A DNA stretch of 64,000 bases from Rhodopirellula sp. (GTDB taxonomy: Bacteria; Planctomycetota; Planctomycetia; Pirellulales; Pirellulaceae), in the NCBI GenBank assembly GCA_002701385.1, contig NZVD01000090.1, forward strand, positions 62,557-126,556. The letters are read 5' to 3'. The translations under genes and the position numbers were made by a program. Positions 1-64,000 of the stretch are shown piece after piece (position 1 is the stretch's first letter; every line of letters begins with the position of its first letter). The notes beneath the pieces were generated by a model. That model saw only the letters and a list, made by a program, of their open reading frames with translations, had not been told where the DNA came from and did not search any database.

Positions 1-5
1 ATCAT

Positions 6-1607
6 TTGATCAGCGGAGCAGATTACGGTTGGCGTCAAAGCCCTCAAAATCTGATGCCCTACTATCCGGATACACTGCCCCCGGTCATAGAGATTGGGCC
101 AGGTTCTCCAACCGGCGTCGTATTCGGAGACAAAACACATTTCCCTGATAAATACCAACAGGCGTTCTATGTTTGTGATTGGAGTTACGGACGAATTTAT
201 GCCGTTCATCTTAAGTCTAACGGCGCGGGGTACAAAGCCTCTTGGGAGTTCTTTGCCAGCGGGACACCACTTGCCGTGACCGACATCGTCGTGGGACATG
301 ATGGTGCCCTTTATTTCTCTACGGGTGGTCGCGGTAACCCATCAAAAATCTACCGTATCTTCCACGCTCATCAGAATGACATCGGCAATAAGATCGACTT
401 ATCGAATGCCACCAAAGATCTGCAGAAACTCAGTTCCTTGAACACATCGGGGACTCCTGTCAGTTACGAATCTCTGGCTGCCTCGCTGAAGTCCGAGGAT
501 CGCACCATCCGATACGCTGCCCGGATGGTATTAGAACACCAGCCCTTTGAGGATTGGATTGAACATACACTTACCGAGCCTCATGCGACGGCATTACTTG
601 AAGGACTAACGGCAGCCACTCGTCAGGCCACTCCAGCATTCAGGCAGCGTCTGACAGACAAGCTAACATCACTCCAATGGAAGTCTCTCACTACAGAGCA
701 AAAGCTCAACACGCTTCGTCTCTTTGCTATTGTTTTGGCACGAATGGGAATGCCTAAAGGGTCTGAACATTCGCAAACATTGAATTATTTGAATCCCCTG
801 TTTCCGTCCCCTGACAGTAACATCAATAAAGAGCTCGCTAAACTGCTTAGTCACTTTCAACCTGAGCAGTTCACGGACCGCATTCTACAGTCGATATCTG
901 AATCAGAATCACTGATGACTCAGCTGCACTTCCTCTCCATTTTGATGGACGAAGGTATACACAACTTTACTCCGGAGCAAGCGGAACAACTAACGAGTGC
1001 GATCAATCCTTACGAATTGCGAGCCGTCGCTCATCGGAAGTACCGTGAACAAAGTGAACAACTACAGCAATTAATAAGAACCCTGAGATTACCGGAAGGC
1101 GATGGGGAAATGCCATCACGCCCGGTCGTGCAGAATTGGAAACTCACAGACTTGTTGCCACTCGCTTCCAAATCCTCACTCGACTCGGGCAGTGCCGTGC
1201 AAGGGAAAGTGGCGTTTCGAGCGGTCCGTTGTGACAACTGTCATCGACTAGGTAATGCCGGAGGGGTGCTGGGGCCCAGCTTAAATGGACTGTCCGGACG
1301 ATATACCCCGCAAGCCATCCTGGAACATGTCGTCCATCCCAGTCGCGTGATCTCTGATCAGTATCAGTCCGCCAACTTTATCCTCAAAGACGGCCGTCAG
1401 TTAAACGGACAAATCGTCAATTTATCCAGTGGAAGCTATCAAGTACGGACTGATCCATTTCGCCCCTTTGCCCGTACCACCATCCGAACCCAAGATGTGG
1501 AAGAAGTACTACCCTCGAAAGTGTCTCTTATGCCGTCCGGCTTACTTGATTCACTGTCCAAAGAAGAAATTCGCGATTTACTCGTCTACCTGTTAGACCC
1601 TGAGTAA
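6..1607 (+). CDS. C-terminal part of a large secreted dehydrogenase/heme-binding (c-type cytochrome) planctomycete protein; 5' end lies outside the window
   Basis: Open from the left edge; YFSTGGRGNPSKIYRI propeller-like segment, then a C-terminal cytochrome-like domain with CDNCH motif (CxxCH) and LGPSLNGLSGRY...ILEHVVHPSRVIS, as in the putative heme-binding domain family (TIGR02603-like). Confidence 0.75.
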   Translation: MISGADYGWRQSPQNLMPYYPDTLPPVIEIGPGSPTGVVFGDKTHFPDKYQQAFYVCDWSYGRIYAVHLKSNGAGYKASWEFFASGTPLAVTDIVVGHDGALYFSTGGRGNPSKIYRIFHAHQNDIGNKIDLSNATKDLQKLSSLNTSGTPVSYESLAASLKSEDRTIRYAARMVLEHQPFEDWIEHTLTEPHATALLEGLTAATRQATPAFRQRLTDKLTSLQWKSLTTEQKLNTLRLFAIVLARMGMPKGSEHSQTLNYLNPLFPSPDSNINKELAKLLSHFQPEQFTDRILQSISESESLMTQLHFLSILMDEGIHNFTPEQAEQLTSAINPYELRAVAHRKYREQSEQLQQLIRTLRLPEGDGEMPSRPVVQNWKLTDLLPLASKSSLDSGSAVQGKVAFRAVRCDNCHRLGNAGGVLGPSLNGLSGRYTPQAILEHVVHPSRVISDQYQSANFILKDGRQLNGQIVNLSSGSYQVRTDPFRPFARTTIRTQDVEEVLPSKVSLMPSGLLDSLSKEEIRDLLVYLLDPE

Positions 1608-1620
1608 GAACGTCCTATTA

Positions 1621-4600
1621 TTAGGGGTAAATCTGAACCTCATTCAGGCCACCGCCTAGCCCCCAGTACGAGTCGACATAGATTCTCACTTTACGAGCCT
1701 GAGTCGATTCGAATTCAGTGATTTGCCAACCGTCACCGAACGGTACCGCCACGCCGGGCTCGAGCATGCCGGCGAATGTCGCACTGTACTTACCGAAGTG
1801 CTGCGGATATTTAAACGCTGCCTGAAAGGGCCGATCAAACACCTTTCCAAATTGACGATTTTTCGTCGCCAACACCTGATCGTTTTCATCCCTCAGTTCA
1901 ATTCGATACTTCATCGTAGCGAAGTCATTCAGCCCCGCGTTGGCCGTATTTAGTACTCTGACTTCGGATACAGCTTGATCTACCTTCCATTCATATTCAA
2001 TCCAACCGGTCTGCTGATAAGGAAGCAGCCAATAGGTCGGGGCAACATAAAATGGAAAGGTGGCCATTTCATCACTTATCAAAGGATGTTTGTCAGGGCC
2101 ATATCCACCTAACGACGCCGTCTCTATAGGACGCTGAAGATAGTTCAGTTTTCCATCCGCTGGAAACTCTGAAGTTTTATTATCAATCGTTAAGTAAGGT
2201 GAGAAGCGAATACTGCGACTCCCAGATGCCGTGACGCGTGCTTCCCGTGCCAGATTCTTCTCCAGAGATTCATCTCGTTCAGCAAGTTGTTGCTGTAGGA
2301 TCGGAGCCAGGCCAGCCTGAAGCTGCTGTTGGCTAACCTGTGAGTTATGTTCAATCGTTGCAACCGTTGGATCTGACTGGAATCGCAATCGGTTGTCGGC
2401 AATTTGAACGCCATTACCCAACGGATAAGTCTTCCCAAACATGGTCAACTCTGTGGCTCCATCGACCGAGGCGCGAACTTGTGAGATTTGCCCAACACTG
2501 TTCATGATGAGTGCCAGGTCCAATGGTCCTGAGTTCTTAAAAATCTCCTGCCCATCCAGAGCAAGATAAGCTGCCTTCCGCATATATATCTGCTCGATAT
2601 TCTCGTCATCGGTAATGCGGAACCAGGCCAGTTCAGCAGCGACCGTACCCCATTGAAATGTAATGGGTTGAGCCGCATCAACCACGAGCCAATCCGCTTC
2701 AAATTCTCCTCTGGGTATCTTGATCACACTGGCATCACCTATCCGTTTTACTTCGGCATGAATCACCTCCCCATCTTTCTTAAGAGGATTGAGCAATGTG
2801 ACAAAGGTTTGCTGTTTGGTTTGAGTCAGCTTTCCCAGTGGCTCAATCGTAAGCTCCCCGATTTGTAACACCGAATCTTCATGAATGTGATTAGGCGGAT
2901 GCGAATATTCCGCGGCAAGCAAGCCACCGCGAATCTCCTGCACATCCTGCCCTGGTGGAACTGAGAAGTGGACATATTCTGTTTCCATCCAATCCGTTGT
3001 CTTTGTCAGTGAACGAGTATCTCGAAGGCTTAAAGAATCTGGGACGTTATAGACTTCATTACATTGCGCCACAACACGTCCTTCGGCATCGAGTAGCGTG
3101 AGCGGAATTTTCCAGGCAAGATTTTCATAGACGGCCAGGTCACTCTTTTGATATCGAACTTTCATGCGATAGCGATGCCCTGCCTTAAGCGTTTGACGTA
3201 CCTTAAACTGATTCAGACTCTCCCCCTGCTTACGCACTAAAGCTGACTTACCTTGCAAGTAATAGGCAACGTCCGGCAAGCCTGCTTCCGATTCAGAGGG
3301 ATAGACGAGCTTCCCTGTCCCTGACCAGTGTTTGGGGGAGATGACCGCTGCTGTTTCATTCGTCGTTTCATATTGTCCCGCCATAGCCCGCATGGTCAGT
3401 AGATTGTGATCGTAGGTATACGCAACTTTGGGTTGCCCGGGAGCACTTTCCAATTCAACCTCCACTTCATCAGGCACGAGGAATTGAAACGCTAAATCTG
3501 CATTGGGTCGTTTAAGCCTGACCATTTTATCGGTGATCGTTTCATAGGTGGCTGTATTCCCGTCCTCATCTCCGTGCACTGAATTCCACGTTTGCCATTG
3601 CCAGCCATGAAACCTCGCATCTTCATGGGCCACATGGTCAACAAAAATGAAATAATCTCTTCCCGGCTCATCCTTCACATACATGATGTCACGATCTTTT
3701 CGGGTGTAGTGTTCAGGAAGTTCATCGTGTCCGGAAGGTTTGTAATATTGAATATTACTTTTGGCGGCTGCCGTATGGATGATCGCGAGTTTTTCGCCAT
3801 CCCAACTACTAGTGACTTTCATGGAAGGAGCAAGAGATTCCCGTTCGGTCAGCACACCTGATTCCGCGGCCTGATAGCCATGCCATTTATAGTGCCATGA
3901 CATCCCCGATGACGTGCCCAGTATTTCTCCGAGAGACGAAAGGAAGATGTCTCCGTTGACATACATGTAGGTATGTCCCATGCCATAACCACTACGAATC
4001 ATACTCATCCGGTCGGTCGTCTTAAAGAGCTCAAGCGGCTTGCGAACTTCCGGTTGATACACTTCCGGGCGTGTCCATAATAAAGTGATGATTTCGGCAT
4101 GACCGGATTGATGTGCGTCATGCGAAGAAAACTCAAACTGTTTCTTCTCGTTAACTTTGACCATCGACTGATTGATGAAATAGGATGCAGCAGACTTCGG
4201 ATTTCGATAGGCGAAGTCGTACCACCACGGACTTCCCGAGGCTGATCCGGGGAGCTCGATTGGTTTGCCTGAAATGACGCCGGCAATCCCCTGGTACCCA
4301 GGATCAATAGGACTCTGGAACATCCCAACCGGAGGTACGGTTGATTCATGCATGATCGGATAATAAGTTGCCTGCTCAATTCCCGGATGTCGTCGCAGGT
4401 CGATGCCTCGAACATTATTCAAACAGACCGCAGCAGTGTACAGATTTTGCATGGAGACACTCCAGTAACCTGGCATACCAGCCTCCAATCCCTGCCCTGC
4501 CCATCCAATATCGTGAGTCAGCAGCCAATGATAGGTCTGTAGATAACTTGTCAGCCAACGTTTAGCATCTGGGTACTCATCTCCCAAAACCAAGCACCCG

Positions 4601-5298
4601 ATCAGGGCTCCGGCAAAAACATTATTCCCCTGGTTCTTACTACGTAAGTGATGAAGCCCCATTGCCGGAGTATGTAACACGAGTCGAAAGTATGGTTCCA
4701 CAACTTTCTCGGCAATAATGTCGCGTGCCTGACGACGTTGCTGTTCTGAGAGAGCGTCCCAGATGAAATCCACTGTGAAAGCGGAATTACGAGCATACAT
4801 TCCAGCATGTATTTGCGGCATTGCTGCACCACTCCAGGTAAACCATCCCCAACGATTGGCACGTGCTGCTGTGGTAAACACATCCCAGGCAACCTCCGCA
4901 TACTTCTTTTCACCGGTCAGCAGATAGACAAAAGCAGCCGATGTCATACGAGTTTGCATTTGTTCGGCAAGCCGCTTTGCCATTTCTCTGGTGGCAGCAT
5001 CTTTGGTCACCGCATCAAACTCAATGGTGAGATCCAGAATGGATTCCAGTCGCTGATCCATCAACGGCTTATCGTTCGGCCAATGGTTCACCAATTCATC
5101 AGCACGCTTGCGAATACCACTCAGCATCGAAGACCAGGGTTCGACTTTTACTTTTTCACGTATCTCATCGACTTCAGCCGACTGGAGAAGCAGACCGATC
5201 CCTGGCGATGGCAACTCCTGCGCAGTAGTGATCAGCGGTAAGCACCAAGCCCATATTGCAAAAAACGTAGAGGCTGTAAAAAAACGAAAGCGACTCAT
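1621..5298 (-). CDS. Large secreted heparinase II/III-like (alginate-lyase-fold) protein, 1225 aa
   Basis: Signal peptide; alpha/alpha-toroid-like N-terminal half (YLLTGEKKYAEVAWDVFTTAARANRWGWFTW; HHLRSKNQGNNVFAGALIGCLVLGDEYPDAKRWL) followed by heparinase II/III-type beta-sandwich segments. Confidence 0.6.
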   Translation of the reverse strand: MSRFRFFTASTFFAIWAWCLPLITTAQELPSPGIGLLLQSAEVDEIREKVKVEPWSSMLSGIRKRADELVNHWPNDKPLMDQRLESILDLTIEFDAVTKDAATREMAKRLAEQMQTRMTSAAFVYLLTGEKKYAEVAWDVFTTAARANRWGWFTWSGAAMPQIHAGMYARNSAFTVDFIWDALSEQQRRQARDIIAEKVVEPYFRLVLHTPAMGLHHLRSKNQGNNVFAGALIGCLVLGDEYPDAKRWLTSYLQTYHWLLTHDIGWAGQGLEAGMPGYWSVSMQNLYTAAVCLNNVRGIDLRRHPGIEQATYYPIMHESTVPPVGMFQSPIDPGYQGIAGVISGKPIELPGSASGSPWWYDFAYRNPKSAASYFINQSMVKVNEKKQFEFSSHDAHQSGHAEIITLLWTRPEVYQPEVRKPLELFKTTDRMSMIRSGYGMGHTYMYVNGDIFLSSLGEILGTSSGMSWHYKWHGYQAAESGVLTERESLAPSMKVTSSWDGEKLAIIHTAAAKSNIQYYKPSGHDELPEHYTRKDRDIMYVKDEPGRDYFIFVDHVAHEDARFHGWQWQTWNSVHGDEDGNTATYETITDKMVRLKRPNADLAFQFLVPDEVEVELESAPGQPKVAYTYDHNLLTMRAMAGQYETTNETAAVISPKHWSGTGKLVYPSESEAGLPDVAYYLQGKSALVRKQGESLNQFKVRQTLKAGHRYRMKVRYQKSDLAVYENLAWKIPLTLLDAEGRVVAQCNEVYNVPDSLSLRDTRSLTKTTDWMETEYVHFSVPPGQDVQEIRGGLLAAEYSHPPNHIHEDSVLQIGELTIEPLGKLTQTKQQTFVTLLNPLKKDGEVIHAEVKRIGDASVIKIPRGEFEADWLVVDAAQPITFQWGTVAAELAWFRITDDENIEQIYMRKAAYLALDGQEIFKNSGPLDLALIMNSVGQISQVRASVDGATELTMFGKTYPLGNGVQIADNRLRFQSDPTVATIEHNSQVSQQQLQAGLAPILQQQLAERDESLEKNLAREARVTASGSRSIRFSPYLTIDNKTSEFPADGKLNYLQRPIETASLGGYGPDKHPLISDEMATFPFYVAPTYWLLPYQQTGWIEYEWKVDQAVSEVRVLNTANAGLNDFATMKYRIELRDENDQVLATKNRQFGKVFDRPFQAAFKYPQHFGKYSATFAGMLEPGVAVPFGDGWQITEFESTQARKVRIYVDSYWGLGGGLNEVQIYP

Positions 5299-5489
5299 TT
5301 CAAATCCGTGAGGCTGGAGGGATACTACGCTCGATTATATCATCCCGCCTTCTCGGATTTCCGGTATCGTGTGGACCAGAAAGATGAATACTACAATCCA
5401 CTCAAAACACCTTCCATTGCTTGTTGTAGCCAACTCGAACAATCTGTTTATAATGAGTGCCGGAATGCCATCCCCTTTCTATTTCAACC

Positions 5490-7058
5490 ATGAGACGACC
5501 AATGCTACGAGCAACCCTTGCCTCCCTGCTTATTCTGATAACAGCTCTGACTACTCAGGCTGACGACCGGCCGAATATCGTGCTCATTATGGCCGATGAC
5601 TTAGGCTTCTCTGATATCGGCTGTTATGGTTCGGAAATTCCGACACCCAATCTGGACTCGCTAGCCGAAAACGGATTGCGTTTCACTCAGTTCTATAACA
5701 CGTCTAAATGTCATAGTTCACGCGTCTCTTTGCTGACCGGACTATATTGTGATCAAGCTGGCAGTGAATCCCTAAGCCGCGGCTCCACCATCGCTGAAGT
5801 ACTTAAAGAAGCCGGGTATTTCACAGCGATGTCAGGTAAATGGCACTTAAGCAAGCAACCGACAGATTTTGGATTTGACCGTTACTGGGGACACCTATCT
5901 GGCGCCACTAACTTTTTCATTGGAGATGATACGTTTCGCTATAACGGTGAACATTATGATGTACCCAAAACGCTTAATGGGCGTCCCTTCTATACCACGC
6001 ATGCGATTGCGGATTTCGCCATCGAATTCATCGACGAAGGTATTGCCGCCAACAAGCCGTTTCTGATGTACATCCCGTTCAATGCGCCCCATTACCCATT
6101 GCAAGCCCCGGAAGCCGACGTCAAACGTCACCTGGGAAACTACGACGGTGGTTGGGACGCTCTGAGAAAAACTCGATTTGCTAAACAATTGGAATTAGGT
6201 TTATTCCCTGAAGATACTCAATTGAGCAAACGCTCAGACCATGTACCTGCCTGGAAATCTCTTTCTGAAGAAGATCGCACCTGGGAAGCAAAGCGAATGG
6301 CAGTCTTTGCCGCCATGGTCGATTTGCTGGATCAGAATATTGGACGCGTCGTCAAGCATCTGGAAGAAAAGAATGAGTTAGATAATACATTGATCCTGTT
6401 TTGTAGCGATAACGGAGCTTGTCCGTTTGAGCGAACACAGGGCCGATTTAAGGCCCCTTGGGATCCTGAATCCTATTGGCTTTATGATGCCAGTTGGGCC
6501 AATGCGGGAAATACACCATTTCGTCTCTATAAACAAAATCAGCATGAAGGTGGAATCTGTTCTCCCATGATTGCCCACTGGCCTAACGGCTTGAAAGCAA
6601 AGCCTGGGACGATTACCACTCAGACAGCTCATTTGGTGGATTTCATGGCGACGTTTCTCGATGTAGCTGACGCTCGGTATCCACAACAAATTGGGGAACG
6701 CAAGATAGACCCACTCGTAGGTAAATCACTCGTCCCCATCTTTGAAGGGCAACAACGCGATGCTCACGCAACGCTGTATTTCCATTTCGGAACAGACCGA
6801 GCACTGCGTCAGGGGCCGTGGAAAATTGTCTCTGCCAAACTGGGACGTTGGGAACTCTACAACCTGGAAAAGGATCGCACGGAAATGAATGATCTGGCCA
6901 AGCAATTTCCTGCTCGAGTGAAAGCGATGGAAGAGGTTTGGTTCGATATCGCCAAAAATCAGGAACGCCTCAAAGGCAAGCATTTATTGCCTGTGAAAAA
7001 CACGATCACTAAATTGAACTTCCGCAAAGACACTTCAAGTGGTCGCGTAGAAAACTGA
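5490..7058 (+). CDS. Sulfatase (arylsulfatase family S1) with non-consensus active-site motif CHSSR
   Basis: NIVLIMADDLGFSDIGCYGSEIPTPNLDSLAENGLRFTQFYNTSKCHSSRVSLLTG; GKWHLSKQ; FCSDNGACPFE. Start moved to the internal ATG at 5490, which precedes a signal peptide (MRRPMLRATLASLLILITALTTQA). Confidence 0.9.
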   Translation: MRRPMLRATLASLLILITALTTQADDRPNIVLIMADDLGFSDIGCYGSEIPTPNLDSLAENGLRFTQFYNTSKCHSSRVSLLTGLYCDQAGSESLSRGSTIAEVLKEAGYFTAMSGKWHLSKQPTDFGFDRYWGHLSGATNFFIGDDTFRYNGEHYDVPKTLNGRPFYTTHAIADFAIEFIDEGIAANKPFLMYIPFNAPHYPLQAPEADVKRHLGNYDGGWDALRKTRFAKQLELGLFPEDTQLSKRSDHVPAWKSLSEEDRTWEAKRMAVFAAMVDLLDQNIGRVVKHLEEKNELDNTLILFCSDNGACPFERTQGRFKAPWDPESYWLYDASWANAGNTPFRLYKQNQHEGGICSPMIAHWPNGLKAKPGTITTQTAHLVDFMATFLDVADARYPQQIGERKIDPLVGKSLVPIFEGQQRDAHATLYFHFGTDRALRQGPWKIVSAKLGRWELYNLEKDRTEMNDLAKQFPARVKAMEEVWFDIAKNQERLKGKHLLPVKNTITKLNFRKDTSSGRVEN

Positions 7059-7340
7059 TCACTCGGGCAACGCTTCCGAATCGTGATCGGGTAGGTATAC
7101 GTAATAGTGATAGTCGGCATGAAGCTGCCAGCCACGCGATTCATAGAGCGTCTTGGCTGGTAGATTGTTTACACCTGTGCACAGTAACAGGCGAGTCGCA
7201 GAGGTCGATTCTGCAAAATCCTCTGCCGCCTGTAACAACTGAGTTGCCACACCCAGCCCATAAAATTGGTGGTATTGGCTTAACAACTAAGCCTATGCCT
7301 CCAGATCATCGAGATTTGCCTTCGTGATATCAGCGACTGA
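7059..7340 (-). pseudogene. Decayed GNAT-family N-acetyltransferase gene (central deletion plus two in-frame TAG codons)
   Basis: Minus-strand translation, one frame: KSVADITKANLDDLEA*A*LLSQYHQFYG-LGVATQLLQAAEDFAESTSATRLLLCTGVNNLPAKTLYESRGWQLHADYHYYVYLPD. N- and C-terminal GNAT signatures are joined without the central beta-sheet region. Confidence 0.7.
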
Positions 7341-7341
7341 T

Positions 7342-8982
7342 TTATTTTCCGGGGTTCAGGACTGGTAAATACTCAGCGCCAAGATCTTTAGGAAGCGGAG
7401 TCACCTGGTTATCCTCGGCCCAACGATCCCACTTTGCTTCCAAGGACTTTGCTAATTTGGGATGACGCTTCACCAGATTGCGGGACTCAATTCGATCCTT
7501 CGAAATATCATATAGTTCCCATGGCTCACCACGAGTGGCGACCAGCTTCCAATTCCCTTCTCGGACTGCTCGGCTTCCCTGGTGTTCAAAGAACAATGTC
7601 CGAGTATCACCTGTATCATTTGCACGCCAGCTTGATAATAAGCTAACTCCCGGAAGTGGTAATGTGGACTCTCCTTCCCATTGCTGAGGATATTCACTTC
7701 CTGCGGCTTCCAGTAAGGTCGGAACGAGATCAATAATATGAGCCGGCGTATTATTGATTGTCCCTCGAGCCAAATTCCCCTGTGGCCAATGGATGATTGC
7801 CGGCATCGAGATTCCACCCTCGTGACTGTAATGTTTGTAAAGTCGAAACGGAGTATTGGAAGCATTCGACCAACCTGACCCGATGCTGTGATAACTATCT
7901 GCATTACCCATGGTTTCCAGCTGCTCTCCCCAATGCAGTTTGTTGTTACGACCGGACCAGATATCAAATCCAAAGGGATCCCATTCGTAGCATGCGCCAT
8001 TATCAGAAATGAAAATAATCAAAGTGTTCGCAAATTCATCATGGCTTTTGAGGTCGGTGATAACACGACCAATGTTGCGATCCATCTGGTCCACCATCGC
8101 TGCATAGATCGCCATCCGACGAGCCAAATCTCCGCGACGATCGGTCGGAAGCGAGTCCCAGGCGGGATTTCGAAGAGCTTGGGTTTCTCCCCAATCCCAA
8201 TACAGAGACCGTTTGGACAATGCCGAGTCTTTAGAGACCACACCAAGTGCCTTCATGCGTTTCAAACGTTCTTCACGAATAGTATCCCAGCCAACATCGT
8301 ATCTTGTTGCATACTTGGCGATGTCTTCCGGCCAGGCATGCAGTGGGAAATGCGGTGCATTAAACGCCAGGTATAGAAACCATGGCTTCTCCTTTGTTTC
8401 CCGTCCCATCTCCAGGAATTCTAATGCATGGTCAACGGTCGCATCCGTGGCGTGGAATGTTCCGGGTTTGTACTCGATGGGTTGTTCATCCGTCGGAAAG
8501 CGATCCAATTGGGTTGGGTCGAAATAATGTCGACCACTCTTCACCGTGCCATAGGATTGTTCAAATCCATGTTCTGTTGGATTTGGTGTTCCCAAGTGCC
8601 ACTTACCAGCAAGGAATGTTCGATACCCAGCGGCTTGCAGGAGTTGCCCAGAAGTCACCGCATCCTCGGCTAACGATCCCCGATATCCCGGATGCCCGAT
8701 GTCCTTGATCATATGTCCAAGCCCGACTCGGTGAGGATACTGCCCGGTAAGAATACTCGCACGTGACGGGCAGCACCGCCCCATGTTATACATTTGCGTC
8801 ATTCGCACACCGTCGGTAGCGAGAGCATCAAGGTGCGGAGTATTGATTTCACCGCCGTAACAGCCGAGGTCACTGTAGCCGAGATCGTCCGCGACAATTA
8901 CGAGTACATTCGGTTGTTGCTGAGCTGATAATTCGAGGGTGACAAAAAGTAGTAGCAGCGTGGAGAGAATACGAGAAGGCAT
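7342..8982 (-). CDS. Sulfatase (arylsulfatase family S1)
   Basis: PNVLVIVADDLGYSDLGCYGGEINTPHLDALATDGVRMTQMYNMGRCCPSRASILTG with canonical CxPSR formylglycine motif; GKWHLG; FISDNGACYEWDP; signal peptide. Confidence 0.95.
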   Translation of the reverse strand: MPSRILSTLLLLFVTLELSAQQQPNVLVIVADDLGYSDLGCYGGEINTPHLDALATDGVRMTQMYNMGRCCPSRASILTGQYPHRVGLGHMIKDIGHPGYRGSLAEDAVTSGQLLQAAGYRTFLAGKWHLGTPNPTEHGFEQSYGTVKSGRHYFDPTQLDRFPTDEQPIEYKPGTFHATDATVDHALEFLEMGRETKEKPWFLYLAFNAPHFPLHAWPEDIAKYATRYDVGWDTIREERLKRMKALGVVSKDSALSKRSLYWDWGETQALRNPAWDSLPTDRRGDLARRMAIYAAMVDQMDRNIGRVITDLKSHDEFANTLIIFISDNGACYEWDPFGFDIWSGRNNKLHWGEQLETMGNADSYHSIGSGWSNASNTPFRLYKHYSHEGGISMPAIIHWPQGNLARGTINNTPAHIIDLVPTLLEAAGSEYPQQWEGESTLPLPGVSLLSSWRANDTGDTRTLFFEHQGSRAVREGNWKLVATRGEPWELYDISKDRIESRNLVKRHPKLAKSLEAKWDRWAEDNQVTPLPKDLGAEYLPVLNPGK

Positions 8983-9148
8983 ATCTGCGGAGACCTACTT
9001 TGGAAAATGGACAATCTCAGGTTTTGTAAGCAAGTTTGAGTCACTACCGTCTCGTTGGAAACTTAGAATGGTGTTAACTCAACCGGAGTTTAATTATTGT
9101 CGAGATTCGACTTCATATCTACAGAAGCAAATCAGAAGCCCCATTTAG

Positions 9149-10129
9149 ATGACCGATTCCTCTCACACCTGGACGTTTCTTCATGTAAACGATAGTCACA
9201 TGGGAACTCCTCGCTCCTACCGTTTTCGTCCTGCCATCAATCAACGATGGGCTGCGATCAAGCAGCAAATTGAACAGGAATCTGCCGACCTACTATTACA
9301 TGGCGGCGATTTGACCCGGGACGGTCAAACACATTCGTTTGAAATCGAGCAGGCCGCAGTGGATCTGAGTTCGATACCATTTCCAATCCACGTGATTCCC
9401 GGCAATATGGATGTCGGCAACAAACACACTCACGTCAACGGCCGAAAAAAGCGGTGGGACCCTCTGGGACTTGGCTGGCACGATCCTGAATTAAATATGA
9501 CCGGTGAACGCCTTGACTTGTTCAGTCGTTTTTTTGGCGATATTCAATGGACGTTTATCCATCGGGATGTTCGCTTTACCGGATTTTATGCAGCCGTAGC
9601 AGGTTCAGGGTTACCTCAGGAACAACAGTTCTGGGAATTTATGGAAATGCTTCCGACACTCGAACGCACCAGACATCACGTCGCCGTCATGCACTACTGG
9701 TTATTTATGGAGGATCCCGATGAACCTGACTGGGATCTCACTAACGAAGAAGAATACGACAACTGGTACTTTTCAATCTCTCCCCCTCATCGGCAGAGGA
9801 TCTGGAAGATCCTCCGGCAAGCTGGGGTCGACATTCTATTTTGTGGGCATGTCCACACTGCACGACCGGTACAGCATCTGGATGGGATTCGGATCTATCG
9901 CACTCAAGCGGCTGGTAATACGGCACAACTCACCGATCGCTGGAAAGAAATCGACACTCGCTTTGGTTATCATCGCTGCACGGTAGTAGACGACCGAATC
10001 GATGTTGAATTCATACTGGGCGATGATCAATGCGAAGAATTTGGAACATACGGCCCACTGGGGCACCCCAAAGTGGAAGACCGAGACTACAGTGTCGCAC
10101 AACAGCACCCTCCTATCGAACCGGATTGA
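9149..10129 (+). CDS. Calcineurin-like metallophosphoesterase
   Basis: FLHVNDSHMG, LLHGGDLTRDG, VIPGNMDVGNKHTH, FCGHVHTARPV metallophosphoesterase motifs. Confidence 0.85.
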   Translation: MTDSSHTWTFLHVNDSHMGTPRSYRFRPAINQRWAAIKQQIEQESADLLLHGGDLTRDGQTHSFEIEQAAVDLSSIPFPIHVIPGNMDVGNKHTHVNGRKKRWDPLGLGWHDPELNMTGERLDLFSRFFGDIQWTFIHRDVRFTGFYAAVAGSGLPQEQQFWEFMEMLPTLERTRHHVAVMHYWLFMEDPDEPDWDLTNEEEYDNWYFSISPPHRQRIWKILRQAGVDILFCGHVHTARPVQHLDGIRIYRTQAAGNTAQLTDRWKEIDTRFGYHRCTVVDDRIDVEFILGDDQCEEFGTYGPLGHPKVEDRDYSVAQQHPPIEPD

Positions 10130-10133
10130 TCCG

Positions 10134-11630
10134 TTAGGCTAAGAGTCCCTCAACAATTCGTCCAGGCTGTCCATCCAACAAGGTCTGCTCTCGACCATTT
10201 TGCTTAAACGTCAAAGCTTCGGCATCTAATCCAAACAAGTGCAATAGTGTTCTGTGGTAATCAAAGTGATTGACTACGTTCTCTGTGGCACGATGCCCAA
10301 ATTCATCGGTCGCACCGTACGTGCCACCTGCTTTGAATCCGCCTCCCGCTACCCACATACTAAAGCCGTAGGTATTGTGATCCCGTCCAAAATTCGCGAC
10401 ACCAGTATCGTTCTGAATTACTGGAAGACGGCCCATTTCTCCGCCCCAATGCACGACAGTCGAATCCAACATTCCTCGTTGTTTAAGATCCTTCACCAAT
10501 GCTGCGGCGGGGACATCCACCTTTTTACAGGAAGCAGGTAGGCGAGTTTGTAGTGTGCCGTGATGATCCCAATATTGATTCTTAGTGAACAGCTGAACAA
10601 AGCGAACACCACGTTCCACAAGTCTACGGGCAATCAAACAACGCTTCCCGAATTCATCCGTCTCTTTGACTCCGATACCGTACATGTCATGAGTAGCCTG
10701 TGTTTCCTGACTCAGATCAAGTGCCTCGGATGCAGCAGCCTGCATTTTGTAAGCCAATTCATAATTGGCGATCCGCGCAGTCAGCTCCAGCTCTCGCTCA
10801 CGCTGTTCACGATGTTGTTCATTCAGGAGACGTACTAGCGACAGAAACTTCTCCTGAGACTTGCCGGTGAATTGTTGCGGAGCATTCAAATTCAGGATTC
10901 TTGGTTCGACGGGACGAATGACTGTACCTTGATACAAAGATGGTAGCCAGCCGTTTGACCAATTCAAAACGCCTTCCACGGGTAGACCCTGTGGATCGGT
11001 CAGTGACACGTAAGCTGGTAACTCATCAGTTTCAGCACCAAGTGCATAAGTTAACCAGCTGCCTAAAGCAGGTCGGCCTTTCTGTGTTCTACCGTTATTC
11101 ATCGCGTGGATAGACTGACCGTGATTATTGACACCCGTATGCATGGATCTGATCACCAATACATCATCGACAATACCGGCCAGTCCCGGGAGCAATTCGG
11201 AAATCTCCGTTCCACATTCACCATGCTTGGCAAACTGATAAGGACTTCCCATGATTCGCGAACTCGCTTCAGCAGCGTTGTCGTATTTGATCTCACCGGG
11301 AAACTTTTGCAAATGCATCTTATTAAGGATCGGCTTGGGATCCATCAGGTCCATTTGACTTGGACCGCCCTGCATAAACATCGAAATCATCGCCTTGGCC
11401 TGAGGCTCATGATGAGTCGGCTTCGGCAATAAGTCGAAACTCTGCAGTCCCAAATTCGGTTTAACCGGTTCTGCGTGAGCAGCTTTCTGAGCCAAGGCAG
11501 CCAGAGATAAAGGAATACTTCCCATCGCCACTCGAGATAAGAAGTGACGACGACTAGATGACCGGACAGTCTCTTGGCCAAATTCCTGGCGGTGTTCTTG
11601 ATGTAGTTCTTGACGACTGGAGGAATTCAT
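10134..11630 (-). CDS. DUF1501 domain-containing protein (sulfatase-like fold, planctomycete type)
   Basis: RRHFLSRVAMGSIPLSLAALAQKAAHA twin-Arg-like leader; MISMFMQGGPSQMDLMDPKP; WDHHGTLQTRLP; VVHWGGEMGRLPV; GRDHNTYGFSMWVAGGG. Start set at the ATG at 11630. Confidence 0.9.
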   Translation of the reverse strand: MNSSSRQELHQEHRQEFGQETVRSSSRRHFLSRVAMGSIPLSLAALAQKAAHAEPVKPNLGLQSFDLLPKPTHHEPQAKAMISMFMQGGPSQMDLMDPKPILNKMHLQKFPGEIKYDNAAEASSRIMGSPYQFAKHGECGTEISELLPGLAGIVDDVLVIRSMHTGVNNHGQSIHAMNNGRTQKGRPALGSWLTYALGAETDELPAYVSLTDPQGLPVEGVLNWSNGWLPSLYQGTVIRPVEPRILNLNAPQQFTGKSQEKFLSLVRLLNEQHREQRERELELTARIANYELAYKMQAAASEALDLSQETQATHDMYGIGVKETDEFGKRCLIARRLVERGVRFVQLFTKNQYWDHHGTLQTRLPASCKKVDVPAAALVKDLKQRGMLDSTVVHWGGEMGRLPVIQNDTGVANFGRDHNTYGFSMWVAGGGFKAGGTYGATDEFGHRATENVVNHFDYHRTLLHLFGLDAEALTFKQNGREQTLLDGQPGRIVEGLLA

Positions 11631-11652
11631 TTTGATAATTCTTTCTTCAACT

Positions 11653-14562
11653 CTAGTCCACATAAATGAATTGATTGGATGCAAGTAATGCCTGACAGAC
11701 CATCGCCAAAACTGTTTCCTCAGCCGCTTCTGGTGTCAGTTTCGAGTCTGCCTGAAGCAACTCCTGCTTTTGCATGACCTGAAAGTCCAGAAAACCCTTC
11801 AGCACATCCGTCGCGATTTCCTGTCCGTATGCACGCTTCCAGGCATAAGCTATCTGCGATTCTAAAGACTCACCGCCTGCCTGCTGAATATGCTTTGCAA
11901 ACAACTGAGAGTATTTAACAATGAAATCGCTGTTCATCAGCAATAGAGCCTGCGGAGCAACATTAGAGTCTGCACGTTGAGTGCAATTCGGAGCCACCGA
12001 GGGCACATCAAAAGTTTCAAGCACCGCCAAGGGTCGGCTACGACGCACCTGAATATAGACACTACGCCGATTTTCCAAAGCTCCCAGCCCATCTCCCTTA
12101 ATCGGCTTACGTTCGCCGTCCAGATTCTCTTTTCCAAGGACAATCTGACCGACTCCATCTTCCATCACCGGGACAGCTTCACCAAACATCGCATTGTTAC
12201 TCTGGCCACTAACGGCAATCACTGCGTCCCGCACAATTTCAGATTCCAAACGTCTCACGGACTGACGTGCATAGAATCGGTTATCAGGGTCTATTTGATC
12301 CAGATAGGCGGATCGATCTGACCGTTGCTGATAGGTGTAAGAAGTAAGGATAAGTCGATGGATATGTTTGATATCCCAACCACTCTCAATAAATTCTCGG
12401 GACAGCCAATCCAATAGCTTCGGATGTGTCGGGCGTTCACCCAGTTGTCCAAAATTTCCCAGTGAGTTAACAAAGGCCCGCCCAAAATGGTGATACCAAA
12501 TCCGATTCACCATGACTCGTGCTACCAACGGGTGACGGTCGTTGGTGAGATGGCGAGCATAGGCAAGTCGACGGCCGCTGGTAGATAAATCGGGGTTATT
12601 CGCCGGAATCTCGACCGAGACTTTCGAATGCAGAATCTCCATCTCCCCGGGGGCAATCGGTTCCTCCGACGGACTCGAGTGATTACCTCGTTTAAAGAGA
12701 TAGGTGACGGGTTGATGGTTTTCCGGTTCGGTCAACGCCCGTATAAAGTACTCCCTGGGAATTTCATCTCGAATCGCACTGATGCCATTTTGTAATTCAT
12801 CAAGTTCTTTTCGAGCATCCGTCTCGCGACAGACTTTGGCAGCCTGCCGGTAGGAGGCCACTCTCTCAGTAATCTCCGGCTGAAATTTCTTTAGTGTTTC
12901 TGCCGTAACCAGCAGTGCCTCATGCTCACTTAATCTAGTTTTCTGTTCATCACTACGCTCGTTTTCCGGAATGTCTAAAAGCGTCTTGAGTTCTCCGCGA
13001 AGTGGTTCGTCTATGCCCTCCAGATATTCCTCCTGGGTATCGGCAATTGCCTCGGACTCCAACTTATCAGCAATGGCTTCAATATCGGTGGCTCGACGGC
13101 TTCGCTGTCGGCTATAGAGGTAAAGCGATCCCGCACTAATGTTTTGAATGTAAGGATGCTCTTTCAATAGAGCCACCTGATCATCTGTTCTTTCTGCAGA
13201 CGGCGTTCTGTATGCAGTTCTTAATGGCTCCTTCAGATCATCCGGAGCTTTAATGAGTTCTTCAGATAATGTGCGTTCAATGTGTTGGTCGACGATTTTT
13301 TGACGAGCATCGGTTGCATCCTGAGCTCGCTGTTCGATCGCAGCTTTACTATCTCGATCCTGCTGTGAATAGAGACTGATTTGACGTTGTGACGGTGGTC
13401 GCCATGATTGCCAGTCTAAGGCCGGAGCCAATACGGCTCGTAAGCGATAATAATCCTCCTGACTAATCGGGTCATAGCGATGATTGTGGCAACGAGCACA
13501 TCCCACCGTCAGGCCTAGTAGCGAGGTTGTCATGATATTGATGCTATCGGCAATCGCTTCGTTTCTTGCCACCATCTGATCAACACCTCCGCTTCCCGTA
13601 CCATCAGGAGCCATCCTCATAAATCCTGTGGCGATCAGGCGGCGTTTGGCATCCGGCGTGAGATTATCATAAGGTCGCGCTGTCAATTCATCGCCTGCAA
13701 GTTGTTCGGTGACGAATTGGTCATACGGCATATTGTCGTTGAAGGACTTAATCACATAGTCACGATAGGCATAGGCCCACTGACGTTCTGTATCCGCGTC
13801 TGTATAACCTTCTGAGTCTGCATAACCGGCGACATCCAACCAATGCCTTCCCCAGCGTTCACCATAGTACGGAGAAGCGAGTAGCTCGTCGACTAACCGC
13901 TCATACGCATCAGGTCGCTCATCCTTGATAAATCGCTCCACAGCATCCACCGACGGAGGTAAGCCAAGCAAGTCAAAATAGAGACGACGTATCAGTACTT
14001 CACGTGGGGCCTGATCGGTAAACTCCAAAAGCTTAGCTCGTAGTTTTTCCAGCACGAAGTAATCCACCGGCGAACTCAACATGCGTTCTGTATTGAGTAT
14101 GGGGACGGCTCGTTTCACAATCGGCTGGAATGCCCAGAAGCGACTTTCTTCTTCAGTAAAATACTGTTCAGAAATGGTCTCCGGCTCGGGACTAGCCGTC
14201 TGAGCTCCCTGATCAATCCAGGCTTTCAGCGTTTCGATCTCTAACGGACTTAAATTTTTATCTTCCGGAGGCATCTCCCCGGAACTAACTCGCTCAATTA
14301 GAACTGAATCTGTAGCCGCTCCGGAGATAACCGCTGGACCTGAGTCTCCTCCTGCCAAAATAAATCTGGCAAGTCGCAAATCCAGGTTGCCCTCTTTGAC
14401 TCCTTCTTCACCGTGACAGTGAAAGCAATGAGCTTTGAGAATTGGACGCACATCTCGTTCATAAACTACATCGGTACCCTGTTCTGCCTGTACAGACTTT
14501 ATTGTCTGAACTGGAAGGACTAAGGCTAGGCAAATTAAAACGAGCTTAATAATAGGGTTCAT
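11653..14562 (-). CDS. PSCyt1/DUF1549/DUF1553 planctomycete cytochrome protein, long form (969 aa)
   Basis: VRPILKAHCFHCHGEEGVKEGNLDLRL; RRLYFDLLGLPPSVDAVERF; YGERWGRHWLDVAGYADSEGY; LTVGCARCHNHRYDPISQEDYY; LVARVMVNRIWYHHFGRAFVNSLGNFGQLGERPTHP. Confidence 0.95.
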   Translation of the reverse strand: MNPIIKLVLICLALVLPVQTIKSVQAEQGTDVVYERDVRPILKAHCFHCHGEEGVKEGNLDLRLARFILAGGDSGPAVISGAATDSVLIERVSSGEMPPEDKNLSPLEIETLKAWIDQGAQTASPEPETISEQYFTEEESRFWAFQPIVKRAVPILNTERMLSSPVDYFVLEKLRAKLLEFTDQAPREVLIRRLYFDLLGLPPSVDAVERFIKDERPDAYERLVDELLASPYYGERWGRHWLDVAGYADSEGYTDADTERQWAYAYRDYVIKSFNDNMPYDQFVTEQLAGDELTARPYDNLTPDAKRRLIATGFMRMAPDGTGSGGVDQMVARNEAIADSINIMTTSLLGLTVGCARCHNHRYDPISQEDYYRLRAVLAPALDWQSWRPPSQRQISLYSQQDRDSKAAIEQRAQDATDARQKIVDQHIERTLSEELIKAPDDLKEPLRTAYRTPSAERTDDQVALLKEHPYIQNISAGSLYLYSRQRSRRATDIEAIADKLESEAIADTQEEYLEGIDEPLRGELKTLLDIPENERSDEQKTRLSEHEALLVTAETLKKFQPEITERVASYRQAAKVCRETDARKELDELQNGISAIRDEIPREYFIRALTEPENHQPVTYLFKRGNHSSPSEEPIAPGEMEILHSKVSVEIPANNPDLSTSGRRLAYARHLTNDRHPLVARVMVNRIWYHHFGRAFVNSLGNFGQLGERPTHPKLLDWLSREFIESGWDIKHIHRLILTSYTYQQRSDRSAYLDQIDPDNRFYARQSVRRLESEIVRDAVIAVSGQSNNAMFGEAVPVMEDGVGQIVLGKENLDGERKPIKGDGLGALENRRSVYIQVRRSRPLAVLETFDVPSVAPNCTQRADSNVAPQALLLMNSDFIVKYSQLFAKHIQQAGGESLESQIAYAWKRAYGQEIATDVLKGFLDFQVMQKQELLQADSKLTPEAAEETVLAMVCQALLASNQFIYVD

Positions 14563-14717
14563 TCTCTAATACCAACTTAAGAGATTTGTGATACCTACAT
14601 TCTAGTCAAAAACAAATATTGATACTCCCCACAATTTAGGTAGTTCGTTACTGGTCTCAATATGGCTTACAATAATAGTCTCTCAATTCAATCGATACTT
14701 TTTACGAGGTACCTGCT

Positions 14718-15293
14718 GTGCTCAAATCTTGCACTTTGACATTCACGACGTGCTGTCTGCTTTGGATGGGACTGACTTTGAATGCGACTGACAAGAAGGT
14801 CAATCCTCATCATCTTGGAGACAAGGTGCCCGATTTCGAAGTCAGTACACTTCGCGGTAAAAAGACTTCCCTCAAATCGATTCAAGCTGATCCTAAAACG
14901 AATTCGAGTGGCGTGACAGTTTTGACATTCTGGTGTTCCTTTTGTGGAAGTTGTCGCCAAGTCGATCAGCCACTCAGTGAGCTGGCTGAAAAGTATGAGG
15001 GCAAGGTTGCAGTCTACGCCTTGGATTCCAGTGCTGGAGAAGAATCCCGCACCATTTCTAAAGTGCTGAAAGAAAAGCGTCTGAAGATGCCAGTGTTAGT
15101 AGACGCTGAAGGCAAAGTCGCCGATTTATTCGGAGCCAAAATGACAACCACAACCGTAGTGATCGATGCGAACAATGTCATTCGATACTGGGGGCAATTC
15201 CAACATGGTGATCAGGCTCTGGCCGAACAGGCAATCGACGCGGTACTGGCAGGCAAAAAGCCACCGCATGATCACACGCGAGAACGTGGCTGA
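14718..15293 (+). CDS. Secreted thioredoxin-fold/TlpA-like redoxin
   Basis: Signal peptide; GDKVPDFEVSTLRGKKTSLKSI; VLTFWCSFCGSCRQVDQPLSELA (CxxC region); cis-Pro-like ATTTVVIDANNVIRYWGQF. GTG start. Confidence 0.8.
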   Translation: MLKSCTLTFTTCCLLWMGLTLNATDKKVNPHHLGDKVPDFEVSTLRGKKTSLKSIQADPKTNSSGVTVLTFWCSFCGSCRQVDQPLSELAEKYEGKVAVYALDSSAGEESRTISKVLKEKRLKMPVLVDAEGKVADLFGAKMTTTTVVIDANNVIRYWGQFQHGDQALAEQAIDAVLAGKKPPHDHTRERG

Positions 15294-15354
15294 CACATCG
15301 AACGTTTTTAAGATTCCGTGCGAATCTTTTGCTTAGACCAGTTACCAAACAGGC

Positions 15355-18108
15355 TTAACCGGTACCCCGCATTCCGGTCGAGACTCCTTTGATTGTCAGC
15401 TGCGTCTGATAATCAAGATCGGCAATATAATCCGGGCTGTCATTTTCTGATGCGGACGCCGAGCGTTTCATTAACTCGATTTGCAATAGATTGAGTGGGC
15501 CAACATAGCCATTACGAACCTGAATGGACCGCTGCAACCAGCTGATCTTTTCCAGTAATTGCTCAGATCCGGTTAATTCCAGTATCGCCGCAAGCGTATT
15601 TTCGTACTCGCTGGTGATCATGGCAATCAACTCCGGTCCACCTTCCAGTTCAGCCCCGAGTTGAGCGTAACGACTAAAGACCGGCATGTTCGTCTTTGCC
15701 AACGCCAATGCAGCGTTATCGACTATCGCCTTAAAGAAGGTCCCTTCGTTGTACATATCCTGCAATGTATCAAACCGCCCAGAGTCCTTAAACTGTTTAC
15801 AGGCTGTCCCGATACCAAACCATGCTGGAATCAAGCACCGACATTGCGTCCAGGAAAAGACCCAGGGAATCGCTCGCAGATTTTCAACTTTATCGCCACT
15901 ACGTCGCTTCGACGGCCTCGAACCAATCGGCAGTTTTTCAATGGCGTTAATCGGGGTCACATGGCGATAGAAATCAGGAAAACCCGGATGATCGACAAGT
16001 TGACGATAGCCAACTCGGGAGTGATCGGCCAGTTCCTGCATTGTTTCTTTGGAAGTATCCGAAAGCACCGATGCATCCTGAGAGACTTTCGATAGCACTG
16101 CCCACGCGAGTTGCTCCAGGTGGCGACTGGCAATGTGGGGATTATCATAACGATCCGAGAGGATTTCTCCCTGTTCGGTCAGTCGCAATGTACCGTTGAA
16201 TGAATCTTCAGGAAGGGACAATACGGACTTCGCAGCTGGCCCGCCTCCTCGGCCAAGTGAACCACCACGTCCATGGAAGAAAGTGAGGTTCACTCCGAAT
16301 TGGTTAGCCACTTTGGCCATTCGGGATTGAGAGTTATAAAGCCCCCATTGTCCTGCCAGATAACCTCCGTCTTTGGTGCTGTCACTATAGCCGATCATTA
16401 CCGTTTGGTTATCACCCAGCTTTTTCAGGTATTCCCGATAAACCTCATTGTTCAAGAGATTCGTAAGCGTGGCATCGGAATTCTTCAGATCATTAATCGT
16501 TTCAAACAGCGGTACCAGCGGAAGTTGACTCAAATGATCTTGCTCATCACCTCCGTCAACCGCCTCAGACCACTTCCATAACCACAACACGGTTAGTAAG
16601 TCACTCGGCGTTCTGGTCATACTGACCACATGAGCTCCTAAGGCTGCCAATCCGTATACGCGAGCGGTCCTGCGTAGCAATGTGAATAGCTCGAGTGTTT
16701 GCTTTGTACTGTCCTGAATATTTTCCGTACCGACATCAACTGGGTTTCCAAGCGTGGCCAACAACAGCTCCTGCCGCTGCGTTTCTTCCAGACTTTCAGG
16801 CTCCACATGCTTACCTGTTTGTTTCCAGATGTCGTTCATAACTTCTGCGTAAACACTTGAATCCTGTCGAATATCAAGGTGCATCATGTGGAATCCGAAG
16901 ATGCGGATTTGATCGAGCCAGGGCTGAACTTCCTTTTGAGCGATGATGGTGTTACCGGTGGTTCGTAGACTGTTACGGACGAGCGTCACATCGCTATGCA
17001 ATTCTGCCGCCGACATGTAAGCCCCGGGAATATCCGCCACACGGTCGGTCATCTCCAATGTGGCCGTCTGAGACAATCTCCAGTGAATCACCCTAATCCA
17101 CTGGCGATAAGATTCTCTTAATGGAACACGATCCAGAATTGGCTCCAATTCTGGCCAGCGTTGTTTGGCATTGGCTACCGAATCCAGAATCATCTTCCCT
17201 GACTCGGTGTGTTTATCGGAAATGCACAACGACCGACCCAATTTCTCACATTGGCTTAAGTGTGTTTCCAACGCTGCCTGTCGTAACCATTCAAATGTTT
17301 GTGCGGTCACATCCGGAGTGACAAACGGGTTACCATCTCGATCACCACCGATCCATGATCCGTAGACAAACAGAGGGTTGGTTTTCTTGACGTTGGGGTA
17401 ATAGTCATTCAAAGCATCTCGCAGATCATTGGCGACCTGCGGCACGATATCCCATAGTACATCTTTGTAGGCTAACCCTCTTTGCACTTCCTGTAGCACA
17501 GTGGGACGTCGTGAGCGGATGAAATCTGTTTGCCACAACTTTCTCAACTGAGCTTTCACTTCGCTGGGAATACGTTTGCTTCGTGACTGCAGCAGATTTG
17601 GATCATCCTGACGGTCAAGTAACTCACGTAAGTCATTGAGCAACCGGCGAATGGACCGTCGTTTGGCTTCGGTTGGATGGGCGGTCAGCACCAATTCAAC
17701 TCGAGCCTGATTGACGAAATCCTGAACTTGTTGATCGGACATTCCTTCATCGTGGAATCGCTTGATAATGGCCCGAATCGTCTCTTTCGCCGGCTCTGGA
17801 TACGCCTCTCGCCGGCGATCAAAAAGAACGCGGACACGCTGACGGTCTTCTGCGAGATTGGATAATTCCAGAAAGATTGTGAATGCCCGAGTTAGCGTGA
17901 TAATTTGCGTTTTATCAACATTGGCAATGATCGAGTCCAGTTCGTCTTCTCGCTCACGATTTCCCGCTCGTAATTCGCGGATCATCTTTCGCACAGCTTC
18001 CACCAACTCAAAGCCATCATCGCCAGCCATTTCTCGAATGACATCGCCGATCAAGTGACCTAATTGGTCTACTTCTTTGCTAAGCGTTTCAAAGGAAGAC
18101 TGGGGCAT
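15355..18108 (-). CDS. ppc: Phosphoenolpyruvate carboxylase
   Basis: VLTAHPTEAKRRS; FGFHMMHLDIRQDS; TVMIGYSDSTKDGGYLAGQW; LTFFHGRGGSLGRGGGPAAKS; RAIPWVFSWTQCRCLIPAWFGIG. Confidence 0.97.
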   Translation of the reverse strand: MPQSSFETLSKEVDQLGHLIGDVIREMAGDDGFELVEAVRKMIRELRAGNREREDELDSIIANVDKTQIITLTRAFTIFLELSNLAEDRQRVRVLFDRRREAYPEPAKETIRAIIKRFHDEGMSDQQVQDFVNQARVELVLTAHPTEAKRRSIRRLLNDLRELLDRQDDPNLLQSRSKRIPSEVKAQLRKLWQTDFIRSRRPTVLQEVQRGLAYKDVLWDIVPQVANDLRDALNDYYPNVKKTNPLFVYGSWIGGDRDGNPFVTPDVTAQTFEWLRQAALETHLSQCEKLGRSLCISDKHTESGKMILDSVANAKQRWPELEPILDRVPLRESYRQWIRVIHWRLSQTATLEMTDRVADIPGAYMSAAELHSDVTLVRNSLRTTGNTIIAQKEVQPWLDQIRIFGFHMMHLDIRQDSSVYAEVMNDIWKQTGKHVEPESLEETQRQELLLATLGNPVDVGTENIQDSTKQTLELFTLLRRTARVYGLAALGAHVVSMTRTPSDLLTVLWLWKWSEAVDGGDEQDHLSQLPLVPLFETINDLKNSDATLTNLLNNEVYREYLKKLGDNQTVMIGYSDSTKDGGYLAGQWGLYNSQSRMAKVANQFGVNLTFFHGRGGSLGRGGGPAAKSVLSLPEDSFNGTLRLTEQGEILSDRYDNPHIASRHLEQLAWAVLSKVSQDASVLSDTSKETMQELADHSRVGYRQLVDHPGFPDFYRHVTPINAIEKLPIGSRPSKRRSGDKVENLRAIPWVFSWTQCRCLIPAWFGIGTACKQFKDSGRFDTLQDMYNEGTFFKAIVDNAALALAKTNMPVFSRYAQLGAELEGGPELIAMITSEYENTLAAILELTGSEQLLEKISWLQRSIQVRNGYVGPLNLLQIELMKRSASASENDSPDYIADLDYQTQLTIKGVSTGMRGTG

Positions 18109-18271
18109 AGAATTACAGCACGTTTAATGAATAGCGGAAGTTAGAAAAGAGCCTAAGCTCGACGAGATGTCTGAGCCTTTAGTTTAGTGTGAGAGACCTG
18201 TCTCTGATACCCCACAGAATTCTATCCTTGGCCCACCATTTCGTCTGAACTGAATGGTATGAAAAGGACAA

Positions 18272-18793
18272 TCATTCTTCGCGTAAACTCCCTAACCAAA
18301 TGGCGAATTCTTTGACTTCTTCCGGAGTCATACTCAATACCAACGCCTCGCGATGAATCGGATGCACTGCCAGGACATGGTTTTCATGGAATTCGATTAC
18401 AGAGTCCTTTTCGATCTCATGTAGTTTGGTTTCATGCAGCCTGTTATCAACCCTGCCTTGAAACTGCTCCCCATCTCGTGCCACAATCTCGACCCAAAAT
18501 TCCTCACCCCAACCACGCGATGGAACCTGGTCTGGCTCAATATTAACCAGGGTAAGCGGAAAAGGATGCCCAATAATCGGCTTAGTAGCCTCCCCGTTAC
18601 AAACAGGACAGCTACAGGATTCCGGAGCATCGGGATGGGTGGAGAATCGTGGAGAATCGATCCTGACTTCCACGAATTGCCCGAGCGTCAGATACTTTTT
18701 CATCAATCGATGAGGAATATGAAAGTAATCAGGGTTTTCCAAATACATGGCCACGCCGTCGACCAGATCGTATTCATTTGCAAACTGTGACAT
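18272..18793 (-). CDS. Hypothetical protein with a CSCPVCNGEATKP zinc-knuckle-like patch
   Basis: 173-aa ORF; compact spacing to the next gene on the same strand; no family recognised with certainty. Confidence 0.6.
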   Translation of the reverse strand: MSQFANEYDLVDGVAMYLENPDYFHIPHRLMKKYLTLGQFVEVRIDSPRFSTHPDAPESCSCPVCNGEATKPIIGHPFPLTLVNIEPDQVPSRGWGEEFWVEIVARDGEQFQGRVDNRLHETKLHEIEKDSVIEFHENHVLAVHPIHREALVLSMTPEEVKEFAIWLGSLREE

Positions 18794-18798
18794 AGTGC

Positions 18799-19065
18799 CT
18801 AATCCTGCTGCGTCCCATGAGGCCCCAGATATTCAAAGCGTTGGACGGTCTGACCATCCAACGCCACCGTCTCAAGAAACATCTCATAGGGCCTGACCCA
18901 TAGATTACGTGCGCCGTATTCCTGTTGGTATAGCACCATCGCCTCTTCGGTTTCACTGTGAAACGCAATCCCCAACACTGTGTAGTCTTTGTTTTTGTAG
19001 TGACGATAGCGTCCGATTTTCAATTCTGGTGTTTGCATAGACTGTGGTTTCTCTTTCTTTCCCAA
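18799..19065 (-). CDS. DUF1653 domain-containing protein
   Basis: IGRYRHYKNKDYTVLGIAFHSETEEAMVLYQQEYGARNLWVRPYEMFLETV matches the DUF1653 pattern (GxYrHyKGxxYxVxgvarHSETxExxVvYrxlY...wvRPxeMF). Confidence 0.8.
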   Translation of the reverse strand: MGKKEKPQSMQTPELKIGRYRHYKNKDYTVLGIAFHSETEEAMVLYQQEYGARNLWVRPYEMFLETVALDGQTVQRFEYLGPHGTQQD

Positions 19066-19077
19066 TTACTTTCCCAA

Positions 19078-20034
19078 TTACTTTCCTGAGTTTCGTTGCC
19101 AAAATACACCATCGACGTAGCCCTGTATCGATGGAGCAACTTTGGCCTGCTCCAGACGCTTGAGTGTCCACAGGCAATACTGTTTGTTCAAGTCGATCGA
19201 AAGAAACTTTCGTTTTAACTTTTGCGCAACTACCGCTGTGGTACCACTGCCTCCGAATGGATCCAAAACCAAATCACCCTCATTGGAGCTGGCTAGAATC
19301 AACTTAGCGAGTAGTTTCTCTGGTTTTTGGGTTGGATGGTCAGTGTTCTCCGGCATAGACCAAAAAGGAATGGAAAGATCGTTCCAGAAATTGGCTGGGT
19401 GTGTGTCCCTGAAATTCCCATTTTGATTTTCATCCCAGTCTTTAGGAGAGCCGTCTTCATGACGATAAGGGGCAATTACCGGACGGCGATGTTTCACCTG
19501 ATCGACATGAAATGTATATTGCTTGCCCATCGTGCAAAACCAGATATCTTCATGGGCATTTTTCCAGTTGGTTTTTGCTCCACGTCCTTTCTCTCGTTCC
19601 CAGGTAATACGATTTCGAATGTGAAAATACTTTTGAGCGACTTCCACGATCGACAGGGAGGTTTTCCAGTCTCCGCAGAGATAGATCGAGGCCGTTGGTT
19701 TGAGTACGGGCAGGTTGGTTTGAATGACATCGTCCAGCCACTGGGTGTAATCCTGCTCGGTTCTAGCTTTAAATCGCAAAGACCCAAACGACTTCGTCAA
19801 ATTGTAGGGGGGATCCAGAATTAGCAAATCAACGGAGGCTGAGGGCAAAAAGGTAACCCAGTCTTTGTAATCCCCCAAAGCTACACCCGTGAATGGCTTC
19901 TTCCGTTTTCGTTTCGGAAGCTCCGTTTGCAACTTCGGCAATAATCGTGTGCGATCTGCACGTGACAAGGTCAGTGTACGATTTTGCGGTGCTCGTTTCC
20001 TAGAGCCAACACGTTTTGTGGTTATCTTTTTCAA
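19078..20034 (-). CDS. DNA (adenine-N6 or cytosine-N4) methyltransferase, beta-class arrangement, no adjacent restriction gene recognised
   Basis: VDLLILDPPYNLTKSFG (DPPY motif IV) precedes HPTQKPEKLLAKLILASSNEGDLVLDPFGGSGTTAVVAQKLKRKFLSIDLN (motifs X/I). Lys/Arg-rich N-terminus. Confidence 0.9.
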   Translation of the reverse strand: MKKITTKRVGSRKRAPQNRTLTLSRADRTRLLPKLQTELPKRKRKKPFTGVALGDYKDWVTFLPSASVDLLILDPPYNLTKSFGSLRFKARTEQDYTQWLDDVIQTNLPVLKPTASIYLCGDWKTSLSIVEVAQKYFHIRNRITWEREKGRGAKTNWKNAHEDIWFCTMGKQYTFHVDQVKHRRPVIAPYRHEDGSPKDWDENQNGNFRDTHPANFWNDLSIPFWSMPENTDHPTQKPEKLLAKLILASSNEGDLVLDPFGGSGTTAVVAQKLKRKFLSIDLNKQYCLWTLKRLEQAKVAPSIQGYVDGVFWQRNSGK

Positions 20035-20134
20035 AGTGGTGGTTTGGTTTTATTGAACAGATGGTTTATTGGTTTGCTGTCTGCCTTATATTGTAGAGAC
20101 TGAATCTGAAGACCCAACCGTTGGAGTAACAACA

Positions 20135-21655
20135 ATGACTAAACAATTTGTACTTGCTGCCTGCCTGATCATGACGTTAACTATGTCTGCCATGGCAGCA
20201 AAACCAAACAAACCACTCAAGCCAAGTCTGTTTGCAGGACAAGGCATCATGATGGGGGAATTAACTTCAACCAGTATTCACGCGCAAGTACGACTCACTG
20301 CGACCACACAATTGGTGGATCGAGATGTTCCGGGACGCAACGGCGTTGTTAAGTTTGCACTGATCGAAGATGTGGCTTTATCCCGTCCACGGTTCAAGGG
20401 TGAACTCACAACTATCGAGAAACAGATTGTCGAAACAAAAGCAGAACATGACTACATCGCCCGCGTCATTTTCAAGAACCTTAAACCGAATACTTCCTAT
20501 ATCATTAAAACGAAAATCGGCATCGATGAAGACACACTCAGGCCTGGTCCAACCGGGCGATTCATTACCCACCCTGGCAAAGACCAGTCCCGACCAATTT
20601 CTTTTGTTGTCGTGACGGGAATGAATTATGCCAAGTTCCATGGAGATAACAGAATCGACAGAAAAATTCACCTGGAACATAACAACACCGAATTGCCCGA
20701 GCCTTATCAGGGTCGGGATAAACATCTCGGATATCCGGCTTTGGCAAGCATCAGCAAGTTGCGTCCTCACTTCTTCGTCGGAACCGGCGACAACGTTTAC
20801 TACGATACCCCCAAAGATCCACGTGCAGAAACGATCGAAGAGATGCGGCAAAAGTGGCATGAGCAATTCGTTCAGCGTCGTTACCGGACTCTGTTCTCCC
20901 ATGTTCCAACTTATTGGGAAGTCGATGATCATGATTACCGCATCGATGATGGGGATAACTCCGGAGACCATTTGCCAAGCGTGGAGATGGCTGTTCGTAT
21001 GATGTACGAACAACTACCATACGCCGCGATGGGAGATCAAACAACGAAAACCTATCGAACAATCCGAGTATCGAAAGATCTTCAGATTTGGTTTGTCGAA
21101 GGACGAATCCACCGAACGGATAATGCCATGGAAGATGGCCCAGACAAGACGATTTGGGGATTGGAGCAACGCGAGTGGTTGATGAAGACACTCAAGGACA
21201 GTGACGCCACTTTCAAAGTAATGGTATCCCCCACCCCAATGGTTGGTCCTGATGACAAACGAAAATTCGACAATCACACCAACTTCAATGGGTTTCGTCA
21301 CGAACGCAAAGTCTTCTTTGACTTTCTCGAAAATGAAGGACTTAATAACAATAATTTCTATATCATCTGCGGTGATCGCCACTGGCAGTACCATGCGGAA
21401 GACCCAACCGGAATCGAGGAATTCTCTTCCGGAGCATTGATCGATGCAAACAGTCGACCGGGACGAAAGTCTGGCGAAGAGTTAAGCACGGACCCCGAAG
21501 GACATATTAAGCAACACTACCTTCAGAACCCACCTTCCGGTGGTTTTTTGCAGGTAGTCAGTATCCCAGGAGGCACTGGCGAGGCTCGTCTGGCGTTTAT
21601 CCACCGCGACGAACATGGAAAAGTGCTTAATCTAGAAATAAAGGCCGCTAAGTAA
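20135..21655 (+). CDS. Secreted PhoD-like alkaline phosphatase/phosphodiesterase
   Basis: Signal peptide after the ATG at 20135; FFVGTGDNVYYD; VPTYWEVDDHDYRIDDGDN; IICGDRHWQYH; PhoD/metallophosphatase motifs. Confidence 0.85.
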   Translation: MTKQFVLAACLIMTLTMSAMAAKPNKPLKPSLFAGQGIMMGELTSTSIHAQVRLTATTQLVDRDVPGRNGVVKFALIEDVALSRPRFKGELTTIEKQIVETKAEHDYIARVIFKNLKPNTSYIIKTKIGIDEDTLRPGPTGRFITHPGKDQSRPISFVVVTGMNYAKFHGDNRIDRKIHLEHNNTELPEPYQGRDKHLGYPALASISKLRPHFFVGTGDNVYYDTPKDPRAETIEEMRQKWHEQFVQRRYRTLFSHVPTYWEVDDHDYRIDDGDNSGDHLPSVEMAVRMMYEQLPYAAMGDQTTKTYRTIRVSKDLQIWFVEGRIHRTDNAMEDGPDKTIWGLEQREWLMKTLKDSDATFKVMVSPTPMVGPDDKRKFDNHTNFNGFRHERKVFFDFLENEGLNNNNFYIICGDRHWQYHAEDPTGIEEFSSGALIDANSRPGRKSGEELSTDPEGHIKQHYLQNPPSGGFLQVVSIPGGTGEARLAFIHRDEHGKVLNLEIKAAK

Positions 21656-21793
21656 CTCTGATAGTTACTATCCGCGAAACTGATGATTTCTAGTTTTTTT
21701 ACAAATTCCCCACGTGGTGTGACCTAACGTGTCACATCCCATTGCGATACTTCTATCAGTCAAACAAAACCGACCTGCATAGGAGGCCTAGCA

Positions 21794-21946
21794 ATGGCAC
21801 AACGATGGCTGGAATCTGATCTCGACTCACTGTTCACCAACACCGAGCCACTGGAAATTGGCCGACTCGATGTAGAAGAATTCTTTGCTGAATTGGCAAA
21901 GCTTCTGAATGCTCGAAATGCCAATGATAATGAAGTAGCAGGTTAA
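21794..21946 (+). CDS. Small ORF, 50 aa (MAQRWLESDLDSLFTNTEPLEIGRLDVEEFFAELAKLLNARNANDNEVAG), absent from the supplied ORF track
   Basis: Perfect AGGAGG Shine-Dalgarno at 21781-21786 with 7-nt spacing to ATG; acidic amphipathic coding sense; stop TAA 21944-21946. Confidence 0.6.
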   Translation: MAQRWLESDLDSLFTNTEPLEIGRLDVEEFFAELAKLLNARNANDNEVAG

Positions 21947-21956
21947 CCAACGGGCT

Positions 21957-24782
21957 TTATTCCGTCGCGTTATCTGATGTGGTTGCTGGCGTTGGCTGAG
22001 CGTCTTCCTCGGTGGAAGCCTGGTTGTTTTGATTCCTAAATGGGTAGCTTAGCACCAGTTCTTCGAGCCAGATTTGGGGCGCAAAGTCATTTTGAGTCAA
22101 CGTATTGGATAGATGTCGAAGAGGGCCTTCATCAAAATATTGAAGCTGGCGTCCTAAGGCAAAACTCAACATTCGTTCACTTAGATTTCGAGCAAATCTA
22201 TCTTGTTCTCCCAACAGGATTTGCTTGAGCTCACTGGGACCGGAAAACTTCCTGCCATCTGGTAACTCGCCTGAGTTATCAATCGGTTTGCCACCCTGCA
22301 TCTGGCGAAATCGTCCGATGGCGTCGAAGTTTTCCAACCCAAACCCGATCGGATCGATTTGTTGATGACACGATCGGCAGGCAGCGTCGTTACGATGTTG
22401 CTCGAATTGTTCCCGCAGAGTCTTCCCTTTTACATCGCCCGCGTTGTCAGGCAACGTCCCGGCATCCGGCGGTGGCGGGGGCAATTCGTCTCCCAACAGA
22501 GTCTCAAGTACCCACTTGCCTCGAATCACCGGACTCGTCCGCAACGGTAAAGAAGTCGCCGTCAAGACACTACTCATACCCAACAAACCCCCGCGAGGGC
22601 TATCTTTTAGAGTCACGAGCTGCATTTCGTGATGCTCGATTCCTGATAGCCCATACAACTCAGCCAGTGATTTATTCAGGAACGTTTCCTTCGAATCGAT
22701 CAGCTTAAGCAAGCTTTGGTTCTCACGCACCAAATAGTCAAAATATAAGACGGGTTCACTAAGAGCAGCCTGTTGAACGGCTACATCAAACTCCGGATAC
22801 CTCTTCGGGTCCGGGCCGATCGTCTTACCAATGGCACTAATCTCTAACCATTGCCCAATGAAACTCCGTGCGAAAGCAGTCGACTTTGGATTTTCCAGCA
22901 TTCGACGTACCTGAGATCGCAACACATCCGGCTTGGTCAATTCACCTCGAGTGGCCAATGTGAACAACTCGTTATCCGGCATCGTCATCCACAGGAAATA
23001 GGAAAGACGCGTCGCTAACTCAAACTCGCTCAGTTCAAACTCACCTTGCTCATCGCCATTACCTTCTACTTTGAATAGAAAGTTGGGTGAAACTAAGATC
23101 GCCGTCAGTGGTAACCGTAACGCCTCCTTAAAAGATGGGACATCGGTATAACCACGTTCAAACAATGCTCGATATGCAGATAATTCATCCTCTGTGACGG
23201 GACGCCGAAATGCTCGGGACGCAAATAACGAAAGCACTTCGGATGCCGCCTCCGCAGCTGTCTTCCCGTCCACTGGCGCGGCAATAAAGACGCGCTGCTG
23301 ATACAAATCGCTCAGTCCGATCGGACCTTCGATATCAATAAAATCCATCGCCACACTGCCCGGCTTTTGAGTTTGAGGCTTGGGAGCCTTAACGTTGGCT
23401 ACCGCAGCCAGGACTATTTTGTTGTCTGACAGCGCTTCCTCGTTTTGCTCTTTAATCTGGTATTCCAATTCATCCACAGCAATATCCAGAGCTCCGGCCA
23501 GAGCTGCTTTGGCGGTATCCAGCGTGACAGTCCGTTCTGCCACATAACCCTTAAACCGCTGAAGTTCCGATAGATTTCCTTTCGGGCCGTGGAGACGTAG
23601 CCATTCAATCGGACGCTGCACAGAATAAAACTGAACATTCATCGCTTCACGCAACTTCGTGACCTGAGGATTCTCTCCATCCGTTCTATTCAAACGCGGA
23701 TGATTGGCCATGGCTCGTTTGGTTACTAATGCACTCCATTGATTCATCGGAGGCACTGGCTGATCGGCATGTTTGTGTTTAGCCACAGCAGGCTCTTGTT
23801 TTGCCGGCGTGACTGACTCGTCAGTCAATTGCGGCTGCTTGGGCTCGAGGTCCGTTTCACGATTAGGAATACTTGTTACAAAGTCACCCTGTTGAATATT
23901 CCAGGCAATCTGATGAGTTCCCTTTTCGACAAAGGCTACCACTTCGTAAATACCCGGCTCCGTACTGGGAACCTGTATGTCACCCTGAACTTCATCATTA
24001 ATTCTCAATCTCGCGCCGGTGGGCCCGGCGGTCGACCAGGCTCTCACTTTAAATCGATAGTAACCACTCGACGGGAATTCAATGGAGTCCCATAACGTCA
24101 TCTGGCCACGATTAAGAATATAGCCAAATTCCGCCGGAGGAGAATTTCGTTCGGTCATAAACATCTTTTCGGTTTCCAGATGTTTATGAAGCGGATTGTC
24201 CTGCATTGTGATTAGCTGATCGATCGACTGCTGTGCCGCTTTGATGTACTTCTCGAGTAATGCCGGTTCGAGAAAAAGATTATCCCGATCATTGTTAAAA
24301 CCACTCGCTCCCTGAGCATCGTCTCCTAATTCACGACCAGGATTTAGATCGACTCCTAAGAGGTCTCGCATCGTGTTGTTATATTCTTCACGCGAAAGGC
24401 GAGCTGTTGCCACGTGACCAGCATTTTTGACTTGCGACCAATCAATATCATTAATCTGTCGATCCACCCATTCGATTAAGTAACGTCGTTCGTCAAAGGT
24501 AGGCAGTGGTTCTTCAGGTGGCATCTCCTCGTCTTCTAATTTTTCCAGAATCTTCAACCAATCCTTTCGATTTTTGAGCAGCATATCAACCGCAGTAAAC
24601 CGGGCGATATCCACTTTGGCTGCTGCCTTCTCCTCGTTATGACAACGATTACAGTATTTCTTCAGTAACGGCTGCACTTTCTCATCAAATTCTTTGGCGG
24701 CGAGCATATCTTCAGCTTGAAGCATGTCTGATGGACCAGAGAAAAGTCCGAATCCTAAAGTGATTAAAAGCCAGTAACGCAT
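21957..24782 (-). CDS. DUF1587/DUF1592/DUF1588/DUF1585-type planctomycete cytochrome protein (PSCyt), 941 aa
   Basis: KYCNRCHNEEKAAAKVDIARF; ARLSREEYNNTMRDLLGVDLNPG (DUF1587); ELATRLSYFLWMTMPDNELF (DUF1592); GLLGMSSVLTATSLPLRTSPVIRGKWVLE (DUF1588); ACRSCHQQIDPIGFGLENFDAIGRFR; LSERMLSFALGRQLQYFDE (DUF1585). Confidence 0.95.
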   Translation of the reverse strand: MRYWLLITLGFGLFSGPSDMLQAEDMLAAKEFDEKVQPLLKKYCNRCHNEEKAAAKVDIARFTAVDMLLKNRKDWLKILEKLEDEEMPPEEPLPTFDERRYLIEWVDRQINDIDWSQVKNAGHVATARLSREEYNNTMRDLLGVDLNPGRELGDDAQGASGFNNDRDNLFLEPALLEKYIKAAQQSIDQLITMQDNPLHKHLETEKMFMTERNSPPAEFGYILNRGQMTLWDSIEFPSSGYYRFKVRAWSTAGPTGARLRINDEVQGDIQVPSTEPGIYEVVAFVEKGTHQIAWNIQQGDFVTSIPNRETDLEPKQPQLTDESVTPAKQEPAVAKHKHADQPVPPMNQWSALVTKRAMANHPRLNRTDGENPQVTKLREAMNVQFYSVQRPIEWLRLHGPKGNLSELQRFKGYVAERTVTLDTAKAALAGALDIAVDELEYQIKEQNEEALSDNKIVLAAVANVKAPKPQTQKPGSVAMDFIDIEGPIGLSDLYQQRVFIAAPVDGKTAAEAASEVLSLFASRAFRRPVTEDELSAYRALFERGYTDVPSFKEALRLPLTAILVSPNFLFKVEGNGDEQGEFELSEFELATRLSYFLWMTMPDNELFTLATRGELTKPDVLRSQVRRMLENPKSTAFARSFIGQWLEISAIGKTIGPDPKRYPEFDVAVQQAALSEPVLYFDYLVRENQSLLKLIDSKETFLNKSLAELYGLSGIEHHEMQLVTLKDSPRGGLLGMSSVLTATSLPLRTSPVIRGKWVLETLLGDELPPPPPDAGTLPDNAGDVKGKTLREQFEQHRNDAACRSCHQQIDPIGFGLENFDAIGRFRQMQGGKPIDNSGELPDGRKFSGPSELKQILLGEQDRFARNLSERMLSFALGRQLQYFDEGPLRHLSNTLTQNDFAPQIWLEELVLSYPFRNQNNQASTEEDAQPTPATTSDNATE

Positions 24783-25008
24783 AGATCTACATGAACCGGA
24801 TGGGAGGAATGGGCAGCATCCAACACTTAGACACTGAATCGATAATCATTATAGTTGGCCCATTCTAAAGTGTCTTGCGGCAATAACCATCACTTCACCG
24901 CAATCATGTTAAAAACACCTGCCGTGGGTTGCCGAGAAATGATAATATAGAGACAGATATGAGGAATTTGTATTCCCTTGCTTTGATTGTTTAATCACGG
25001 GTTATTCG

Positions 25009-26310
25009 ATGAGTCAGAATTGGAAAATTTCACGCCGAACGATGCTTCGAGGTACTGGTGCCGCGGTTGCGCTTCCGATGTTGGATGTCATGCAAGGGCA
25101 CGCGGCCTTCGGTAAAGAAGCCGTTGCTCCTCCAATGCGAATGGTTTCTCTGTTCATGCCGAACGGCGTTAACCCGGCTACCTGGAACGTTAAAGGGGAA
25201 GGGGCCGATTACGAATTATCTGAGTCTCTGGCTCCTCTGGCTAAGCTTCGTCAGGATGTGAGTATTCTGTCGAATCTCGACAACACCGGAGCCGGTGGAC
25301 ATGTCGGAGCTACCTCTGGGTTTTTATCCGGAATCAAAATGAAAAACGGTGTCCTTGGAATCTCCATGGACCAATTAATCGCAAACCATATCGGTGATAA
25401 AACTCGCTTCCCATCGATCGTACTGGGCACAGAACCACCTCGGCAGGGTGGAGCCGGCCCCGGACTCCCAATTGCCTATGCGAATACCATTTCATGGGCA
25501 TCCCCTAATTCAAGGATTTCTCCAGAGATCAATCCTCAGGTTGCCTTCGACCGAATGTTCCGCACTGGTGAAAATGCCGTCGAACAAGCTCGGGAATTAC
25601 AGAGTGTGGTCGATCTGGTTTTGGCGGATGCAAAACGGCTTAAAACCCGAGCCAGTAAAAACGACGGTCACAAGATTGAAGAATACTTGTCGAGTGTCCG
25701 TAGTGTTGAAAAACAAATCGACAGTACCTTGAATCCACCTGCTCGGGATTGGATTCCACCAACAACACCTGAATTAGTTCGGCCACCTGCCGGCATTCCT
25801 GTTCAACGGGATGTCCATGTCAAAATGATGATGGACTTACTTATTCTGGCGTTGCAAACTGATACGACTCGCGTTGGTACCTTTATGTTGGCCCATGGCT
25901 TCAGCCGTTGTAACTTTGGATTCATGGGACTCAAAGGGGATCACCATACGATCTCTCACCATAAGAATCAAAATGATTGGCTGACCGAGTACACTGCGGT
26001 TACCAAATATTATGTCGGTCAATACGCTTACTTGATGGAACGGCTTAAGAACATTGACGAGGGTGGGTCTAATCTGCTCGACAATAGCGTTGTGTTATTC
26101 GGTTCCGGGTTGAAAGACGGCAATGGTCATGTCCGATCTGATTTGCCAATTCTTCTGGGTGGCCACGGCGCGGGATCATTGAATCCTGGACGACATATTA
26201 CCTTTACTAAAGGCACGGGACTTCCTGATCTTCACCTCTCGCTCATCCAACGGTTCGGAATCGATATCGACACATGGGCGGACAGCTCAAATACTCTAGC
26301 CAATCTCTAA
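25009..26310 (+). CDS. DUF1552 domain-containing protein
   Basis: ISRRTMLRGTGAAVALPMLDVMQ leader; MVSLFMPNGVNPATWNVKGEG; SVDQ/SMDQLIANHIGDKTRFPSIVLGTE; VLFGSGLKDGNGHVRSDLPILLGGHGAG. Confidence 0.95.
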   Translation: MSQNWKISRRTMLRGTGAAVALPMLDVMQGHAAFGKEAVAPPMRMVSLFMPNGVNPATWNVKGEGADYELSESLAPLAKLRQDVSILSNLDNTGAGGHVGATSGFLSGIKMKNGVLGISMDQLIANHIGDKTRFPSIVLGTEPPRQGGAGPGLPIAYANTISWASPNSRISPEINPQVAFDRMFRTGENAVEQARELQSVVDLVLADAKRLKTRASKNDGHKIEEYLSSVRSVEKQIDSTLNPPARDWIPPTTPELVRPPAGIPVQRDVHVKMMMDLLILALQTDTTRVGTFMLAHGFSRCNFGFMGLKGDHHTISHHKNQNDWLTEYTAVTKYYVGQYAYLMERLKNIDEGGSNLLDNSVVLFGSGLKDGNGHVRSDLPILLGGHGAGSLNPGRHITFTKGTGLPDLHLSLIQRFGIDIDTWADSSNTLANL

Positions 26311-28650
26311 GTGAAAGAGGTAATCGTGACGTCCCCACTACGATGTCGTCGGCAAAGCTTCCCATTCACGGCCGTCGCGACAAGTACGATTCTTTTTTTT
26401 AGCATCGCCCAATTACAGGCCATCGACTTCAACAAAGAGATTCGGCCTATTCTGTCAAACCACTGTTTTGAATGCCATGGCCCAGACAATGCTACGCGTC
26501 AGGCCGACCTACGCCTCGACTTACAAGCATCGGCCATGTCGGTGATCTCTCCGGGAAAAATCAAACGCAGTGAATTGATTCATCGCATTGAATCTCATGA
26601 CCGGGACGTGATGATGCCTCCGGCCGATGCGAAACGTCCACTGACAGATCAACAGCGTAAGTTACTGATCGACTGGGTTCGGGAAGGTGCTGAATACCAA
26701 CAGCATTGGTCGTTCAAACCCATTCAAAATCAACCGACTAAACGCCACCGACAGGACAAATGGTCACAAAACCCAATCGACCATTATGTTTATCTCCGCT
26801 TGAAAGCAGAAGGACTTTCGCCGTCGAAACCAGCGGATCGAGCGACCTTAATTCGTCGCATTAGTTTTGACCTGACGGGCCTGCCCCCCTCGCTGGAAGA
26901 CGCTCGACGTGTATTAGACGATCCTTCAGAAGATGCGCTTGAGAAGTACATCGATCACTTACTGCAATCCAGTGCCTACGGTGAACATATGGCACTCTAT
27001 TGGTTGGAAGCTTCTCGCTACGCCGATACCGATGGATATCAAAATGACCGCACTCGTCATCATCATGTCTGGCGTGACTGGGTCATCATGTCGTTTAACG
27101 ACAATATGCCGTACAACCAATTCATTATCGACCAGCTTGCCGGTGATCAAAAACCAAACCCGACATTAAAGTCGCAGATTGCCACCGCGTTCTGCCGGAA
27201 TCACCGAATTAATTCGGAAGACGGTTCCATCCCTGACGAATGGCATGTCGAAAATGTCGCAGACCGCGTCGATACGTTCGGGACTGTTTTTTTGGGCCTG
27301 ACCATCAGCTGTTCCCGTTGCCATGACCATAAGTTTGATCCAATCTCACAGCAGGACTACTACGAACTGTTTGCGTACTTCAATAACAATGCAGAATGGG
27401 GAGTGGGGCCGAACAACGGAAATAGTCCACCGTTTATTGAGATACCGGAAAGCTGGCCTGTTATTGCTGCTGATCAAAATCATCCGGTGGCCCCTGAACC
27501 CCTGAAGCTGACCAACGCCCGTAAGGAAGCAGGAAACGGACTAAAACGTCCCCAGCCAGGTTCCGCCAAAACACTCATGGTGATGCATGACCTGGAAACA
27601 CCACGAGAAACCTATTTACTGAATCGAGGGCAGTACAATTTGCCGGACAAGTCGAAGCCGCTATCACCAACCATTCCATCGGCTCTGAATTTTGCTCCCG
27701 ACATGCAACCAAATTCAAGATATGAGTTAGCTCAATGGCTGGTTCACCCTGACAATCCACTCACCGCTCGAGTTGCGGTCAATCGTTTTTGGCAACAGCT
27801 GTTCGGACGTGGCCTGGTTGAGTCGAGTGAGAACTTTGGATCACAGGGCACACTTCCGTCACACCCTCAGTTGCTGGACTATCTTGCCTCGCAATTCATT
27901 CACGCCGGCTGGGACACCAAGGCCCTGATGAAACAGATTCTGTTGAGTGCTACCTATCAACAATCATCCGATGCCCCGACGCATCTGATCGAGCGTGATC
28001 CTAAAAACGAATTGTTGGCGCGAGGCCCCCGGATGAGGCTTTCAGGATTTGCCCTTCGCGATCAGGCTCTGGTTGCCAGTGGCCTTTACGTAGAAGGAGT
28101 CGGCGGCCCATCGGTACGTCCTTATATGCCTCCTAGAATCTGGCGGTCTATTTCAAACAATTCATACAAACAGGACACTGGCGATAAGCTCTATCGACGC
28201 AGCCTTTATACCTATTGGCGACGTACGATCCCGCCGCCAACGATGATGAATTTTAATGCGGCTGCTCGTGAAGTCTGTATCGTTCGCACCGAACAAACCA
28301 ATACCCCGCTCCAGGCGTTAACATTATTGAACAACAAAATATTTGTCGAAAGCGCTCGTAATCTTGCCGAGCGATCTATCAGGCAAGGTGGAGACACAAC
28401 CACCGAACGACTTCAGTTCGCTTTCCAAACGGTATTGACCAGGCCGCCGACCGAGCAAGAATTGGAAATCCTGCAAGATTCGCTGGAGTTCTTTCTGAAC
28501 CGTTATAAAGAGAAAACTTCAGAAGCTGCTTCCCTGACCGCCGTCGGTGAATCGGTTGCCAATCCGGAATTCGATACCACAACACTGGCAGCCTACACGA
28601 TGGTGGCATCGACAATCTTCAATTTGGATGAGGCGATAATCAAACGATGA
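26311..28650 (+). CDS. PSCyt1/DUF1549/DUF1553 planctomycete cytochrome protein, short form (779 aa)
   Basis: [118 protein letters not shown] start immediately after the DUF1552 stop. Confidence 0.95.
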
Positions 28651-30119
28651 GTCGGAATCTCAATGAACTCGAACAGGCGAAAAACCTGCACCATCGTCGG
28701 TATTTTCTGAACCGCATGAGCACCAGCCTGGGAAGTCTTGGTCTGGCCTCGTTATTAGGTCAGGAGGCACTGGGGCGTCGTTCTAATCAAGAGGCCGTCG
28801 GTGGATTGAAAAATCTACCCCACCATAAACCCAAGGCCAAGCGAGTCATTTACCTATTTCAGTCTGGCGGTCCTGCTCAAATGGATCTCTATGACTACAA
28901 GCCACAGCTGGCAGAACGATTTGGGGAAGAAGTTCCTAAGAGCGTATATCCGGATGATCGGAAGACCACCATGAGTAATGCTCAGGCCTCCTTCCCTGTC
29001 GCTCCTTCGATCTTCAAATTCAGCCAGCACGGTAAGGGTGGAAACTGGTTACCTGAAACTTTACCTAAACTCAGTGAAGTCTCGGATGACCTGTGCATTA
29101 TCAATTCGTTTCATACCGATGCGATCAACCATGATCCTGCGGCGACTTTGATGCAATCCGGCTCACAAATCCCAGGGCGACCTAGTATTGGGTCATGGCT
29201 TGGCTATGGCCTGGGTAATATGAATGCCAACCTACCTGCCTTTGTGGCCATGAGTTCCAGAGGTACAGGAAAGCCCGGAGGACAACCACTCTATGACCGT
29301 TTGTGGGGGAGCGGTTTTTTGCCGAGTCGGTTCCAAGGGGTTAAGTTCCGAAATCAGGGTGACCCGGTACTTGATATCAACAATCCATCAGGTGTGGATA
29401 CTGAAACACGCCGGGCAATGCTCGACAGTCTGAAAGAACTAAACAGGATTCAGCTGAGTGCAACGGGGAATCCCGATATCGAAACTCGCATATCCCAATA
29501 TGAACTTGCCTATCGCATGCAGATGTCAATTCCTAAACTGTTGGACATGAGTGACGAGCCAAAGCATGTATTAGATATGTATGGGCCGGATGCACTTAAG
29601 CCTGGTACTTATGCTTACAACTGCCTAATCGCTCGCCGCTTGGCCGAAAGCGGTGTTCGCTTTATTCAACTTTTCCATCAGGGCTGGGATCATCATGGCA
29701 AACTTCCAGACGCCATGCGTGGCCAATGCCGTGACACCGATGCTCCGTCGGCTGCCTTGATCAAAGACCTTAAACAAAGGGGACTCTTTGACGATACGAT
29801 ATTGGTCTGGGGGGGTGAGTTTGGACGAACGATTTATTCACAAGGCTCCCTGACAAAAGAAAAGTATGGTCGTGATCACCACCCTAGCGTGATGTCAATT
29901 TGGTTAGCCGGCGGAGGTATCCGCGGTGGAATGACCTACGGAAAATCTGATGACTATAGTGTCAACGTTGCTGAAAACGGCGTGCATGTACATGACCTGC
30001 ACGCTACATTGCTGCACTTGCTAGGAATCGACCATGAGGAATTCACCTATCGATATCAGGGTCGAGACTTCCGACTCACCGACGTACATGGTGAAGTAGT
30101 GAAAGACATCCTTGTATAA
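28647..30119 (+). CDS. DUF1501 domain-containing protein
   Basis: ATGA overlap with the upstream gene; RRYFLNRMSTSLGSLGLASLLG; VIYLFQSGGPAQMDLYDYKPQL; GWDHHGKLPDAMRGQC; LVWGGEFGRTIYSQG; GRDHHPSVMSIWLAGGGI. Confidence 0.95.
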   Translation: MSRNLNELEQAKNLHHRRYFLNRMSTSLGSLGLASLLGQEALGRRSNQEAVGGLKNLPHHKPKAKRVIYLFQSGGPAQMDLYDYKPQLAERFGEEVPKSVYPDDRKTTMSNAQASFPVAPSIFKFSQHGKGGNWLPETLPKLSEVSDDLCIINSFHTDAINHDPAATLMQSGSQIPGRPSIGSWLGYGLGNMNANLPAFVAMSSRGTGKPGGQPLYDRLWGSGFLPSRFQGVKFRNQGDPVLDINNPSGVDTETRRAMLDSLKELNRIQLSATGNPDIETRISQYELAYRMQMSIPKLLDMSDEPKHVLDMYGPDALKPGTYAYNCLIARRLAESGVRFIQLFHQGWDHHGKLPDAMRGQCRDTDAPSAALIKDLKQRGLFDDTILVWGGEFGRTIYSQGSLTKEKYGRDHHPSVMSIWLAGGGIRGGMTYGKSDDYSVNVAENGVHVHDLHATLLHLLGIDHEEFTYRYQGRDFRLTDVHGEVVKDILV

Positions 30120-30227
30120 CACCCAACAATTCTACATTCGGTTATAAATAAACTTAGAGCGACAACAGCATTTGCTCTGACATTACCGTCGCTTGTAACA
30201 TCCCTGCTACTAAATAGAAAAAGACAT

Positions 30228-31031
30228 ATGAAACTCATACGATTTATCAACGAAGCTGACGAAACCAAATATGGTGTACAACAGGAAGACGGCAGCGTTA
30301 CCTATTTGGAAGGCTGCCCATTCGATTCTCCTACCGACACTGGAGAAACAGCAACTGTTAGTAAACTTCTTGCTCCGATCGCTCCCAAGTCGATCGTTTG
30401 CATCGGACTCAATTACAAGAAGCATGCCGAAGAAGGGGGTTCAGATATGCCTGAACATCCCGTCGTCTTTATGAAAATGCCTAGTACGGTGCAGAATCCG
30501 GGGGACAGTATTCAAATCCCTACTCATTTACCCAGCACCATGGTCGATTATGAGTGCGAGTTAGCAGTCGTGATTGGTAAACGAGCCAAAAACGTCTCCA
30601 AGGAAAATGCTCTGGACTACGTGCTTGGTTATACCTGTGCCAATGACGTTAGCGCCAGAGACTGGCAAAGCAAATGGGGCGGTAGTCAATGGTGCCGTGG
30701 CAAGACCTTTGATACTTTCTGTCCACTCGGACCAGTTTTAGTCACCTCGGATGAAATCACAAACCCTAACACGCTGGGTATCAAAACCATCCTGAATGAT
30801 GATGTCATGCAGGATTGGAACACGGACGACATGATCTTTGACGTACCTACGTTGATTGAATTCCTGAGCGGTAGTTCTGTTCTGGAACCAGGTACGGTCA
30901 TTTTGACCGGAACGCCACATGGAGTTGGATTCGCTCAGGATCCACCACGCTTCCTGAAGGATGGAGATACCGTGACCATCGAGATTGAAGGCATCGGTCA
31001 ATTGACCAATCCTGTCGTCAATGAAGCTTAG
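30228..31031 (+). CDS. Fumarylacetoacetate hydrolase family protein
   Basis: IVCIGLNYKKHAEEGGSDMPEHPVVFMKMPSTVQNPGD; VDYECELAVVIGKRAKNVS; GYTCANDVSARDWQ; VILTGTPHGVGFAQDPPRFLKDGDTVTIEIEGIGQLTNPV. Confidence 0.95.
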   Translation: MKLIRFINEADETKYGVQQEDGSVTYLEGCPFDSPTDTGETATVSKLLAPIAPKSIVCIGLNYKKHAEEGGSDMPEHPVVFMKMPSTVQNPGDSIQIPTHLPSTMVDYECELAVVIGKRAKNVSKENALDYVLGYTCANDVSARDWQSKWGGSQWCRGKTFDTFCPLGPVLVTSDEITNPNTLGIKTILNDDVMQDWNTDDMIFDVPTLIEFLSGSSVLEPGTVILTGTPHGVGFAQDPPRFLKDGDTVTIEIEGIGQLTNPVVNEA

Positions 31032-31054
31032 GGAATTCAGGCAGCATCTCACTC

Positions 31055-31093
31055 TAAAACCCATTCGTGCATCATACACGGATGGGTTTTTTT
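31055..31093 (+). terminator. Rho-independent terminator after the FAH-family gene
   Basis: AAAACCCATTCGTG-catcata-CACGGATGGGTTTTTTT: GC-containing hairpin (one G-T pair) followed by a T-run. Confidence 0.85.
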
Positions 31094-31155
31094 GATTCTG
31101 GTAAACGCCTGCCTTCAACGGAAAATCGCCGCAATTCCAACGATCATTCTATAAG

Positions 31156-32112
31156 CTAGACTGCTGTAGAACTTTCAGTTTCCTGCTGAGCCAGATCGGC
31201 TTCAGCTTTTGCCGTTCGATGCACAATGTGTTTCGGTACTGGCTTCAAATCCCACACGATACCGACAAAAGAAAGTAGCTTGAGAATCATATACGTGGCA
31301 TCGATCTGATACCACCGAAATCCATTTCGAGCCGACGACTGGAAATGGTGGTGATTATTGTGCCAGCCCTCGCCCATCGTCAAAATGGCAATTAGTAGAT
31401 TATTGCGGCTAGTGTCTGTTGTTTTGTAGGGACGAGTTCCCCAAACGTGCGCCAGAGAATTGACAAAAAACGTACTGTGATACAGCAATACCGTTCCCAA
31501 ACAAAATCCATAAGCTACAACCTGCCAGCCACTCAGTGCCCAAGTAGAATCTTCCGTAATCCCAAATACACCATTCCAAAAATGGCCTAGAAAATAACAA
31601 AAGATAAAGAACAAGACCGGAATTAAAACATCATGTTTATTAATGAACACTAATTCAGGATACTTCGTGAAATCCTTAATTCTGTCCGCCTTAAAATCAA
31701 AGTTTTTCTTCGTCATAAACCAGCCCATGTGGCTATAGAAAAAGCCGGTTTGTTTAGGGCTGTGAATATCTTTTTCTGTATCACTGTGCCGATGATGATC
31801 ACGATGATGAGATGCCCACCACAGCGCTCCTCGCTGAATCGCAGCTCCACCTAAAACCGCACCGACGAACTGAAACCACCGTGAAGTTTTGAAAGCTCGA
31901 TGTGCAAAATATCGATGATAGAATCCCGTCAACCCAAACATTCGGGGAAAGTACAACAACAGCGTTATAATGACCGCCATCCAACTAAACTCAACAAAGA
32001 AGACGCTGATCGCGCTTACGTGAAGAAGATAAAAAGGGATGCAACGCACCCAGTCAATCTCTGCTTTTGAACTTGCACTAGGTAATTCTTTTGAGTCGAT
32101 AACGTCAGACAT
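31156..32112 (-). CDS. Delta-9-type acyl-CoA/acyl-lipid desaturase
   Basis: Three His boxes: HRYFAHR, HRDHHRHSD, HNNHHHFQSSAR; multipass hydrophobic profile. Confidence 0.93.
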   Translation of the reverse strand: MSDVIDSKELPSASSKAEIDWVRCIPFYLLHVSAISVFFVEFSWMAVIITLLLYFPRMFGLTGFYHRYFAHRAFKTSRWFQFVGAVLGGAAIQRGALWWASHHRDHHRHSDTEKDIHSPKQTGFFYSHMGWFMTKKNFDFKADRIKDFTKYPELVFINKHDVLIPVLFFIFCYFLGHFWNGVFGITEDSTWALSGWQVVAYGFCLGTVLLYHSTFFVNSLAHVWGTRPYKTTDTSRNNLLIAILTMGEGWHNNHHHFQSSARNGFRWYQIDATYMILKLLSFVGIVWDLKPVPKHIVHRTAKAEADLAQQETESSTAV

Positions 32113-32557
32113 TGATGTATTTAGCGCCTAAAGCACAGGCCCATTGGGGGGATTTTTATAAGGATAAATGGCCGCGCTCGATTTTCAGAGGTAGATACCA
32201 ATATCCGGTAAAACTAAAAGATAATGACAAACTGATAAAAGATAAATCCCAACCTGTTTGCAATCTAAGTATTATTATAAGTCGCTTGATCAATACGGTA
32301 AGTTCACATTGATCCTATTACACTTGAAAATAGAGCCACTAAGCCCGATCACACTCAAAAACGCCGCTTTTCTTGCTTATGAATCGGAAATCCAACCAAA
32401 AAAACAAGGCTTCAGTGGGTTCTGGTCATCAGCCCGTGGGCAAATATCTAAAACACTGATTTTAAGTAAATAAGGATTCGGTAAGATACCAGCATGCGTA
32501 CTCCATCATGTTATAAATGGAGATTACCTACCAATTCGATCTGAGGAACCTTTTAAT

Positions 32558-33025
32558 ATGCAACGCTTTGTCACTTCATCTGGCTTTTGCATTCTGTTAC
32601 TTGTATTTTCCGGATGCCAAACAAACGTCGAACAATCCAATCCAGGTGTTGGCGATACGGATACCAAAGTCGCAGTCATCAGTCTTACCAGTGATCCGTT
32701 GACTGATCCTCAATCTGTAAACATGGGGCTGATCTTTGCCGGATTCTGTTTGGACGAGGGCTATGAAGTGGCGATCTTCTTTAACGTCAAAGGGGTCACC
32801 CTGCCGATCACCAGTTTTGATGCGGCCTACAAGTATCAGGGACATGCTCCTATGATTCAACAACTTCAAACACTGAAGAGCCGCGGTGCTGAACTGCATG
32901 TCTGCCCGGTTTGCATGAAAGATCTGGAGATCACTTCAGACGATATTATCGAAGCTGCCTTTGTAACTGATAAGTCAAAGCTGTTCGGCAAATTGGGTGG
33001 CGATACGATGGTATTTAGCTACTAA
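32558..33025 (+). CDS. DsrE-like lipoprotein
   Basis: Lipobox VFSGC; VAVISLTSDPLTDPQSVNMGLIFAGFCLDEGYEVAIFFNVKGVTL...LKSRGAELHVCPVCMKDL resembles the DsrE/DsrF-like fold with a conserved CPVC. Confidence 0.6.
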   Translation: MQRFVTSSGFCILLLVFSGCQTNVEQSNPGVGDTDTKVAVISLTSDPLTDPQSVNMGLIFAGFCLDEGYEVAIFFNVKGVTLPITSFDAAYKYQGHAPMIQQLQTLKSRGAELHVCPVCMKDLEITSDDIIEAAFVTDKSKLFGKLGGDTMVFSY

Positions 33026-33028
33026 CGA

Positions 33029-34015
33029 TTAGCTCGTCAGGTCGACTGCCAATTTCATTGCCGTCTGCATATCGACGGGATCGGCAACTCCCTGCCCTGC
33101 AATGTCAAACGCTGTTCCGTGATCGACACTGCAGCGGACAATCGGCAATCCAAGTGTAACGTTGACAGTATGCTCAAAGTCATAGAGCTTCATGGGCACG
33201 TGCCCCTGATCATGATACATTGCTATCACCATATCACATTTACCACGAACAGCCTGCATAAAGAGAGTGTCTGCCGGATATGGTCCGGTGATTTGAATAC
33301 CTTCTGCCTGTGCCTGTTCAACGGCCGGTATGATTAGATCGATCTCTTCAGTTCCAAACATCCCGTTTTCACCGGCATGAGGATTTAAGCCGCAAATGCA
33401 AAGCTGTGGATTTTCGAATCCCAGATCGCGCATAGCCTGATTCCCAATTTGAATGGTCTCCAGAATCCGTTGCTGGTCGATTTTAGTTACGGCATCGAAC
33501 AGACTACAGTGGGTTGTCACGTGGATAACACAAACGGTTTCGTTCCACAGCATCATGCGGCACGTTTCTAATCCACACAACTCCGTGATGTACTCGGTGT
33601 GACCGCAGAAACCCTCAATCCCCGAAGCCGCGACGGCCTCTTTACTAATAGGGCCGGTCACCATAGCCCGGCTCTTACCGGCAATACAAAGCTCAGCAGC
33701 CATCTTCACGTATTGAATTGAAGCATGACCACAGGCGGCGTTAACTTCTCCTACCGTGACATCCTGTTTGGCAATCCGTCCGGCATCCAAGACGGCGACT
33801 TTGGAGTTTTCTTCCAATTCATCCAGAGACTGAATAACCTGATCGATTGTCAGGCCATATTGGTTTGCCAACTCCTGAACCTGCCAGGCCTCGCCCACAA
33901 TCACCCATCGCCCTAAAGCATGAAGACTGGAATCCCGACACGCTTTGATCGTAACTTCCGGACCAACACCGGCCGGATCTCCAATCGAGATCGTATAAAC
34001 AGGTAATGCCGCCAT
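33029..34015 (-). CDS. pdxA: 4-hydroxythreonine-4-phosphate dehydrogenase family protein
   Basis: ISIGDPAGVGPEVTIKA; MVTGPISKEAVAASGIEGFCGHTEYITELCG; CGLNPHAGENGMFGTEEIDLIIPAVE; GPYPADTLFMQAVRGKCDMVIAMYHDQGHVPMKLYDFEHTVNVTLGLPIVRCSVDHGTAFDIAGQGVAD. Confidence 0.92.
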   Translation of the reverse strand: MAALPVYTISIGDPAGVGPEVTIKACRDSSLHALGRWVIVGEAWQVQELANQYGLTIDQVIQSLDELEENSKVAVLDAGRIAKQDVTVGEVNAACGHASIQYVKMAAELCIAGKSRAMVTGPISKEAVAASGIEGFCGHTEYITELCGLETCRMMLWNETVCVIHVTTHCSLFDAVTKIDQQRILETIQIGNQAMRDLGFENPQLCICGLNPHAGENGMFGTEEIDLIIPAVEQAQAEGIQITGPYPADTLFMQAVRGKCDMVIAMYHDQGHVPMKLYDFEHTVNVTLGLPIVRCSVDHGTAFDIAGQGVADPVDMQTAMKLAVDLTS

Positions 34016-34720
34016 CTAGTTAGATTGCTTCCCACGAATGGGCCGCACGGAAGTTAGCGGGCCAAGTTCTGTAATCACCACATTTCGAAACCAAGTGGGA
34101 TTACCGTGTTCGGTCAACATGATTAATCCGTCACGGTTCATACCGAACCCTTCACGGTTTTTGAATTTACTTTCAGCCACGCGTTGTTTCCAGTCGCGTG
34201 AACCAATTCGGCCGTCCACCATTAACTCGCCGTTGAGATAATGACGTACGCGATTTCCCCGCACGATAATCTGACTCTGATTCCACTCTCCGCCAGGATG
34301 AAGTACTTTATTCCCTGATGGTTCCCAAATTGCATATAAGGAAGCCGTTGCATTTAGTGAGAATAAATCCGTTCCGTAGTTTTCATCATCGAGCATTTGG
34401 TATTCACAACCCAACCACGAATTATCGTACTGACGAACTCGGTACTTAATGCCACTATTGCCTTTCTCGCTCAACTTCCACTCCCAAGTCAGAACGAAAT
34501 CGCGGTACTGGCGTTTGGAGAGTAGCAATCCTGAGCCCCCACCTTCGCAAAGTAACGTATTATCTTCTTCGACTTTCCAACCTCGGGTAACAGCTTCACC
34601 TGCTCCAGTCACCCAGTGATCAAGCGAATCAGACAGAAGAGTCGATTTTGATGTTCCTGGCTGTGCCAACAAGGTGGACGAGAGTAACACGAGGGTGGTA
34701 ACGCTGACTAATCGAAGCAT
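34016..34720 (-). CDS. DUF1080 (3-keto-disaccharide hydrolase-like) secreted protein
   Basis: Signal peptide from ATG 34720; LLCEGGGSGLLLSKRQYRDFVLTWEWKLSEKGNSGIKYRVRQYDNSWLGCEYQMLDDEN; VRGNRVRHYLNGELMVDGRIGSRDW. Confidence 0.88.
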   Translation of the reverse strand: MLRLVSVTTLVLLSSTLLAQPGTSKSTLLSDSLDHWVTGAGEAVTRGWKVEEDNTLLCEGGGSGLLLSKRQYRDFVLTWEWKLSEKGNSGIKYRVRQYDNSWLGCEYQMLDDENYGTDLFSLNATASLYAIWEPSGNKVLHPGGEWNQSQIIVRGNRVRHYLNGELMVDGRIGSRDWKQRVAESKFKNREGFGMNRDGLIMLTEHGNPTWFRNVVITELGPLTSVRPIRGKQSN

Positions 34721-34790
34721 GGAATTGATCTCTATAAGACAGTGGTTCAACACATTGGAACGTTTTTAGTATAACACTGGAAAAACTTGA

Positions 34791-36062
34791 TTACAGCCGG
34801 TCTTGATGTGCCCATAAACCGAGAGCTGGGTTGGAAATATAGTAAAATCGTTCACCGTCTGATGTTTCATTCCAACCGTCTCGCAATGACTCAACCGGAT
34901 ACCGCTGAAGCATCGAATCTAAATCACCATATTCGTAACCGACGGATTCCACTTCTTCCTGTGTTAGCTCACCCGGGCAGTAGGTCACTTTGAAACGCCC
35001 TTCCGGGGAACCATGTATCAAGTGAGCCGCAGCAGACAGATTTGCTCGGAGGTCTTCATTCTCCTCCATAAACTTCATGATTTCCGGTGTCGTACGATAT
35101 CCATACTTTCGGATGAGAGCATCAATCTGTGGATCTTCACCAAAGATTCCCACTTTTGGCGCCAGCACGATTAACTCACCTTCATCAGCAATGGCCATCC
35201 GAGTTCGATAAATGGATTTGTTACCAAGCCAGGTACTGTGAAACTCCTCGGGATCGAGATAAACCACTACTTTGTCCAACGCTTTGTCGAGCTTCGTGAA
35301 ATTGACCTGAACGGATAAATCACAAGCCTTTTCAAAACACTCGTGATCATCGCCTATAAACAGTCCCCGGGTTACCAATGACCCGTCTTCACGAGCTCCG
35401 ATTACAGTGAGTACATAAAGCAGCGGAAGGTCCTGACAAAACTCATCCTGAGCATAATTGAGAATCTTCCGAAGGGGAGTATTGGCCCGCCCCATCATTC
35501 GCTCCATGCCATAAGCAGCTCCGATAAAGTGACTCTCATTAATCCCTTCCGAGCCACCGGTTCCGACAAAGATATTTTTGTTGTAATTGGCCATACCAAT
35601 CACTTCATGAGGCACCACCTGGCCAATCGACAGGATTAGATCATGTCCACCTTCCCAAACCAATTTATTTAACTGGGCGGGCCAGGATTGCTGCCAGATT
35701 CCCTCGGTTACCTCAGAAACAAATTCACTCGGGACTTCACCAATGGTCACCACATCTTCGCGCCAACGATGAGGACGAATCAAATCATGTGGTACTCCCG
35801 GAAACATCTTGTCGAGTTGCCAGGCTGGCATGGGAACGTGCGTCCCCAACGCAGGCATAATATCTGTCATTCGTTCCTGGTAATACTCGTATGCCATACA
35901 GGTCAACTGGCCAGCACGGCTGTTATAGCGAGTGAAGTCCGGAGGTAAAGCTAAGACGTTGGTGCGATTGCCCAGTTGATCAAAGACTCCGTTCAACGCC
36001 GTTTGCATTTCAGAGTCGCTAATCTCATGGGTGGCTGAACCGGCAGAATAATAGAGTGTCAT
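34791..36062 (-). CDS. LarA-like (DUF2088) nickel-pincer racemase/epimerase family protein
   Basis: LPPDFTRYNSRAGQLTCMAYEYY; ALGTHVPMPAWQLDKMFP; NYNKNIFVGTGGSEGINESHFIGAAYGMERMMG; overall LarA/DUF2088 pattern. Confidence 0.75.
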   Translation of the reverse strand: MTLYYSAGSATHEISDSEMQTALNGVFDQLGNRTNVLALPPDFTRYNSRAGQLTCMAYEYYQERMTDIMPALGTHVPMPAWQLDKMFPGVPHDLIRPHRWREDVVTIGEVPSEFVSEVTEGIWQQSWPAQLNKLVWEGGHDLILSIGQVVPHEVIGMANYNKNIFVGTGGSEGINESHFIGAAYGMERMMGRANTPLRKILNYAQDEFCQDLPLLYVLTVIGAREDGSLVTRGLFIGDDHECFEKACDLSVQVNFTKLDKALDKVVVYLDPEEFHSTWLGNKSIYRTRMAIADEGELIVLAPKVGIFGEDPQIDALIRKYGYRTTPEIMKFMEENEDLRANLSAAAHLIHGSPEGRFKVTYCPGELTQEEVESVGYEYGDLDSMLQRYPVESLRDGWNETSDGERFYYISNPALGLWAHQDRL

Positions 36063-36083
36063 AAAATTACTTTTTGAAGTGGG

Positions 36084-36986
36084 TTAGGCCCAGTCCATCG
36101 CACCTAGCGATTCCAATGATTGTTGCAATTCCGTTCGTTGCGAATCGGTCAAAGGTCTAAGCGGTAAACGTACCGTTCCACAATCCACACCTAAAAATGC
36201 CATCGCCTCTTTGGATGCTGCGGCAAACCCAGGTTTTTGAAACGCGCGGATGATATTTACACTCAGGTTTTGAAGTTCCTGTGTCTTAGCTGTGTCGCCT
36301 GATTCAACCGAGTCAGCAATGGCGTTGTATAGTTTGGCAAAGTGGTTGTAAGTAGATCCGACTGCGCCACGGACCCCGTACAACCATGCTGCGGATAACA
36401 TCTCATCAAAGCCAAAAAGGATGTTGTAGCGGTCTGGGTCAACACGCAACAACGATTGCAAATCCATAAGGTTTCCGTTGGTGAACTTAAGGCCAGCTAA
36501 ACTGGGAAGCTCGGTCTTAGCCCGTTCCAGTAATTCAATCATCGACAATTCCACGTGCGTCATCACTGGAATGTCATAGAAATAAAACGGTAACTCAGGA
36601 GCAGCGGAACAAATCTCCTGGAGATATGGAATCAACAAATCCATACTGGCTGGGCGAAAAAAGCACGGAGCCATTGAAGCAATTGCGTCAGCCCCAGCCT
36701 CAAGACTCTTGGCCGCCAGGGCCTTGGCTACCGGCATGGAGTTATCACCTACATGACAGATCAGTGACAATTCTGTCCCTTGGACAACGTCGCCCCATCG
36801 CTGAAAGAGTGCCAGGCGTTCATCCGGTGACAGACTATGGCATTCACCTGTTGTGCCTGCTACGTAGACTCCTTTGCAACCTGTATCGACGCAACGCTGC
36901 GCCTGTAGTTCAACTGCATCTAGATTTAGTTCCCCAGATACATCTAAAGGGGTATGGACCGCGGGAATTAATCCATTTATTGCCAT
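36084..36986 (-). CDS. DapA/NanA-type dihydrodipicolinate synthase family aldolase
   Basis: GLIPAVHTPLDVSGELNLDAVELQAQRCVDTGCKGVYVAGTTGECHSLSPDERLALFQRW; ICHVGDNSMPVAKALAAKSLEAGADAIASMAPCFFRP; FYFYDIPVMTHV; SLAGLKFTNGNLMDLQ. Confidence 0.93.
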   Translation of the reverse strand: MAINGLIPAVHTPLDVSGELNLDAVELQAQRCVDTGCKGVYVAGTTGECHSLSPDERLALFQRWGDVVQGTELSLICHVGDNSMPVAKALAAKSLEAGADAIASMAPCFFRPASMDLLIPYLQEICSAAPELPFYFYDIPVMTHVELSMIELLERAKTELPSLAGLKFTNGNLMDLQSLLRVDPDRYNILFGFDEMLSAAWLYGVRGAVGSTYNHFAKLYNAIADSVESGDTAKTQELQNLSVNIIRAFQKPGFAAASKEAMAFLGVDCGTVRLPLRPLTDSQRTELQQSLESLGAMDWA

Positions 36987-37282
36987 GACTTACATTCCAA
37001 TTTAACTGTAGTTCTTGTCATCTTCCTATTAATTCGTTCATTATGATTAAGACGCTTGAGGCAGGATAGTAGGCAATCTCTCTTTGGGTTTTTACCCAGA
37101 TCAGAATTCTCACCACCTCACGCCGGAGGAACATGGCGTTATGCAGAATCATTAACCGCTTACTACAAAAACGGCTGCAAGAACGGCACCAATAGTGCAG
37201 TGGGATTATCAACGATCTTGAAAACATTGCCCCCAAAGCAACCCAATAGCTCGAGGTACCCGCTCTGGACAATTAGTGAGCA

Positions 37283-40200
37283 TTAGTCCCACGAATCCAG
37301 TTTTTCAATCCAGCCTTTAATCCTCTCTTCATGATTTTTCCAGAGGTGGATCACAACCAATATTAGGATCCCTAGGAGAATGACCAGACTAAAGATCATG
37401 ATGAGGTTATTGTCACCCTTGATCGCATTCAGAGCAGCAAATACCAACGATAAAAGCGTCATCACCAAGAAGATGAGTCCTAGATAAATAAACTGTGACA
37501 TCCTGAACAGTGCGCCAACGCCAACTCCGATCAAGGATAACACGCCCAGTATAAGCATTTGGCCGATATGACCTTCAGCTCCTGCCCAATCAATGACCAT
37601 TTCAAAACTTGCCGTGAGATAAACCAAAGTCAAACACATATACCGAATCGCTGAGATCTGCCTACGGGCAAGCTTTTCCTTAAATATCTGAGCCACAATC
37701 AATAGCGATATCGCAGGCGGGATCACCCATAGTTGTGGGTCATCCGCAAACGTCAGAGTGTCATTCGAAGTGAAGTACAACCAGAGGCTGGCATTTCCGG
37801 CAATGGCCGCCACGACCGAATGAATAAACGATTTCCGCAGACAGGCCATCAGGACGTTGAGGAGAGCTGCTCCAAAGAATAGCCATGAGTAATCTGCGAA
37901 TAAAGCGCCTCCGTCTGACGGAAATAACCATAAAGTTAATATCGGAATTGCCGGCAATAAGAAAGCAGTGTTGTGAATCGGTTCAGATAATACATGTGAT
38001 TCCCGCTTCCGGAAGACCTCAGAAATAAACACGCCCATAAAGGCGATCACGAGCAGGACGAAAGGCCAGTAATCCCCTAACACACCGAACCAATCCGGCT
38101 TGCTTAAATACACATGTCCGAACAGGACTAACAGCAGAATCTCCGCAACGTAGACATAACCCTGTTGGATTCGCACCGTTGTCTGTTGGATTGGACTCAA
38201 TTCCGGATTTAGACCGACAACAATTAATGTGGCTGCAATTGCAACAATTCCCAACCCGATGCCGATCACTTCAAAAGCAGTTGGCATAAATTCAACACCT
38301 GCCTGACGTCGTAATCCCAGATAGACTTCGATCACTAAAGTTACAAACAGCGTCAATAAAGCAACGGCCGTTGTATTGATGCGAATACGCCGCAATGGCT
38401 CGAACCATTCGTTATCACCAGGAAGCCTAGCCAGCTTAAAGACAAAAGCGACGGCAAGAACAGCCGTCATCATAAAGACCCGGTCAATACGTTGATACCA
38501 AACGTTCGCTTCGAACAACCCGTTCGGAAGATTCGCCCATAACAAGACAATGCCAGCAACAAATGGTGCATTCAGCACCAGGTGTCTGCGAACCCCAGCC
38601 AGAGGTGTTTCACGAAGGACTTCGAGTCCCACAATAACCAATATAGGTATCAAGGCTGACAGGAATCGATATGCACTAACGCCTTCGTTAGCATTATTCG
38701 ACAGATAGAATGTGCTGAAGAATGTAAAGGCTAACAATATCAACCCAAGACTACTCTGCAGACCAGCAATGATATGACGACTTGAAGTCATCCAACGGGC
38801 GGCATCGGTGATACCGATTCTAGCCAAGCCACCAGACACCGTATCTTGCCAGCGATAAATCGCACCCCACAAGGCCAGATAGATTGCGAGTGTCAAACAA
38901 ATGAAGAATACGAACTTCTGAGTATTAGGACTCTCGGCCGATTCAAAACAAACGGTTAATAACGTAGCCGCCAGAGTACTACCATAGGCATAGATGCTCA
39001 ATGTAGAGGAACGTTCTGAACTGACATAGCGAGCACAACAGTAGAGGCTAATCAGAGGTAGTAACAAGACAGCCCATTCAAATTCTATTCCGATCCACTG
39101 AGTGACACCTTCATTAATGGAACTCAACATGGCCACCACAGAAACGCCCAACAATCCCGTCACACTGAGGTTTGTAAGCCAGCGAGCGAAACGACCTATC
39201 AGAGGATCTTCCTGTTCCGGTAATCCAGTGAAGACACGGCTTACTCGGTTACTGAGTAAATACAAAACAGCGAGGACTGAAAAGGATGCAAGTAGCATGC
39301 GGATGTGAACATAGCTCTCCGCTGAAATCTCCCTCATTCTTGCAAAGACATTGGCTGTTTCATCCATGGCACCCTGCAGCATGAAAATAGTCAAAACAGA
39401 CCATAGAGTGAATAAGATGGAAGTTAATCCGGTGGTCAATGCATCCTGGTGGATGGAACTAAAGAAGACATACAACAGGAGGACCAGACTAATCAAGCAC
39501 CAATGTAAGGCATAGGACGAGAACCAGGCGTTGATGGGATCTTGGCCTAAGAAGTAGAGACAACCTGCCACTACTAAACCGGTTAGATAACTCACCCAGG
39601 TAATCCAAATTCCACCGATGCTGGAAAGACTTGACCACTGTCGCATCGTTTCCAACTTTCCAACGACTTGTGTTCTCACAAAATTAACCAACGCCGATAA
39701 CGAGACTATCAATAATCCAAGCCAACCAAGCATCTGGCCAAATCGAACACTGTCAGATGGTTTGGCTAATTCAAGATGTCCGAACAGGATTGCGATCAGC
39801 ACCATCGAAGCCAAAGCATGGAACGGATTCCCCGTCTGCAACAACCCTAAGTCTTTCACGAAGACAGGTCGGAGACCTACATATGCCAACGTAAGCACAC
39901 TACATACCAGTCCGACGCTAATTCCAATCAATTCGAATGGTGTCACAATACTGTTTACATTGGCATACCCTTCCCTGTAAATCATAAATTCCAATACCAA
40001 TGACAGAGCCAGTGTGAGGACTGAGATCCCCGCAATGTTAGCGAGCCATTGCTCGATGAACGACCGCCACTTGCCGAGGTTTGTCCAGAGATAAACAAAA
40101 TAACCCACCGTCGCCATCAAAGCGAAAGTTATATAGACCCGCGCTACGCGATGGTACCAATTCGCCATCGTTGTTACTTCCTCGCTGATGCCTGCCCATA

Positions 40201-43200
40201 GAAGAATAACGATTGAAACTAACGGCAAATTGAGAATTAGATGTTCGCGGAAATTGGCAAACGGAGTATCACGTAGGGCAGCAAATCCGATTAGGACCAG
40301 TAATGGCGCCCCTGCTGCCAGATAACGATAAATCCCTACATCATCATCCGTCGCCTTCAGATAAAAAGTACTCAGCAATGCAATCACCGAAACGATGACT
40401 CCCAGGTAAAACTGGAGCCTTGCTATTCCATGATGATTACGACAGAGCAACTCATTTGCTCCGGGGATTCGGAGTTTTTCCAAGGCTGCTGTTGCATGGG
40501 AACTATAGCGATAGATCAATCCCCAGATGGAATGAAAGCCTGCCAGTATCATCCAAAACGCAAATTGATAAATCTGCCTATCAGCTAGCAACCAGTTCCT
40601 TTCAGTATCAGCAAATTGATAGATCAGGCAGGTTGTAGCGATGGAAAATCCAAAGAAGTAAAGTAACGGAACGAGTCGATCAAACCGCGAAACCTGACTA
40701 CTTACCCAAAGCCCAAGGAGCGTCAATAGCACGATCCCCCACTCCAAATCAAAATCGAACCAATCTAGATTCGGGTTATCTGGTAATGCCCAATAGGCGG
40801 CGAGCGAATGAATAACAAGCAACGAGACGCACAGTGTCATCAAACCACGTAAGGCTGTGAGTGTGATCTGCTCCTTATGCGCAGAAAAACCAAGCCAACG
40901 CTGACATTGAGACTGGATCAATGAGGTTGTGAGCACATAGCCTACAAATCCCGCAATGAACAATCGTCCTAACGCCACACTTTTCAGGTCTAGAATCTCT
41001 GGAACGTTGGCGAGGAGACCTAGATTTAGGAACTCGGGATCATCCATTGTGAGACTGCTCAGTTTCAGGCTCGCCAGTACAACGAGAGGAAGCGTCAGCA
41101 ATAAACTCATGGTTATCGTTGTGCCATTTTGAACCAATTGGCTCATCGTAATACTCAACAAAACCACCACCGTCATCAGGCTAAGCATCATTCCATCGTC
41201 GTAAGTGACACTGACGTTGATACTTCCACTATCTGGCATGCTCCAGAAAATCGCGAAAGCAACATAAATCGCACTGGCTAAAGCCGAAACCCAGCCAACC
41301 CAACGCCCCTGAACCTGGCGCACTGTCAGCCAGTGAGATTCCTCAGAATCGGCTTTAAACTTTCCAAGTTTGAGGCAAGTGGCAAAACCGACGACACATG
41401 CAAATAAGGCGACAATCCAGCCAATCGCTTGGAAGAACAGGACGCTTGTCCCCGGCAAAGATACGTCAGGTACTGCTAAGTGAGCGATGGTTGCATTCAA
41501 AGCAACTGTACCGATTAGTACAAAGGACACTCCACGGTCCCCTTGACTAACGCGATTAAACATCCAGCAGACCGTTGGCAATAACAATACACAGACAAAG
41601 GCGGACGGATTTGCAAATGCGGATCTCCATCCTATCCATTCATCAACAGACTGAATTTCTCCAATCACTACCAAAGCGTCCAGATTGACTACCAGGGCAT
41701 ATAAACAAACACCGCATGCCGTGATGAAGTAAACAAAGTTTGATGCGGACGACGTTTGAAATAGCTGTTGACGTCTTCTGCCATGGGCTTTGAGTCCCGC
41801 TGCAGACCAAGCCAGCCCATACAATCCGATGCCAATTAATCCCCATTTAACACTCCCGAACCCTTCAGCAAATGTCAGATCCAGACCGTCTGCCCAAATT
41901 GGAATCAATGAGAAGAACATCCAACCCAATACCCACATTGGTAAGGCAGCGATCAGGTACAAGGGTCGTAAAGAGCGGACGGCACAGATCCAGGCTGCGA
42001 CAACTAGTAGGAAGAACGGTCCCGCAAAATTCACCATCGCCATACGGAGTGACTGGCTCGCCGGCTGTAAAAGTACAATCTCATTCAATTCCGTCCCAAT
42101 GCCTGAAACGGAAGACGTATAAGCAAAATGGGCGGCGGTTAAGATGACCACGGGTAAGGAGGCAGCGATAAAAGAAACGATTCGCAAGGCCATCCAGGTG
42201 TATTCGGCATGCTCACCTTCCGATTTCTCATCCTGATTCTTCATCAGACGCGGATAATTTTCTTGTAAAGCTCGCCACCAAAAACGATCGGTACAAACCA
42301 AGGCAGTCACGACGACACCGAAAATCCCATATCCCCATTTGAGATAGTGAATCAAACTCATGTTTGCGGAAGCCGCACTTTCAGCGAGATAGGTGCTGGC
42401 TAAAATCGGCAACGCGCTTAATGTCAATAATCCACAGAAGCTAGAAATACGACGTTGCCTATCCGGAAGCACACAAATCCAAGCCAGTAAGTTTAGAGCC
42501 CACAGAATCCAATCCGACGTTCCAATCGCTGAATCTTCCACAGACAACCCGCCGTAAAACTGCCTGAATCCATCGAGGAATGCTGAATCCGGATAAATGC
42601 CTTGAAGGGGTTGAACAAGCGAGAAAACCCAGATGAAATAAACTGCCATCGTGGCCAACGCATGTAGTAAGAAGTCCACATACATCAAGTCTGTCACGAC
42701 GATACCGTTTAGGTGGCTCGATTGCTGGCAGACCTTTCTGAATGCCGTCCAACCTACCATCCCAACGGCCAGCACCATCATTTGTAATTGCAAGTGCTCC
42801 CAACCCCAGAATTGGAAGGACTCCACGGCATGTGTCTGCAGCAAAGTCGTGGCAGCGGCGATGGTAAAGATCAACTGAATTTGAAAAAACATCCAGGTCC
42901 AGTCGGTTTTGTGCCGGAGGCCAAGCAATACTGCGACACCAGTCAATAATACACCTTGTGTGACGGCAGCGGCATAAATGCCCTGCCCTAGATAGATGTA
43001 AAAGACATTGAGTGTTGCCACCACAAAGTAGGCAAGCGTCGTCATTGTCAGTGACCATTGCCACTCAAACTCTGAAGGCAATTCTCCTTCACTAGCAAAT
43101 CTCTCCAGTCGAGACTTCCGCAAACTCCACTGAGCAATCAGTGTAACTACATAAGCTCCTAAAAACGTCCAGCTAAACACAACCAAACGTCCCAGAAGAT

Positions 43201-45535
43201 TCTCTTCAGGCAACCATCCTAAATTCAGGATCAAGTCGGTGTTGGCAAATTTCAACGAAGTAACAGCAACCAGCCCTGTAGCAACCCGATGCACCAATTT
43301 CCTGGACGTAAACAAGGAAGCCACCAGACTTGCGATTGCGTAAACTGCGAAGACCACCAAAGTCAGATCTGAATTGGTCGCTTCCAGAAACGGAATATGA
43401 GAAGCGAACGCACTGGCCAATCCCACTCCCGCTAACAACAATACACCTAGGTAACCCGCTTTACTAAACTCCGGACGTTCACGGTTCTCAATTTTCTCAA
43501 AGAAGAAGTGTAAAACCCCTGCAATGACAGCAGTCACCGTAAACAAGATCGAGGTCATTCCGTTGGCAAGCTCATTACGTAATTGCACAAACGTCAAATC
43601 GTCCACATATCGGCCACTCAGATAGACACTCCAAACTCCAATGCCGACGCATAAAGTTCCGGCGGCCGTGAGAAACGTAATTCGGGTCACATAACCAAAA
43701 ATCAAAGCTAAGACAGCGCCAACAAAACTGGCGATGATCATGCTGTTAACATCGGGGACGGCCAACAGCATCGCAAGGATGATTCCCATCGAACCAGTCA
43801 CTGCCATCCACATGCCGCCCATTTGCAGTTTCAAATGATCATCGCTTTCAATCCGTCGATAAATCAACATGCCCGCGGAAACCACAATGAAACAAAGAAT
43901 CATGAGGGGATTAGAGAGATACTGCGATAGTTCAATTCCCTGTTCCTGTGTATGGAGACGGGAAAACATGAGCGCGATACAGGCTCCTAAAGAAAACACG
44001 CCCAAGCCCAGGACTCGCAGCAGAGAAAATGCGTCATCTGGTGTTACGTCTTCGGATTTACGAAAGTATCGATGTTCGCTAAGTATGGCGAAACTGATAA
44101 AGGCAATGGCTGGCAAAAGCAACACATTGGTACTCAACGGTGTTGGAATAAAGTCCTCTCCCGTCATTGCTAACTTAATCACCAATTGACATAAACATGG
44201 CCCCATTAATGCCAAAATCAATGGCCACGGTCGCTCTGGTGCCAAGAGACGAGCTGAATAAAAACTCATCGCACCAAAACTCACTCCGGCAACCACCACC
44301 GCCAAAATGAAAAAGATCCCCTGCTCTGCTAACGACGTGTCTCTCATCGTCGTCATTAAGACATTTAGCGGAATCAAAAGGTTTCCGATGAGTAAGACGA
44401 CTCGACTCGAAGACGCCAGGTTCCACTTCTTTAATGAGTAGATTCCAAAGATATGGAATAACGAAACGATGGTCAGGAATACAACCGACGAAAGGTAAGG
44501 AATATTTTTGTAGGCTATGTTGAGAGCTGTTACTAGCCCAATTGAACCAATGATGATTAACAATCCAGCTACGAATTCACCAAGCTTAATGTTGCTTTCA
44601 TCCATGAAGCCACGCAGAATGTCGGACAATCTGCGCGGAGGCTTGCTTGGTGGCACCTCAACTGCAGGAGTCGCCGGGCCAACAGCTTTCGGAGCTTGAG
44701 ATATTGCAGGTTCGGTATCTGGAACAACCCGGGCGACAGCAGGTTGCACCTGTGCGGTTGCCGGACGATGAGGCTTGAATACCGGAATCGCTTTCGGCGG
44801 AGCCGGAGCAACAGGCTCGGCGTCTGTAGCCGAGGAATCATCAGTGGGTTCGGCTGTGTCCTCTGTAACTTGACCATCGGATTGGACAGCAGATTGTCCG
44901 CCCTCCGCTTCTACCTGAGTAGGCTTAATACCTGGCTCGACTTCTACGGATTCTTCCGCTTCCGCTGTTGGCTCCTCCGGCTCTACTTCTTGTTCTACCT
45001 GTTGGGGTTCTAGTGCAGCCAAAGCATGAGGTTCTTCGGCGAGAATTGCCTCAGGTATTGTTTCTGTGGAGACTGACGCGGGTGGATCTTTTGCAAGTTG
45101 ACTGAAATCCAAAACCTCTTCATCGGCCTGTTGAAGCTCGGAGCTACCGGATGTCTGTAGGGCATTCTTGAATACCTGAGGGGCCTTTCCTCCAAAGACC
45201 TCCTGATCCGCGCGGGTTAAATTCGAAATACGAATCGCTTCAGAGTTATCTACCCATTCCCACTTTTGCCAGTTGGCAATCCTTACAAATAAATTGGGAT
45301 AGAATGAGGCCGGCGTTGTCTTTTTGTTAAATGCAATTCCACAGCGCTGGCAAAATACTGCATCATGACGATTCAGGGCCTGACACTTGTCACATGTTTT
45401 TTTTGCATTCTTACCAATTCGACCAACTAACAGAATAGTAAGACCGACAATGGCCAAAATGATAACAAAGCAGCAACCGCCTTCTTCGAGAAAATCGATG
45501 AATCCAATTAGCAGATTGGAGTTCAATGACAACAT
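37283..45535 (-). CDS. Giant polytopic membrane protein (2750 aa): N-terminal zinc ribbon, acidic Pro/Glu/Ala-rich linker, then ~2400 aa of transmembrane helices in repeated modules (DUF2157/DUF2339-like flavour)
   Basis: KTCDKCQALNRHDAVFCQRCGIAFN zinc ribbon; LGEFVAGLLIIIGSIGLVTALNIAYKNIPYLSSVV start of membrane region; uninterrupted hydrophobic helices to the C-terminus; internal repeats described in findings. Confidence 0.85.
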   Translation of the reverse strand: MLSLNSNLLIGFIDFLEEGGCCFVIILAIVGLTILLVGRIGKNAKKTCDKCQALNRHDAVFCQRCGIAFNKKTTPASFYPNLFVRIANWQKWEWVDNSEAIRISNLTRADQEVFGGKAPQVFKNALQTSGSSELQQADEEVLDFSQLAKDPPASVSTETIPEAILAEEPHALAALEPQQVEQEVEPEEPTAEAEESVEVEPGIKPTQVEAEGGQSAVQSDGQVTEDTAEPTDDSSATDAEPVAPAPPKAIPVFKPHRPATAQVQPAVARVVPDTEPAISQAPKAVGPATPAVEVPPSKPPRRLSDILRGFMDESNIKLGEFVAGLLIIIGSIGLVTALNIAYKNIPYLSSVVFLTIVSLFHIFGIYSLKKWNLASSSRVVLLIGNLLIPLNVLMTTMRDTSLAEQGIFFILAVVVAGVSFGAMSFYSARLLAPERPWPLILALMGPCLCQLVIKLAMTGEDFIPTPLSTNVLLLPAIAFISFAILSEHRYFRKSEDVTPDDAFSLLRVLGLGVFSLGACIALMFSRLHTQEQGIELSQYLSNPLMILCFIVVSAGMLIYRRIESDDHLKLQMGGMWMAVTGSMGIILAMLLAVPDVNSMIIASFVGAVLALIFGYVTRITFLTAAGTLCVGIGVWSVYLSGRYVDDLTFVQLRNELANGMTSILFTVTAVIAGVLHFFFEKIENRERPEFSKAGYLGVLLLAGVGLASAFASHIPFLEATNSDLTLVVFAVYAIASLVASLFTSRKLVHRVATGLVAVTSLKFANTDLILNLGWLPEENLLGRLVVFSWTFLGAYVVTLIAQWSLRKSRLERFASEGELPSEFEWQWSLTMTTLAYFVVATLNVFYIYLGQGIYAAAVTQGVLLTGVAVLLGLRHKTDWTWMFFQIQLIFTIAAATTLLQTHAVESFQFWGWEHLQLQMMVLAVGMVGWTAFRKVCQQSSHLNGIVVTDLMYVDFLLHALATMAVYFIWVFSLVQPLQGIYPDSAFLDGFRQFYGGLSVEDSAIGTSDWILWALNLLAWICVLPDRQRRISSFCGLLTLSALPILASTYLAESAASANMSLIHYLKWGYGIFGVVVTALVCTDRFWWRALQENYPRLMKNQDEKSEGEHAEYTWMALRIVSFIAASLPVVILTAAHFAYTSSVSGIGTELNEIVLLQPASQSLRMAMVNFAGPFFLLVVAAWICAVRSLRPLYLIAALPMWVLGWMFFSLIPIWADGLDLTFAEGFGSVKWGLIGIGLYGLAWSAAGLKAHGRRRQQLFQTSSASNFVYFITACGVCLYALVVNLDALVVIGEIQSVDEWIGWRSAFANPSAFVCVLLLPTVCWMFNRVSQGDRGVSFVLIGTVALNATIAHLAVPDVSLPGTSVLFFQAIGWIVALFACVVGFATCLKLGKFKADSEESHWLTVRQVQGRWVGWVSALASAIYVAFAIFWSMPDSGSINVSVTYDDGMMLSLMTVVVLLSITMSQLVQNGTTITMSLLLTLPLVVLASLKLSSLTMDDPEFLNLGLLANVPEILDLKSVALGRLFIAGFVGYVLTTSLIQSQCQRWLGFSAHKEQITLTALRGLMTLCVSLLVIHSLAAYWALPDNPNLDWFDFDLEWGIVLLTLLGLWVSSQVSRFDRLVPLLYFFGFSIATTCLIYQFADTERNWLLADRQIYQFAFWMILAGFHSIWGLIYRYSSHATAALEKLRIPGANELLCRNHHGIARLQFYLGVIVSVIALLSTFYLKATDDDVGIYRYLAAGAPLLVLIGFAALRDTPFANFREHLILNLPLVSIVILLWAGISEEVTTMANWYHRVARVYITFALMATVGYFVYLWTNLGKWRSFIEQWLANIAGISVLTLALSLVLEFMIYREGYANVNSIVTPFELIGISVGLVCSVLTLAYVGLRPVFVKDLGLLQTGNPFHALASMVLIAILFGHLELAKPSDSVRFGQMLGWLGLLIVSLSALVNFVRTQVVGKLETMRQWSSLSSIGGIWITWVSYLTGLVVAGCLYFLGQDPINAWFSSYALHWCLISLVLLLYVFFSSIHQDALTTGLTSILFTLWSVLTIFMLQGAMDETANVFARMREISAESYVHIRMLLASFSVLAVLYLLSNRVSRVFTGLPEQEDPLIGRFARWLTNLSVTGLLGVSVVAMLSSINEGVTQWIGIEFEWAVLLLPLISLYCCARYVSSERSSTLSIYAYGSTLAATLLTVCFESAESPNTQKFVFFICLTLAIYLALWGAIYRWQDTVSGGLARIGITDAARWMTSSRHIIAGLQSSLGLILLAFTFFSTFYLSNNANEGVSAYRFLSALIPILVIVGLEVLRETPLAGVRRHLVLNAPFVAGIVLLWANLPNGLFEANVWYQRIDRVFMMTAVLAVAFVFKLARLPGDNEWFEPLRRIRINTTAVALLTLFVTLVIEVYLGLRRQAGVEFMPTAFEVIGIGLGIVAIAATLIVVGLNPELSPIQQTTVRIQQGYVYVAEILLLVLFGHVYLSKPDWFGVLGDYWPFVLLVIAFMGVFISEVFRKRESHVLSEPIHNTAFLLPAIPILTLWLFPSDGGALFADYSWLFFGAALLNVLMACLRKSFIHSVVAAIAGNASLWLYFTSNDTLTFADDPQLWVIPPAISLLIVAQIFKEKLARRQISAIRYMCLTLVYLTASFEMVIDWAGAEGHIGQMLILGVLSLIGVGVGALFRMSQFIYLGLIFLVMTLLSLVFAALNAIKGDNNLIMIFSLVILLGILILVVIHLWKNHEERIKGWIEKLDSWD

Positions 45536-45680
45536 AGCTATACCCTTGGAAGGAGCGCGATTGTAATAGTCTATCTATTTTATCGACCGCTGAGATTTAT
45601 CAGCAATCATCAAAATAATACAATGAAGGCCAGTGACGTATTAATAATGCTACATAAATGGGGCTAACTGATTGAAACGT

Positions 45681-46391
45681 ATGACAAAGACAGCACTCAT
45701 CACCGGTGGAACAAGCGGAATCGGACTGGGAATCGCCCTTGGATTCCAGGCGGCTGGTTACCAAATTGTCGTGACGGGAGTGACTGAACAGGAAGTACAG
45801 CAAACGCAAGAACAGCATCCTGGGCTGGACTGTCGACAACTGGATGTCACGTCAGATTCTCAGGTCTCCCAATGCTTGGCAAATCTGGAGGAACTCGATG
45901 TGCTTATCAATTGCGCCGGAGTGATCCTTCGTGACAACCAAGAGCACACGCCGGAAGGCTTTCAGTCAGCCATTGATGTTAATCTCAATGGAACAATGCG
46001 AATGTGTTATGCAGCCAAGTCATTACTGCAACACAGCTACGGGTGTGTCATTAACACGGCATCAATGTTGAGTTTTTTTGGAAGTGGATTTGTACCTGCC
46101 TACAGCGCCAGTAAGGGAGGGATCATGCAATTCACCAAAAGTCTAGCGATCGCCTGGGCTCCGGATAAAATTCGCGTCAATGCACTCGCTCCAGGATGGA
46201 TCCAAACCGAATTAACCAGACCCTTGTATGAAGACGAACAACGAAGCCGTCAGATTACCGACCGAACTCCTATGAACCGCTGGGGGAAACCTGCAGATGT
46301 CGCCGGCCCGGCACTCTTTCTCGCCTCGAAACAGGCTGAGTTCATTACCGGAGTCACACTACCTGTCGATGGCGGCTACAGCATCATGTAG
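45681..46391 (+). CDS. Short-chain dehydrogenase/reductase (SDR)
   Basis: TALITGGTSGIGLGIALGFQAAG; LINCAGVI; YSASKGGIMQFTKSLAIAWAPDKIRVNALAPGWIQTELTR; TGVTLPVDGGYSIM. ATG at 45681 preferred over upstream TTG. Confidence 0.95.
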   Translation: MTKTALITGGTSGIGLGIALGFQAAGYQIVVTGVTEQEVQQTQEQHPGLDCRQLDVTSDSQVSQCLANLEELDVLINCAGVILRDNQEHTPEGFQSAIDVNLNGTMRMCYAAKSLLQHSYGCVINTASMLSFFGSGFVPAYSASKGGIMQFTKSLAIAWAPDKIRVNALAPGWIQTELTRPLYEDEQRSRQITDRTPMNRWGKPADVAGPALFLASKQAEFITGVTLPVDGGYSIM

Positions 46392-46428
46392 AAAGCTGAA
46401 GATTAGCGGGCTCTCTAGGTGAGGTTCT

Positions 46429-46917
46429 CTATCGAATAAATCGTTCGACAAAGTCTGCTCCCAAACCAACACGCTCAAAGTGTTCCATACACATTTCAAT
46501 TTTTTTGTGAACGTCATCGTAGCCAACAGTTTGATGGTCTTCATCCAGATAGATTAATGCTCCGCTGATATGAAACAGGGTAATCATTTCTTCAACCCCT
46601 TCATCACAAACCAGCGTATGAACGTCTCCAGGTGGTTCATAGACATAGCTACCCTCGTTCGCCACCCAATCATGTTCCAGATAACGCCAGCTTCCTTTGA
46701 TAACATAACCATGGACGGGTGCCGGATGGCGATGTCGACTAAGTACACCGGATTTTCGTACTTTAAGTAGATTCACCCATTGCCCTGCGGTACGGTTGAG
46801 GTGCAACGGTCGAAACCAAACATTTTCCGCCTGAGGGACCCACAGCCGCTCGTCTTCCGGAATGGCGTCGGTTGTATAATCTGAGATTCCGTATGGAAGA
46901 GATTCAAAGAACGCCAT
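46429..46917 (-). CDS. Cupin-domain protein similar to 2,4'-dihydroxyacetophenone dioxygenase-like enzymes
   Basis: NLLKVRKSGVLSRHRHPAPVHGYVIKGSWRYLEHDWVANEGSYVYEPPGDVHTLV: cupin His motifs. Confidence 0.7.
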   Translation of the reverse strand: MAFFESLPYGISDYTTDAIPEDERLWVPQAENVWFRPLHLNRTAGQWVNLLKVRKSGVLSRHRHPAPVHGYVIKGSWRYLEHDWVANEGSYVYEPPGDVHTLVCDEGVEEMITLFHISGALIYLDEDHQTVGYDDVHKKIEMCMEHFERVGLGADFVERFIR

Positions 46918-46976
46918 GCTTTTCTGATTCCAAATAAAGAGTGGTGAAGGTCTGGGGCCGAGTGCCAGAGTTGTCT

Positions 46977-47492
46977 TTAGCTTAGAGCAACAGACGCCCC
47001 TTTGATCACAGCAGCAATCCGAACGGCTTCATGAACATGGTTTTCACTCAACTCTGCGGTTAGTTTCGCTTCATGGGATTGAACGCATAGCTCACATCCT
47101 TCCAGCACGGCACAGGCCATCGAGCACAATTCAAACAATGCCGTGTTGGTCGCAGGACTCGTCATCCGGTTCATTCGTAAACCGGCTCGCATTTGTGAGT
47201 AACTTTCTTTTCCGACCATATGACGAAAACGATAATAAACCGTATTCATCGCCATAATTGCCGCCGCTGCTTTGGCATCTTCTCTGGCTTCCACACTCAA
47301 TGCTTCCCCGGCATCCGCATCAATCGCGGCCACGAGTTTTTCATCCTGAATGAAGTAAGCCGAACAGAGAGCTACAGCCCAGGTTTCTTCGGCACTCAAA
47401 GTTTGGCTCTGAGTCAGCACGGATGACAGATTCAACTTAATATCCTTTACCGGATCGGTCATCTGACTTCGCAACGCGTTAATGTTATCCAT
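46977..47492 (-). CDS. ahpD: AhpD-like alkylhydroperoxidase (carboxymuconolactone decarboxylase family)
   Basis: MAMNTVYYRFRHMVGKESYSQMRAGLRMNRMTSPATNTALFELCSMACAVLEGCELCVQSHEAKL: CxxC...H AhpD signature. Confidence 0.85.
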   Translation of the reverse strand: MDNINALRSQMTDPVKDIKLNLSSVLTQSQTLSAEETWAVALCSAYFIQDEKLVAAIDADAGEALSVEAREDAKAAAAIMAMNTVYYRFRHMVGKESYSQMRAGLRMNRMTSPATNTALFELCSMACAVLEGCELCVQSHEAKLTAELSENHVHEAVRIAAVIKGASVALS

Positions 47493-47891
47493 AGCGATTC
47501 TTACTCCCAGGAACTTCTATCTATATTTGCCTATCTACGTGTTTCTATATATAGATATGGCATTTCGAGTTGATGTGGCAATGAGTCTTCAATCTATCAG
47601 GTTCACCCCCCCTTTGAAAATCCGCAAAGAGGTCATAAAAACACTGTAAATACAGGGGATTACTGAACCTAAGTCAGATTTGGGGGGTTAATCCACTCGA
47701 TTGTAGCCATGTTGAATCTTAACGGTTATTCCAGTTATAGAGGTTTTTCTAAAGATGAGGGTTATTCTGGCCGAAAAACGCATATAGCGGGTGTTAGGTT
47801 CGTTTGTTCCTACGTGGACATATTAACCAAACCCTGACTTAAAACACCTCGCCGTGTGCGAGCAAGCAACCTGTCATTGGTAAATCCAATT

Positions 47892-48890
47892 ATGAAAAAA
47901 CAAACGCTTTGTTCACTGCTTACTTTTGGTAGTCTTGTCGTTACCGGCTGTGTCGGCACACCGACAATGCCCTTCGAAGATGTCCTTACGACGGCACCGT
48001 TATTTAGAACATTGGAAAAGCAGGTCGTCGAACAGGAGTTGGATGAAGCCGGCACCACCTCGCTCTCGAAATCAGCTCAGCAAGAGCTAAATCGATTTGC
48101 CAAGTCTCAAAAAGTGGACAAACGTATTCAGCTTGAAATCGAAAAAGGAAACAGCTTCTTTGACAAAGGTGATTTTGACACCGCCATTGCCTGCTTTGGC
48201 CATGCGATCCGGCTCGACCCTAACAATGTTGAAGCCTATTACCTACGTGGAATCGCTCATGGAGAGCTAGGTGACACGGCTAATGAAACTGCCGACTTTG
48301 GAACAGTCATTCGACTGGACAACAACCATGCAGAAGCCTTCAATCGACTGGGCGTTGCTTATGCGAATCAAGGTAGTGTTGAAATTGCGATCACCAATTT
48401 TAGCGAGGCCATTCGTATCAATCCGGACTTCGTAGAAGCATACAACAATCGTGCCGTCGCCTTTGCCAATCACGGAGCGATCGAAAAGACTCTAACAGAT
48501 CTCTCGGAGGCTATACGCATTAACCCGGATAACGCCAATGCCTATTTCAATCGCGCTATCATCTACAACAACATTCAGGAATTTGACAAAGCGGTCACCG
48601 ACTTCACCGAGACTATCCGTGCAAATCCGGACCACGCTCGAGCTTATATGAGTCGAGCCGACATTTTTGCCAGTCAGGGTAAAAACAAAAAGGCGATCGC
48701 AGATTACACGATCGCGATCGAGTTAAAACCAAAATGGGCTGAGGTTTATTACAACCGAGGACTGGCCTTCAAGGCTCATGGGCAGCAGGATGAAGCTGTG
48801 AAAGACTTCAGTAAAGCCATTGAGCTGAATCCAAAAGAAACTGAAACGAAGCCAGTTTCTTTTCGGGCCACAACGGCCTCGCCTGAGTAA
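47892..48890 (+). CDS. TPR-repeat lipoprotein
   Basis: Lipobox VVTGC; consecutive 34-aa TPRs (FDTAIACFGHAIRLDPNNVEAYYLRGIAHGELGD..., VEIAITNFSEAIRINPDFVEAYNNRAVAFANHGA..., etc.). Confidence 0.92.
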   Translation: MKKQTLCSLLTFGSLVVTGCVGTPTMPFEDVLTTAPLFRTLEKQVVEQELDEAGTTSLSKSAQQELNRFAKSQKVDKRIQLEIEKGNSFFDKGDFDTAIACFGHAIRLDPNNVEAYYLRGIAHGELGDTANETADFGTVIRLDNNHAEAFNRLGVAYANQGSVEIAITNFSEAIRINPDFVEAYNNRAVAFANHGAIEKTLTDLSEAIRINPDNANAYFNRAIIYNNIQEFDKAVTDFTETIRANPDHARAYMSRADIFASQGKNKKAIADYTIAIELKPKWAEVYYNRGLAFKAHGQQDEAVKDFSKAIELNPKETETKPVSFRATTASPE

Positions 48891-48910
48891 CACCAATCTC
48901 CAAATACGAT

Positions 48911-48951
48911 AAAAAATCCTGCCTTGCTGAATTGCCAGGCAGGATTTTTTT
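48911..48951. terminator. Bidirectional Rho-independent terminator between the TPR gene (+) and ahpC-like gene (-)
   Basis: AAAAAATCCTGCCT-tgctgaattgcc-AGGCAGGATTTTTTT: perfect arms flanked by A-run and T-run. Confidence 0.9.
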
Positions 48952-48980
48952 GTGTCACTGTGAAACGTGATCCGAGGCTC

Positions 48981-49502
48981 TTATAGAGTAGGATCGCCTT
49001 TCTTCCAGTTACATGGGCACAATTCATCCGATTGAATTGCATCCAGTACTCGCAGAATTTCGCTCACATTACGGCCAACACTCAGAGCATTAGCACTGGA
49101 CCATTGGATGACTCCATTGGGATCAACCAGGAAGGTCGCTCGCAGGCAAACGTCCGCGTTTGGATCGACGATACCAAGATCGTGAGCTAGTCGTTGAGCT
49201 CCAATCAGTGGGTAGGCAAGGTCTTTCAGATCGTCGTGAGATTGACACCATGCCAGGTGACAGTATTCATTGTCGGTGCTACCACCAACCACTTCACAAT
49301 CTCGATCGTTAAACTCTGACAGCTGTGTATTAAACTCAGCAATTTCAGTCGGGCAAATGAAAGTAAAGTCCTTCGGATAGAAGAAATAGCAAACCCATTT
49401 ACCATCGTAATCTGCGTTAGACAGACCTTTAAGGCTCTCGGGATCAGAACCGACATTGCACTTTACGTTGTACTCTGGAAACTTATCGCCAACTGTAAGC
49501 AT
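48981..49502 (-). CDS. ahpC: AhpC/TSA peroxiredoxin
   Basis: DGKWVCYFFYPKDFTFICPTEIAEFN peroxidatic Cys motif; VIQWSSANALSVGRNVSEILRVLDAIQSDELCPCNWKKGD C-terminal CPCNW. Confidence 0.92.
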   Translation of the reverse strand: MLTVGDKFPEYNVKCNVGSDPESLKGLSNADYDGKWVCYFFYPKDFTFICPTEIAEFNTQLSEFNDRDCEVVGGSTDNEYCHLAWCQSHDDLKDLAYPLIGAQRLAHDLGIVDPNADVCLRATFLVDPNGVIQWSSANALSVGRNVSEILRVLDAIQSDELCPCNWKKGDPTL

Positions 49503-49616
49503 GGCTTATTCTCTCCTGAAAATTCATAAACTGTTCGAGCTTTGATTCGCTCGTTAAACGGTTAAATTCGTTGATGCTGTCAATGTATCACAGCAATACC
49601 TGACGCGAAAGATGCC

Positions 49617-51881
49617 CTAATCTGAAGACGGTTTCTGTTTATCTCTGTAAGCCACACGAAGAATCGCTGGTAACAAAACCATATCGCCGATGAAGGCGAC
49701 TGCTACAGAAATACAGGCGAGTTTAGAAAACAGCTGACTATGGGGCATCACGCTGATCGCACTAGCCGAAAATCCGGCTATCAACACTAAAGTACTAACC
49801 ACCAATGCGGCTCCCACAGAAGTGATGGAATTCCGTATCGCGTCATCGACGTTCTGCCCTTCAGCCAATTCCCGTCGAAAACGGACCAGAAAGTGAATCG
49901 TATCATCCACAGCAATTCCCAGACTAACCGTGAACAGTAGTACACTCGTCAGTCGCAATGGTTCGCCTGTCCAAACCAGGTAGGTCGCCGTGAATAGAAG
50001 CGGCAAACAATTCGGTAGCAAACTGACAAGGCCCATTTTGACCGAACGGAACATAGCAGTCAGAACCACAATAATCACGGCAGCAGCAATCACCAGTGAC
50101 TTCACTAAATCGTTGATCATGGTGGATAGATTTCGCGAGGCAACCACGGCAGAGCCGGACACAGATAACTTGACACCTGAATGTCTGGATTCGATAACCG
50201 CTAAGCGATCACGAAATCGCTGAATCACTTGACGGTGGTAATACATCCCCTGATCGGCTAGACGCGCGACGACAATCGCTCGGCCAAGGTCCGGTCGCAC
50301 CCACTGGTCTGCGATGGCTTGCGGCAACGAAATCAACGGGCTTTGGTCTACGACTTCCCTGAAATTCAGAATAGAGAGCGGGTTCATAATATCGTCGTCC
50401 CCGTTAATGTCAGCTTCAACTTCACGAAGCACCGCCATTGGATCCAACTCACGACCGTCTGGCAGAGTCGTTTCCGGTGTCGTTTCTGACCGCGGATCCC
50501 ATTCGACGAGGACGATCGCACTCAACATACCGCCAAACTGTTGGTCGACTTCTCGCAACGCGATTTCAGCCTCGCTCCCTTTCGGAATAGACTCTGCGAT
50601 ATGGCTATCCGGATGAAGCTGAAGCGTGGTCAATGTCATCCAAATCAGAAATGCGGCAAACAACCCCAGCACGACGAAACGATACTTCAAGATAAAGTCA
50701 GCATAGGAAACTGAAAACTTCTTGAGGCAGAGTGAGTCGCGACTCACTCGCCCTTGATAAGCTCCTCCGACAATTCCGGTTGATGCCAACCAGGGAACAA
50801 CCACAACAACCGCCAGGAAAGTAATTAATGTACCGACCGCACAGGTAATACCGAACTGACTAATCACTTCGATACTACTAACGCTCAGCGACCCAAATCC
50901 AATTGCTGTGGTAATGGATGTAAATGCACAAGCGACACCCAAGCGTCGGACTGCCAACCACGCAGCCCGTTCCGGTTTAATGCCACGAACACGCGACTCG
51001 CGAATATCAAAGACGAGATGGACGGCATCAGTTAACCCAATCACGACAACCAGTACTGGCAGAATCGTGGTGATGAGATTTATCTTCACTCCAGTCAGAC
51101 TCAGGAGCCCCAATGCCCAGAAGCTTCCGATACCGGCCCCGGCGACTGCCATAAATGCCAACGCCCAATGACGAAACGCTAACAATGCGATGCAAATGGC
51201 GACACACGCGCCAGCAAGCATCAAGTTAAAGGTGTCCGTCTTAATCGATCGAAAAATCTCAACTCGCACAGGCGGGAGTCCTGTCAGGTATGCCTCGATT
51301 CCGGAGTCGGCACGCCATCGTCTTAGCACTTGTTGTAAGTGATCCACGGTTGGTTGATAATCACTCACTAATAGATCCTGATTACCTAGCTGGATAACCA
51401 TCATCATGGATTTACTATCGGCCGTAATCAGATTCCCACCCGAGATTGGGTGAGTAAGCACTTCCTCTTCAACGTTGGACCAATCGACACCGGGGGTATC
51501 GGCCGGAGGTACGAGGGGTCTGGGCAGTGGGTCACATACGAGCATTTCCGGACTGAACACCGAAACAACATGACTCACCAGCTCGTCTTCCTCCAGAGTC
51601 AAAACTAGCTGCTGCAGCTGAGCGATCGAGGCGGGAGTAAAAAACGTATCCCCTGGTCGTTTGAGAATCACCAGACAGTCATTTTCGTCCGGACGAAATT
51701 GTTTGAAGATTTCCTCTAACTGCTCAAATGGCTCATCGTTGGTTCGGAAGAGTCCCCGGGCTTCGTTATCGAATGAGAATCGTTGAAATCCAAGCAATGA
51801 CAACAACGTGATAATCACGATGGTCAATAGAAGTAAACGCTGGCGATGCAGGTAGAGAATACGTACCCAGCCGCTATTCAT
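49617..51881 (-). CDS. RND/MMPL-family exporter
   Basis: Two repeats of large periplasmic loop plus TM bundle; ITTILPVLVVVIGLTDAVHLVFDIRE; LLFTVSLGIAVDDTIHFLVRFRREL. Confidence 0.9.
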   Translation of the reverse strand: MNSGWVRILYLHRQRLLLLTIVIITLLSLLGFQRFSFDNEARGLFRTNDEPFEQLEEIFKQFRPDENDCLVILKRPGDTFFTPASIAQLQQLVLTLEEDELVSHVVSVFSPEMLVCDPLPRPLVPPADTPGVDWSNVEEEVLTHPISGGNLITADSKSMMMVIQLGNQDLLVSDYQPTVDHLQQVLRRWRADSGIEAYLTGLPPVRVEIFRSIKTDTFNLMLAGACVAICIALLAFRHWALAFMAVAGAGIGSFWALGLLSLTGVKINLITTILPVLVVVIGLTDAVHLVFDIRESRVRGIKPERAAWLAVRRLGVACAFTSITTAIGFGSLSVSSIEVISQFGITCAVGTLITFLAVVVVVPWLASTGIVGGAYQGRVSRDSLCLKKFSVSYADFILKYRFVVLGLFAAFLIWMTLTTLQLHPDSHIAESIPKGSEAEIALREVDQQFGGMLSAIVLVEWDPRSETTPETTLPDGRELDPMAVLREVEADINGDDDIMNPLSILNFREVVDQSPLISLPQAIADQWVRPDLGRAIVVARLADQGMYYHRQVIQRFRDRLAVIESRHSGVKLSVSGSAVVASRNLSTMINDLVKSLVIAAAVIIVVLTAMFRSVKMGLVSLLPNCLPLLFTATYLVWTGEPLRLTSVLLFTVSLGIAVDDTIHFLVRFRRELAEGQNVDDAIRNSITSVGAALVVSTLVLIAGFSASAISVMPHSQLFSKLACISVAVAFIGDMVLLPAILRVAYRDKQKPSSD

Positions 51882-51922
51882 TGTGGTCGATTCCTGACGT
51901 TGTTTGGCGGATCTCTGCGAGG

Positions 51923-54010
51923 CTACTCGTTCTTGTCAACAAAGGATTGGTACCGTTGATTGTGTTTCTCTAATAGAACGGGGACTTCTGACTTCAACAA
52001 GAAGCCCTGATCGACAAGTTGCTCGCAAGCTTGCTCAAATGCATTTAAATAATCCATTCTGGAAGCATAGCGTTCTGCAATCGAAGGACGAGGGTCACCG
52101 TTTGCCTCCCGTTCGGCTTGGGTGATCGTAAACGGAAAGAAAGCTCCCGATAGTCCCACTAAGTCTGGCTGAGCCGGATTTCCATCCGGATACAAATTCC
52201 AACTTGCATAGGTCCCTAAAGGAACCGCAACTTCCGGCGGTTGCAAACAACCAATTTCGTTTCCATCCGAATCGGTTTTAGGAACCAGTACACGATAGTC
52301 ATTACGCATTTGCGGAGGATGTAATTCGATCATGGAGCGAGTGGACTCCCAGCGGTCTCCATAGAACCAATCGTTGGGCTGATGAATCACCGTGGGGAAA
52401 CGGACGCCGGGGATTTCCGGAAATCCGACCGTGTGTTGTTCCCAGTGCACCAACGAGCCGGACTTAATGGTTGGGATCACGCTTGGTGGCATTTTCTTAC
52501 CCTGTGCCCATCCGTCGAGTTTGAGCAGTAGGCTACGCATGATCGGCCGGAAGTCGGCAGGGTTCTTCAGATAAGCTGCTCCACCTTTCGTCGGCGGGTA
52601 GGACGCCGGACCATGTTGCGTACCTCCGAACGTGTAAAAACGTACATGTCGCTGGGCTCGAGCGTCTCGCGTACCCAACGGATCGGTATGGGGTAAGGAA
52701 CCAGCACGATGCCAATACTCCGAACTGGATTGAGTATGCATAATTTTGGGTAGCGTATGAGTTGCTCGAGCCTGCTCCAGCAAACCATCAGTACTGTCGT
52801 CAGTGTCTCGGAATGGATGCTTCTGTCGTTCATAGGCAAATGGAAATCGATCGACGGGATAGTCATGATTGAGCCGTTGCCCCGAAAACCGGGTTGGCTG
52901 AGCGAAACGGTGATTGAAAGATCCTAATCCTCCACCCGCAACATGAGGAACGAGGCCGTCGAAGACTTTCTCACCAGTCTCTGATTCATTGAAGCCGGAG
53001 TAAAGGAATTCCCTTAGATATCGCCCAGCCTGGGAAATACCAAAAGCGTGAGCCCTTTGCAAAAATGGCTCGCCTTCGAGGAGCAATGGGTTGCCCTCAC
53101 CCTGTCCTGTTTTTACGGCATCGATCAGATCACGAACGGAAGTAAAACAGGTTCCGTGAATCTGAGGTGAATGCGCCATGTAAATGAGTTCATAGATTTG
53201 CCCCGACTCTCCTTTAGACCTCAGATAAAGATCAATGTGCTTTTGATCTCCTCCCAGCGGGTTTGTTGTTTCCGTGATTTCCGTAAACCATTGATCACGA
53301 GGAACGAGAGTCCGTGGACTGCGAGCGTGAGGTCGCTTGGTAAGTGTCGCCTCACTAATATGGTGATAGTCATGTTGGAACGAACCATGCCCTGCTCGAG
53401 TAATCCCTCCGAATTCTTTGCCAGAACCTAACGTAAACTCGTACCGCACCAGCCCTTTGACATCGGGGCCGAGTGTTGGTGGGTAGAGTTTTAATCTGGA
53501 TGTGCCGGCTAGCAACTCACCATCCCAACCACTGGAAATCACCGTCCAGCCATGTTCCATCAGAAAGCCATTGCCGGCGTGAGCCGGAGTGTCCAAGCTG
53601 TTACCACCTCGGGCGTCGTTAAAGAAATCTAACGAACGCATGTTGCCACGATTGTTGACGTCATAAAGGACGGCGCCGCTGGATTTTGTCGGGTCGCTCG
53701 GAGTAAGTATGGTCAAATCAGCAAAAAACCGTACCAGACCATCGCTGTCTGTGGCTGCGAGTTCAAGGTCTACGACCTGGCGATTTTGGCGTAACTTTGG
53801 ATTTAAAGCGAAGTAGACTTTGCCTCGTAACAGGTCATAAGTTCCTGTCTCTCCGAATTCCTTTCCCTCGGCGAAGCGTTGCCTGCTTTCAATTTCAAAC
53901 CGCTCTACTTTGGCACGTAAAGAAGAAGGCATTAGAAATGCCAACACTAACAGTGAGAAGCTGATCGAGAGCTGTCGGGGAATTGAAAGTGATGAGATTG
54001 ATGATCGCAT
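51923..54010 (-). CDS. Secreted alpha/beta-hydrolase-domain protein (Abhydrolase_10-like)
   Basis: Signal peptide; AHAFGISQAGRYLREFLYSGFN (GxSxxG nucleophile elbow); GGTQHGPASYPPTKGGAAYLKNP; DFFNDARGGNSLDTPAHAGNGFLMEHGWTVISSGWDGEL. Confidence 0.75.
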   Translation of the reverse strand: MRSSISSLSIPRQLSISFSLLVLAFLMPSSLRAKVERFEIESRQRFAEGKEFGETGTYDLLRGKVYFALNPKLRQNRQVVDLELAATDSDGLVRFFADLTILTPSDPTKSSGAVLYDVNNRGNMRSLDFFNDARGGNSLDTPAHAGNGFLMEHGWTVISSGWDGELLAGTSRLKLYPPTLGPDVKGLVRYEFTLGSGKEFGGITRAGHGSFQHDYHHISEATLTKRPHARSPRTLVPRDQWFTEITETTNPLGGDQKHIDLYLRSKGESGQIYELIYMAHSPQIHGTCFTSVRDLIDAVKTGQGEGNPLLLEGEPFLQRAHAFGISQAGRYLREFLYSGFNESETGEKVFDGLVPHVAGGGLGSFNHRFAQPTRFSGQRLNHDYPVDRFPFAYERQKHPFRDTDDSTDGLLEQARATHTLPKIMHTQSSSEYWHRAGSLPHTDPLGTRDARAQRHVRFYTFGGTQHGPASYPPTKGGAAYLKNPADFRPIMRSLLLKLDGWAQGKKMPPSVIPTIKSGSLVHWEQHTVGFPEIPGVRFPTVIHQPNDWFYGDRWESTRSMIELHPPQMRNDYRVLVPKTDSDGNEIGCLQPPEVAVPLGTYASWNLYPDGNPAQPDLVGLSGAFFPFTITQAEREANGDPRPSIAERYASRMDYLNAFEQACEQLVDQGFLLKSEVPVLLEKHNQRYQSFVDKNE

Positions 54011-55389
54011 TAGGCTTTATCAGAAAAGAAGGTATAGTACGGTCCGGAGTCTACCAGTCGTTGTAGGTAGAGCGCTAGTTCCCGCAGATGGTAATCTCCC
54101 CACATACAGGCTTCGCCGCGAGGGACTCGAGAATCATCAGACATGTAGTCCCATCCACGAGGCCGGTGGTAAACGCTGTGGAGTAGCAAGCCCTGATGTT
54201 CCGGATCGCTACAGAGATAGGGTGCACTGAGTAATGATTGAGCTGTCACCAAGCCGGCTTGTGTGTACTTATCGCCGTCGCTACCTCGTTGATTCAAATA
54301 CCGCCCGAGTCGCAACAACCCTTGGGCACCGATTGCCGCAGCCGAACTGTCGATCGGTTCATAGGCATTGAACGGATCGGAAGTAGTATTGAGATAATCT
54401 CCTAACTGCTGAAGTCCGGGGGCGCCGGTATCCCAATAGGGAATGCCATCGGTGGGTGTGTTTTCAATGAAGAAGTCGCAACTGGCCTGAGCGGCTTTAA
54501 GCATCATGGCTTCGATTTCTTCACGGCCTCCATAGAGATCCAATTCAGCATCATCGATGGTGTTGAGGTATTCAAGCTGTTCCGGGTAACCGGTCATGAT
54601 CCAGGCCAGCCCACGAGTCCATGTTGAAAACGGCGAGTATCCCTGTTGCGTACTCGGACAACGATATCGGCCATCGATGACATTGAAAATACTTTCATGG
54701 GCAACTCGTCCCCACTGATCGTAATCATCGCGTCCTTCATCATAGTAAACACTGTAGCGAGCTGTACTTTTGGCATGTTGTAGCATTCGGTCGAGCAGGC
54801 AAACGCGGTCATCATTTTCATGCATCAGCTCATGGCCCAGTGCATGTCCCATCGAGAGGCTGCGGAGACTTCGGATGGTGTCACAGAATAAGGAATGAGG
54901 GCCATTGAAAGAGTAAATAAAACCATCGCCATCGATCGTTTCTGACCAACGGTAGGCTTGTACTGCTGCACTACTTTTGAGTGCCATTTCATAGAAATTC
55001 AGTTCCCATTGATCGAAGGGGAGTCGACCTTCAAACATGAGTCGGCGTAGTGCGCCATAGGTACTGACGTTGTTGAAGCCATGGTCATGAACACCAAAGT
55101 GCGTGACATGGGATGCCATGTGCTCGACAGTTGCCTGTCTTCCGATATCGAGGAATTCGGAGTCACCGGTTGCGTCGTATTGAATAATGGCAGAGCCGAA
55201 TTGAAAGCCCTGAGTCCATTCGGTCCATCCTTGTGCGACATACTGTCCCTGGATCGTGAAGACGGGAGTTCCGTCACTGCGATCACGTTGTGAATCAAGC
55301 AAGGAGATCTTCTGAGCCGAGACATTCCAGAAGTTCTTCAACAGAGGGCTTAGGGACTCAAGAGTCGGTGCTTGCTTCAAATCGATCAT
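54010..55389 (-). CDS. GH88/unsaturated glucuronyl hydrolase-like six-hairpin protein
   Basis: GRVAHESIFNVIDGRYRCPSTQQGYSPFSTWTRGLAWIMTGYPEQLEYL; FFIENTPTDGIPYWDTGAPGLQQLGDYLNTTSDPFNAYEPIDSSAAAIGAQGLLRLGRYL resemble GH88 motifs. Confidence 0.7.
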   Translation of the reverse strand: MIDLKQAPTLESLSPLLKNFWNVSAQKISLLDSQRDRSDGTPVFTIQGQYVAQGWTEWTQGFQFGSAIIQYDATGDSEFLDIGRQATVEHMASHVTHFGVHDHGFNNVSTYGALRRLMFEGRLPFDQWELNFYEMALKSSAAVQAYRWSETIDGDGFIYSFNGPHSLFCDTIRSLRSLSMGHALGHELMHENDDRVCLLDRMLQHAKSTARYSVYYDEGRDDYDQWGRVAHESIFNVIDGRYRCPSTQQGYSPFSTWTRGLAWIMTGYPEQLEYLNTIDDAELDLYGGREEIEAMMLKAAQASCDFFIENTPTDGIPYWDTGAPGLQQLGDYLNTTSDPFNAYEPIDSSAAAIGAQGLLRLGRYLNQRGSDGDKYTQAGLVTAQSLLSAPYLCSDPEHQGLLLHSVYHRPRGWDYMSDDSRVPRGEACMWGDYHLRELALYLQRLVDSGPYYTFFSDKA

Positions 55390-55451
55390 GAACGCTTTTC
55401 CACTATAAAAACAGGGTTACAAGCTCCACCTTATCAAAACTACCCCCAATA

Positions 55452-55544
55452 AGTGACACCCACTCTTAAGAAATCTCCTGAATCAGTGTCACCCACTCTT
55501 GACCGGTCGCATCAATCAGTTCCATCAATCAGTGCCACCCACTC
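55452..55544. promoter_or_regulatory. Three imperfect direct copies of AGTG(A/T/C)CACCCACTC upstream of the sigma-54 activator gene
   Basis: Copies at 55452-55465, 55485-55498 and 55531-55544, each containing the AGTG-N5-CACT dyad. Confidence 0.6.
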
Positions 55545-55571
55545 GTTGTAAATCCTGATGTGGGTGAATTC

Positions 55572-55621
55572 ATCATTTTGATAACACAGCACTTAGGATG
55601 TATGGTATCATATTGATAACA
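55572..55621. promoter_or_regulatory. Two operator-like dyads ATCATNTTGATAACA just upstream of the activator start codon
   Basis: ATCATTTTGATAACA (55572-55586) and ATCATATTGATAACA (55607-55621), 14/15 identical, 35 bp apart, each with ATCA-N3-TGAT inverted symmetry. Confidence 0.6.
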
Positions 55622-55634
55622 GGAGCAAATCAAC

Positions 55635-57494
55635 ATGTTGGATTCATTATTACAAATCAAAGTAACGGATGCGGATCATCCTCAGCAGGTCGCAGCGGTT
55701 CTTGGCATGCAACCCTGGAGTCAGGGATGTGTCATCCAAATGGTCGACGGGATTCGCTGGTTGGAACTTGGCCGTGTTGGTGGCGCAGTTCCTGACGAAG
55801 CCTCGCTACAACTAGCTTTGGATTCCGATGAAATAGTGGGTGGCACCGATTGGCTTTGCTTTGCCTGTCGAAGTGAAGTACAGGACAGTCCTGAGCAATA
55901 TTGTGTGGCGGTTCAGTGTACTGACAAAACGATGGCACTCGAGACATTAACTGCCATTAGCAAATCCTTGTTAAACGGGATAGTACAGTGGCATCGGCAT
56001 CAGCAATTGCACGATCGCGTGTTGAGAACGGAGACGATTTTACAAATTGCCGCTCAGTGGCACGGGATCAAGCAAACGGATCAGTTAATTTCCGAGATAG
56101 TCGAAGCCTCGACGCGGTTACTTAGTGCTGAACGCGCCAGTCTTTTTCTATGGGACAAAGAAAACGCTCAGTTGGTGGCGCGGCCTGCTATCGGCGTGGA
56201 TGGTCATGAATTGCGAGTGGCTGATGATGCTGGTGTGGTTGGCGAAGTTTTTCAGTCAGGGCACTCGCTTCGAATTGATGAAGTGGAAGGTCGGGATCAG
56301 ATTAACCGTGAGGTGGATCGGAAGCTAGAGTTTACGACTCACAATTTGATTTGTTGCCCTTTGTTTGACCGTCAGGGAGAGGTGATCGGGGCATTTGAAG
56401 TTCTCAATAAACATCAAGGTACATTCAGCTCGGCAGACTTAAAGGCGTTGGAAGATTTAGCGCAACATGTAAGCTCGGCTTTGGAGGAAGCTCAGGAAGT
56501 CGAGCAGATTATTGCGAGTCGCAGTATTATTGCGGAGCAGGCAGCAGAAGGTATTTCATTAATTGGAGAGTGCCCTCAGATTGTAGCGTTGCGAACGACG
56601 CTGGAGCGAATCGCGAATACTGATCTGGCGGTATTAATACTGGGTGAGAACGGCACTGGTAAAGAGGTGGTCAGTCAGTTACTTCACTTTCAAAGTGACC
56701 GTCGGGATGAGCCACTAGTCGCGGTTAACTGTGCGGCGATTTCCGAATCACTGTTGGAAAGTGAGTTATTCGGGCATGTTCAAGGGGCCTTTACGGATGC
56801 TCGGGAGGATCGCGAGGGCAAGTTTGAATTGGCGAGTCGTGGAACGTTGTTACTCGACGAAATCGGAGACATGAGTCTCTCTGGTCAGGCTAAGCTCTTA
56901 CGTGTTCTAGAAGATAAAATGGTAGTGCGTGTGGGCGGATCGATTCCCATTTACACGGATGCGCGAGTAATTGCTGCGACGAATCAGGATCTAGGAGAGA
57001 TGGTTCGGGAGAAACGGTTCCGCGAGGATTTGTTTTACCGGTTGAACGTCATGACGGTGGCAATGCCTCCGTTACGAGAACGCGGCGACGACATCATTTT
57101 ATTAGCCGAGTATTTTCTCCGGGAACTTTCAGCAAAGGCTCGGCGCAAGGCTCCACGGATCACAGCCGGTGCGCGTAAAAAGCTATTGAGTCACCGTTGG
57201 CCTGGCAATGTGCGTGAGTTACGGAATCTGATTGAGCGTATCATTTACCTCAGCGATTCGGAAAAATTGGAGGCGAGTGATTTACAGTTTTCAGATGCTC
57301 TTACAGAAGCTTCCGTATCACCCGACTTCAGTGGCACGTTAAACGATGCGACCAGAGAGTTTCAGATTCAGTTAATTCGCTCTGAGATTAAGCGTTGTCG
57401 CGGGAACATGACGACTGTAGCGCGCCAGCTTGGTCTTCATCGCTCTAATCTTTACCGGAAGATGGGTCAATTGGGAATGAGCTTAGACGAGTAG
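55635..57494 (+). CDS. Sigma-54-dependent (NtrC-family) transcriptional activator with N-terminal GAF domain and C-terminal Fis HTH
   Basis: LILGENGTGKEVVSQLLH Walker A; ELFGHVQGAFTDAREDREGKFELASRGTLLLDEIGDMSLSGQAKLLRVLE; RFREDLFYRLNVMTVAMPPLRERGDDI; HRWPGNVRELRNLIER; Fis-type HTH MTTVARQLGLHRSNLYRKMGQLGM. Confidence 0.97.
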   Translation: MLDSLLQIKVTDADHPQQVAAVLGMQPWSQGCVIQMVDGIRWLELGRVGGAVPDEASLQLALDSDEIVGGTDWLCFACRSEVQDSPEQYCVAVQCTDKTMALETLTAISKSLLNGIVQWHRHQQLHDRVLRTETILQIAAQWHGIKQTDQLISEIVEASTRLLSAERASLFLWDKENAQLVARPAIGVDGHELRVADDAGVVGEVFQSGHSLRIDEVEGRDQINREVDRKLEFTTHNLICCPLFDRQGEVIGAFEVLNKHQGTFSSADLKALEDLAQHVSSALEEAQEVEQIIASRSIIAEQAAEGISLIGECPQIVALRTTLERIANTDLAVLILGENGTGKEVVSQLLHFQSDRRDEPLVAVNCAAISESLLESELFGHVQGAFTDAREDREGKFELASRGTLLLDEIGDMSLSGQAKLLRVLEDKMVVRVGGSIPIYTDARVIAATNQDLGEMVREKRFREDLFYRLNVMTVAMPPLRERGDDIILLAEYFLRELSAKARRKAPRITAGARKKLLSHRWPGNVRELRNLIERIIYLSDSEKLEASDLQFSDALTEASVSPDFSGTLNDATREFQIQLIRSEIKRCRGNMTTVARQLGLHRSNLYRKMGQLGMSLDE

Positions 57495-57569
57495 CTCTGT
57501 TGAAGGCGGAGGTGGTGCTTACATTGCCCCCTTGCCGGCGTATTGCTTTTGGTTAGGATAGAAACTTCA

Positions 57570-57642
57570 GCCCCTATAGCTCAACTGGCAGAGCATCTGA
57601 CTCTTAATCAGAGGGTTCTAGGTTCGAGTCCTAGTGGGGGCA
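57570..57642 (+). tRNA. tRNA-Lys (anticodon CUU)
   Basis: GCCCCTATAGCTCAACTGGCAGAGCATCTGACTCTTAATCAGAGGGTTCTAGGTTCGAGTCCTAGTGGGGGCA folds as a cloverleaf; anticodon loop CTCTTAA. Confidence 0.95.
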
Positions 57643-58408
57643 CTTGAGGCATTTGCAGACTGCGGAATAGACGGGCAGCGTCCTGCAACTGCCTTTTTCT
57701 ATGCGGTTTTTTAGTCACTAAATTTCCTGTGCCGCACCCTGCACCGCCGTGCTGCACCATATTTGCACCAGCGCAAGCACGGATCAAATCTGATTTTTGT
57801 ACCTGAGCGTAATGTCTCTTATAAGTCTTTGGATCGTGTCCTACCCAAGCAGATTCAAGCGAACCACCATAAGCTCTTTCGATCTCATTCGCTCTGGTTG
57901 AGCGCATGTTATTACAGATCGCAGGCCATGGCTGATGACCTGCCTTCTTGATGATGTCTTTAAATGGCTTATCAATACTGGTGCCATACTTACGCAAGGT
58001 TGGAAACAACCAAACCTCGGCATCATTGAGACTCTCCAGTAACTCCATTAGGTACGGTTGAATTTCGTCAAATATAGGGACGGTACGGATAACAGAATTC
58101 CCATACTCGTCCTTTCGCTTTGCATCCTTGATATTGATCGTCGAATATTCAGCTTCGAATTTAACGTCCGACACTTTGATGCTAAGCGGCTCAGTCTTTT
58201 GCGCTCCCGTCCATCTCCAGATGGCTATTAGGAGCCTCCACTCTACGCATGGTGCTGCCTCAATAATTTCCTGAATCAGCTCAGAGTTCACCTCAAAGCA
58301 TCTACACGCTGGCTTCTGCTCTCTCCCACGTTTAATATGATCAAACACATTCTTATTAATTAGCTCTCTTTCGACAGCAAATTTGAATAGCGATCTCGCA
58401 TTAGCCAT
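57608..58408 (-). CDS. Tyrosine recombinase/integrase, C-terminal catalytic portion (N-terminus truncated, probably inactive); C-terminus encoded inside tRNA-Lys
   Basis: WRWTGAQKTEPLSIKVSDVKF (box I region, Arg replaced by Gln); NNMRSTRANEIERAYGGSLESAWVGHDPKTYKRHYAQV (box II/Tyr region of planctomycete-type integrases); C-terminal PPLGLEPRTL is the reverse-strand translation of the tRNA 3' half. Confidence 0.8.
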   Translation of the reverse strand: MANARSLFKFAVERELINKNVFDHIKRGREQKPACRCFEVNSELIQEIIEAAPCVEWRLLIAIWRWTGAQKTEPLSIKVSDVKFEAEYSTINIKDAKRKDEYGNSVIRTVPIFDEIQPYLMELLESLNDAEVWLFPTLRKYGTSIDKPFKDIIKKAGHQPWPAICNNMRSTRANEIERAYGGSLESAWVGHDPKTYKRHYAQVQKSDLIRACAGANMVQHGGAGCGTGNLVTKKPHRKRQLQDAARLFRSLQMPQVPPLGLEPRTL

Positions 58409-58572
58409 TAATAAGGAATGATAAAATTAAGCCCGAACGAATTAAGCTACTGGATAAATTAGATTTCGATTGGAAGTGAAAGCAAACTTTCTTAATTCCA
58501 AAACAAGTCCACAATCCACATTTTGGTGTACTAACAAGTAAACAACACTCTGTTTACTAAAGGTCACCAATT

Positions 58573-58884
58573 ATGAAACTCTACACCGCTAAGAAGATCA
58601 GAAGTCTCTACAATTCTGGTCAATCAGTTCGAACGATCAGCAGGCAGTTCGGCATTAGTAAAAGCTATTGCTATCAGATTCTAAGAAATGAAGTCTGCTT
58701 CGATGTTTTCTACAAGCCACAGACTCTCAAGACAAAAGTTGATGTAGATGCTGCGTGGGCTCTCATGAAAGAGCACAAGACTCAAGCTCAAATCGCTCAT
58801 GAGCTATCAACAGAAGAGAATCGGATCTCTCCCTCCTTAGTCGGATACCATCTTCGGCGCAGATGGGAGGAAGAGCGAGAATAA
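58573..58884 (+). CDS. Small helix-turn-helix DNA-binding protein
   Basis: MKLYTAKKIRSLYNSGQSVRTISRQFGISKSYCYQILRNE: resolvase/Hin-type HTH pattern; second HTH-like segment TQAQIAHELSTEENRISPSLVGYHLRRRW. Confidence 0.65.
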   Translation: MKLYTAKKIRSLYNSGQSVRTISRQFGISKSYCYQILRNEVCFDVFYKPQTLKTKVDVDAAWALMKEHKTQAQIAHELSTEENRISPSLVGYHLRRRWEEERE

Positions 58885-59014
58885 TGTTTTGTATTTTATT
58901 TATTCAAGTGAAATTGAAAGTGCCCGGAAAACGCTCAAAAGCTAAGAGTGCTAACGAGTGCACAGCCCTTCTCCAGACCAGAAATGTTTGCTTATTGCGT
59001 CTGGAGGTGGTTGG

Positions 59015-59644
59015 ATGATTGATTATCGAATTATTAATTTCTCTCATTCGCTAAGAGATCTAGAAACCGGCCAAGCTGCTGAAAGGTTCTTTAGGACTCT
59101 CAGCAGTCATCATAAGGAGATTGATCTCAGGGGTGTCTCATCCAATGTGGATCAATGGAAGTTGAAGGAGAAGACCGATGATGGCTCAGTTTGGATTTTT
59201 GAAGATAAAGTAGAAGTCAAAATTGACTCGCCTCCAGTAGATCGAGGACGACATAGGTTTGCGAGAATGGGAACGATATGGATCGACAAAGAGAGTAGAG
59301 GTTTCAGTTTAGCGCCGGTCAAAAGATGTATTTCATCTGTACAGGACAAGTTAGAGGAAATGGCGCTACCTCTGTTCCTATGCATAAAACCGTATGAGCT
59401 AGAACATGGTTATAAGGAAATTTTCCATCATTCAAAACGGAGACAACACGCTTTAGTTCAACTGGTTCTGAGCTTAGGGTTTCAACATATGAATCAAGAT
59501 TCGTGGAATATTGCCTGTGAAGGTAGTACCATAGAATTTCAAGAAAGAAACCGAGAGTATCCGCTAGAAATTCCTTTTCTGATCTGGATTCCAGAGACCT
59601 GTGCAGAATCTGATTACAATTATTTCTTTTCATTCTTAAGGTGA
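59015..59644 (+). CDS. Hypothetical protein (~209 aa), no family recognised
   Basis: Open frame, start ATG 59015 (MIDYRIINFSHSLRDLETGQAAERFF...), ends 7 bp before the WD40 gene in the same orientation. Confidence 0.55.
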   Translation: MIDYRIINFSHSLRDLETGQAAERFFRTLSSHHKEIDLRGVSSNVDQWKLKEKTDDGSVWIFEDKVEVKIDSPPVDRGRHRFARMGTIWIDKESRGFSLAPVKRCISSVQDKLEEMALPLFLCIKPYELEHGYKEIFHHSKRRQHALVQLVLSLGFQHMNQDSWNIACEGSTIEFQERNREYPLEIPFLIWIPETCAESDYNYFFSFLR

Positions 59645-59651
59645 AACAGCC

Positions 59652-60587
59652 ATGAGATCGCTAGTCTCAATACTTTTACTTCTACTCCTAGTGAACTGCG
59701 TGTGGGGACAACAAACTGAATTAACACCTGAATCTAAACAGGAGACAAAGACATTTGAAGGGCATGATGGCTACATTTCTAGCGTAGCTTTTAGTCCGGA
59801 CGGCAAGACAATTGCAAGTGGAAGTACTGATAAAACAGTTAAACTCTGGGACGTCGACACTGGTGCAGAGCTAAAAACATTTGAAGGGCATGATAATGTG
59901 GTTTGGGGCGTAGTCTTTAGCCCGGACGGCAAAACAATTGCAAGTGGAAGTCAGGATAAAACTATCAAACTATGGGATGTCGACACTGGTGCAGAGCTAA
60001 AGACGTTTGAAGGCCATGATGGTGATGTACTTAGCGTAGCCTTTAGTCCGAATGGTAAGACAATTGCAAGTGGAAGTAACGATAAAACAGTCAAACTATG
60101 GAATGTCGACACTGGTGCAGAGCTGAAGACGTTTGAAGGCATTGGTTATCGCGTAGCCTTTAGTCCGGATGGTAAGACAATTGCAGGTGGAAGACTTGGT
60201 ATCAAACTATGGAATGTCGACACTGGTGCAGAGCTAAAGACGTTTGACGGCATTATTAATAGCGTAGCCTTTAGTCCGGATGGTAAGACAATTGCGAGTG
60301 GAAAATTTGGTATCAAACTATGGAATGTAGACACTGGTTCAGAGCTAAAAACGTTTGAAGGCCATGATGACTATCTTATTCTTACCGTAGCCTTTAGCCC
60401 GGACGGCAAGACAATTGCGGGTGGGAGTGGTCCACTTATCAAACTTTGGGACGTAGACACTGGTGTAGAACTAAGAACGTTTGAAAATCATGATGGCCGT
60501 ATTTATGGCGTAGCCTTTAGTCCGGACGGCAAGACAATTGCAAGTGGGGGTGGTAAAACAGTCAAACTCTGGAGAGCCGATAATTAA
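59652..60587 (+). CDS. Exported WD40-repeat protein, seven blades
   Basis: Signal peptide MRSLVSILLLLLLVNCVWGQ; seven repeats of TFEGHDxxxxxVAFSPDGKTIASGSxDKTVKLWDVDTGAELK. Confidence 0.95.
   Translation: MRSLVSILLLLLLVNCVWGQQTELTPESKQETKTFEGHDGYISSVAFSPDGKTIASGSTDKTVKLWDVDTGAELKTFEGHDNVVWGVVFSPDGKTIASGSQDKTIKLWDVDTGAELKTFEGHDGDVLSVAFSPNGKTIASGSNDKTVKLWNVDTGAELKTFEGIGYRVAFSPDGKTIAGGRLGIKLWNVDTGAELKTFDGIINSVAFSPDGKTIASGKFGIKLWNVDTGSELKTFEGHDDYLILTVAFSPDGKTIAGGSGPLIKLWDVDTGVELRTFENHDGRIYGVAFSPDGKTIASGGGKTVKLWRADN
59745..60580 (+). repeat. Tandem DNA repeats encoding WD40 blades (~126 bp unit, two shortened units)
   Basis: Recurring near-identical tracts such as gtcgacactggtgcagagctaaa[ag]ac[ag]tttgaagg and gtagcctttagtccgga[ct]gg[ct]aagacaattgc. 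Confidence 0.9.
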
Positions 60588-61206
60588 CCCTCCTGTGGGA
60601 ATCGTTGAAGATGCATTAGATAACAGTGGAGTTCTATATGTCTTTGATAAAATCGGTATCAATGTAATGTTTTTCGAAGTCAAAAATGCTGGCTTAGCAA
60701 ATGGTTGGAATATAAGAGTGTACGATTCTAAAGTTCTAAAGAAGCTGACGGACATAAATGCTGACGCATTTACTGTACTCGGTCGGAAAATCAAACTATG
60801 AAATTACAAGAGTAAAATGAACGGCATTATCCGAAGCTATAAATCTGATAAAAACGACCTCTCTAATTTAATGCTACTCCTAAAGTGGATTCAGTTTTTT
60901 CATGTATGAACTAAATTCAAACCACCACTTTTCATCCCCCTCATCAACCTATAGCCCGAACCACCTCACATATCATTCCATACCTAACAGTACCCAGATG
61001 AGATTATAAAAATCCCCCTACTCTTTCAGAATCTCAACAAGAAGTTGTTTTAGGATGGTGGGGTCGAGAGAGGATAAGAGGGCTTTGAGGTGTTCAGCGA
61101 CTTACGGATTTCAGACGATGTGGTCACATGTCTTGGTAATCGGAAGTATCAAGTTATTGCCTGGGTGGACCCGTGCCTTACATGGCTACGAAGTACATGT
61201 CTCATT

Positions 61207-62619
61207 TCACTTTGGCTGCACGTAGTAGACGTCATTGTGAATGATCTCGCCGGGCTTGCGATAGCGTGAAAGGCCTTCGAAGTACAATAGCGGCGGGAGC
61301 TTCCCGGCGGCCGCCCCGTTGAAGCCGGTAGGCCGCTCCAGCGTGGGAACCAAGGTGCCACGATCGGGGTTGTGAGTGATGACCTCCCGCGAGGCGAATG
61401 TCCGGCCGCCGTCGCGGGTCTCGAGCCAAACGACGCGATGAATGTTGGGGTAATCTCTCAGCCAGAATGCCGGGCGCCCATGAATGCCGGGGCTCCAGTT
61501 GGCCTTTGGATGTTTCAGCGGAGCCAGCGTAAGCAGCAGGCACATGACGTCGTCACGCGTCATCGATACGTTGCAGTCCACCGCCGCCAAACCGGGCCAA
61601 CGCTGTTCAATGGCTTGTTGCAGCGGTCGGTGCCCCCAACCACCGGCGTCATCCGGTGTTACCAGAAATATCTGTCCAGGGTCGGGCGTGTGGCGGACAT
61701 AGACAACATAAGGACGGTTGCTTGAGTCGACCGCGAGCCCGCAATGACGTATACCCGGCTTGGGTCTGTCGGCCGCATCGCGTTCACGAGTTCCCTCGTC
61801 GATCAGGTCGATGGTGTCGGTGGTTGCGGGCAACTCGATCGGTGCGCCGTCAGCCTTTCTCCACGTCCGGCCGAAGTCGTCGCTACGCATGTAACCGACG
61901 GCCTGATGCACTCCCCGCGGTTCGCGGCCGTGTTCACCGGCGCGCGCCTTATAGCCCATAAAGAAGCCGGTCGACATGTGCAGCGTCTTGTGATCCGGTC
62001 CCCAGGCCAGTGCATTAGCGTAGGCCGCATAGAACTGGTACCGGCTCTGTTTCTTAACCAGCAGCCCACGATATTCCCACTTCTCGCCCGGCGGTTTCAC
62101 AAAGAAGTCCATGCCTTCCCAGGCCTTGTCGTGCCGGCCGGTCAGGTAAAGCGTGTCGTCGGGACCACAGATCAGCACCGGGTAGGTGGTCTTGCCGAAG
62201 GTTTCAATCTCCGTCCACTCCGATGTGTCACCGGGCCGCAGGCTACGACGGTACTGCAGGCCCGTGTGATGCCCCCCGATGATCACGTGCAGGTAGCCCT
62301 TGCTGTCCGCAACGATTGTGGGCCGCGAATGGTTGTCGCGGCCTTCGCCCAAGGTGTAGGTGGCCGACCAGTTGCCCGTTTCGTGATCCAGGCTACGTAC
62401 CCGGGCGAAGTAGCCTTCTTTGGTGGCGTCCTGCCAGACAATGCGCGTCTTGCCGCCGGCGGTAACGATCTTATTGCCGTATCCCGACGTGGCCCGTTCG
62501 CTGCCGATGGTCGAAATCTTTTCGCGATGAGCCTTCGCCACATCTTCGGCCATGCCCGGCAGCGGCTGCAGGGCCAAAGTTGCGCCCGTCACCAACAGGC
62601 CAATGATGAATCGTCTCAT
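61207..62619 (-). CDS. Secreted BNR-repeat (BNR_4-like) protein, GC-rich
   Basis: Signal peptide; GYLHVIIGGHHTGLQYRRS; DDTLYLTGRHDKAWEGMDFFVKPPGEKWEYRGLL; YMRSDDFGRTWRKADGAPIELPATTDTIDLID; GLAVDSSNRPYVVYVRH. Confidence 0.8.
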   Translation of the reverse strand: MRRFIIGLLVTGATLALQPLPGMAEDVAKAHREKISTIGSERATSGYGNKIVTAGGKTRIVWQDATKEGYFARVRSLDHETGNWSATYTLGEGRDNHSRPTIVADSKGYLHVIIGGHHTGLQYRRSLRPGDTSEWTEIETFGKTTYPVLICGPDDTLYLTGRHDKAWEGMDFFVKPPGEKWEYRGLLVKKQSRYQFYAAYANALAWGPDHKTLHMSTGFFMGYKARAGEHGREPRGVHQAVGYMRSDDFGRTWRKADGAPIELPATTDTIDLIDEGTRERDAADRPKPGIRHCGLAVDSSNRPYVVYVRHTPDPGQIFLVTPDDAGGWGHRPLQQAIEQRWPGLAAVDCNVSMTRDDVMCLLLTLAPLKHPKANWSPGIHGRPAFWLRDYPNIHRVVWLETRDGGRTFASREVITHNPDRGTLVPTLERPTGFNGAAAGKLPPLLYFEGLSRYRKPGEIIHNDVYYVQPK

Positions 62620-63218
62620 AACGGCTCCCCTCGAAGAATGCGTGACTAGGAATGTAGCACACGTGATTCTAACAAGTCACAGTACCCATTGCACCCAGCA
62701 ACTCCTGCTCATGTGCGCCGTTGTGCAAGTTGAAAAAAGTGTTGCGTGCGGCAGAGGGGGTAACTACCTAGGGGACCCAAAGCCCCCCGGGGGGCGGCAC
62801 CTGCACGGTTGCCAATGACCAGGAATTCGACCAACTCAAGGCATCGATCCTACAACCGCAGCCGGATTCCAGTTCACGCGTGTCACCGGTTGATGCGGCA
62901 TCCCCCGACCCCACATCGCCAGAGGACGAGTAGTCCCTAACCGACAAGCAGCATGATCTGCTGCTGGACGGCCTTGCTCAGCGTCGGCCAGCAACTTTAA
63001 GTGGACCTCCGGTTTTTGGCTTTCACCACACAGGCAAGACTGGAATTCAAGCGACGGATTAAAGGTACTCGCGGAACCGGATCCCCATCGCGACCCTAAC
63101 GATGAGAACTAGTCATTCAGATGGATTTTTTGGGGGTACTGGTAATGGCCGCAAGGTTTGAACGCGGTCTGTGGCCATGCTGAAAATGGTTATCTAACCA
63201 GACACAAGGAGATAAGAC

Positions 63219-63392
63219 GTGAGTGATTCCTATTACGCATGTGGCGTTTGTAAATTCTCTTTTCCGGACCACAAAGTCAAGGATTGTTAAAGTTGCAATG
63301 AGGATGTGTGCTTGGATTGCATGATAAATATCTCGTCCCATCCGTCCCTTGCACGAACTCGAAATCCTGCGTGGCGAGCGAGAGTTTTTTGA
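63219..63392 (+). pseudogene. Cys-rich (zinc-finger/RING-like) small ORF interrupted by an in-frame TAA
   Basis: aaggag-N5-GTG start; translation MSDSYYACGVCKFSFPDHKVKDC*SCNEDVCLDCMINISSHPSLARTRNPAWRARVF; Cys pairs continue in the same frame after the stop at 63288-63290. Confidence 0.45.
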
Positions 63393-63556
63393 CCCTATGA
63401 CATCGCAGTTGGCGCGGGCTTGGTATACTGACTATGTCAGGAAACCGCTCTTGCCCCGTCCATCAAAGCAAAGGCGATCTACGAATTGTGTGGCGATCAG
63501 CGAAATGGATTCCCCGAGACATCCCCTTGTGAAAAGGCGCTGAAAAAGACACTCGA

Positions 63557-64000
63557 ATGTATCCCACCAAGCAATCCACGTTCTCACTCCTTATTGGCCT
63601 GCTGCTCGCCACATCGGTGCTGCATGCCGATGAGATTCCAGCGCCAGCCGCTGCACTCTTGGAGCGGAACTGTGTTGGCTGCCACGACGGTTCGTCCAAG
63701 AAAGGTAACCTGGATCTGACTTCGCTGGCTTTCGACCTTGAGGATCACGCCACACAGGATCGCTGGATTCAAATTCACGATCGCATTATGAAGGGGGAGA
63801 TGCCGCCCAAGCCGAATGACTTGCCCGAGTCTGAAAGAGCATTGATGGTCACGGCTTTGCGCCGTCCTCTCGCGGCAGCAGACCGCGCGAAAATTGCCAC
63901 AAGCGGGCGAGGTCCGATGCGTCGTCTGAACCGCATCGAGTTCCAACAGAACCTGCGTGACCTCCTACACCTTCCGCATCTCGACATTCTCGACCGTTTG
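63557..64000 (+). CDS. PSCyt/DUF1587-type planctomycete cytochrome protein, 5' part; runs off the right window edge
   Basis: ATG 63557; MYPTKQSTFSLLIGLLLATSVLHADEIPAPAAALLERNCVGCHDGSSKKGNLDLTSLAFD...GPMRRLNRIEFQQNLRDLLHLPHLDILDRL: signal peptide, CxxCH, DUF1587-like RLNRxEFxxxLRDLL. No stop before 64000, so it is absent from the ORF track. Confidence 0.88.
   Translation, partial: MYPTKQSTFSLLIGLLLATSVLHADEIPAPAAALLERNCVGCHDGSSKKGNLDLTSLAFDLEDHATQDRWIQIHDRIMKGEMPPKPNDLPESERALMVTALRRPLAAADRAKIATSGRGPMRRLNRIEFQQNLRDLLHLPHLDILDRL

Follow-up and report, generated by a model that had tools for sequence, protein, structure and literature searches.

A giant planctomycete membrane protein with a tandemly duplicated block and a C-terminal domain related to SCO7613_CTERM

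The gene, its product and its neighbours

The window, a stretch of 64,000 nucleotides, contains one uninterrupted ORF for a 2750-residue polytopic membrane protein. The features of the gene are listed in Table 1. The coordinates and the length given by the original prediction were exact; the strand had to be added and is minus, the plus strand being full of stops. Full-length, collinear orthologues that lack internal stops are present in three genus-mates, with identities of 89, 84 and 66%. The overall pN/pS of the gene is 0.22–0.31, with the value of 0.22 obtained against the nearest orthologue. In that same comparison, pN/pS is 0.05 for the N-terminal membrane part, 0.07 for the C-terminal domain and 0.6 for the linker. 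Based on the full-length orthologues and on the pN/pS of the conserved ends (0.05–0.24), we conclude that the gene is real and constrained by purifying selection.

Table 1. Features of the giant-protein gene, with positions in the window
Feature	Residues	Position	Strand	Basis and remarks
ORF, 2750-aa polytopic membrane protein, stop codon included		37283..45535	minus	ATG start; collinear full-length homologues
First TM helix	20–38	45422..45478	minus	Hydropathy
Zinc-ribbon-like CxxC-x10-CxxC	48–65	45341..45394	minus	Sequence; Pfam DZR E=0.051, below cut-off
Ala/Pro/Glu-rich linker	68–300	44636..45334	minus	Composition; fast evolving, pN/pS about 0.6
Conserved N-terminal membrane entry, probably DUF2157-like	305–395	44351..44623	minus	Invariant E320, V335 and P389; sub-threshold PF09925 matches on family members
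TM array with ancient repeats spaced about 280–315 aa	396–1356	41468..44350	minus	Profile self-comparison; AlphaFold model of 300–1356
Module A of the tandem duplication	1357–1921	39773..41467	minus	BLAST; keeps R1737, W1823, E1849, P1890 and H1920
Module B of the tandem duplication	1922–2481	38093..39772	minus	BLAST; keeps R2290, W2377, E2403, P2444 and H2474
Conserved C-terminal domain, homologous to SCO7613_CTERM by profile comparison	2482–2750	37286..38092	minus	NxxLW and PQxWxIPPA motifs

The protein has the layout that had been read from the sequence, namely a zinc ribbon, an acidic linker and then ∼2400 residues of TM helices. The two cysteine pairs of the ribbon are 48CDKC51 and 62CQRC65; the linker looks disordered, is 233 residues in length and contains 39 acidic and 16 basic residues. 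The expected “tens of TM segments” amount to 72 by the GES hydropathy scale and 61 by the KD scale. With roughly 60–70 predicted TM segments, the protein would rank, to our knowledge, among the most TM-rich single polypeptides.

The genes on both sides are conserved within the genus. Downstream, on the minus strand (33029–36986), lie genes for a DHDPS family protein, a Lar_N-like protein, a 3-keto-disaccharide hydrolase and PdxA; together they look like a sugar-acid catabolic cluster. The upstream block (45672–57494) contains a divergent SDR, a ChrR-type cupin, a CMD protein, a TPR protein, an AhpC/TSA protein and an MMPL exporter-like protein, together with Abhydrolase_10, a weak GH88 match and a GAF/sigma-54 activator. 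No neighbour of the giant-protein gene was found to be conserved outside the genus. In other genera, the family gene is in changing company; Ser/Thr kinase genes lie beside it at two loci (L028 and L033), related ORFs at two more (L032 and L035), and a sigma factor gene at one (L026). Since its neighbours are conserved within the genus only, the giant-protein gene behaves as a stand-alone gene.

Recent and older repeats in the TM array

Residues 1357–1890 align with residues 1922–2444 over 542 columns, with 28% identity and an E-value of 6.8e-50. The alignment was obtained by BLAST of the segment against the rest of the protein, which was used instead of whole-protein self-BLAST, as the latter gave the identity diagonal only. 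As a control, the 2750-residue protein was shuffled ten times within 10-residue blocks; the best E-value of the shuffled proteins was 0.03. In the profile–profile comparison, copies A and B lie 552–555 residues apart, in agreement with the two modules proposed at a constant spacing of ∼553 residues. The self-alignment, which could have found nothing beyond hydrophobic composition, gave a significant repeat above the shuffled controls. Residues 1357–1921 and 1922–2481 are thus genuine tandem copies, and the suggested internal gene duplication was confirmed. Single-copy members conserve five positions, an R, W, E, P and H, and each of the four long forms retains all five in copy A as well as in copy B.

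Although the duplication is real, it is not the basic plan of the protein, as its presentation as the architecture had implied; it is a recent, genus-restricted expansion in a family that is otherwise single-copy. Almost all complete homologues at other loci are 1890–2300 residues in length (one has 2399) and carry one copy of the block, whereas the doubled form (2700–2752 residues) was found only in the source genome and three genus-mates. In the 2399-residue member (L090), the block region spans 814 residues, compared to the usual about 530, possibly due to a second, independent expansion. In the block tree, the A copies form one clade and the B copies form another, each with support of 100/100, within the lineage of the source genome itself. 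The single blocks of two short genus-mates (L086 and L087) are placed together with the A copies, with support of 99/98 and on long branches; along their length, the short forms resemble copy A at first and copy B from near residues 1880/2430 onwards. With branches of this length, the tree cannot decide whether the duplication precedes the split from these two short forms. The presence of long and short forms inside one genus provides a natural test of the role of the repeated block.

Using windows of 280 residues, hhalign detected further internal similarities, spaced about 258–315 residues apart. Residues 1179–1357 pair with 1457–1643 (E=1.7e-7); residues 859–945 and 352–486 pair with 1172–1259 and 663–798, respectively. 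Outside the recent duplication, 47 of the 255 window pairs scored above 33, although the windows overlap and the 47 pairs are not independent. The highest control scores were 32.9 for reversed windows, 28.4 for DUF2339 and 20.4 for an MMPL transporter. These profile comparisons indicate that the unit from which the array likely grew by repetition had roughly eight or nine helices (about 280–315 residues), with the 560-residue duplication as the latest step. The more divergent third module that had been placed upstream is supported in so far as ancient repeats in that region exceed the reversed and forward controls; however, they are spaced about 280–315 residues apart and lie in another register than the proposed one. 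Two earlier pairings (910 with 1593, and 1129 with 1717) were not reproduced; the profile alignment pairs 908/1516 and 1005/1595.

AlphaFold2 models of two parts of the protein are all-helical. The model of residues 1922–2750 has a mean pLDDT of 83.2, a pTM of 0.70 and 23 helices of at least 16 residues; that of residues 300–1356 has a mean pLDDT of 81.7, a pTM of 0.57 and 31 helices. Searching the PDB by sequence gave no match to the protein, and searching it by fold gave no significant match to either model. In both cases, and independently, the entries that look most similar are solenoids (TPR, HEAT and designed toroids) and not transporters; with E-values of about 0.02 and TM-scores of 0.1–0.2, they are not significant. 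These matches give a hint of helical-hairpin packing and no fold assignment.

Homology at the two ends and distribution of the family

Apart from a marginal match to the ribbon, none of the Pfam and NCBIfam models recognises the 2750-residue protein. In line with the original prediction, neither the Pfam and NCBIfam searches nor the PDB searches gave a functional assignment. Taken strictly, the accompanying term “undescribed” is not supported: no Pfam or NCBIfam model recognises this subfamily, but its C-terminus is homologous to a catalogued family. In deep-profile hhalign, the C-terminus matches SCO7613_CTERM relatives with 99% probability (E=4.8e-18); the window test gave 108.5 bits, compared to 12.8 for the reversed control. 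The SCO7613_CTERM model itself (NF047321) has no match at E≤1 in the 2750-residue protein. It directly matches two other giants (G133 and G112) with E-values of 2e-9 and 5e-9, at 38–38.9 bits against a curated cut-off of 45. Judged by these profile comparisons, the C-terminal domain of the giants is homologous to SCO7613_CTERM.

More distant matches are proteins of 1215–1367 residues, which share both ends with the giants. DUF2157 has matches in their N-terminal helices, the best at E=3.9e-6, and the C-terminus of one passes the NF047321 cut-off; a model of the region of residues 305–395 of the giant finds relatives of 1215–1344 residues, with E-values down to 1.5e-15. The DUF2157 model (PF09925) does not match the 2750-residue protein itself, and direct profile–profile comparison of its N-terminus with DUF2157 is weak (20%, E=0.001, hhalign). 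In several other giants, PF09925 matches the same N-terminal region with 17.9–23.9 bits, below the gathering score of 32.4; the first four helices align there with model positions 40–124, and those of the 1215–1367-residue relatives do likewise. The suspected relation to DUF2157 is therefore weakly supported at the N-terminal helices by sub-threshold matches, all of them below the gathering score. The first helices are likely a divergent DUF2157-like module, which would cover about 90 of the 2750 residues.

The family gene was found in all nine sampled genomes of the source genus. The C-terminal domain profile detected it in 45 of the 148 genomes from the order, a few of these matches being distant, and in 20 of the 296 genomes from the phylum, where several matches are distant. 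Named relatives come almost throughout from planctomycetes, such as Rhodopirellula and Gimesia, which agrees with the planctomycete origin that had been implied. One member (L121) comes from a genome labelled Anaerolineae, where it lies on a contig of 2.5 kb, and is probably planctomycete contamination. At another locus (L116, about 4049–9981), the family gene is split into overlapping ORFs of 612 and 1410 residues; this apparent frameshift may be an assembly error.

Among 63 family members, the CxxC/CxxC pattern is present in 28 and missing from 35; the zinc ribbon does not characterise the family. Conservation in 90% or more of the 63 members is seen mainly at Trp, Pro, Gly, Phe and Leu columns; the polar residues that reach it are N315, E320, R2290, E2403, H2474, N2581, Q2601 and R2631. 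No catalytic pattern was seen among the conserved columns. Taken together, the 2750-residue protein belongs to a family of giant polytopic membrane proteins from planctomycetes; its placement in the family is solid, and the architecture is well supported. It is a novel, unannotated variant of a kind of membrane protein that is already known but uncharacterised.

Possible role and comparison with known membrane proteins

Our best guess, which we hold only tentatively and at clearly less than even confidence, is that the protein may be a helical scaffold, non-catalytic and embedded in the membrane, that serves envelope or lipid homeostasis. It is based on the lack of a catalytic pattern, the stand-alone gene, the length variation by block duplication and the possible superfamily link considered below. 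In such a scaffold, the helices would form hairpins, packed side by side into an extended row within the membrane, with no catalytic centre. Each block repeats the conserved polar set (Arg, Trp, and the intramembrane Glu and His), which could bind lipid head groups, and the number of blocks would set the capacity and not the chemistry. In this view, the small ribbon at the N-terminus would be a cytosolic addition that the protein can do without. Against the scaffold stand the facts that homology to DUF2339 is not established, that the partner family DUF3999 is absent and that the solenoid matches are not significant.

The conserved intramembrane Glu and His would also suit an ion- or lipid-translocating activity. 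Arg, Glu and His are kept in both duplicated blocks, and duplicated TM bundles are common in transporters, so a transporter, channel or lipid flippase built of repeated TM bundles has to be weighed. We consider it unlikely, because no Pfam or NCBIfam transporter model and no significant solved structure, by sequence or by fold, matches the protein, no ATPase or exporter partner gene is conserved across genera, and the array is unusually large and variable in length. Glycosyltransferases, acyltransferases and polymerases of cell-envelope polymers have been recognised among large polytopic bacterial proteins whose function was at first unknown, and polar residues are conserved in or near the C-terminal domain of the giants. 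A membrane-embedded enzyme of this kind is nevertheless very improbable, as no conserved acidic loop motif, no nucleotide- or lipid-donor motif, no family match and no biosynthetic neighbours conserved across genera were found.

The DUF2157-like helices might instead sense the bilayer, with the cytosolic ribbon or linker relaying the signal, as in a sensor of membrane or envelope stress. A genomic survey of the PSP and Lia systems merges DUF2157 into the LiaI-LiaF-TM domain, which it calls sensory (PMC11237479). The 2750-residue protein does possess both a cytosolic ribbon and a long linker, and kinase or sigma factor genes lie near the family gene at the loci named above. However, the ribbon is missing from more than half of the members, the linker is fast evolving, and 60–70 TM segments are more than a sensor needs. 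The kinase neighbours are a minority, and Ser/Thr kinases are common in planctomycetes. We therefore regard a sensor, too, as rather unlikely. Going further than the scaffold itself, the giants could make up a structural class of their own, that of alpha-solenoids which are embedded in the membrane, are adjusted in length by duplication of hairpin blocks and act as a lipid reservoir or membrane scaffold; we give this extension little credence. If true, the genus-restricted doubling of the block would be a capacity increase caught in recent evolution.

The closest known systems are SCO7613_CTERM, DUF2157 and Arc3A/DUF2339 proteins. What is published on SCO7613 deals with PHA accumulation in Streptomyces coelicolor, and no function was assigned to the giants from it; the plasmid search found no SCO7613-like reference from another phylum. 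In planctomycetes, the SCO7613_CTERM relatives share the plan of the giants: an optional ribbon, a linker, DUF2157-like helices, a TM array and the C-terminal domain. Different from the giants, which are about 2000–2750 residues in size, most other relatives have about 1200–1800 residues, and the 560-residue duplication is new relative to them.

DUF2339 had been named as a second family to check. Its N-terminus matches DUF2157 in hhalign (92%, E=8e-7), and the two Pfam families appear to overlap or to be related. The Pfam DUF2157 model also matches the N-terminus of three DUF2339 proteins (L203/L249, one protein of genome G121; L251; and L252), once above the cut-off. For the giant itself, PF10101 (DUF2339) gave no match to the 2750-residue protein, and the C-terminal match to DUF2339 (53%, E=1.3e-4, hhalign) is equalled or exceeded by a non-collinear window among windows of equal size. 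The link to DUF2339/Arc3A is suggestive only, as far as these profiles go. True DUF2339 genes are separate from the giants in planctomycetes. A mutual exclusion of the two (0/18 versus 8/22 in 40 genomes) did not survive a larger check (4/40 versus 3/20), in which four genomes had both. DUF3999, the family of the partner Arc3B, is absent from the source genome and eight genus-mates. In a planctomycete of the same order (genome G027, contig C130, 17261–20577), a DUF2339 gene adjoins a DUF3999 gene, forming an Arc3A/Arc3B-like pair.

Arc3A is a stand-alone membrane protein of very large size, dense in TM segments and apparently non-catalytic, that limits lysophospholipid accumulation and in this way protects against phospholipase toxins (PMC8926400); a further paper confirms Arc3A-type protection for lipase effectors (PMC12663445). 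By comparison with Arc3A, which keeps lysophospholipids from building up, the giants may act in envelope or lipid homeostasis. With the giants, an unannotated family of planctomycetes joins a widespread superfamily of very large membrane proteins that look non-enzymatic, in which we found a phenotype for the presumed cousin Arc3A only. Like Arc3A, the giant is very large, dense in TM segments, apparently non-catalytic and encoded by a stand-alone gene.
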